IMG/VR virus record: IMGVR_UViG_3300032092_000155 | Location: 1-30,947 of that record | DNA length: 30,947 nt | Reading direction: 5' to 3' (one strand) | From: a virus | Shown here: one piece after another, positions 1-30,947 of the stretch | Numbering within the stretch: the first letter of the stretch is position 1 | Layout of the letters: every line of letters starts with the position of its first letter | The notes under the pieces: generated by a model | Told to the model about the DNA's origin: nothing | Databases searched by the model: none | The model's input: the letters and a program-made list of their open reading frames with translations, nothing else | Translations under genes and position numbers: made by a program

Positions 1-419
1 TTCTCCATGTTCTTGAGAGTTGAGTCAGCGAAAGCCATGCGTATAAGGTCTTGTTCGGATAGGTCAGCCTCTATTGCGAACGAAATCAAAAAAGCGGTTG
101 CGAAAGGAAACTTGTCGCTATATGTCGAAACGCCGAAGTGCACATTCGGATTAAACGACTCGACTGACATATTATCTTCTAAGAGTCGCATATGGTTGCC
201 AAGAGATACATACTCTTGTCGATTCATATCGCAATCGACGAACAAGCATTCTTCTGGATTGATCCCGTCGGCGAGACATAAAATATTTTTGTCATATGAA
301 CCGACTATTTTCGAACCGTTAAAACGCTCTAGTAATTTTGCGGACATAAAACCATCCATGTCAGGAGATATAATCAAATTCTTAGAATACTCCAAGGTTT
401 CAAGTATGGCTGTTTTCAT
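1..419 (-). CDS. DHH-phosphoesterase-like protein (partial, runs off the left edge)
   Basis: The minus strand is open from an ATG at 419 to the window edge (139 codons). The translation has a D-x-D-G motif (ISPDMDGFMSA, residues 17-27), a second acidic motif (FVDCDM, 60-65), a GNHM motif (74-77) where DHH enzymes carry Asp-His-His, and a YSDKFPFATA segment (100-109). The order and spacing resemble the metal-binding motifs of DHH/RecJ-type phosphoesterases, which cut nucleic acids or small phosphodiesters, but the central triad is not canonical and the C-terminal half is missing. Codon use (several TCG, CGA and GTC codons) differs from the GCA/ACA/CCA-rich genes downstream. A shorter open frame on the plus strand over the same bases lacks recognisable motifs and is rejected. 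Family assignment is tentative; the coding strand is much surer. Confidence 0.55.
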   Translation of the reverse strand, partial: MKTAILETLEYSKNLIISPDMDGFMSAKLLERFNGSKIVGSYDKNILCLADGINPEECLFVDCDMNRQEYVSLGNHMRLLEDNMSVESFNPNVHFGVSTYSDKFPFATAFLISFAIEADLSEQDLIRMAFADSTLKNME

Positions 420-436
420 TTTATTAAAATACCCCT

Positions 437-442
437 TATAAT
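437..442 (+). promoter_or_regulatory. -10 element for the small membrane protein gene
   Basis: TATAAT ends 9 bases before the ATG at 452, so the message would have almost no leader. On the opposite strand GGGGTATTTT lies 6 bases before the ATG at 419. The 32-base gap between the divergent genes therefore probably carries two back-to-back promoters. Confidence 0.5.
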
Positions 443-451
443 AATCTAGTT

Positions 452-718
452 ATGACAATCCAGGACTGGGCTTCGTTAATCGTAGCAATACTTACAATTG
501 TATCATCACTTGGACTTGCAATCAAGTGGCTCGTAAAACATTATCTCAGCGAACTTAAGCCGAATTCTGGATCATCGCTAAAAGACCAGGTTAATAGACT
601 TGAATATGCACTAGATGAACAAAGGATTGATTCACAAAGATCCAGAGATCGCCAAGAAAAGAAACTTGACGAAATGTATCAGATTTTGATTAAGCATATT
701 GCTAAAAACGATAAGTAG
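452..718 (+). CDS. small membrane protein with C-terminal coiled coil (holin-like candidate)
   Basis: This 88-residue protein has one clear hydrophobic segment (about residues 8-28, rich in Ile, Val, Leu) followed by a charged, helical tail. The tail (about 42-85) has Leu/Tyr spacing and Glu/Arg/Lys content that suggest a coiled coil. A single membrane helix plus a charged helical tail fits phage holins or spanin-like accessory proteins, and similar small proteins are frequent in actinobacterial phages, but no diagnostic motif is present. The lysin gene is about 8 kb away on the other strand, so the two are not in one lysis cassette. There is no Shine-Dalgarno sequence and the -10 box sits just upstream. 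The gene looks real from composition and start context; its role is uncertain. Confidence 0.65.
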   Translation: MTIQDWASLIVAILTIVSSLGLAIKWLVKHYLSELKPNSGSSLKDQVNRLEYALDEQRIDSQRSRDRQEKKLDEMYQILIKHIAKNDK

Positions 719-744
719 TAATTTACTATATACTATATATAAAG

Positions 745-761
745 ATAGTTTTTAAAACTAT
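745..761. repeat. perfect AT-rich inverted repeat
   Basis: ATAGTTTT and AAAACTAT are exact reverse complements separated by one T. It lies 27 bases after the stop of the small membrane protein gene. It could be a weak terminator or a protein-binding palindrome; there is no strong T tract directly after it. Confidence 0.5.
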
Positions 762-831
762 AAAGATATTCTTTTCTCTTATATATATTAAGTATACACT
801 ATCCCAATCTTGGCAAATAGTTCTAAAAGTA

Positions 832-891
832 ACAAATCGGACATTGGCTATTATAACAATTTGATAACTTTAAATATCATGTCCGTTTTGT
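832..891. repeat. 13-base inverted repeat around a 34-base loop
   Basis: ACAAATCGGACAT (832-844) pairs with ATGTCCGTTTTGT (879-891) at 12 of 13 positions. The 3' arm ends in a T-rich stretch, so a terminator for transcripts from the left is possible. The long loop would also allow an operator or a structured RNA. Confidence 0.5.
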
Positions 892-897
892 CCTTTA

Positions 898-906
898 TGG
901 TATAAT
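898..906 (+). promoter_or_regulatory. extended -10 promoter with no gene at its start point
   Basis: TGGTATAAT matches the motif found before many genes here, but no start codon lies 6-9 bases downstream that leads the real reading frame. Transcription would begin near 913, directly at the 5' foot of the hairpin at 917-959. Confidence 0.6.
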
Positions 907-916
907 TTATTATTGG

Positions 917-959
917 CTAATACCTTGGTTTGTCCTATACCCACCAACCTTGGTATTAG
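917..959 (+). terminator. hairpin with T tail, possible attenuator or short RNA end
   Basis: CTAATACC (917-924) pairs with GGTATTAG (952-959). After a TT/TT internal loop, GGTT (927-930) pairs with AACC (946-949). A run of five T follows at 964-968. The hairpin sits between two TGGTATAAT promoters, so RNA from the upstream one would meet it at once. Confidence 0.5.
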
Positions 960-969
960 TCAATTTTTA

Positions 970-978
970 TGGTATAAT
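970..978 (+). promoter_or_regulatory. extended -10 promoter, leaderless start at 985
   Basis: TGGTATAAT ends 6 bases before the ATG at 985. With a usual -10 to start-point distance, transcription would begin at or next to the A of the start codon. TTGGTA at 950-955 is a possible -35 element with a 17-base spacer. Confidence 0.75.
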
Positions 979-984
979 CACAGT

Positions 985-1380
985 ATGCCTATTCACTCTT
1001 CACTCACATTTGGTGCTGATCCAGTCAGTATGCAATGGAGCGTTGTTAGAGGAGATACCGCAACTCTTAGGGTTGAGTTCTTAGAAGATAATGAAGTAGA
1101 TTTTTATGATACTTCTGGTTGGATTTTTAGAGCAACCGCTTATGATCAATCTGGAAATGTTTTAGATGCCCTTGAATGTGAGCCTGGTGAGGGATTTGTA
1201 GATATTACAGCATACCCATCGGTTACAAAAAATTGGGGATCTAAATACTCTTCAATCGTGGCTCAACTACCATTTGATGTCCAGGTAACAATTCCAGAAT
1301 TAATAGAAGACACAGTTTGGACTCCTGTAATTGGAACCATACATGTATTAGGCGACATCACACCAGGGGGTACATTATAA
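985..1380 (+). CDS. beta-sandwich tail adaptor protein, baseplate-type
   Basis: This protein of 131 residues has the pattern MQWSVVRGDTATLRVEF near its N-terminus, then alternating hydrophobic strands typical of an all-beta fold. The segment is closely matched by IRWTVVRGDSAAFRVYV in the gene at 10069, and more loosely by the YKGDTFEFRIYP region of the gene at 4697, so the window holds a small family of such adaptors. Phage proteins of this type (BppU N-terminal-like) attach receptor-binding parts to a tail or baseplate; that role is inferred from fold pattern and neighbours. The ATG at 985 is preferred to the in-frame ATG at 913 because the -10 box ends 6 bases upstream of it. The stop overlaps the start of the collagen-like fibre gene (TAATG), which suggests coupled translation. 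Confidence 0.7.
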   Translation: MPIHSSLTFGADPVSMQWSVVRGDTATLRVEFLEDNEVDFYDTSGWIFRATAYDQSGNVLDALECEPGEGFVDITAYPSVTKNWGSKYSSIVAQLPFDVQVTIPELIEDTVWTPVIGTIHVLGDITPGGTL

Positions 1381-3932
1381 TGGCAGTTATTAAGATTGTT
1401 CCAATGCCAGGCGCAGTTGGAGACAAGGGAGACGAAGGAGCCGTAGGCCCTCAAGGTCCACAGGGAGCAACAGGAGAGCAAGGCCCATCAGGTGCTGATG
1501 CACTATGGAGTTATAACGGACCTTGGCAAAGCAATGCATCATATGCCGAAGGCGATGTAGTAACCTATCAGGGACAACTATATTATGTAAAATCAGTTAC
1601 AACTGCTGGAACACTACCAACAGACACATCTAAGTTTGATTTGCTTGCAGCAAAGGGTGCAGATGGAGAACCAGGATTAAATGGTCTTGAAGGAGAGCAG
1701 GGTCCACAAGGCGAACCAGGTGCAGATGGAACTAACGGAGCAGATGCCCTTTGGAATTATACTGGAGAATACAATGGTGGTGCATCATATGCCGTTGGAG
1801 ATCTTGCAACTTATGACGGACAACTTTGGTACCGTGCTAATGCAAACGGTGGAAACGTTGGAGACACACCTTCACAAGGATATATTTGGAACTTACTTGC
1901 AGCAAAGGGTACAGATGGAACAAATGGTTCTGGTGGACTTGTATATTTAGGAAACTACATTTTAGGTAATGGATATGTTACAGACCTTGCAGTTGTAAGA
2001 GGAAGCGATAATAACTTATACATTGCAAAAGCAAATGGTGGTTTAGCAGATCCAGTTGGTAACACTGCAGAGTGGGACATCTTCTCTACCAATACTGGTG
2101 GTGGAACTGCAGATCTTGGAGACTTTGAATTTACCGCAGGAACTGCAACAGTAAACGACAATCAAGCACTTATTTTGCAGTCAAAGACTCCAACTGCAGT
2201 TAAGTCACAATTATTTCTTAATCCATACGGAGTTGCAAAACTAGAAGCATTTGATAATCCAAATGTAACAACTTTTTCTGCAGCAAACCCTGACTGGGAT
2301 TCTGCTACATGGTCAGTAGAGCCTGGTGTTGGAAGTGTTATTCAATTTGTTAATGCACCAAACATTCTTAACTGGATTGGCTCATTAACAACTAGCGTAT
2401 ACGATGCTTCGCTGGTTATCAATGGTGTTGCAGCAGGCACAGTAAACGGTTTCTCTTATAGTGGTACAGATGCTACTCTTTTTATTAACAATACCGTTCC
2501 TACAGAAGATCCAACAGTAAATGAAATTGGCTTTGTGTTTGTAACATCATCATTTATTAGTATTGACTATGACGATGAATCGTTTGACATTGAAGCAAAA
2601 AATATGGATATTAATATTGAATCAGATGATGATATCTACATCACTGCTGGCGGAGATGATTTATTCCTTCGTGCAGGCGATGACATTCGCATCACATCTA
2701 ATTACAATGATCCAAGTGGTGAAACAAGTGAATGGAGAATGGATTCAGAAGGCGAATTCCATTTACCTGGACAGGGCCTTATCTGGAATCCAAGCAACTC
2801 CTCTGGCGATGGATACAGTGGCGATACAATACACCTTGTTCCAAATGATTCTGATAATGAAACAGAACAAAGAATTATTATTGACCCAACTGGGCCTAAC
2901 CACATTCACCTTCGTGCAGGTGGAGTACAAGACTATTCAACTGCAGACCTAATCCTTGGTGGAGAACGTGCAGGAGTTAGAGTTTCTGACACAGACGGAA
3001 CTACTGTTGTTCAGTCAAAACAAGAAGATTACAGTTGGTCATACCAGAATGTTGGCGAGGGTGGGCAGATATATGTAATAGCATCTGCAATGGCTGAGCC
3101 AGACATTAATGACTTTACAATTATTGGTGGTCAGAAGTATGTAATTACTAGCGTAATTAGAGATGAACCAAATGGAATTACGTCTTACGAAACTACCCCA
3201 AGTATTGGATTCATACCATTTGAAAACTATACTTTTATAAGAGATAGAGGAAACCATGCCTGGAACTTTAACAGACAGGGTTATTTAAGTGGCCCTACAG
3301 AAACAGGTCATCTACGTGTCACAGGTATTATAAATGATGACGGTAATTTAGAAGTTCAGGCAGACCAAAATCTTATTATTAGTGGTGGAGAAAGTAATGG
3401 AGAGTACTTGCATGACTCATCCGATCCAGCAAACCAGATTGCAACTATTGGAGATTTAACAATAGCAGTAGGTGTTGGGGGTAACGGAGAAGTTACAAGA
3501 TGGTCTCCAAACTTTACAGCAACTGGTTTAACATTTACTGGAACAGGTGCTACACATCCAACATACAATTCACACTATGTTAAGAATGGTCGTATGGTAA
3601 GTTTCTGGATTGAAATCAATCTTGCTACCGTGACAAATTTCGGTACAGGACAATACATCACAGCACTACCATATGCTCCACTTACTGGAACAATGAATCA
3701 CTTCCAAGCATGGGCAAATGTTGATCCAACAGTTAACCCAGATATTGCAGGACACGTTGTTTTGCAGGCAGATCATTTAGCAAATACAACTGCACTTGAT
3801 TTGCACTATCTAAAGCAGGCTGGTGGAGCAAACTCTCCTCTTATGGAGGCAATGTTTACACAAGGTGCCCCAGCAACTTTGACTACATCAAGCAAGATTT
3901 ATATCAACGGTACATACATAACTGCTGAATAA
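1380..3932 (+). CDS. collagen-like tail fibre with carbohydrate-binding-type modules
   Basis: This 850-residue protein begins with collagen-type Gly-X-Y stretches at residues 14-39 and 93-120. These are separated by three similar modules of about 50 residues (starting near 41, 123 and 185) with the pattern W..G.Y...Y..GD.V.Y.GQLY, which resembles small chitin/carbohydrate-binding modules. The middle is a long beta-rich shaft with an acidic Asp/Glu-rich segment. The last 140 residues (HYVKNGRMVSFWIEI and onward) look like a globular receptor-binding tip. The likely role is a trimeric fibre that reaches for host surface sugars. The start at 1380 overlaps the previous stop (TAATG), with GGGGG at 1366-1370 as a possible ribosome site; an in-frame ATG at 1317 lies inside the previous gene and is rejected. 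Fibre assignment is strong; the ligand is unknown. Confidence 0.8.
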   Translation: MAVIKIVPMPGAVGDKGDEGAVGPQGPQGATGEQGPSGADALWSYNGPWQSNASYAEGDVVTYQGQLYYVKSVTTAGTLPTDTSKFDLLAAKGADGEPGLNGLEGEQGPQGEPGADGTNGADALWNYTGEYNGGASYAVGDLATYDGQLWYRANANGGNVGDTPSQGYIWNLLAAKGTDGTNGSGGLVYLGNYILGNGYVTDLAVVRGSDNNLYIAKANGGLADPVGNTAEWDIFSTNTGGGTADLGDFEFTAGTATVNDNQALILQSKTPTAVKSQLFLNPYGVAKLEAFDNPNVTTFSAANPDWDSATWSVEPGVGSVIQFVNAPNILNWIGSLTTSVYDASLVINGVAAGTVNGFSYSGTDATLFINNTVPTEDPTVNEIGFVFVTSSFISIDYDDESFDIEAKNMDINIESDDDIYITAGGDDLFLRAGDDIRITSNYNDPSGETSEWRMDSEGEFHLPGQGLIWNPSNSSGDGYSGDTIHLVPNDSDNETEQRIIIDPTGPNHIHLRAGGVQDYSTADLILGGERAGVRVSDTDGTTVVQSKQEDYSWSYQNVGEGGQIYVIASAMAEPDINDFTIIGGQKYVITSVIRDEPNGITSYETTPSIGFIPFENYTFIRDRGNHAWNFNRQGYLSGPTETGHLRVTGIINDDGNLEVQADQNLIISGGESNGEYLHDSSDPANQIATIGDLTIAVGVGGNGEVTRWSPNFTATGLTFTGTGATHPTYNSHYVKNGRMVSFWIEINLATVTNFGTGQYITALPYAPLTGTMNHFQAWANVDPTVNPDIAGHVVLQADHLANTTALDLHYLKQAGGANSPLMEAMFTQGAPATLTTSSKIYINGTYITAE

Positions 3933-3942
3933 CTAAATATCG

Positions 3943-3951
3943 TGAGATAAT
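3943..3951 (+). promoter_or_regulatory. extended -10 promoter, leaderless start at 3958
   Basis: TGAGATAAT is a one-base variant of the TGnTATAAT motif. It ends exactly 6 bases before the ATG at 3958, the same spacing as elsewhere in the window. Confidence 0.6.
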
Positions 3952-3957
3952 TCAGGT

Positions 3958-4689
3958 ATGGCTGTTTCTAAATCTATGGATTTTCCTGGTGCAAAAAAAT
4001 CTTCTTATGCTGCACAAGTAGAACAGAGTCAGTCATCTATTGGTGCTGAAAACACACTTTCTTTTCTTCCAGTCCCTGGACCAGTAGGACCACAGGGGCC
4101 TGCAGGTAGAGACGGTAAAGACGGAAAGCAAGGACCTGAAGGACCAGAAGGAAAGCCAGGTCCAAAAGGTCAGCAGGGTCCATCAGGAAAAGACGGACTA
4201 AGTTCGCTATCGTCTTCAGGACAGCAAGCAGGATGGGCTTCTTATACAAACACAATTACCAAACCAACAAAACTTGGAATATCTCAAGGAGATGATGGCT
4301 GGGTAACGCTTTTGTTAGACACAAAAGAAAAATCCCAAAACGAAACATACTTACCTAAAGGATGTACCAGCCTTTGGAATAGTCATCAAAGAGCCCTAAA
4401 CTTCCACGGCATAAAAGAAGGCTCTCAAGTGTTCGTAACATACAACTTTGAACTAACTACCTATACAGCCAATACTGAGGTTTGGCTAAGAACATACTTT
4501 GCAAGCAAGGATCAGGAGTTTGTACAATTTGTAGGATCTCTAAAGTATCAAAACGTCTATAATCTTTCAGTTACCCAGAACATATTTATTGAGGATCATG
4601 CTATGTGGGGTAACGGAGCAATACCTCAATTAAGAACAGACTTTGATGCATCAGTAATTCTCAATTCTGTGTACGTCAGCGTGGTATAA
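3958..4689 (+). CDS. short collagen-like fibre protein
   Basis: This protein of 243 residues has three parts. An N-terminal 40 residues probably attaches it to the virion. An uninterrupted collagen-type Gly-X-Y block follows at 41-80 (GPVGPQGPAG, GKPGPKG and similar, with Pro and Lys in the Y position). The C-terminal 155 residues are beta-rich and probably a trimeric head (VWLRTYFASKDQEFVQFVG). Short collagen-like shafts with globular tips are common in phage fibres and phage-derived bacterial adhesins. The Y-position Pro and Lys are the residues hydroxylated in animal collagen, which matters given the oxygenases at 16443-21630. The final residues are Val-Val-stop because the stop codon lies inside the next gene's TGGTATAAT promoter. 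Confidence 0.75.
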   Translation: MAVSKSMDFPGAKKSSYAAQVEQSQSSIGAENTLSFLPVPGPVGPQGPAGRDGKDGKQGPEGPEGKPGPKGQQGPSGKDGLSSLSSSGQQAGWASYTNTITKPTKLGISQGDDGWVTLLLDTKEKSQNETYLPKGCTSLWNSHQRALNFHGIKEGSQVFVTYNFELTTYTANTEVWLRTYFASKDQEFVQFVGSLKYQNVYNLSVTQNIFIEDHAMWGNGAIPQLRTDFDASVILNSVYVSVV

Positions 4690-4690
4690 T
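4682..4690 (+). promoter_or_regulatory. extended -10 promoter embedded in a stop codon, leaderless start at 4697
   Basis: TGGTATAAT covers the last sense codon and the TAA stop (4687-4689) of the upstream fibre gene. It ends 6 bases before the ATG at 4697. Confidence 0.75.
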
Positions 4691-4696
4691 AAAACC

Positions 4697-5152
4697 ATGG
4701 CATTTCCATCAATTTATGACTTTAACTACTATAAGGGTGATACCTTTGAGTTTCGAATCTACCCTAAAAAGAACGATGGAACGGTTTTTGATTTAAGTTC
4801 TTTTTATGTTCCAACAAATTTTGCTAATACACCAGACGATGTGACAGACACAACCGCACCATATGATAGTGCACAGTTTACTATTGCAACAGTTCGTGGT
4901 TCTGCAGGAGTGCCAATAAAATGTTTTGCTAGAGTTTCAGATGATAATACATTTGTTCAATGTGCAATAAGACCAGCAGAAGGAAACCAGTTAGTTGCTG
5001 GAACAGAGTATGTTTATGACGTTGAGGTAAGAAAACCAGCAGGTTTGCCAGGTAGCGGTCAATATGAAATAGTTCAAACACTTTTAACAGGTAAGATAAC
5101 AATTACAGATCAGGTTACAGGCGCTACGTCTGCAACACAGCCAGGAGCATAA
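4697..5152 (+). CDS. tail adaptor-like beta-sandwich protein
   Basis: The product has 151 residues. Its N-terminal third (FNYYKGDTFEFRIYPKKND) follows the same aromatic-GD-x-hydrophobic strand pattern as the adaptors at 985 and 10069. The remainder is beta-rich, with many Thr, Val and Ala and no catalytic motif. It is probably a small virion protein that links fibres or decorates the tail. Its stop overlaps the start of the next gene (TAATG at 5150-5154) and AGGAG lies at 5143-5147, so the two are probably translated together. The start is fixed by the leaderless-type promoter. Function is inferred from fold pattern and position only. Confidence 0.6.
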   Translation: MAFPSIYDFNYYKGDTFEFRIYPKKNDGTVFDLSSFYVPTNFANTPDDVTDTTAPYDSAQFTIATVRGSAGVPIKCFARVSDDNTFVQCAIRPAEGNQLVAGTEYVYDVEVRKPAGLPGSGQYEIVQTLLTGKITITDQVTGATSATQPGA

Positions 5153-5748
5153 TGGCAGACATATTGTTATCTAATGACGACTTAACTGTTTTTGGTGGTC
5201 CAGAAAGTATAAGTCTTGATTTAGACATAGGACCACAGGGAGACCGTGGAAGTATTATTATTGGAACTGTTGGAGATCCAAGGGATTCAAATGTAGCATC
5301 AACAATTGTTCAGGATACTCAAGCATTAGATATTGCAATAGACTATAGTCCATATTCAAACACATACAAAACAGTTTTTCAAAAAGTATCAACTGGTTCT
5401 GGACTCCAGTGGACACCTCTTGTTAGTCTAAAAACAGACTTTTATTCTTCTATCAAGAGTGTTACTGCTTCTAATGGAAAACTTGTAATCCCACCAATAA
5501 ATGTAACAGACATTTATGACTTACAGGAGGGTAATGAAGTTTTAGCATCAAATTTTAATGTTCAGTACTCAGTATCTTCACCAGACTCTGCTGGACCACT
5601 TGCAACAAGTCTTGTAGTTAAAGACTTAGTAACTAGTCAAGGATTTTTAGCCCTACCACTTGAAATAAAGGGTGTAGAATATATTGATGGAGTATGGGGC
5701 CCTATGACGGGTCCTAAAAATGTCCACCTATTTATTACGGTGGTATAA
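5152..5748 (+). CDS. minor tail protein-like, with a single collagen-type motif
   Basis: This 198-residue protein contains LDLDIGPQGDRGSIIIGTVG near residues 23-42, a beta strand running into one short Gly-Pro-Gln-Gly-Asp-Arg-Gly element. That combination is familiar from small minor tail proteins of actinobacterial phages. The rest is beta-rich (DIYDLQEGNEVLASNFNVQYS and later) and probably forms a C-terminal sandwich. No catalytic residues are evident. It overlaps the upstream gene by one base and ends in Val-Val-stop because its TAA is part of the next TGGTATAAT promoter. It is likely a virion component acting with the fibres around it. Confidence 0.6.
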   Translation: MADILLSNDDLTVFGGPESISLDLDIGPQGDRGSIIIGTVGDPRDSNVASTIVQDTQALDIAIDYSPYSNTYKTVFQKVSTGSGLQWTPLVSLKTDFYSSIKSVTASNGKLVIPPINVTDIYDLQEGNEVLASNFNVQYSVSSPDSAGPLATSLVVKDLVTSQGFLALPLEIKGVEYIDGVWGPMTGPKNVHLFITVV

Positions 5749-5749
5749 T
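5741..5749 (+). promoter_or_regulatory. extended -10 promoter embedded in a stop codon, short leader
   Basis: TGGTATAAT includes the TAA stop (5746-5748) of the upstream gene. Unlike most promoters here it stands 18 bases before the start codon, which leaves room for the ribosome site AAAGGG (5753-5758) used by the GTG at 5768. A six-codon frame from the ATG at 5748 ends in TAG at 5766-5768 and overlaps that GTG. Confidence 0.65.
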
Positions 5750-5767
5750 GAAAAAGGGTGATTTATA

Positions 5768-7543
5768 GTGGCAGAAGAGAATATTGATAATACCGTTAGT
5801 GGTAACGGGCTCTTCAACACCAAAATCCCAGGTCTTTCAGATGCAGCAGATATTCAGGCAGCGTTAAGACTTTATCACTATGGGTCATATACTTATGATG
5901 GTGCAAACACAAATCCTACACTTCTTCCAAACCCCTCAATTGCAAAGCATCTTCAAAACCTTGTAGATGCAGATGCAGCAGAGGTAGTAAATAGAAATGC
6001 TGCTATTGCTACACATAATGCAGATACCACAGATGTTCATGGAATAGCAAACACAGCCCTACTTACAACAAAGTCTTATGTTGACTCATCAGATTTAAAC
6101 CTTCAAACACAAATTAATAATCTTGCAGCATCTAGCGGAGTTCAAACAACAATTGAAACAAAAATAGATAGTTTCCAACTAACACTTGCAGACGCTGGCA
6201 AAACTATTTTGCTTGCATCTCAAATATCAGGATCTCCAATTCCTGGTGAAACACTTGCGCCAATTACCATGACTCTTACTGTTCCAAGCAATGCATCTTT
6301 GGCAATACCAGTAGGTTACCAGTATAACTTTATTCAGTTTAATTATGGAAGAACAATTTTTACCCCAGCATCTGGCGTAACAATTAATAGCAAAAATGGT
6401 CAAATGTGGATTGATGAACAATACGGAAAAGCGACATTGGTAAAAGTTGCTACAGATAGTTGGGTTATTTATGGAGATATTTATGAAAACTCTTCAACTA
6501 CACCAACACCAACACCAACACCAACACCAACACCAACACCAACACCTACTCCTACTCCTACTCCTACTCCTACTCCTACTCCTACTCCTACTCCACCACC
6601 TCCATTCTTCCCGCCAGATTTCCCATTCTTCCCTCCATTCTTCCCACCAGCATTTGTTCCATTCTTCCCATCATTTAATCCAACTCCTCCTCCAACAGCA
6701 ACCCCAACCCCAACTCCAACACCTACGCCAACTCCAACTCCTACTCCAGGATTAACAACATACTATTTCTGTTGCATTGATGGAACAGGTCTAACAACTA
6801 CTGCAGCAAATTCTTCAGATGCAGCAGCACAAGCAACACAGGCTTGTTCTGGACTCTATGGTGGAGGACCAGTAGATGGAGTTTATACAACACCTCAGTC
6901 TTGTAACCCAACTGCAACTCCTACACCAACCCCAACTGCAACTCCTACACCAACTCCTACTCCTACACCAACTCCTACTCCAGGAGCAACAACATACTAT
7001 TTCTGTTGCAATGATGGAACAGGAGGAACTGTTTTTGATACAGCAGGAGGTGCTGGTGCATCAGCAACAGCGTTCTGTGGAGATTTTGGAGGCGGTCCAG
7101 CAGGAGGAGTTTACACAACACCGCAATCTTGTAACCCTCCCGCAACACCTACTCCTACACCTACAGCAACACCAACCCCTACGCCAACCGCAACACCTAC
7201 TCCAACACCTACTCCTACGCCAACCGCAACACCTACACCACCACCACTTGACTGCAGTAATGCAAATCAACTAAATCAATCACAGTGTGCAGCATGTGGA
7301 TATACATGGCAGGGTGGACAATGTTTAGATAGCCCAGCGCCATTCTTCCCACCAGCATTTGCAACACCTTTCTTCCCTCCATTCTTCCCACCAGCATTTT
7401 CTCCTGAACCTTTCTTCCCTCCATTCTTCCCACCAGCATTTTCTCCTGAACCTTTCTTCCCTCCATTCTTCCCACCAGCATTTGCGGTAGTTCCTGATTT
7501 CCCACCATTCTTCCCATCATTTACAGATCCAAATGCAGTTTAA
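5768..7543 (+). CDS. modular proline-rich surface/tail protein with (Thr-Pro)n, Cys-rich and FFPP repeats
   Basis: This 591-residue protein starts with GTG, preceded by AAAGGG at proper spacing. Residues 1-130 are a virion-type N-terminal region. Residues about 130-238 form a beta domain ending [16 protein letters not shown], closely similar to the C-terminus of the 13352 fibre (ATLLKRATDSWVVVGD). Then come 16 Thr-Pro units (245-276), an FFPP-rich block, more Thr-Pro linkers, and two copies of a Cys-rich domain of about 50 residues (about 331-381 and 407-457: YYFCC.DGTG, one Cys mid-domain, TPQSCNP). A third Cys cluster ([19 protein letters not shown]) follows near 494, then a C-terminal [10 protein letters not shown] repeat (524-591). 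The Thr-Pro parts resemble heavily glycosylated linkers. A GT60-like glycosyltransferase gene starts 63 bases downstream. I do not recognise the Cys domain or the FFPP repeat as a named family. Confidence 0.75.
6500..6595 (+). repeat. two-block hexanucleotide repeat coding for (Thr-Pro)16
   Basis: Seven ACACCA units (6500-6541), one ACACCT, seven ACTCCT units (6548-6589) and one ACTCCA all encode Thr-Pro. The abrupt change from one synonymous hexamer to another suggests two separate expansions. Gain or loss of units by slippage would keep the reading frame and change linker length. Confidence 0.9.
7367..7483 (+). repeat. 42-base tandem repeat coding for [14 protein letters not shown]
   Basis: Two exact 42-base copies (7367-7408 and 7409-7450) are followed by 33 matching bases of a third (7451-7483). 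The unit encodes 14 residues. Degenerate relatives of the unit lie at 6599-6680, 7340-7366 and in the gene at 15506. Confidence 0.9.
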
Positions 7544-7546
7544 AGT

Positions 7547-7560
7547 ATAAAATATTTTAT
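7547..7560. repeat. AT-only perfect palindrome after the proline-repeat gene
   Basis: ATAAAATATTTTAT is its own reverse complement and lies 4 bases after the stop codon, followed by a T-rich stretch. It may act as a weak terminator, but an AT-only stem is not convincing by itself. Confidence 0.35.
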
Positions 7561-7591
7561 TTATTCTTTAAAAATTAAAAAGTTGGTCTTA

Positions 7592-7600
7592 TGATATACT
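7592..7600 (+). promoter_or_regulatory. extended -10 promoter, leaderless start at 7607
   Basis: TGATATACT ends 6 bases before the ATG at 7607. This gives the glycosyltransferase gene its own promoter separate from the proline-repeat gene. Confidence 0.7.
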
Positions 7601-7606
7601 TTATAT

Positions 7607-8794
7607 ATGTCAGACAAAGAGCGAGAAGTTAGACCATGGGATTTTTTTAGTCCAAACACTCCATATGCAACAAAAGATATTCAATCAAAAAGACTTGAAA
7701 TCTGTAGCAGTTGTCCAGAATTTATAAAATTAACATCTCAATGTAAAAAATGTGGGTGTATTATGAAATTAAAAACAAAACTTGCTCTTGCTTCATGCCC
7801 AATTGAAAAATGGGGAATTGTAGAAAAAGCAACTGCTGAATCAATACCAGAAGACTCATTATCTCGAATATTTATTAATATCCCATGCTACAAAGATCCA
7901 GAACTTTGGATGACTGTAGATAACTTTTTAAAAAATGCAAAGTATCCAGAAAGAATATCATTTGGAATAACTCTACAGTCCATGAACATAGAAAAAGACA
8001 AAGAAAGATCAGCAGTTTATAGTAATGTTAGTGTAGACATAATTGAGCCTGGATCTATTGTTGGATGCCAGCCAGCCAGAAAAAACTCGCATAAGTTTTA
8101 CAAAAATGAAGAGTATTATCTAAACATGGACTCCCATATGAGATCTATAAAAAACTGGGATGTTGAAATAATAAAAGAATATGAGTTCAATAAGGAACAC
8201 TACGGTGTCTCAGTATTTACAGCATATGCTCCACCATATGAATTGCTTGAAGATAATACAGACTATATTGATTCAAATATAGAAAGCAATCCAACATTTT
8301 TTATGTCTGAGTCAAACATTAATAATTTTTATAAAAATTTAGTGCCACAGTTTACATCACAGTATACAAACCCTGGATATAATGTTTTATCTCCATACAT
8401 ATCTGGGCATTTCTTTTTTACAGAAAAAAAGGTTATAGAAACTGTTCCATTTATGTCAGAAATTACATTCACAGAAGAGGAGCCTTTAATGGCTCTAAGG
8501 TTTTTTACTGCTGGATTTAATCTTGTTACACCAAGCAAAGTTTTTGTTTATCATAGGTATGGTCGTGGAGGAAGAAGTCTATTTTGGGAAGATTTTCCAG
8601 ATAAGTTTTTCCCAGAAGATCAAAAATCTAGAAACTATTTTAAAGACCTTGTGACTTCAAACAAAATAGATCCAGATAGCGGATTATTTAGTGAAAGAAC
8701 CTTAGAGGATTACGAAAAATACTCTGGAATTAGTTTTTCACAAAGAGCACTTCACGATGCTCTAAAGTCTGGGCTCCCATCTGGTTCATTTTAA
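7607..8794 (+). CDS. GT60-like GlcNAc transferase with N-terminal zinc-ribbon-like domain
   Basis: This 395-residue protein has a Cys-rich N-terminus (C33, C36, C46, C49, C51, C64; pattern C..C.........C..C.C then CP..KW) that looks like a small metal-binding domain found in phage proteins. From residue 88 it follows the GlcNAc transferase family PF11397/GT60: IFINIPCYKDPELWMTVDNF opens the nucleotide-sugar fold, YYLNMDSHMRSIKNWD (170-185) contains the family's D-S-H metal/sugar motif, and SGHFFF (266-271) with TEEEPLMALRFFTAGFNL (289-306) and VYHRYGR (314-320) match later conserved blocks. Characterised GT60 enzymes transfer GlcNAc to hydroxyproline of Dictyostelium Skp1 or to Thr of trypanosome mucins. 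Here the gene directly follows a Thr-Pro/FFPP protein, a plausible substrate. No signal peptide or membrane helix is seen, so it should act in the cytoplasm. Family assignment is strong; donor and acceptor are inferred. Confidence 0.85.
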   Translation: MSDKEREVRPWDFFSPNTPYATKDIQSKRLEICSSCPEFIKLTSQCKKCGCIMKLKTKLALASCPIEKWGIVEKATAESIPEDSLSRIFINIPCYKDPELWMTVDNFLKNAKYPERISFGITLQSMNIEKDKERSAVYSNVSVDIIEPGSIVGCQPARKNSHKFYKNEEYYLNMDSHMRSIKNWDVEIIKEYEFNKEHYGVSVFTAYAPPYELLEDNTDYIDSNIESNPTFFMSESNINNFYKNLVPQFTSQYTNPGYNVLSPYISGHFFFTEKKVIETVPFMSEITFTEEEPLMALRFFTAGFNLVTPSKVFVYHRYGRGGRSLFWEDFPDKFFPEDQKSRNYFKDLVTSNKIDPDSGLFSERTLEDYEKYSGISFSQRALHDALKSGLPSGSF

Positions 8795-8795
8795 T

Positions 8796-8835
8796 AAAAA
8801 CTGGGCCAAGCAAAAGCCTGACCCAGTAATTTTTA
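8796..8835. terminator. bidirectional terminator between convergent genes
   Basis: ACTGGG (8800-8805) pairs with CCCAGT (8822-8827). The stem is preceded by five A and followed by AATTTTT, so each strand ends the hairpin with U-rich RNA. It separates the plus-strand glycosyltransferase gene from the minus-strand lysin gene. Confidence 0.75.
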
Positions 8836-8841
8836 TATTAA

Positions 8842-9405
8842 TTAGTTAGGAAATTTACTCATCCAAAATTTGGTTCTTGGAGTAATACCCTTCCAAGAAG
8901 ACCAATCTTCTCCGCCTTTTGTCATGTAGTATGCAATCTCTGCATTCTTAACGGGATTAAATAGTTCGGCATTAGAGTCAAGATCAAACTTAGTTCTGCG
9001 ATCAGGACCAAGGGAATCAATCATGTTAATTTGAAACATTCCATAAGATGAGTCACCAGTCTTATGGTTTCCGTTAAAGGCTAATGGACGACCATTAGAC
9101 TCCTTCTTGGCAACAGCCCAAGCAACAACAAGGTCTTTACCCTTGAAGCCAACCAGCGAAAGCAGTTCCTTTAATTCCAAATCAGTCAGAGAAACCTTGT
9201 TCTCAAAACTCTCTAGTTTTTTTGCCTTAGAAACCAAAAAAACCTCTTTCGAGGTGGTTTCCGATGTCTGAGCCTGTTCAAGGCTAAGATTGTTTTTTGT
9301 ACCAAGATCTGAAGAAGCATTAGCAGAGTTTGACAAAACCGTTACTAGTGCTACGATGCTGAGTGTGCTAATGATCTCTTTGTTTCTTTCGATAAATTTA
9401 ATCAT
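8842..9405 (-). CDS. secreted transglycosylase/lysozyme-like endolysin
   Basis: The 187-residue product has an N-terminal signal sequence: positive residues up to Lys9, a hydrophobic stretch at about 11-24, then SNSANASSD with a likely signal peptidase site near Ala28-Ala30. A spacer follows, then a lysozyme-like SLT domain from about residue 82. AWAVAKKESNGRPLAFNG carries the expected catalytic Glu (E102), and SSYGMFQIN (119-127) is the classic G-hydrophobic-(F/M)Q motif of transglycosylases. NPVKNAEIAYYM matches the later helix. It would cleave peptidoglycan glycan strands outside the membrane and thus may be a Sec-exported lysin or an entry enzyme. The ATG at 9405 is chosen over an in-frame ATG at 9462 because AAGGAGG (9411-9417, minus strand) stands 5 bases upstream. 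It is one of only two minus-strand genes in the window. Confidence 0.85.
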   Translation of the reverse strand: MIKFIERNKEIISTLSIVALVTVLSNSANASSDLGTKNNLSLEQAQTSETTSKEVFLVSKAKKLESFENKVSLTDLELKELLSLVGFKGKDLVVAWAVAKKESNGRPLAFNGNHKTGDSSYGMFQINMIDSLGPDRRTKFDLDSNAELFNPVKNAEIAYYMTKGGEDWSSWKGITPRTKFWMSKFPN

Positions 9406-9426
9406 AGTTTCCTCCTTAGAAAACAA

Positions 9427-9446
9427 TAACACCCTGGTAGGTGTTA
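9427..9446 (-). promoter_or_regulatory. 5'-end hairpin in the lysin leader
   Basis: TAACACC and GGTGTTA form a 7-base stem with a 6-base loop. From the -10 at 9453-9458 the transcript should start close to 9446, so the stem would stand at the extreme 5' end of the lysin mRNA, where such stems often slow decay. It leaves the ribosome site at 9411-9417 free. Confidence 0.5.
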
Positions 9447-9452
9447 CTACCA

Positions 9453-9461
9453 AGTATAGCA
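9453..9461 (-). promoter_or_regulatory. extended -10 promoter for the lysin gene
   Basis: On the minus strand TGCTATACT matches the extended -10 pattern. It lies about 48 bases upstream of the lysin start, giving a leader of about 40 bases with a strong ribosome site. Confidence 0.65.
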
Positions 9462-9491
9462 TGAAATTTTTATAAAATCAACCCTAGATGG

Positions 9492-9500
9492 TGGTATAAT
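9492..9500 (+). promoter_or_regulatory. extended -10 promoter, leaderless start at 9508
   Basis: TGGTATAAT ends 7 bases before the ATG at 9508. It forms a divergent pair with the lysin promoter at 9453-9461. Confidence 0.75.
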
Positions 9501-9507
9501 AAATATT

Positions 9508-10056
9508 ATGCCAGTATCATCATCTAATTATCCTACTATGAAGTATCCTGTTGCTTCAGATCCAGTTAATGTACACGGAGATTTTAAGGTATTGGTTGAT
9601 GCTTTAAATAATATTTTACCACCACTAGGAATGACCAGTGTTTCTTCTCCTGTAAGAAATAATACTAGTTCAGCATTATCTGCTGGAACTCCCGTGTATA
9701 TTTCAGGAAATGTTTCTCATGGTGGACAAATGAAAACAACCGTAGAAAGATATAATCCATCAGCAAGTAATCACAACCCAGACTCACCAATACTTGGTTT
9801 GATACAAACAGGAATTTCTGCATTAAGCGACGGCGTTGCTGTTGTTTCTGGAGTCCTACAAATGAATACCACAGGACTTGGATCACCTGGGACAAAAGTT
9901 TATATAAACTCTAGTGGAGAACTTGTTGGTGGAAGACCTTTAACTGGTCCAGCAAGATATGTTGCTGTAGTTGCGGTTCAAGGGACACAGGGTTTAATAG
10001 TGGTTCAGACAAAAGGCAACGGTACATGGGGAGCACTCAAAGACGGATTGTCGTGA
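9508..10056 (+). CDS. virion decoration-like structural protein
   Basis: The protein has 182 residues. After a 45-residue N-terminal region (FKVLVDALNNILPPLG) it shows SSPVRNNTSSALSAGTPVYI (46-65). A pattern of this sort, where a charged strand runs into SAGTPVYI, is typical of small beta-rich decoration or head/neck proteins of cyanophages and other environmental phages. Two later segments (GVAVVSGVLQMNTTGLGSPG and GPARYVAVVAVQGTQGLIVV) continue the beta pattern. No catalytic motif or signal sequence is present. It is the first gene of the second structural block, read from its own leaderless-type promoter. Its TGA stop (10054-10056) is part of the next promoter. Structural role is likely; exact location in the virion is unknown. 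Confidence 0.6.
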   Translation: MPVSSSNYPTMKYPVASDPVNVHGDFKVLVDALNNILPPLGMTSVSSPVRNNTSSALSAGTPVYISGNVSHGGQMKTTVERYNPSASNHNPDSPILGLIQTGISALSDGVAVVSGVLQMNTTGLGSPGTKVYINSSGELVGGRPLTGPARYVAVVAVQGTQGLIVVQTKGNGTWGALKDGLS

Positions 10057-10062
10057 TATAAT
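10054..10062 (+). promoter_or_regulatory. extended -10 promoter starting at a stop codon, leaderless start at 10069
   Basis: TGATATAAT begins with the TGA stop of the upstream gene and ends 6 bases before the ATG at 10069. Confidence 0.75.
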
Positions 10063-10068
10063 AACATT

Positions 10069-10458
10069 ATGGCAACCTTTAGAAATCAACCCACAGACTC
10101 TTATGCATTAGGTGCAGCACCACCAGAAATTAGGTGGACAGTCGTCCGTGGAGATTCAGCAGCATTTCGTGTTTACGTAACAAACGATGCAAGAGTTCCT
10201 CTTCTTCTTGAAGACTGGGAAGTTGCTATGGATATTTATAGACCTTCTACTGATGATGTTATTTTGTCTTTGTCTCCTGAGCCAATTGAGTTTCAGGATG
10301 AAGAAGGAAGTTTTACGGTTACTTTGACATCAACACAATCCCAACTTCTTGAGACAGGAGATATCTTCGATATACAACTCACAGAACTTCTATCAGAAGG
10401 CAGAGTTTGGACGGTGGCCAAAGGGTCAATGGTTATCCTTGAAGATGTAACACAGTAA
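10069..10458 (+). CDS. beta-sandwich tail adaptor, paralogue of the 985 gene
   Basis: The 129-residue product carries EIRWTVVRGDSAAFRVYVTN near residues 20-39, aligned with MQWSVVRGDTATLRVEFLED in the gene at 985. Both proteins also share a middle segment around (D/S)GW.. or EDW..AMDIYR, and a final W......G.I/MV.LEDVT-like strand. They therefore look like duplicated adaptors, each at the head of a structural block. The role is probably attachment of fibres, by comparison with baseplate N-terminal domains. The stop overlaps the next start (TAATG at 10456-10460). No ribosome site is needed if the message is leaderless. Confidence 0.65.
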   Translation: MATFRNQPTDSYALGAAPPEIRWTVVRGDSAAFRVYVTNDARVPLLLEDWEVAMDIYRPSTDDVILSLSPEPIEFQDEEGSFTVTLTSTQSQLLETGDIFDIQLTELLSEGRVWTVAKGSMVILEDVTQ

Positions 10459-10664
10459 TGCCAACACATCAGTTAGCGCATGCACAGATTCAGGATCTTG
10501 ATTTAAGAAGAATCCGCATAGATCACATTCAGCCAAAAGCAAGAGTACAAGAGGTTTTGCCATTTAGGGTTAAGTTTACAAACGTAAGTGTATTTGGTTA
10601 TTCAAAAACAAATCCTCCACCAATTCCTCTACAGGTTATTGGTTATAGTAACTACATTCTTTAA
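10458..10664 (+). CDS. small conserved-looking virion-associated protein
   Basis: This 68-residue protein is Arg/His-rich at first (LRRIRIDHIQPKARVQE) and ends with NPPPIPLQVIGYSNYIL. Similar short endings occur in small phage structural proteins, but I cannot name the family. The gene overlaps the upstream stop by one base, so it is probably translated by coupling; no clear ribosome site is visible. After the stop there is an AT-rich palindromic stretch (AATAATATTATT) and then the next promoter. Reality is supported by the tight overlap and codon use like its neighbours. Function is unknown. Confidence 0.55.
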   Translation: MPTHQLAHAQIQDLDLRRIRIDHIQPKARVQEVLPFRVKFTNVSVFGYSKTNPPPIPLQVIGYSNYIL

Positions 10665-10682
10665 TAATATTATTTAAAAAGA

Positions 10683-10693
10683 GGGGTTATAAT
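10683..10693 (+). promoter_or_regulatory. GGGGTTATAAT promoter, leaderless start at 10700
   Basis: The sequence GGGGTTATAAT is a second promoter flavour, also seen at 13300-13310. TATAAT ends 6 bases before the ATG at 10700. Confidence 0.65.
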
Positions 10694-10699
10694 TACCAC

Positions 10700-11146
10700 A
10701 TGGCTAAAGTATCAATCCCAGCAGTTAAAGGTCTATTCCAAACTGGAGATAGACCAACTCAAGAAAACTATGAAGATTTAATCGATACCGCTTCCGCTCA
10801 AGCAACAGACTTGGGTTCAGCAGGTAACAATGAAAACACAATCACTGGTATTGAGAACGTAACTGTTGTTGATAACTTTGACGCTACAGTTTGGCGAATG
10901 GTTAAGTATATTGTTTCAATATCAAAGACCTCTGCAGGGGACAACAAGTTCTATGCAACCGAACTAACAATTCTCGTTGATGGTACAAATGTAAATGTCA
11001 GCGAATACGGAACAATCGACAATGATGGGAATATTGGCACCATTAATGTCTCTCGCACTGGAAATACCGTGGCCTTAACAGTCACTCCAGACCCTGCGAT
11101 CAAGCCAGTCACAGTTCGTTTTGCACGAATTGGACTTAAGGCATAA
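10700..11146 (+). CDS. small fibre/tip protein sharing a domain with the next gene
   Basis: This protein has 148 residues. The first 45 residues include FQTGDRPTQENYEDLIDT, a common N-terminal pattern in virion fibre proteins. The C-terminal 95 residues form a beta domain (WRMVKYIVSISKTSAGDNKF, then VSEYGTIDNDGNIGTINV) that matches the C-terminus of the 11164 protein (SAEFLVKVANGDHTEVSKVL, then MTEYGIVGTNGSLGSVTAV). The shared domain is probably a trimeric tip or oligomerisation module used by several fibres. An AAGGAG ribosome site for the next gene begins two bases after this stop codon, so the two genes are likely one transcription unit. Confidence 0.6.
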   Translation: MAKVSIPAVKGLFQTGDRPTQENYEDLIDTASAQATDLGSAGNNENTITGIENVTVVDNFDATVWRMVKYIVSISKTSAGDNKFYATELTILVDGTNVNVSEYGTIDNDGNIGTINVSRTGNTVALTVTPDPAIKPVTVRFARIGLKA

Positions 11147-11163
11147 CTAAGGAGATATAAAAA

Positions 11164-12804
11164 ATGGCAACAGTAAATAAAGATTTTAAGATTAAGAGTG
11201 GACTCGTCGTTGAGGGCCTACAAGGTACAATCAACGGTGAAGTAATTCTTACAGAAAACGCAGGAGACCAATACATCCTTAGTCTCATTGGCGGAGAAAC
11301 ACTTGTAAAGTCAGTTTCAGATGAATTTATTGTAAGTGGTGCTGGAGAACTTTCACTTGATCGCTCTACAGTAGACGGTTACTACGATGCAGCAGGTTCT
11401 GCTTCATCAGCACAAACAGCAGCAAACACATACACAGACAATCGTGAGACTGCTATTACATCTGCTTACCAAACATATGCTGATACAGCAGCAGGTAATG
11501 CAGAAGACGCAGCCAACCTATACACAGATGGCCGTGAAACTGCTATTACTTCTGCTTACCAGACATACGCAGACCAAGCAGAAACAGATGCAAAGGCATA
11601 CACAGATCAGCGTGAAACAGCAATCACATCTGCTTACCAGTCATATGCTGATACAGCAGAGCAAGATGCTAAGGACTACGCAGACGATTTGATCAATGAT
11701 GGCTCAAACCTTTCAACACAGGTTTGGTCAGCATACAAAACAAACACAGAAATTGGTCTTGCAGAAGACAGAGCAAAGCAGCATGCAGACGATGCAGTTG
11801 CAGATCTTGTTGATGCAGCACCAGAAATGCTCAACACTCTTAATGAGTTGGCAGCAGCACTTGGAGATAATGCAGACTTTATCGGAACTGTAAATGCAGC
11901 AATTGGAGAAAAGGTAGCCAAGGCTGGCGACACAATGACAGGTGCTTTGACACTTTCAGGTGCTCCAACAAGCAACCTACATGCAGCAACAAAGGCATAT
12001 GTTGATTCAGCAGAATCAGATGCAATTTCAACTGCAGCAGCAGATGCAACAACAAAGGCTGATGCAGCCGAAGATGCTGCAATCGCAGCAGCAGCGCTAG
12101 ATGCTACTGATAAGGCAAACACAGCATACACAAATGCAGTTGCTACAGCAGCAGCAGATGCAACTGATAAAGCAGATGCGGCAGAACTTGCAGCAATCCT
12201 GCATGCAGATAACCTTACTACATCTGATATCGCAGAAGGATCAGCACAGTACTTCACAGATGCTCGTGCTAAGACATCAGCAGCAGAACTTTTGACTGGT
12301 GCAACACTTAACAATATCACAATCACAGGTTCAGGATCAGGACTTACAATCACCGCAGAAAACGGTGTCGCACAGTCTACAACTGATGACCTAGCAGAAG
12401 GTACAAACAACCTTTACTTCACAGATCAGAAGGCAATCGATGCACTTCAAAACACAACACCAACATTCTCAGCAGTTGACATTGACTCAATTGCTAAGCA
12501 GGTTGCAGGAACAACAGTTGTGCCAACAGCAGGAATTGCAACAGCATATTCATGGGCTAAGGCTGACTACCGTTCAGCAGAGTTCCTTGTTAAGGTTGCC
12601 AATGGCGATCACACAGAAGTGTCAAAGGTACTTGTAACACTTCATGCTAACGATAACATTTCAATGACTGAATACGGTATCGTTGGAACAAACGGTTCAC
12701 TTGGATCTGTTACAGCAGTAGTGTCAGGCAACGATGTACAACTTCGTGTAACTACAGTAAACAATACTTCAACACTTACAGTTGTTGGAACATTGCTTGT
12801 ATAA
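11164..12804 (+). CDS. long coiled-coil tail fibre
   Basis: The 546-residue product begins MATVNKDFKIKSGLVVEG, an N-terminus shared with the gene at 12840. Residues 90-171 are three near-identical units of 26-30 residues (YTD.RETAITSAYQ.YAD..) that look like a helical shaft. Residues about 230-340 are Ala/Asp-rich and probably coiled coil, including the fibre motif KAGDTMTGALTLSGAPTSNLHAATKAYVDSAE in pieces. The last 85 residues are the beta tip shared with the 10700 protein. This is a typical trimeric phage fibre. AAGGAG at 11149-11154 precedes the start by 9 bases, so this gene uses a normal ribosome site. The stop codon overlaps a TATAAT at 12800-12805. Confidence 0.75.
   Translation: MATVNKDFKIKSGLVVEGLQGTINGEVILTENAGDQYILSLIGGETLVKSVSDEFIVSGAGELSLDRSTVDGYYDAAGSASSAQTAANTYTDNRETAITSAYQTYADTAAGNAEDAANLYTDGRETAITSAYQTYADQAETDAKAYTDQRETAITSAYQSYADTAEQDAKDYADDLINDGSNLSTQVWSAYKTNTEIGLAEDRAKQHADDAVADLVDAAPEMLNTLNELAAALGDNADFIGTVNAAIGEKVAKAGDTMTGALTLSGAPTSNLHAATKAYVDSAESDAISTAAADATTKADAAEDAAIAAAALDATDKANTAYTNAVATAAADATDKADAAELAAILHADNLTTSDIAEGSAQYFTDARAKTSAAELLTGATLNNITITGSGSGLTITAENGVAQSTTDDLAEGTNNLYFTDQKAIDALQNTTPTFSAVDIDSIAKQVAGTTVVPTAGIATAYSWAKADYRSAEFLVKVANGDHTEVSKVLVTLHANDNISMTEYGIVGTNGSLGSVTAVVSGNDVQLRVTTVNNTSTLTVVGTLLV
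11431..11676 (+). repeat. three tandem 26-30 codon repeats in the fibre shaft
   Basis: Each unit starts Tyr-Thr-Asp-x-Arg-Glu-Thr-Ala-Ile-Thr-Ser-Ala-Tyr-Gln and ends in an Ala/Asp-rich helix. The DNA copies differ mostly at third codon positions, so the duplication is not recent. Confidence 0.8.
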
Positions 12805-12805
12805 T
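12800..12805 (+). promoter_or_regulatory. -10 element overlapping a stop codon, with leader
   Basis: TATAAT includes the TAA stop at 12802-12804. The next ATG is 35 bases downstream and has its own ribosome site, so this would be a leadered transcript. Confidence 0.5.
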
Positions 12806-12839
12806 AAAAAATAAAAATAGTTGGAAGAAGGAGTAGTAA

Positions 12840-13295
12840 ATGACAACAGTCGATAAAGACTTCAAGGTCAAGAATGGATTAGTCGTTACAAACGGCGGTA
12901 CATTCGGAGATGCAGTAACAGTAGGAGCACCAACTCTTGCTGGACACGCAGCAACTAAGGAGTATGTAGATTCTTTAACAGGATCAATGGCCGTTGGCAC
13001 TACTGCTCCTTCTTCACCAACAAATGGAACACAGTGGTTGGACACTCTAACAAACAGAGTTAATTTCTATTATGAAGGTTCTTGGTATACCCAAGCAACA
13101 ATTGATGATACAAATAACTTACCACAGCACATTCACGATACCGCAATTGATGGAACTGGTTTTATAGTATCTCAGTTCTATGAAGGTGGATCATTCAACA
13201 GCCCATTGGGTGTAGGTTTGGATGCAGGTGGACCCTCTACAACAGAGTGGACAGTTGTATTCGATGGCGGTAGTGTAGTAGATAACTTCAATTAA
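12840..13295 (+). CDS. short fibre/virion protein with N-terminus like the 11164 fibre
   Basis: The 151-residue protein opens MTTVDKDFKVKNGLVVTNG, nearly the same as the opening of the preceding fibre. This implies that both dock to the same virion site. A fibre motif (APTLAGHAATKEYVDSL, about 30-46) follows, then TQWLDTLTNRVNFYYEGSW, a pattern typical of tail proteins that end a shaft. The last 60 residues are Gly-rich and unplaced. GAAGGAG at 12827-12833 is a good ribosome site. It may be a short companion fibre or a chaperone-like partner of the larger fibre. Virion role likely, detail unknown. Confidence 0.6.
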   Translation: MTTVDKDFKVKNGLVVTNGGTFGDAVTVGAPTLAGHAATKEYVDSLTGSMAVGTTAPSSPTNGTQWLDTLTNRVNFYYEGSWYTQATIDDTNNLPQHIHDTAIDGTGFIVSQFYEGGSFNSPLGVGLDAGGPSTTEWTVVFDGGSVVDNFN

Positions 13296-13299
13296 AACA

Positions 13300-13336
13300 G
13301 GGGTTATAATAAGATAAGTTAATGGGCAGCCCCCAT
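13300..13336 (+). promoter_or_regulatory. GGGGTTATAAT promoter with a leader hairpin
   Basis: TATAAT lies at 13305-13310 in the same GGGGTTATAAT context as 10683-10693. The expected transcript starts near 13317 and has a small hairpin, ATGGG (13322-13326) with CCCAT (13332-13336), just before the ribosome site AAGGAG (13337-13342). Confidence 0.6.
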
Positions 13337-13351
13337 AAGGAGAAATAAATT

Positions 13352-15475
13352 ATGGCAACAAGAATGCAACAGCGCAGAGGTACTGCAGCACAATGGACGG
13401 CTGCAAACCCAATTCTAGCAGCAGGTGAAATCGGTTTTGAAACCGACACAAGTAAGTTTAAGATGGGTAATGGATCATCAACATGGTCTGCCCTACAGTA
13501 TTTTGCAAACGCAGCAGAACTAGCAGCAATAGTTGATGGAGCCCCAGCGCTTCTAAATACCCTTGATGAATTAGCAGCAGCGCTTGGAGATGACCCACAG
13601 GTTTTATCAACACTAGCAACAAACCTAAGCAACCACGCAACAGACACCACTGGTATTCACGGTATTGCAGACACAGCAGCATTAGCAACAAAGTCATATG
13701 CTGATGATGCGGTAACAGTTCACAATCAAGATACAACTGGTGTTCATGGAATTAACGATACATCTCTTCTTGTTACACTATCAGGAACTCAGACACTTTC
13801 AGGAAAGACTTTATCTTCTCCAGTAATTAATACACCAACAGGCTTAGTAAAAGAAGATGTGGGTCTTGCAAATGTTGACAATACATCAGATGCAAATAAG
13901 CCAGTCTCAACCGCTACTCAGACAGAACTTGATTTAAAGGCACCACTAGCAAACCCAACATTTACTGGCACCGTTAGCGGAATTACAAAGGCAATGGTAG
14001 GTCTTGCGAATGTAAATAACACATCAGATGCAGACAAGCAAATTTCTGATGCAACATCTGCAGCACTAGACCTTAAGGCTAACCTAAATGCTCCAACATT
14101 TACTGGTAATGTTAGCGGAATTACAAAGACAATGGTAGGCTTGGATCAGGTAGACAACACAGCAGATTTAGACAAGCCAGTTTCAAATGCTACGCAGGTA
14201 GCACTAGATAATAAACTTGCACTATCTGGAGGAACTCTTGTTGGATATCTAACAGCACATGCAGCACCAACAGATGCATTCCATGTTGCAACTAAGAGAT
14301 ATGTAGACACTGTTGCAGAAGGTCTTCACATGCATGCATCAGTACACGCAGCATCAACAGTAAATGTTTCTGCTAACTACTCAAATGGAACATCTGGAGT
14401 AGGTGCAACACTTACAGCAGATACAAACCGTGCATTTTCAACAATTGATGGAGAATCAGTTGTTCTTGGTCAGAGAGTACTTATTAAGAACCAGACTGAC
14501 GCAAAACAAAACGGTATTTATACATTAACAACAGTAGGTTCATCATCTGCTCCATGGGTATTAACTCGTGCTGAAGATTTTAACTCTGCAGCAGAAATTC
14601 ATGGCGGAGACTTTGTTTTCGTAACAGGTGGAACTTTGTACAACAACACTGGTTGGGTACAGACAGAAACTATGACAACAGTCGGAACTGATCCTGTAGA
14701 ATTTACACAGTTCTCAGGAGCAGGAACATATGTAGCAGGTAATGGACTTACACTAACTGGATCATCATTCTCTGCAGATCTATCAGTTCTTGCACCAAAG
14801 GATAGTCCAACATTTACAGGAACAGTTGCAGGCATTACAAAGGCAATGGTTGGACTACAGAATGTTGATAACACATCTGATGCTTCAAAGCCAGTTTCAA
14901 CTGCTACACAAACAGCACTTGATCTAAAGGCCAACCTTAATGCACCAACATTTACAGGTACAGTTTCAGGTATTACTAAGAGCATGGTGGGTCTTGGAAA
15001 TGTTGATAATACAGCAGATTCAGCAAAGCCAGTTTCAACTGCTACACAAACAGCACTTGATCTAAAGGCACCACTTGCTAATCCAACATTTACTGGTACA
15101 GTAACAGTTGCAGCATCTGGAGTAGCATTTACAGACGGTACACAGACAAAAGAAGGCGTACCTTCAAGAACAACAATTATTCCAAAGGTAGACTCATACA
15201 CACTATCATCACTAGGTGAAAGAGACTCATTAATTGAAATCAACAAGGCAACAGCAACAACTTTGACTATTCCTACAAATGCAACAGTAGCATGGCCAAT
15301 TGGAACATCAATTGATATACTACAGACTGGAGCAGGCCAGGTAACAATCGCTGGTGCAGCAGGAGTAACAGTTAATGCAACACCAGGACTTAAACTACGT
15401 ACACAATGGTCATCTGCAACTCTTCTTAAGAGAGCAACAGATAGTTGGGTAGTCGTAGGAGACCTTTCAGCATAA
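13352..15475 (+). CDS. large tail fibre with Mtd-like N-terminus and repeated shaft units
   Basis: The 707-residue protein begins RRGTAAQWTAANPILAAGEI (8-27) and ETDTSKFKMGNGSSTWSALQYF, the N-terminal domain known from Bordetella phage Mtd and many tail fibres. Five shaft units follow the pattern GL.NVDNTSD..KPVSTATQ (starting near residues 170, 216, 262, 510 and 556), most linked by PTFTGTV.GITK. Between the third and fourth lies a globular insert (about 300-480). The C-terminal 95 residues form a beta domain like that in the 5768 protein. The role is host recognition as a trimeric fibre. AAGGAG at 13337-13342 stands 9 bases before the ATG. A perfect 46-base repeat inside could allow loss or gain of a shaft unit. 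Confidence 0.8.
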   Translation: MATRMQQRRGTAAQWTAANPILAAGEIGFETDTSKFKMGNGSSTWSALQYFANAAELAAIVDGAPALLNTLDELAAALGDDPQVLSTLATNLSNHATDTTGIHGIADTAALATKSYADDAVTVHNQDTTGVHGINDTSLLVTLSGTQTLSGKTLSSPVINTPTGLVKEDVGLANVDNTSDANKPVSTATQTELDLKAPLANPTFTGTVSGITKAMVGLANVNNTSDADKQISDATSAALDLKANLNAPTFTGNVSGITKTMVGLDQVDNTADLDKPVSNATQVALDNKLALSGGTLVGYLTAHAAPTDAFHVATKRYVDTVAEGLHMHASVHAASTVNVSANYSNGTSGVGATLTADTNRAFSTIDGESVVLGQRVLIKNQTDAKQNGIYTLTTVGSSSAPWVLTRAEDFNSAAEIHGGDFVFVTGGTLYNNTGWVQTETMTTVGTDPVEFTQFSGAGTYVAGNGLTLTGSSFSADLSVLAPKDSPTFTGTVAGITKAMVGLQNVDNTSDASKPVSTATQTALDLKANLNAPTFTGTVSGITKSMVGLGNVDNTADSAKPVSTATQTALDLKAPLANPTFTGTVTVAASGVAFTDGTQTKEGVPSRTTIIPKVDSYTLSSLGERDSLIEINKATATTLTIPTNATVAWPIGTSIDILQTGAGQVTIAGAAGVTVNATPGLKLRTQWSSATLLKRATDSWVVVGDLSA
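14886..15069 (+). repeat. 46-base perfect direct repeat within the fibre gene
   Basis: Bases 14886-14931 and 15024-15069 are identical and 138 bases (46 codons) apart. Recombination between them would remove or duplicate one complete shaft unit in frame. Confidence 0.85.
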
Positions 15476-15505
15476 AAAATAAATAAAGAAATTGGAGAAA
15501 TATAA

Positions 15506-16381
15506 ATGGCAAAGAAAGAATTAGGATCGAAGTCTCTACAACAGAACGACTTCTTAGAACCAAAAGCGCCAACTGGCGTTACAGCAACAGACATTGGAAC
15601 AAGTCGCTCATTTAATAATGCAGCAGTAACTGTTTCATTTTCTTTGCCAGCAGATTCCCCAGCAGCAACATCATACACAGTAACATCTTCACCAGGTGGT
15701 TTAACTGGAACTGGATCAGGTTCACCTATAACAGTTTCAGGTTTACAGTCTGGAACATCTTATACATTTACAGTTACAGCAACTAATGCTTCTGGAACAT
15801 CACAGGCATCTGCCGCTTCTACTGCTGTTACAGCAACATCTGTTCCTGCAACAGTAGGAAAACCAACTGTTTCAACATCAGTAAACCAGGATACTGTTTC
15901 CTGGTCAGCACCTGCAACTGGAGGAAAGAATATTACTGGATACAGAGTTAAGTCTTCTGATGGTCCAGTTACTGTTGTTGGAAATGTTAACACAGTAAAC
16001 ATAGCAGAAACTGGTGGAACTTCACAGAGTTATCAGGTTCTTGCAATAAATGCAAACGGTGATGGTCTTTACAGTATCAGTTCTGATAGCGTAACAACCA
16101 CACCGCCGTTCTTCCCACCATCATTTCCATTCTTCCCGTTCTTCCCACCATTCTTCCCACCATTCTTCCCACCAGCGTTCTGTCCATTCTTCCCGTTCTT
16201 CCCACCATTCTTCCCACCATTCTTCCCACCATCATTCTGTCCATTCTTCCCATCGTTCTGTCCATTCTTCCCACCGTCGTTCTGTCCGTTCTTCCCATCG
16301 TTCTGTCCGTCGTTCTGCCCATCATTCTGCCCATGGTTCCCACCATTTTTCCCATACTTTACAATCGGTGGCGCAGTCTAA
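15506..16381 (+). CDS. two-FN3-domain protein with C-terminal FFPP/FCPFFP repeat
   Basis: This protein has 291 residues. Residues about 20-110 and 111-198 are two fibronectin type III domains (APTGVTA...TSYTVTSSPGG...GTSYTFTVTATNASGTS; then TVSWSAPATGGKNITGYRV...SYQVLAINANGDG). Such domains often serve as surface-binding spacers in phage tails. The last 92 residues are almost only Phe, Pro, Ser and Cys in [10 protein letters not shown] and FCPFFP units, ending WFPPFFPYFTIGGAV. The repeat is related to that of the 5768 protein but has added Cys residues that could cross-link. TGGAG at 15493-15497 is the ribosome site. A prolyl-hydroxylase-like gene starts 61 bases after the stop. I know no named family for the repeat. 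Confidence 0.75.
   Translation: MAKKELGSKSLQQNDFLEPKAPTGVTATDIGTSRSFNNAAVTVSFSLPADSPAATSYTVTSSPGGLTGTGSGSPITVSGLQSGTSYTFTVTATNASGTSQASAASTAVTATSVPATVGKPTVSTSVNQDTVSWSAPATGGKNITGYRVKSSDGPVTVVGNVNTVNIAETGGTSQSYQVLAINANGDGLYSISSDSVTTTPPFFPPSFPFFPFFPPFFPPFFPPAFCPFFPFFPPFFPPFFPPSFCPFFPSFCPFFPPSFCPFFPSFCPSFCPSFCPWFPPFFPYFTIGGAV
16103..16360 (+). repeat. degenerate CCATTCTTCCCA-type repeat coding for FFPP/FCPFFP
   Basis: Short units of 12-15 bases built on TTCTTCCCACC and TTCTGTCC are repeated through the 3' end of the FN3 gene. They encode alternating Phe-Phe and Pro-Pro with inserted Ser-Phe-Cys. Confidence 0.85.
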
Positions 16382-16399
16382 TATATTCAAGTAGATAAG

Positions 16400-16442
16400 G
16401 TATGCCATACTGACATTACGTTGGTATGGTATACTTTATTTT
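16400..16442 (+). terminator. 11-base-pair hairpin with T-rich tail, overlapping a promoter
   Basis: GTATGCCATAC (16400-16410) pairs with GTATGGTATAC (16424-16434), ten Watson-Crick pairs and one G-U, around a 13-base loop. TTTATTTT (16435-16442) follows directly. This is a good intrinsic terminator for the structural block. Its 3' arm contains most of the -10 box for the next gene. Confidence 0.65.
16427..16435 (+). promoter_or_regulatory. extended -10 promoter, leaderless start at 16443
   Basis: TGGTATACT (extended motif from 16427) ends 7 bases before the ATG at 16443. It opens the oxygenase gene cluster. Confidence 0.7.
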
Positions 16443-17144
16443 ATGGACAAAAGATATGAATGGTATGACGCTCCACGACTAGAAAAAACACAAACTAGAC
16501 TTGAAAAGCGTACAATTACGAACAATGTTCAAGTTTTTAATTTAGAATATGGAATTAATCTATACAGAAATGCTATACCAAAAAATCAATGTCTTAGTAT
16601 TATAGACAGACTAGAGGCTGGGGCAAATAGGGATTCTTTTAATCTTTCTTGGAATGGTGCACAAGTAAATGACAAAGAAGATACTGAGCATGTAAGAAAC
16701 TGCCTTGATATTAAGTATAAAAGAGATCATATGGGTAAAGGAATTTCTTTTGATCAAGATATGTTTGATATTCATAAAGAAGTTGAAGACTGTCTTGATA
16801 TTTGCCTAAGAGACTATGAGTCTCTATGGCACCTTCAGATGTTTTACAAAGAAGCCTTTAACTTTGTCAAGTATCTACCTGGTAAATATTTTAAACTTCA
16901 TGGAGATCATGGACCATTCTATTCTTGTACAGTATCCGCAGTTGTCTACTTAAACGATAACTACTCTGGAGGAGAGATTGAATTCCCAAGACAAGGAATT
17001 AAAATTAAGCCAGAGGCTGGAGATATAATTATCTTCCCATCAAATTTTGTTTATGAACATGCATCTTGTGAAATTTTTGAGGGGACAAAGTATTCAGTCG
17101 TTATTATGACAGACTATAACGACCTTCATCACAAAACACACTAG
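16443..17144 (+). CDS. 2-oxoglutarate/Fe(II) oxygenase, prolyl-4-hydroxylase-like (1 of 5)
   Basis: This 233-residue protein has the double-stranded beta-helix oxygenase core in its C-terminal half. The Fe ligands are H153 and D155 (LHGDHG) and H206 (YEHASCE), with K216 in GTKYSVV as the probable 2-oxoglutarate anchor. A Lys anchor is typical of prolyl 4-hydroxylases; many other family members use Arg. VVYLNDNYSGGEIEFP (167-182) is the usual strand and turn between the ligands. The enzyme would use O2 and 2-oxoglutarate to hydroxylate a substrate. The substrate is unknown, but the gene directly follows a protein with 92 residues of Pro/Phe repeat. It is very similar to the next gene, indicating tandem duplication. 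No signal peptide is seen. Confidence 0.85.
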   Translation: MDKRYEWYDAPRLEKTQTRLEKRTITNNVQVFNLEYGINLYRNAIPKNQCLSIIDRLEAGANRDSFNLSWNGAQVNDKEDTEHVRNCLDIKYKRDHMGKGISFDQDMFDIHKEVEDCLDICLRDYESLWHLQMFYKEAFNFVKYLPGKYFKLHGDHGPFYSCTVSAVVYLNDNYSGGEIEFPRQGIKIKPEAGDIIIFPSNFVYEHASCEIFEGTKYSVVIMTDYNDLHHKTH

Positions 17145-17153
17145 TGGTATAAT
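17145..17153 (+). promoter_or_regulatory. extended -10 promoter with short leader
   Basis: TGGTATAAT begins immediately after the upstream stop codon. The ATG at 17176 is 22 bases downstream and has GAGAGAGG (17161-17168) as ribosome site, so this is a leadered transcript. Confidence 0.65.
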
Positions 17154-17175
17154 ATATATAGAGAGAGGTATTAAA

Positions 17176-17874
17176 ATGGATCAAGTAACTAATGCATTGC
17201 CAGAAGAGGCAAAGAACTATGAAACACCAACATGGTCATCATTTGAAAATTTAGGTAGTGGAATTATTGTATATCGAGATGTACTTCCTAAAGAACTAGA
17301 AATAATTAAAAGAATTGAAGAAAACTTAGATGAAAATCATCCTAGATACCACTGGATGGAAGCATTTGTTGGATATCAGCAAAGTATGCCAGAATATAGA
17401 GACTGTCAAGACTTTAAGTTTAAAAAAACAGACATATCTCAAGACCCTAGCCAGCAATCACTAAATCTACAATCTTTATGGCAAGACTGTTATGATAGAC
17501 AAAAGCCAGCAGTAGATCATTACAGACAAATGTTTAATATTTCAGAACTTCGATACTGGGAAGCAATGAACTTTGTTAAGTATAATAAGGGACAACATTT
17601 TCAGTACCACCACGATCACGGATTCTCTTATAATTGCACAGTATCTCTTGTTGCTTATCCTAATGACGATTATGAAGGAGGAGAACTTTCATTTGCTCAT
17701 CAAGGATTAATGCTAAAGCCAAGAGCAGGAGACCTATATGTTTTCCCATCTAACTACATGTACAGCCACAGAGCAATGCCAGTTCACTCTGGAACAAAAT
17801 ATTCAATTGTAACAATGCTAGACTATAGTGCAAAGTATCACAGTCCAGATCTTTATAGAGAAACTGGCGATTAA
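17176..17874 (+). CDS. 2-oxoglutarate/Fe(II) oxygenase, prolyl-4-hydroxylase-like (2 of 5)
   Basis: The 232-residue product mirrors the preceding enzyme: Fe ligands H145 and D147 (YHHDHG) and H198 (YSHRAMP), and K208 in GTKYSIV. The segments YWEAMNFVKYNKGQHFQYHHD and NDDYEGGELSFAHQG align residue for residue with the 16443 protein, so the pair arose by duplication and then diverged, mainly in the first 120 residues. These probably define substrate choice. Both keep all expected catalytic residues, so two active enzymes are likely. The following gene begins two bases after the stop with a TTG codon, so this and the next two genes are probably co-transcribed. Confidence 0.85.
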   Translation: MDQVTNALPEEAKNYETPTWSSFENLGSGIIVYRDVLPKELEIIKRIEENLDENHPRYHWMEAFVGYQQSMPEYRDCQDFKFKKTDISQDPSQQSLNLQSLWQDCYDRQKPAVDHYRQMFNISELRYWEAMNFVKYNKGQHFQYHHDHGFSYNCTVSLVAYPNDDYEGGELSFAHQGLMLKPRAGDLYVFPSNYMYSHRAMPVHSGTKYSIVTMLDYSAKYHSPDLYRETGD

Positions 17875-17876
17875 TA

Positions 17877-18584
17877 TTGAACATTAGTGTTTATCAAAAA
17901 GATACTTCTAAAGTAAATTTTTACCCACTGTCTGTAAAGAGAGATTGGATGGATATTACTTTTGAAAAGCATGCATACAGATGTTTTCCTGTATCTCTTG
18001 CAAACACTCTAGGATGGACATTTTCGTATCCAGTTGATATATCTTTTATATGGGACGGAAATCCAGGCTCAGAAGATGGACATGTAGAGGTTTTGTCTGG
18101 TCATGAACACGTGTTTACTAATAGATCTAATGCAACAATAAGTTTTAATAGTGAAATAACTTTTAGAACAGAAGAAAATGTTAGTCTTTTAGTCATGCCA
18201 GTTCCAAATCAATTTATTGATGGTGTTCAAGGTTTTACAACAATACTTAGTACTTCCGTGCTAGAACCAGCACTGCCCTATGCATGGAAAATAACAAAAG
18301 CCAATGAGATTATAACAATCCCAGCAAATACACCAATAGCGTCAATAATTCCAATTAACTTAACAAATATACAAGATACTAATGTTTCTTTGTATACAGA
18401 AAATTTTGATCCTAAGTACTATGAGCAACTTTCTGAATATGGAAGAGTATCTGGAGAAATGACTAAGTATGGAACATGGACAAACTTTTACAGAGATGCG
18501 GTAGATCATAAAGGAAATAGTCGTGGTGAGCACGAACTAAAAAGTTTAAAGTTAAAGGTTAATGACCATAGAAATGAGAAATAA
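17877..18584 (+). CDS. DUF6065-like protein
   Basis: This 235-residue protein contains KHAYRCFPVSLANTLGW (31-47) and FIWDGNP, which match my recollection of the DUF6065 pattern (R-C-x-P-L-x-x-A-N-x-x-G-W). The family has no established function. The product is mostly beta with an IPANTPIASIIPINL segment near 165, like the cupin-type core of the next protein. It starts with TTG two bases after the upstream stop. I keep this start because it is tightly packed and the next in-frame ATG, near 17949, would delete the first 24 residues. It overlaps the next start by one base (TAATG). Position among five oxygenases suggests a shared pathway, but that is inference. Confidence 0.65.
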   Translation: MNISVYQKDTSKVNFYPLSVKRDWMDITFEKHAYRCFPVSLANTLGWTFSYPVDISFIWDGNPGSEDGHVEVLSGHEHVFTNRSNATISFNSEITFRTEENVSLLVMPVPNQFIDGVQGFTTILSTSVLEPALPYAWKITKANEIITIPANTPIASIIPINLTNIQDTNVSLYTENFDPKYYEQLSEYGRVSGEMTKYGTWTNFYRDAVDHKGNSRGEHELKSLKLKVNDHRNEK

Positions 18585-19318
18585 TGAATACAGAAAAAAT
18601 AACATTTTTATCAAACAAAACATGGCTTTCAAAAGATAGTAAATCAACACCAAGATCTATAATCAGGACAATACCTGAGTGGTACAGAAAAGCAGATAGG
18701 TTCGCAAAATCTCCAACAGATGATTCATTTGTTATTGGTCCAGACAATGGTAAAATTCCAACATGGAAGGCATGCCCAGCAATTTTTGACATAATGGGAA
18801 CAGGTTATGCTTTAAGTACTCCATGTGATATTGAGTTTTACATTAAAGATAACAAAATAAAGCACAGGGTTCTTGATGGCAAGTATCAAGACTTTATTCA
18901 GGTAAGAGATGAGATGCCACAGTTTCAGCATCCCCGTGGCTACTACATTGATCACTTTGCTTTAACCTGCGACTGGCAAATAAAACTTCCTCCAGGGTAT
19001 AGCGCTTTATATTCACAGCCATTTAATAGGTTTGAATTGCCATTCTTAGTTACCAGTGGAATTATTGACAATGATAAGGTACATCTACCAGGCTCTCTTC
19101 CATTTTTTATTATTGAAGGATTTGAAGGTATTATTCCAGCAGGAACTACGTATGCACAGTTAATTCCATTTAAAAGAGAAAATTGGATATCAGAGATTAT
19201 TGAGCAAGAAGATGGAAGAGAACTTATGATGCAGGCATTTGAAAACTCAAAAATTTACAGAAAGCCAGACGGAGGAGTTTATAAAAACGAGGTTTGGGAA
19301 CAAAGAAAATATGAGTAG
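18584..19318 (+). CDS. cupin-like phage protein of unknown function
   Basis: This 244-residue protein has SIIRTIPEWYRKADRFA near the N-terminus and IPTWKACPAIFDIMGTGYAL (58-77), then CDIEFY. The second half has PFFIIEGFEGIIPAGTTYAQ followed by LIPFKREN. Proteins of this pattern occur in marine phages and seem to have a cupin-like beta core. The repeated plan (P-x-W, CP, GYxLxxPCDI, IPAGTxxAQLIP) is loosely shared with the preceding DUF6065-like gene, so both may be distant relatives. No His triad for metal is obvious. It is translationally coupled to the gene before it. Unknown role, probably linked to the neighbouring oxygenases. Confidence 0.6.
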   Translation: MNTEKITFLSNKTWLSKDSKSTPRSIIRTIPEWYRKADRFAKSPTDDSFVIGPDNGKIPTWKACPAIFDIMGTGYALSTPCDIEFYIKDNKIKHRVLDGKYQDFIQVRDEMPQFQHPRGYYIDHFALTCDWQIKLPPGYSALYSQPFNRFELPFLVTSGIIDNDKVHLPGSLPFFIIEGFEGIIPAGTTYAQLIPFKRENWISEIIEQEDGRELMMQAFENSKIYRKPDGGVYKNEVWEQRKYE

Positions 19319-19323
19319 AGTGG

Positions 19324-19332
19324 TGGTATAAT
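19324..19332 (+). promoter_or_regulatory. extended -10 promoter, leaderless start at 19339
   Basis: TGGTATAAT ends 6 bases before the ATG at 19339. It divides the oxygenase cluster into two transcription units. Confidence 0.75.
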
Positions 19333-19338
19333 CTTATT

Positions 19339-20019
19339 ATGGATAACAGAGAGTACGCAAATAACTATGTTGCAGATAGGTTTTCAATAACACCATCAGG
19401 ATATTTTGGAAATGACAAAGTTAACATTCAGGGTAGAGAAAATTTTATTAGTTCAGAAGATTTAGATTTTTTGTCAAATGCTGCAAAAAATATAACTATC
19501 TGGGATTTAACCGAAACACATTATGATGATAATGGTGTTATGATATATGACTCATCATATTGGGAAGACCGTGTTGCAACATCAAGAACGCTGATGCTTA
19601 ATGATGAAAGAATAAACCCAATAATTGAAAAACTACAAGCACGACTAAAAGAAGAGGTCGATGATTTCTTCGGTGTAGACGCTTGGCCAACAAGTCCAGC
19701 AATTGTTCGATGGTTGCCTGGACAACTTCAACTGCCACATGCTGATAAAGAATTGCATGAAGGAGAAAATGCAGGAAAGCCAAACGATTTTCCATACTAT
19801 GATATTGCTGGATTATTTTATTTAAATGACGACTATGAAGGCGGGGAACTTTATTTTCCAAAGCAAGATGTTCAGTTTAAGCCAAAATCAGGAGCAGCAT
19901 ACTTTTTCCCAGGAGATCTAAACTATATACACGGAGTAACAGAAATTACAAGCGGTATAAGATATGTTATTCCATTTTTCTTTACAATCTTGTCTCATAA
20001 GGATAAGACTCATGCCTGA
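19339..20019 (+). CDS. 2-oxoglutarate/Fe(II) oxygenase (3 of 5)
   Basis: The 226-residue product has Fe ligands H134 and D136 (PHADKE) and H198 (YIHGVTEI), with R208 in SGIRYVIPFF as the 2-oxoglutarate anchor. GLFYLNDDYEGGELYFPKQ (158-176) is the strand pair typical of the family. The Arg anchor and the HGVxEI motif are shared with the gene at 20839 and not with the first two enzymes, so the cluster contains at least two subfamilies. Substrate is unknown. Its last 8 bases overlap the start of the next gene. Confidence 0.85.
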   Translation: MDNREYANNYVADRFSITPSGYFGNDKVNIQGRENFISSEDLDFLSNAAKNITIWDLTETHYDDNGVMIYDSSYWEDRVATSRTLMLNDERINPIIEKLQARLKEEVDDFFGVDAWPTSPAIVRWLPGQLQLPHADKELHEGENAGKPNDFPYYDIAGLFYLNDDYEGGELYFPKQDVQFKPKSGAAYFFPGDLNYIHGVTEITSGIRYVIPFFFTILSHKDKTHA

Positions 20020-20839
20020 AATCACGATAACTAAGTTAGATGAGAACATATACATCTATAAAGGATTAATCCCAAACAATAAAAAAATTGTAGAATTATT
20101 AAAGGAATCTGAATCTAATAAGGGTAGTAGTTTTTTATTCGACGACTGGCAGCCCTGGAGTCGCTTCGGTTCATACGTCTATACAATTGGTCAGCCACTA
20201 AATGAAAATGACGAAAACGCAAAAACGCAACTTTATTTGGATGAAAAAGAAGCACTTGACACAATCTTGAATGCTTTTTATTATGCAACTAGTAACTTCA
20301 TGTCTTCTCACGAACTTTCAATTGGAGAAGATTGGGTAAGGATGGGCCCATCAATTTCAAAATATACTCATGACAACAACCCACACCTTAGTGAAGATTC
20401 TTTAGAAATGATGTATCATACAGACTATAAGGTATTTGAAGCAGACTCGCCAGGAAATAAGTTTGCACTTACGTGCACAATGTACTTAAATGATGACTAT
20501 AGAGATGGCGGATTATCTTTCTTAACTGGAGATAAAAGAACAATAGATTATAAGCCAGTTGCTGGAGATGTCTTAGTTTTTCCATCTGGGCACCCAGATC
20601 TTCTTTCTCAGGAGGGAAGATATCTTCATGCCGTTAAAAGAATTAGAGATGTAGATAAATATCTTGTTAGATGTTTTTATCAAATTCCTTTTGATGGAAC
20701 ACCAGAGTGGCATGCAAATCAGGAAAGATTCGGTGCTGAAGAATGGGCAAAGATGGAAAAGGAAAGAATTGAAAATAATCGCAGATATCATGATTTTCAA
20801 AATAAAGAAGAAAAGCAAGAGAATAGTGAGAAGATGTAA
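20012..20839 (+). CDS. 2-oxoglutarate/Fe(II) oxygenase (4 of 5)
   Basis: This protein has 275 residues. The Fe ligands are H136 and D138 (YHTDYK) and H206 (YLHAVKRI). K216 or R220 in DKYLVRCFYQ would hold 2-oxoglutarate. CTMYLNDDYRDGGLSFLTGD (155-174) and YKPVAGDVLVFPSG are family strands. The C-terminal 50 residues are highly charged and helical (EEWAKMEKERIENNRRYHDF). The start at 20012 is chosen because AAGGA (19999-20003) lies 8 bases upstream; an in-frame ATG at 19964 lies deep within the previous gene. It overlaps the genes on both sides, so the last three oxygenases are one operon. It is the most divergent of the five. Confidence 0.8.
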   Translation: MPEITITKLDENIYIYKGLIPNNKKIVELLKESESNKGSSFLFDDWQPWSRFGSYVYTIGQPLNENDENAKTQLYLDEKEALDTILNAFYYATSNFMSSHELSIGEDWVRMGPSISKYTHDNNPHLSEDSLEMMYHTDYKVFEADSPGNKFALTCTMYLNDDYRDGGLSFLTGDKRTIDYKPVAGDVLVFPSGHPDLLSQEGRYLHAVKRIRDVDKYLVRCFYQIPFDGTPEWHANQERFGAEEWAKMEKERIENNRRYHDFQNKEEKQENSEKM

Positions 20840-21630
20840 TGATCATTGATAAAATCAATAAGTCTGACTTTATATATTTTAGGGATGAGCCAAATGATAA
20901 AGGCGTTCTAGGAATAACGCATAATCGTATTGTTGAAATTCCAAACTTTCTTGATGAAGAAACTGCAAAAAACATGATTTCGTATGTTGAATCAAAAGGG
21001 GAAAACTGGGGAGATATTGCTTTTTACGGATCGCTAGGAATGGGACTTGCAGAATCAGATCCTGGATTACTAGAAAATGGTCTAACTCTTACATTTTTTT
21101 CAGACTTAAGAGAAAAGTTTAAAGAGGCTGTAGAGTTGGTTTTTGAAAGAAAAGTAAGGCCAAACACATCTCATGCACAAAAATGGGATGTGGGAGGATT
21201 TGCTGCACCACATTCTGATAATTCTGATTTTGAAGGAAAGCCTAATGCATTCGAAATTAACAAGTATGTTGGTATACTTTACCTAAACGATGACTATGAA
21301 GGTGGAGAACTATTTTTTGTTGAGCCTAAAAGTTCTGGAGTAATACACACAGATCCAAATGGAACGAGATCTCCAGAATGGGAAAAGCCATATCTTTCAT
21401 TTAAGCCAAACAAATTGTCATATTATGTATTTCCTGGCGGAATCGAAAATGTTCATGGGGTTAGTGAAATACTTGCAGGAACAAGATACACAATGGTGTC
21501 TTTTTGGGACTATGAAGAAATTGAATATGATCAAGAAACTCTTGATCGATGGGAAGAAGAAGAAAAGCAAGTTAGAATTGCACAAGCAATTCAAAAAGAA
21601 GAGTGGCTTAAAGGCAATAAATACGCATAA
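20839..21630 (+). CDS. 2-oxoglutarate/Fe(II) oxygenase (5 of 5)
   Basis: The 263-residue product has Fe ligands H125 and D127 (PHSDNSD) and H206 (NVHGVSEI), and R216 in GTRYTMVSFW as the 2-oxoglutarate anchor. GILYLNDDYEGGELFFVEPK (145-164) is followed by an insertion of about 20 residues before the next strand (YLSFKPNKLSYYVFPGG). The last 40 residues are acidic and helical. It starts on the stop codon of the previous gene (TAATG). The enzyme is closest to number 3 in its distal motif. About 96 bases separate it from the ribonucleotide reductase gene, with an inverted repeat and a new promoter between. Confidence 0.85.
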   Translation: MIIDKINKSDFIYFRDEPNDKGVLGITHNRIVEIPNFLDEETAKNMISYVESKGENWGDIAFYGSLGMGLAESDPGLLENGLTLTFFSDLREKFKEAVELVFERKVRPNTSHAQKWDVGGFAAPHSDNSDFEGKPNAFEINKYVGILYLNDDYEGGELFFVEPKSSGVIHTDPNGTRSPEWEKPYLSFKPNKLSYYVFPGGIENVHGVSEILAGTRYTMVSFWDYEEIEYDQETLDRWEEEEKQVRIAQAIQKEEWLKGNKYA

Positions 21631-21660
21631 CTAAAAACATTAAAGTACAACAAAAGGTAG

Positions 21661-21685
21661 AGAGTTTTGCTTTTTCAAAAACTCT
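21661..21685. repeat. 8-base-arm inverted repeat upstream of the reductase promoter
   Basis: AGAGTTTT (21661-21668) pairs with AAAACTCT (21678-21685). It abuts the -10 box at 21688-21693 and covers the place of a -35 element, so it may be an operator rather than a terminator; no T run follows it. Confidence 0.45.
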
Positions 21686-21693
21686 GCTATACT
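21685..21693 (+). promoter_or_regulatory. extended -10 promoter of the ribonucleotide reductase gene
   Basis: TGCTATACT gives a start near 21700 and a leader of about 27 bases. AGAAAGGA (21711-21718) is the ribosome site for the ATG at 21727. Confidence 0.65.
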
Positions 21694-21726
21694 TAACACT
21701 ATTCCGTTTTAGAAAGGACGAAACAC

Positions 21727-23760
21727 ATGTCAGATTTTTTTAGTTTTAAACTTCCAGAGGATTTTGTAGAAAAGTACAAAAATGTAGAAAGCCCATTTGG
21801 ATTCAAAGATGCAGCAGAAAATTCACTTGGAGAGATTACTTTTATTCGTACTTATTCTCGTATGAAGGAAGATGGAACTAAGGAAAGATGGCATGAAGTT
21901 TGTCGTAGAGTAATCGAGGGTATGTATTCAGTACAGAAGAATCATGCTAAAGAAAACCGTTTGCCATGGAATGACTATAAGGCTCAGAAGTCAGCACAAG
22001 AAGCATTCCAGAGAATGTTTGAGTTGAAGTGGACACCACCAGGACGAGGCATGTGGGCATTTGGAACTCCTATGACTATGGAGAAGAAGAACTCAGCAGC
22101 ATTACAAAACTGTGCAATGGTTTCTACAAAGGACCTTGATAAGAATGATCCAGGAGCACTGTTTGCTTGGGTTATGGATGCGCTAATGCTTGGTATTGGT
22201 GTAGGGTTTGACACAGTTGGACAGGATAAGAACTTTACAGTCTATGCCCCAACAGAACCAGAGCAGATATTTGAAATCCCAGACACTCGTGAAGGTTGGG
22301 TAGAGTCAGTACGATTACTTATCAATTCTTACCTAAGACCAAACCAGAGTATTCAGAAGTTTAACTATGACTTGATTAGGCCACTTGGAGCACCCATTAA
22401 GGGCTTTGGAGGTGTTGCATCAGGACCTGCACCTCTTATCAAGTTGCATGATCAAATAGACCGTGTAATCGGCTCCAGAGGCGGAGAAACACTAGACTCT
22501 CGTGCCATTGTAGACCTTGTAAATCTTATTGGTACCTGTGTGGTATCTGGCAATGTTCGCAGATCAGCAACACTTGCTTTAGGTAATGCAGGTGATGAAA
22601 CATTTATGAATCTAAAGAATTCAGAACTATTTCCAGAGCGTAACTCATTTGACCCAGAAAATCCAGGTTGGGCTTGGATGTCTAACAATTCTATCTCAGC
22701 AGAGGTGGGAACAAAGTACGAAGACTATGTAGATTTAATTACTGAAAACGGAGAACCAGGTTTTATCTGGCTTGATGTTGCTCGTAATTATGGACGACTA
22801 AAGGATGCGCCAGACGGTAAGGATTATCGTGTGATGGGATTTAACCCATGTGCGGAGCAGCCATTAGAATCATACGAACTATGTACACTTGTAGAAGTGC
22901 ACTTGAATCGTCATGAATCTAAGGAGGACTTCCTGCGTACCCTGAAGTTTGCATACTTGTACGGAAAGACCGTAACACTTGTTCCAACACACTGGCCACA
23001 AACAAACGGTATCATGCAACGCAACCGTCGTATTGGTACATCACTAACAGGTATTGCATCATTTGCAGATCAAAAGGGTTTGCCAATTGTTCGTGAGTGG
23101 ATGGACGAGGGATACCAGAAGATCCGTCACTATGATCACCAGTATTCGGAATGGCTTTGTGTTCGTGAATCAATTCGTGTAACAACAGTTAAGCCATCAG
23201 GATCAGTTTCAATTCTTTCTGGTGCAACCCCTGGAGTTCACTGGGGACCTGGAGGAAACTTCTTCCTTCGTGCAGTTCGATTTGGAAATACAGATCCAAT
23301 GATGCATTTGTTCAAAGCAGCAGGGTATACAATTGAAGATGACGTAGTGTCAGCAAACACATCAGTAGTTTACTTCCCAATCAAGTCAGGTCATCCAAGA
23401 TCTGAAAAGGATGTAACACTATTTGAAAAGATTGCTCTTGCTGCAACTGCTCAGAAGTACTGGTCTGATAACGGTGTTTCTGTAACACTTTCATTTGACA
23501 AGGAAACAGAGTCAAAGCATGTTGTTCCAGCACTACACATGTACGAGGGACAATTAAAGGCAGTCTCGTTCCTTCCAATGGGAAATACTGTTTATCCACA
23601 GCAGCCATATACGCAGATTACTGAAGAAGAATATGAGTCGTATGTTGGCAAGTTGAAGCACATTGACTTCAGTGCAATTTACGACGGTGTGGATAATCTT
23701 GAGGCTCAGGGTGAATCATACTGCACAACAGACTACTGTGAAATTAAAATAAACAAGTAG
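21727..23760 (+). CDS. nrdJ: adenosylcobalamin-dependent ribonucleotide reductase, class II, monomeric type
   Basis: This 677-residue enzyme converts ribonucleotides to deoxyribonucleotides for phage DNA synthesis, using coenzyme B12 as radical source. FNPCAEQPLESYELC (372-386) holds the N-P-C-A-E active-site motif (C375 radical site, E377 acid/base) and the second redox Cys C386; C129 in LQNCAMVS is its partner. GIGVGFDTVG and VVSGNVRRSATLALG are typical of the triphosphate reductases related to the Lactobacillus enzyme, which is slightly longer (739 residues). C666 and C671 near the C-terminus (SYCTTDYC) are the expected shuttle cysteines. No intein and no missing catalytic residue is seen. 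No small subunit is needed for class II. The host must supply or import B12. It lies between the oxygenases and virion genes instead of in a replication block. Confidence 0.93.
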   Translation: MSDFFSFKLPEDFVEKYKNVESPFGFKDAAENSLGEITFIRTYSRMKEDGTKERWHEVCRRVIEGMYSVQKNHAKENRLPWNDYKAQKSAQEAFQRMFELKWTPPGRGMWAFGTPMTMEKKNSAALQNCAMVSTKDLDKNDPGALFAWVMDALMLGIGVGFDTVGQDKNFTVYAPTEPEQIFEIPDTREGWVESVRLLINSYLRPNQSIQKFNYDLIRPLGAPIKGFGGVASGPAPLIKLHDQIDRVIGSRGGETLDSRAIVDLVNLIGTCVVSGNVRRSATLALGNAGDETFMNLKNSELFPERNSFDPENPGWAWMSNNSISAEVGTKYEDYVDLITENGEPGFIWLDVARNYGRLKDAPDGKDYRVMGFNPCAEQPLESYELCTLVEVHLNRHESKEDFLRTLKFAYLYGKTVTLVPTHWPQTNGIMQRNRRIGTSLTGIASFADQKGLPIVREWMDEGYQKIRHYDHQYSEWLCVRESIRVTTVKPSGSVSILSGATPGVHWGPGGNFFLRAVRFGNTDPMMHLFKAAGYTIEDDVVSANTSVVYFPIKSGHPRSEKDVTLFEKIALAATAQKYWSDNGVSVTLSFDKETESKHVVPALHMYEGQLKAVSFLPMGNTVYPQQPYTQITEEEYESYVGKLKHIDFSAIYDGVDNLEAQGESYCTTDYCEIKINK

Positions 23761-23767
23761 TCTTCTG

Positions 23768-23776
23768 TGGTAAAAT
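23768..23776 (+). promoter_or_regulatory. extended -10 promoter, near-leaderless start at 23786
   Basis: TGGTAAAAT is a one-base variant of the motif and ends 9 bases before the ATG at 23786, leaving a leader of only a few bases. Confidence 0.55.
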
Positions 23777-23785
23777 AGACCTATA

Positions 23786-26700
23786 ATGTCTAATCCATCC
23801 AACCTATATGCAGAAAAAGTCTTTGCTGAGCATCCGACTGGCCTATGGGCATTGGACGATAAAGCAGACTATATTTCTTTGATTTCAGAATCTCAAAGAA
23901 GTCTATCAAATTGGACAATTGTAGGTGGTACATATGAAAACTATCTACAGTCAGTAGATGAGCCTTTTATAAATAGTTACGTAGGGAAAATAACAGCAAT
24001 ACCAACGGATAATGAGTCTGCTTCAATAATTGCAGTAAGTAATGAAATAATGGATTTAAAAGACCTTAATCAATACTTGAGAACATTTTCTGTCGGTGGA
24101 TACTTTTATTCTGAGAGTGCATATATTGCTGGGTTTGAGATTGGCTATCAGTATACAGATACAACAAGCGGTCAAGAAGTAAGGCACTTAAAAAACTATG
24201 ACACAGTCATAAATAGCAATTGGATTTTTATATCAGAAACATTCGATACTCCACCAGACGATGCAAAATTAAAACTTGTTTTTAAAATAAACTTCCTTGG
24301 TGGATCAGAAACAGAAGATGTATTTTTGATAAATGGAATAACACTTGGGCAATGGTCAGAAGAGTTTGCCTCAACCTCTCTTGGTATAGAACCAATAGAT
24401 ATATCTGACAAAGATATTGCAATCTCTTCAACAGAAGCAGTAGTTTCAAAGTGTTATGGATTGCAAGAGTTAGATGCTTATTATTTGATTTCTGACAACA
24501 TGCTTAAGGCTAAAAATTCTGGCATACCTATGGTTTATGGAACATCAGGTCTTACTTCTATTTATCCAAATGGAGAAAATCCTTCCATTATAATTCCTGG
24601 TGTTGGCATGTTAAATGAATCTGGAAAGTTTAAACAGTATACTTTTGAAACTTGGCTTAGAGTAAATTCATATAGCAATGACAGAAAAAGAATTATTGGA
24701 CCAATTTCTTCACAGGATGGTATATATGTTGATGGACCATCAATAGGTTTAAAGGTTGGAAACCAATACGGTGCATACTATGTTGGAGAATGGACAAGAC
24801 CAATGCTTGTTCATATGCGTATAGCAAAAGATACGGCATCACTTGTTATAAATGGTCAAGAGGTTATATCTTTAAACTATTTAACAGAAGATCTTTATCT
24901 TCCACCTATGACTAGTTTGTCTGGCAAAGATCAAGACTGGATAGGCTTTTATGCATATGAGGATATATATCCAATAGAGATAGATTGTGTTGGAATATAT
25001 CCATATGTTGTTGCAACAGCAGTAGCAAAAAGAAGGTTTGTTTTTGGTCAAGGAGTTGATATTCCAGAAAACATCAATACATCTTATAGTGGAACTTCAG
25101 TATTTATTGACTACGCTTTTGCAGACTATACATCAAACTATTCATATCCAAAAATTGGTTCTTGGAATCAGGGCTTTAGTGATAACGCAACATTTGCAAA
25201 TAAGTCTCTTTCTGTTTTGTCTCATCCACTTCCAGAAATAGTGTTATCATCAAGAACAGAGGAAGAACTTTTATCAAACTGTAAGTCTATTCAGTCTTCA
25301 GACACACGAGACTTTTTTACATTTAGACCAAACGTATCTTGGAACTCTGTATCTGGATACCTTTTCTTTAAAAATTTTGACTTTATGAAAACACCAATTT
25401 CTGCTTTTTATGGTTGCTTTAGATTGCCACAAACTTCTAGTTCTATTCAAACACTTTTTAGAATTGAAAAAGAAAATACAAAAAGTTATTTTCTAATACA
25501 GTTGTTAAACAATCAGATATCTTATGTAATAAACTATAATGGAGTTTCAGAAACTATTTACTCACCATTGATTGCAGAGCCAGGAGAACTTGTTGATATA
25601 GGGCTAAACATCCCATTATTTGTTTCAAGATTTGGAAATCCAGCATCAGACTTTTTTGGATCTTTATCAGATTTAAGAATGTATGTCGGAGGAGACAAAA
25701 ATGGCTTATCAACCTTTACTGGCAAAATATATAGCATTGGATTATGTACAGAATATAATTTTCAAAAAATTAAATCTTTGTTTAATGAAATAGGAGTTCC
25801 AGTTTGGAACGAAGATCTTTTTGGTATTTATCAAAATAACCAGTTAATCGGTATTGATGGAGGACTAGATACTACATCTGCACCACCATATGGTGGGCTA
25901 ACTGACACTGCAAACGGATCTGTCTCTGGTGGTGGGGTTGGGTCGTTTAATGAAGATTATCTTATTGATCATATTGCAAGTTATACTCTTTTGCCAGATA
26001 CAGTTTTTGACACATATAAACTTGCAGTTTCTGCTAATGCATATTGGGAAGACCAACTTCCTCTAACCTATTTTGCCGAGTCCGTTCTTGATAAAAGAGG
26101 AGACCAATACTTTGATCTTGATTTTATTCAGTTTAATATTGACTATCCAATACCATCAAAAACAATAGCAATAGAAACAGATCCTGAAAGTTGGACGTAT
26201 GCAGACTTGTCAAATGAGTATGGTATTCCAGTACAAAGGACCTACACATCTTTAGACAACTATCTGTTTACTGGCTATAACGATTATGAAGATTTAAAAA
26301 ATAAAATAGCAAAAGACTACAGGTATGACACAGACGGGGCAATTGTAAAAACCTATGTAACATTTCAGTACACAGAGTTAGGTGCAAATCAGACACAGTT
26401 TTATTTTACAAAAACAGAAAGACCTTCAAGAGATGGAATACTGATTCCTGGCTCAGACTGGATGACGACAAAGTATGAAGTTGTAGACAACATGATTATT
26501 TATCCACCTATCGGTGTAGACTTTAATGATTTGTCTATAGTTACTCACATAGAAATGAATGTCAAAGATTCAGAAACAAATAATGTTTCAATTAAAAAAC
26601 TTTCATATGCTTCTCAAGCACTAAATGAGTCTGATCCTAGTGCAATCGGCACAAGATTTGGAACTTCAATATATCCATACACAAAGACTGGTATTTACTA

Positions 26701-27505
26701 TAATTTTAAAAAGAATAATCCTTTTGCAATTTATAATGGATCATCTCCATATTTATATTTAACCAAAACAAGTGGTATTCAGTTGAAGGGCAAACATGAT
26801 CCACTCATCAACAGAGGTCTAGCAATTCCTGTAAATGAAAGCAGGGCCGAAGGTTTTAAGGTTATAGCAATGCAAATGGCAGTTAGATTTGATGGAGACT
26901 ATTTCCCATACGCTCCAACACAAATATTTGAAATACAAAGCAAAGACTCTTATATAAAATTTTATATGGTTGCCAATGACCCTTCTGGAAGAAGAGCAAA
27001 GATTTATGCAATAGATGCAAAAACAGGTCTTGTTCAAAATGGCATTGGATTTTATTGGAATGGAAAGATAGTAAAAGAGCCTATTCTGACTTTACAAGAG
27101 TGGGGATTCCTTGGTATTAACTTTTCAAGCAGTCTTAACTTTTCATTTTTCGAAGGGGCTGTTAGATTGACTGGACCACTATTATTTAACAGCATTTCCT
27201 ACTATCAGTCTACCAACCTTCAAGAAGTACAGAATATATCAGAGAGACCATGGTTTAGAGTTAAGGTTCTTGGTTCATATGGTCTTGATTGGGAGTTCTG
27301 GGACAGTGGATCATTTAACTGGAACAAGGTTCTTGTACTTTCTGAGACAAGTTATTACGGTGTAAATCCTTCAGACGTTTATAAGAGTTATACTGGAACA
27401 AACAAGATAATTGTGGATGACGAAAGGCCAGTCAACTTCGGAGAATACTCGTATACAGTATTTACTGATATAAATTGGAACCAGTTCGTACAAGATCCAG
27501 TATGA
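23786..27505 (+). CDS. very large LamG-like beta-rich virion protein
   Basis: The 1239-residue protein shows at least one LamG/concanavalin-type sandwich around residues 280-410: YTFETWLRVNSY, RIIGPISSQDGIYVDGPSIG, then HMRIAKDTASLVINGQEVIS. This is the order expected for jelly-roll ligand-binding domains. Similar strand-rich segments precede and follow it (SVGGYFYSES, SAFYGCFRLPQ, then DLRMYVGGD), so two or three such domains are likely. A Gly-rich linker lies near residues 705-725. No catalytic motif, membrane helix or signal peptide is seen. It is probably a minor tail or fibre protein that binds surface sugars. It is followed within 20 bases by the head genes, and its TGA stop is just before the next promoter. 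The virion role is inferred from composition and context. Confidence 0.65.
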   Translation: MSNPSNLYAEKVFAEHPTGLWALDDKADYISLISESQRSLSNWTIVGGTYENYLQSVDEPFINSYVGKITAIPTDNESASIIAVSNEIMDLKDLNQYLRTFSVGGYFYSESAYIAGFEIGYQYTDTTSGQEVRHLKNYDTVINSNWIFISETFDTPPDDAKLKLVFKINFLGGSETEDVFLINGITLGQWSEEFASTSLGIEPIDISDKDIAISSTEAVVSKCYGLQELDAYYLISDNMLKAKNSGIPMVYGTSGLTSIYPNGENPSIIIPGVGMLNESGKFKQYTFETWLRVNSYSNDRKRIIGPISSQDGIYVDGPSIGLKVGNQYGAYYVGEWTRPMLVHMRIAKDTASLVINGQEVISLNYLTEDLYLPPMTSLSGKDQDWIGFYAYEDIYPIEIDCVGIYPYVVATAVAKRRFVFGQGVDIPENINTSYSGTSVFIDYAFADYTSNYSYPKIGSWNQGFSDNATFANKSLSVLSHPLPEIVLSSRTEEELLSNCKSIQSSDTRDFFTFRPNVSWNSVSGYLFFKNFDFMKTPISAFYGCFRLPQTSSSIQTLFRIEKENTKSYFLIQLLNNQISYVINYNGVSETIYSPLIAEPGELVDIGLNIPLFVSRFGNPASDFFGSLSDLRMYVGGDKNGLSTFTGKIYSIGLCTEYNFQKIKSLFNEIGVPVWNEDLFGIYQNNQLIGIDGGLDTTSAPPYGGLTDTANGSVSGGGVGSFNEDYLIDHIASYTLLPDTVFDTYKLAVSANAYWEDQLPLTYFAESVLDKRGDQYFDLDFIQFNIDYPIPSKTIAIETDPESWTYADLSNEYGIPVQRTYTSLDNYLFTGYNDYEDLKNKIAKDYRYDTDGAIVKTYVTFQYTELGANQTQFYFTKTERPSRDGILIPGSDWMTTKYEVVDNMIIYPPIGVDFNDLSIVTHIEMNVKDSETNNVSIKKLSYASQALNESDPSAIGTRFGTSIYPYTKTGIYYNFKKNNPFAIYNGSSPYLYLTKTSGIQLKGKHDPLINRGLAIPVNESRAEGFKVIAMQMAVRFDGDYFPYAPTQIFEIQSKDSYIKFYMVANDPSGRRAKIYAIDAKTGLVQNGIGFYWNGKIVKEPILTLQEWGFLGINFSSSLNFSFFEGAVRLTGPLLFNSISYYQSTNLQEVQNISERPWFRVKVLGSYGLDWEFWDSGSFNWNKVLVLSETSYYGVNPSDVYKSYTGTNKIIVDDERPVNFGEYSYTVFTDINWNQFVQDPV

Positions 27506-27507
27506 TA

Positions 27508-27516
27508 TGGTATACT
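27508..27516 (+). promoter_or_regulatory. extended -10 promoter before the head genes
   Basis: TGGTATACT lies 1 base before an ATG at 27518 but 7 bases before an in-frame ATG at 27524. The usual distance favours the second ATG as a leaderless start. Confidence 0.65.
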
Positions 27517-27523
27517 TATGGAT

Positions 27524-27910
27524 ATGGATTCGTTAATAGACCCAAAAACTGGTCAGCCAATTGTAAAAAATGTTAGAAGACAGGTCATTGAGAAGAACTA
27601 TGACTGGGGACTTTACGTATACAAGAAGGCAAATGGTAAGTGGTTTACAGATGGAAATGGCTCAGTGCTTAATATTCCGTCAGACAAAAATGACATTTCT
27701 AGAATTGCAGAATTAAAAAAGACTGCAATGTATTATGGTGATCCAGGAGACGGTACATGCGTATTTGTACCAGGTTTGACAAGAGTAAGCGAAGAAGAAT
27801 ACTCAGAGCAAGTTGACAGATTAAAGGCTGGACTTATTCCTTCTCTAAACGATCTTGGCGCTGTTCAGGCAGCAAAAGATACTATTGCTAAATATGGAGA
27901 CGAGGACTAA
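27524..27910 (+). CDS. small protein upstream of portal
   Basis: This 128-residue protein (130 if the ATG at 27518 is used) contains YDWGLYVYKKANGKWFTDGN in its first half and GDGTCVFVPGLTRVSEEEYS in its middle, then an acidic helical end. A small gene just before the portal is frequent in siphoviruses of Actinobacteria, where it can be a head-assembly or packaging accessory; I cannot name this family. The start at 27524 is preferred because of the -10 spacing. The portal gene begins two bases after the stop, so they share one transcript. Function unknown. Confidence 0.6.
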   Translation: MDSLIDPKTGQPIVKNVRRQVIEKNYDWGLYVYKKANGKWFTDGNGSVLNIPSDKNDISRIAELKKTAMYYGDPGDGTCVFVPGLTRVSEEEYSEQVDRLKAGLIPSLNDLGAVQAAKDTIAKYGDED

Positions 27911-27912
27911 TC

Positions 27913-29505
27913 ATGCAAGATAATGAATATGAAATCGGTGCAAGAATTGATGAAGCAGCAAAGAAAGACGATACGTTTGCAAAGTCTGATCCATTTAATG
28001 GCAACTGGGAAACGTTAAAAACTTTAGATGGTTTGGATGCAAACTTTAAAAGACGTACAAGCAGAATGTCAACCAAGATGGTTGAGCCAACAACACAATA
28101 CACAACTGCAGCACTTGCTGGAAAAAGCGGTATTGATGGAGCACAGTCAAAAGAGATAAACCCAGGACTAGTGTATGTAAATGGCTACGGAATGTTTGAC
28201 GTAATTACACCACCATGGAATCTTTATGAATTAGCAAACTATTACGACACATCATTTGCAAACCACGCAGCAATTGATGCAAAAGTTGAAAACATTGTTG
28301 GTCTTGGTTACGAGTTCAAAGTTTCTCCAAGAACAATGATGAGACTAGAGGCATCAGAAGATAATAGTGCAACACAGAAGGCACGAAAGAGAATTGAAAG
28401 AGCAAAGATTGAGATGCGTGATTGGTTAGAAAGCCTAAATGACGATGACTCTTTTACAGCCACAATGGAAAAGGTTTATACAGACCTACAGTCAACAGGA
28501 AACGGCTACTTAGAAATTGGAAGAACAACTCGTGGAGAAATTGGATACGTTGGACACATACCAGCAACAACAATGCGAGTAAGAAGACTAAAAGACGGAT
28601 ATGTTCAAATCATTGGAAACAAGATTGTTTACTTCCGTAACTTTGGAGCAAAGAATCAGAACCCACTAACCACAGATGCTAGACCAAATGAGATAATCCA
28701 CTTTAAGCAGTATTCACCTCTAAACACATTCTACGGAGTGCCAGACATTATGTCGGCGATTAACTCACTACATGGAGACTCTCTTGCTTCACAATATAAC
28801 ATTGACTATTTTGCAAACAAAGCAGTTCCACGATACGTTGTAACATTAAAAGGTGCGAAACTTTCTGGAGATGCAGAAGACAAGATGTTTAGATTCTTGC
28901 AGACAAGTCTCAGGGGGCAGTCTCACAGAACGCTATATATTCCACTTCCAGGTGATAGCGAAAACAATAAAGTTGAATTTAAAATGGAGCCCATCGAAGA
29001 CGGTATACAGGACGGCTCATTTAAAGAGTATCGTAAGCAAAACCGTGATGACATCCTGGTAGCACACCAAGTGCCACTATCTAAACTTGGAGGTGGCGAT
29101 TCTGGTTCTATTGCAGCAGCACTTGCACAGGATCGCACCTTTAAGGAGCAGGTTGCAAGACCAGCACAAAGACAACTTGAAAAAATGATCAACAAGATCA
29201 TTCGTGAAAAGACAGACATCATTGAGTTTGTGTTTAACGAGTTGACACTAACAGACGAAATCGCCCAGTCTCAGATTCTTGAAAGATATGTTAAGAATCA
29301 GATAATGACTCCTAATGAGGCAAGAGTTGTTCTAGATATGCCACAGAGAGATGGTGGCGATGATGTCTTAGATCTTAGCCCAGCAGCATCTGCAGAGGCA
29401 AGAACTACAAGATCCAGAGACGCAGAAAGAACCAATAACAATTCTGACAGCACTTCAACAGTTGCTGGAAGAGCACCAAAGGGAGAGGGACGACAAACTC
29501 CTTAA
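27913..29505 (+). CDS. phage portal protein
   Basis: This 530-residue protein matches the portal family of HK97/PBSX-type siphoviruses. NEIIHFKQYSPLNTFYGVPD (about 258-277) followed by IMSAINSL is the best-conserved block. HQVPLSKLGG (about 390-399) and the helix QRQLEKMINKIIREKT follow in the expected order, and the C-terminus is a disordered Ser/Thr/Arg tail. Twelve copies form the ring through which DNA enters the head, joining terminase, head and tail. Length is normal. The start is two bases after the previous stop, with a GAGG ribosome site near 27902-27905. No terminase gene is seen in the window; it may lie outside it. Confidence 0.88.
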   Translation: MQDNEYEIGARIDEAAKKDDTFAKSDPFNGNWETLKTLDGLDANFKRRTSRMSTKMVEPTTQYTTAALAGKSGIDGAQSKEINPGLVYVNGYGMFDVITPPWNLYELANYYDTSFANHAAIDAKVENIVGLGYEFKVSPRTMMRLEASEDNSATQKARKRIERAKIEMRDWLESLNDDDSFTATMEKVYTDLQSTGNGYLEIGRTTRGEIGYVGHIPATTMRVRRLKDGYVQIIGNKIVYFRNFGAKNQNPLTTDARPNEIIHFKQYSPLNTFYGVPDIMSAINSLHGDSLASQYNIDYFANKAVPRYVVTLKGAKLSGDAEDKMFRFLQTSLRGQSHRTLYIPLPGDSENNKVEFKMEPIEDGIQDGSFKEYRKQNRDDILVAHQVPLSKLGGGDSGSIAAALAQDRTFKEQVARPAQRQLEKMINKIIREKTDIIEFVFNELTLTDEIAQSQILERYVKNQIMTPNEARVVLDMPQRDGGDDVLDLSPAASAEARTTRSRDAERTNNNSDSTSTVAGRAPKGEGRQTP

Positions 29506-29523
29506 TGTCCAATATGTCCAATA
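29506..29523 (+). repeat. tandem TGTCCAATA pair
   Basis: TGTCCAATA occurs twice in a row directly after the portal stop codon, with a degenerate third copy TGTGATATA at 29524-29532. It lies about 25 bases upstream of the next -10 box and may be a binding site. Confidence 0.5.
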
Positions 29524-29548
29524 TGTGATATATGTATAAAAGGGGGCT

Positions 29549-29554
29549 TATAAT
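29549..29554 (+). promoter_or_regulatory. -10 element before the protease/scaffold gene
   Basis: TATAAT stands 3 bases before an ATG (29558) and 6 bases before an in-frame GTG (29561). A second overlapping TATAAT lies at 29554-29559. By the window's usual spacing the leaderless start would be the GTG. Confidence 0.55.
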
Positions 29555-29557
29555 ATA

Positions 29558-30895
29558 ATGGTGAGCAATATATCTAAAGCCCATTGGAATTCAGATGGGG
29601 AAAATCTTCGTCTTTCAATGCCTTTTAACAAGGTAGACAAAGAGCGTCGTATTGTTTCTGGTTTTGCATCACTTGATAACCTTGACAAGCAAATGGATAT
29701 AGTTACATCAGAAGCATCAATGAATGCATTTGCAAAGTTTCGTGGGAACATCAGAGAAATGCATCAGCCATTAGCAGTAGGAAAGATGATTAACTTTAAA
29801 GAAGATAAGTATTTTGATCCAGAGACAAAGAAGTTCTATAAGGGTGTATTTGTCTCTGCATATGTTTCAAAGGGAGCGCAAGATACTTGGGAAAAGGTTC
29901 TTGATGGAACGCTAACTGGTTTTTCTATTGGCGGAAGAATGAACAAGTGGGACGATGGATATGACGAAAAGTCAGACTCACAGATTAGAATTATTAAGGA
30001 TTATGATTTAGTTGAGTTGAGTCTTGTAGATTCCCCAGCAAATCAATTTGCAAATATTGTTTCAGTTGAAAAGGTTGATGGCGTAGATGTTATCAAGGCA
30101 GATTCAACGGTGCTAGAAAATGTTTTTTATGACAAAGAAAATGGAATTGTTATATCATCTGAAAACGATTCAGAAGTTAGCCCCATTACTGGAGAGCAGA
30201 TGGAAAATATAGGGTTCGTTGAAAAAACGGATGATGAAAAAACAACAATGATAAAATTCTTAGTTGATAGTGCTAAAGGCATTAATACTTCTAAGATTAA
30301 CAAGGAGGTACAACCTATGACAAAATCAAAAACACAAGTTGAAAAGACAGATGTAGTTGAAGATGTTGTGGTCGCTCCAGAGGCAGATGCCGTGGTTGAA
30401 GAAGTTACTGAAGAAGTTACAAAGGCAGAAGAGACAGAAACAGCAGATGTTGTTAAGTCAGAAGAAGCAGTTGTAGAAAATACTGAAAATGCACCAGTTG
30501 CAGAAGAAGTTGAAAAGGTAGCAGACACAGACGCAGATGTATCTAAGTCAGATGACGTAGTTGTAGAAGCAATTACTGAAATCAAGAATAATCTAACATC
30601 AGCCTTTAGCGATCTATTGTCAACAGTAAAGTCTTTGCAAGCAGAAGTAGAACTTCTTAAGTCTTCAAAGGTAGATGTTGATACAGTAAAGGATTCGTTT
30701 GCAGCAGTTGCAAAAGATATTGCAGCAGTATCAAATGAATTTAATGAATTTGGAAAACGAGTAGACGCTGTGGAAGCAGACACCGCATTCCGAAAGTCTG
30801 GAGATATCGGCGATATCTTTCAGTCTCAGCCTGAAATGGTTGAAAAATCCCTATGGGGCGGTAGTTTCCTCAAAACAGCCGATCTATTCAAATGA
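29558..30895 (+). CDS. HK97-family prohead protease fused to a scaffold domain
   Basis: The 445-residue protein has two parts. Residues 1-170 are the prohead serine protease: MHQPLAVGK carries the catalytic His (H69) and DLVELSLVDSPANQFANIV the catalytic Ser (S155), with TGFSIGGRM between. Residues about 250-430 are acidic and Glu/Val/Asp-rich, then coiled coil (LLSTVKSLQAEVELLKSS), as expected of a scaffold that holds capsid subunits until it is digested. The start may be the ATG at 29558 or the GTG at 29561; the second fits the -10 spacing better. A strong internal ribosome site near 30302 suggests that the scaffold part is also made alone. It sits between the portal and the probable capsid gene, the usual order. 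Confidence 0.88.
   Translation: MVSNISKAHWNSDGENLRLSMPFNKVDKERRIVSGFASLDNLDKQMDIVTSEASMNAFAKFRGNIREMHQPLAVGKMINFKEDKYFDPETKKFYKGVFVSAYVSKGAQDTWEKVLDGTLTGFSIGGRMNKWDDGYDEKSDSQIRIIKDYDLVELSLVDSPANQFANIVSVEKVDGVDVIKADSTVLENVFYDKENGIVISSENDSEVSPITGEQMENIGFVEKTDDEKTTMIKFLVDSAKGINTSKINKEVQPMTKSKTQVEKTDVVEDVVVAPEADAVVEEVTEEVTKAEETETADVVKSEEAVVENTENAPVAEEVEKVADTDADVSKSDDVVVEAITEIKNNLTSAFSDLLSTVKSLQAEVELLKSSKVDVDTVKDSFAAVAKDIAAVSNEFNEFGKRVDAVEADTAFRKSGDIGDIFQSQPEMVEKSLWGGSFLKTADLFK
30317..30895 (+). CDS. nested in-frame scaffold protein
   Basis: Within the protease gene, AAGGAGG (30302-30308) stands 8 bases before an in-frame ATG at 30317, followed by MTKSKTQVEKTDVV. This is one of the best ribosome sites in the window, although it lies inside an open frame and the main gene start has none. 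The resulting 192-residue protein would be the acidic and coiled-coil scaffold without the protease. The arrangement is known from lambda (C and Nu3). Independent expression is inferred from the ribosome site. Confidence 0.7.
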   Translation: MTKSKTQVEKTDVVEDVVVAPEADAVVEEVTEEVTKAEETETADVVKSEEAVVENTENAPVAEEVEKVADTDADVSKSDDVVVEAITEIKNNLTSAFSDLLSTVKSLQAEVELLKSSKVDVDTVKDSFAAVAKDIAAVSNEFNEFGKRVDAVEADTAFRKSGDIGDIFQSQPEMVEKSLWGGSFLKTADLFK

Positions 30896-30918
30896 ACAAA
30901 TCACTAGGAGGTGACAAT

Positions 30919-30947
30919 ATGTCAGAAGAAATAATCAAAAACCAGCC
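30919..30947 (+). CDS. start of the next head gene, probably major capsid protein (partial)
   Basis: Only nine full codons are visible (MSEEIIKNQ). AGGAGGTGA (30906-30914), an almost perfect anti-16S match, precedes the ATG by a few bases, as expected of a highly made protein. Position right after protease and scaffold makes the major capsid protein the best guess. An in-frame ATG at 30892 overlaps the previous stop and is a less likely start. Confidence 0.6.

Follow-up and report, generated by a model that had tools for sequence, protein, structure and literature searches.

In plant extensins and hydroxyproline-rich glycoproteins, contiguous prolines are hydroxylated by several prolyl 4-hydroxylases (P4Hs) and then glycosylated. 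In the vertebrate collagen set (P4H, P3H1 and LH3), several hydroxylases of different specificity serve one repeat protein. PBCV-1 vCPH (5c5t) and Chlamydomonas CrP4H (2jig/3gze) each work as a single enzyme, on peptides that are collagen-like or of Ser-Pro type. The functions of 2OG oxygenases in aquatic phages “have not been specifically investigated”, and one genome, that of cyanophage S-SCSM1, has 24 such genes (PMC9602691). Viral use of prolyl 4-hydroxylase “remains cryptic” (PMC9301287).

We analysed a stretch of 30,947 nucleotides, the whole of IMG/VR virus record IMGVR_UViG_3300032092_000155 (the window), which carries five 2OG/Fe(II) oxygenase genes (OG1 to OG5) in a module with a tail protein that ends in an xFP/xFPP repeat. 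The module has in common with vCPH and CrP4H the DSBH fold, the HxD...H motif and the Lys anchor, and the AF2 model of OG2 matches 3gze with Z 19.7 over 173 residues. Like these two enzymes, those of the window would, by prediction, act on proline-rich repeats; the module differs from them in having 2 to 12 clustered paralogues, a dedicated xFPP gene and DUF6065 partners. Likeness to the collagen set lies in the profiles, since those of OG3 and OG5 match P3H1 and those of OG1, OG2 and OG4 match P4H, whereas the repeat is of Phe/Pro without Gly-X-Y and no accessory proteins are in common. Extensin-like features of the window are (Thr-Pro)n runs and a PF11397 transferase, but the protein concerned is a phage virion protein and its glycosylation is merely suggested. 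The PHROG 61-type 2OG oxygenases of T4-like cyanophages belong to the same superfamily (phrog_61 is matched by the window oxygenases at 5e-31 to 1.5e-10), and they sometimes adjoin tail-fibre genes, as in cyanophage S-H9-1. Cyanophage matches to the window enzymes reach only about 23-28% identity across most of the query, and inspection of three cyanophage regions revealed no xFPP tail.

The five oxygenases

Coordinates of all features are collected in Table 1. An earlier note on this DNA had described five oxygenases with H-x-D...H ligands, Lys-anchored in OG1 and OG2 and Arg-anchored in OG3 and OG5, and both points are borne out. All five score above the PF13640 cut-off (29-51 bits, cut-off 27), with the metal triad intact in 5/5 and a basic 2OG anchor, which is also Lys in OG4. 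The likely start of OG4 is the ATG at 20012, as the listed start at 19964 would overlap OG3. Among 305 representative homologues the H, D and H are invariant in every one, and as anchor 170 have K and 134 have R, with one gap; the oxygenases are therefore not degenerate copies.

Table 1. Features of the module and its surroundings, with positions counted from the first letter of the window.
Feature	Position	Strand	Remarks
Collagen-like Gly-X-Y fibres	1317-3932 and 3958-4689		two in window
T1, second candidate substrate, tail-region protein	5768-7543	+	(Thr-Pro)n runs and several ten-residue blocks
PF11397 GlcNAc-transferase-family protein	7607-8794	+	5e-38; accessory
T2, tail protein, proposed substrate	15506-16381	+	two fn3 domains and C-terminal xFP/xFPP repeat
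22-pair hairpin, T2/OG1 gap	16393-16441	+	dG -27.1 kcal/mol, z -7.9
OG1, P4H-like 2OG/Fe(II) oxygenase	16443-17144	+	Lys anchor; PF13640 1e-11
OG2, P4H-like 2OG/Fe(II) oxygenase	17176-17874	+	Lys anchor; PF13640 2e-13
D, DUF6065 protein	17877-18584	+	PF19541 1e-32; predicted dUTPase-like beta-clip
d, second DUF6065-like protein	18584-19318	+	phrog_7084 1.5e-30
OG3, P3H1-like 2OG/Fe(II) oxygenase	19339-20019	+	Arg anchor; PF13640 4e-8
OG4, divergent P4H-like 2OG/Fe(II) oxygenase	20012-20839	+	Lys anchor; PF13640 2e-7
OG5, P3H1-like 2OG/Fe(II) oxygenase	20839-21630	+	Arg anchor; PF13640 2e-6

OG1 and OG2 had been taken for recent duplicates. They are 38.6% identical and their orthologues form separate clades in the tree (41 representatives with support 0.99 for OG1, 48 with weak support of 0.32 for OG2), and recent duplication was rejected; the two are old paralogues.

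Profiles of OG1, OG2 and OG4 match bacterial P4H, with Bacillus anthracis P4H (BaP4H) found at 6e-6 for OG1 and at 6e-4 for OG4, the latter also matching algal P4H (7e-4). Those of OG3 and OG5 match prolyl 3-hydroxylase 1 (P3H1; 3.5e-12 and 1.1e-11, respectively). The best structural matches of the OG2 model (pLDDT 86.7) are all prolyl hydroxylases at Z about 20, including Trichoplax PHD, algal P4H with (Ser-Pro)5, PHD2 and P. putida P4H (Z 18.6-19.9). By this model prolyl hydroxylases are the nearest solved structures of OG2, as they are, by sequence profile only, for OG1, OG3, OG4 and OG5. The intact active sites and the prolyl-hydroxylase-like fold and profiles are established. Tet_JBP matches of the window oxygenases are weak and below the Pfam cut-off, and for OG3 and OG5 the E values with TET-like structures (1e-3 to 1e-2) compare with 1e-11 to 1e-12 obtained with P3H1. 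Membership in the nucleobase oxygenases (TET/JBP, AlkB) was rejected, because prolyl hydroxylases score closer than TET-like structures.

Linkage to a Pro/Phe-repeat tail protein

In the window, as in most relatives, OG1 lies immediately 3' of the gene for T2. Of the earlier cluster, 16443-21630, the genes stand and the limits do not, as this tail protein also belongs to it. Its fn3 domains (PF00041, 6e-12) are followed from residue 200 by a repeat tail of 86 residues with 33 Pro and 36 Phe, and in such tail repeats F is nearly invariant ahead of the Pro run. The N-terminal part varies among loci (fn3 or PASTA) and the repeat is retained; the fn3 part of T2 has no tblastn match among 50,697 phage records. 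The gap between T2 and OG1 contains a hairpin with TGGTATACT, a promoter-like motif, in its 3' arm. A terminator- or attenuator-like role may be supposed for it; in relatives, 42/73 gaps between the tail gene and the first oxygenase gene have z < -3.

The linkage of the module to a Pro/Phe-repeat tail protein extends across phages. In IMG/VR the gene order is xFPP tail protein, OG1, OG2, DUF6065, second DUF6065-like, OG3 and OG4/OG5, and this order, T-1-2-D-d-3-(4/5)n, is kept in about 130 contigs. It persists where DUF6065 is merely 27-33% identical, in contigs whose fetched flanks are without homologues of the window RNR, portal and head genes. Modules retain 5 to a dozen distinct oxygenase paralogues in order. 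The xFPP tail protein is present at 61/64 DUF6065 loci having at least 7 kb upstream, and the module gene directly upstream of DUF6065 is OG2 in 118/138 cases. The module and its spread are thus established, and literature searches found no report of one like it.

Furthermore, loci were chosen by repeat DNA alone, not by oxygenase. A 2OG gene occurs up to 8 kb downstream in 50/59 xFPP loci, compared with 4/57 control loci with collagen repeats (GPQ), which gives an odds ratio of 74. This control disfavours collagen as the substrate. It had been suggested for viral P4Hs generally that phage collagen-like Gly-X-Y fibres are modified, and the two such fibres in the window, together with collagen P4H, P3H and LH3 among PDB matches, would agree with that. 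However, in addition to the GPQ result, the fetched flanks of most module loci lack a long Gly-X-Y protein, and we regard this explanation as highly improbable.

The enzyme set also follows the grammar of the repeat, by patterns and thresholds that were picked after inspecting the first set of loci. Single-proline FPxF units are accompanied by OG1 in 150/153 loci, including 32/32 of those fetched after the rule was stated, and F(x)PPxF units are accompanied by OG3/4/5 in 118/118. Exceptions to the rules are loci L178 and L165, along with L007, which is a gene-overlap artefact. On the tree OG1 changes 5 times and OG3/4/5 changes 4 times, so that only about nine evolutionary changes underlie the counts. 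Because the loci share descent and the changes are few, neither correlation by itself reaches p 0.05. Independent pairs are concordant in 3/4 and 3/3 cases, and the opposite direction was never seen. Both links, of the module with the xFPP tail and of the enzyme set with repeat grammar, are established as observations.

The earlier note had left a choice between several substrates and successive steps on one. Steps on one substrate are favoured, because the enzyme content follows the repeat grammar of one tail; unrelated substrates are not. The customary published proposal for cyanophages is auxiliary metabolism (PMC9602691, PMC10611076), according to which the enzymes would use up 2-oxoglutarate or modify host proteins (EF-Tu) and their adjacency to the tail gene would be incidental. 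EF-Tu-modifying bacterial P4Hs are indeed among the structural neighbours of the OG2 model, but the proposal accounts neither for repeat DNA that predicts enzymes, nor for an enzyme set that tracks repeat grammar, nor for 5 to a dozen paralogues kept in order. We consider it quite unlikely here.

Chemistry other than prolyl hydroxylation is possible, since no oxygenase was detected downstream in 9/59 repeat loci and certain modules include TauD-family oxygenases as well. The tail could be the substrate of Phe/Tyr hydroxylation (ring or beta carbon) or of cross-linking. In agreement with this, the xF dipeptide is conserved as strongly as the prolines, and one module (L198) has three TauD-family oxygenases and two glutathione-peroxidase-like proteins. 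Against it, the OG1-OG5 profiles and the OG2 model best match prolyl hydroxylases, and enzyme content tracks the number and spacing of prolines, which leaves Phe/Tyr chemistry unlikely, if worth keeping in mind.

DUF6065 proteins and accessory genes

The DUF6065-like gene of the earlier note is confirmed as D, which scores 114 bits on PF19541 (cut-off 26.6). The neighbouring gene d had been called cupin-like. It is without any Pfam match, and so without PF19541 at cut-off; a Pfam search gave no cupin match for D or d, and the fold search with D gave dUTPases, which leaves the cupin label unsupported. Instead, phrog_7084 is matched by both, and hhalign shows the profiles of D and d to be homologous (P 92%, E 7e-7). 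The AF2 model of D (pLDDT 83.4) resembles dUTPases with Z about 10, rmsd 2.6-7 A over 114-135 residues and 6-12% identity, and Foldseek lists dUTPases at an E of only 5e-3. In hhalign of D against E. coli Dut just 12-22 residues aligned (E about 0.1). D as a dUTPase was rejected on this failed sequence test, and the model suggests a resemblance of fold only.

A tblastn search for cultured relatives, with DUF6065 from the window or from locus L182, gave no match among 50,697 phage records. One bacterial genome scan revealed only a phage-like contig in a Chitinophagaceae MAG (L240), with the same module including the xFPP tail. DUF6065 or its paralogue occurs at 38/72 repeat-selected loci, many of them incomplete; it usually accompanies the array, and the idea that it always does was not upheld. 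No paper naming DUF6065 (PF19541) was found in a literature search. The family thus gains a predicted fold, a dUTPase-like beta-clip, and a genomic setting.

The fold in the DUF6065 model could speak for DNA or nucleotide modification, in which DUF6065 would assist in the manner of a dUTPase and the adjacent RNR would belong to the pathway. The RNR gene starts at 21727, after OG5, relatives of d in haloviruses have genes for RNR or thymidylate synthase nearby, and the weak Tet_JBP matches would also fit. However, the RNR, portal and head protease genes of Streptomyces phage Annadreamy are arranged in this same order with the module absent, and many modules are without an adjacent RNR; RNR was rejected as a module member, being part of a backbone common with that phage. 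DUF6065 fails the dUTPase sequence test, matches to prolyl hydroxylases are many orders of magnitude better than those to TET-like structures, and the tight xFPP link is left without explanation. We judge nucleotide modification very unlikely, and the preference of the earlier note for protein over nucleobase substrates gains support from the prolyl-hydroxylase structures and the xFPP tail link.

The gene at 7607-8794 scores 132 bits on PF11397 (cut-off 21). The family is present in only 7/28 long module-bearing contigs, and a glycosyltransferase was rejected as a constant part of the module. It is possible that the PF11397 enzyme glycosylates the hydroxylated tail.

A proposed system of tail maturation

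We think it probable that these genes form a tail-protein maturation module in which the oxygenase array hydroxylates prolines of the xFP/xFPP tail. The virion tail protein would end in a polyproline-type repeat with the unit x-F-P(-P), and during virion production its prolines would be hydroxylated, presumably at the 3- or 4-position, by the P4H-like OG1, OG2 and OG4 and the P3H-like OG3 and OG5, with the use of O2, Fe(II) and host 2-oxoglutarate. Members of the family may divide proline contexts among themselves, OG1 acting on units with a single Pro, F-P-x-F, and the OG3/4/5 group on Pro-Pro units, F-(x)-P-P-x-F. This would yield a hydroxyproline-rich rod, in place of an unmodified Phe/Pro tail that would be very greasy, and in some phages the rod is perhaps also glycosylated by the PF11397 enzyme. 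D and its paralogue d could be dedicated partners that, as a guess, bind or present the repeat.

More tentatively, as a serious possibility that we would not yet call probable, uncultured aquatic phages may possess a hydroxyproline-rich-protein system of their own, with a P4H-/P3H-like set that reads the x-F-P(-P) grammar unit by unit, DUF6065/beta-clip partners and a hydroxylated, sometimes glycosylated, virion rod. The module offers phage 2OG oxygenases a concrete candidate for the substrate gene, along with a repeat code and a proposed assignment of enzymes to contexts. If the proposal is true, post-translational hydroxylation of virion proteins would join phage biology, multi-copy 2OG arrays would be explained, and compact oxygen-dependent enzymes for modifying Phe/Pro repeats would be at hand.

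Composition of the oxygenase cluster

The window is a viral contig of 30.9 kb whose portal and head maturation protease (45% and 44% identity) place it near Stanwilliamsviridae phages of Streptomyces such as Annadreamy, suggesting an uncultured phage with, probably, an actinobacterial host. Five 2OG/Fe(II) oxygenases (OG1-OG5), the DUF6065 gene D and the second DUF6065-like gene d lie between tail genes and ribonucleotide reductase (RNR).

Features of the window
Feature	Position	Remark
(Thr-Pro)n protein	5768-7543	repeat blocks identical to those in the fn3 tail
SLT_3 lysozyme-like gene	8842-9462, -	opposite to tail genes around it
fn3 tail protein with xFPP repeat	15506-16381	291 residues; ends 61 bases upstream of OG1
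OG1	16443-17144, +	
OG2	17176-17874, +	
D (PF19541)	17877-18584	
d (phrog_7084)	18584-19318	
OG3	19339-20019, +	
OG4	20012-20839, +	
OG5	20839-21630, +	
TGNTATAMT, examples	4682-4690, 7592-7600, 9492-9500, 16427-16435, 19324-19332	

The count of five enzymes with intact ligands, made in the earlier note, stands: all exceed the PF13640 cut-off, and the HxD...H triad is invariant in 305 representative relatives, among which the anchor residue is Lys in the OG1, OG2 and OG4 types and Arg in the OG3 and OG5 types. OG1 and OG2, previously taken for recent duplicates, are instead old paralogues, since they share 38.6% identity and fall into separate clades (support 0.99 for that of OG1, only 0.32 for that of OG2).

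Best matches to the predicted model of OG2 (pLDDT 86.7) are Trichoplax PHD, an algal prolyl 4-hydroxylase (P4H) with a (Ser-Pro)5 substrate, human PHD2 and Pseudomonas P4H (Z 18.6-19.9), and a Foldseek search with the model agrees with prolyl-hydroxylase matches. Profiles of OG1, OG2 and OG4 have a bacterial P4H as top match, while those of OG3 and OG5 match prolyl 3-hydroxylase 1 at 3.5e-12 and 1.1e-11, respectively. The 2OG domains of the cluster are also matched by PHROGs 3531, 2297 and 274, named "ferrochelatase", "DNA endonuclease" and "DNA endonuclease V", and cyanophage genes labelled "ferrochelatase" (KJ019091.1 147201-148289) appear to contain 2OG oxygenase domains.

The xFPP tail protein and conservation of the module

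The repeat tail of the fn3 protein holds 33 Pro and 36 Phe among 86 residues. Across loci the N-terminal part varies (fn3, or PASTA in locus L198) while the repeat stays. Spacers between Pro runs in 232 tails are mostly xF (FF 2497 times, followed by YF, HF and SF), and Pro codon usage is mixed (the commonest codon has a median share of 0.61), indicating that the pattern is kept as protein and not as a DNA repeat. Many relatives (L079, L095, L126, L134) carry a Hint/intein-like domain C-terminal to the repeat, detected below the Pfam cut-off as Intein_splicing (2e-5, L095) and Hint_2 (3e-5, L134), so that such tails may be cleaved or ligated post-translationally; similar C-termini occur in L117-L133 and L143-L148. 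Upstream of the module, L126:3-1562 encodes a different Pro repeat, (PTF)n, possibly another substrate. The L060 tail gene, upstream of OG2, shows a frame shift midway in the repeat (SPPLFFAHHCSLDHQD...), through sequencing error or slippage within the repeat.

Relatives of D and d taken from IMG/VR revealed a common order in about 130 contigs, tail protein - (glycosyltransferase) - 1 - 2 - D - d - 3 - (4/5)n; the largest arrays count 12 oxygenases. Immediately upstream of D lies OG2 in 118 of 138 cases; an xFPP tail is present at 61 of the 64 D loci having at least 7 kb upstream. A distant form (D 27-33% identical) is arranged as xFPP tail - 3 - 2 - D - more oxygenases, and the fetched flanks of these contigs hold no homologue of the window RNR, portal or head genes. 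The L198 module (L198:5051-15514) combines a PASTA-xFPP tail protein with three TauD-family oxygenases, two glutathione-peroxidase-like proteins and several PF13640 enzymes. The module with its xFPP tail is also found in a 5.3 kb contig assigned to a bacterial bin (Chitinophagaceae MAG, JAFMJX010000128.1), which is thus probably phage DNA in that bin.

In the reverse direction, IMG/VR was scanned, blind to oxygenases, with a DNA pattern encoding the repeat peptide, and a 2OG gene was sought within 8 kb at loci whose downstream sequence extends for 4 kb or more. Among the matches listed, 50/59 loci had a 2OG gene downstream and 45/59 two or more, compared with 4/57 and 2/57 for collagen-like GPQGPQGP controls (odds ratio 74, p 1e-18, the loci being not fully independent). 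These oxygenases therefore accompany xFPP tails and not tail fibres generally.

Enzyme set and repeat grammar

Among the loci examined first, unambiguous OG1 was present with at least two single-Pro FPxF units in the tail, and absent with 0 or 1. Loci L031, L052, L145, L166 and L167, with tails of FFPFFP or PPPF type and no more than one F(x)PPxF unit, are devoid of OG3, OG4 and OG5. Both patterns were picked after the first data had been seen. The OG1 rule held in 32/32 further loci obtained later via the FFPP pattern and in 150/153 overall, and the OG3/4/5 rule in 118/118. Corrected for descent on the DUF6065 tree, these reduce to only 5 and 4 changes, respectively, with 3/4 and 3/3 independent pairs concordant and none opposed. 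A link between enzyme set and repeat grammar is thus suggested, with neither rule significant alone after this correction. Absence of the P3H-like pair (OG3/OG5) where Pro-Pro units are missing fits the P3H-like type, without proving it.

Most likely, prolines of the tail protein would be hydroxylated before or during virion assembly, separate paralogues serving single-Pro and Pro-Pro contexts, and the product would be a hydroxyproline-rich rod. A PF11397 GlcNAc-transferase-family protein, found in 7 of the 28 long contigs with the module, may glycosylate the hydroxylated product in some phages; the family is known to include the Dictyostelium Skp1 hydroxyproline GlcNAc transferase. The strong hairpin between the tail gene and OG1 (z -7.9; below -3 in 42/73 relatives) is compatible with a larger production of substrate than of enzyme. 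The extended -10-like motif TGNTATAMT occurs at 17 window sites (3.7 expected). Seven copies end 6-7 bases ahead of a start codon, suggesting that numerous small putative promoters, including ones before OG1 and OG3, give leaderless transcripts; a further copy lies 22 bases before OG2.

DUF6065 proteins and novelty

D and d are homologous. The predicted model of D (pLDDT 83.4) adopts a beta-clip fold like that of dUTPases (Z about 10), with Foldseek E-values of only about 5e-3. At the sequence level, the comparison with E. coli Dut fails. Relatives of d lie near RNR or thymidylate synthase genes in Hafunaviridae haloviruses, which may mean that the role of the family is older. Those in haloarchaeal tailed viruses (HSTV-2, HF2 and others; L005:6833-7702, L006:6842-7726) are not beside 2OG arrays. 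As a guess, DUF6065 in the module might bind or trimerise the repeat.

Cyanophages carry many 2OG genes, 24 in S-SCSM1, whose function was not investigated (PMC9602691); viral use of P4H has been called cryptic (PMC9301287), and phage 2OG proteins are said to resemble EGLN3 (PMC12774648). DUF6065 of the window kind was absent from the cultured phages searched, and our literature search found no report of xFPP tail, array and DUF6065 as one unit. The chemistry is of a known kind; what appears to be new is the module in phages, together with its repeat code.
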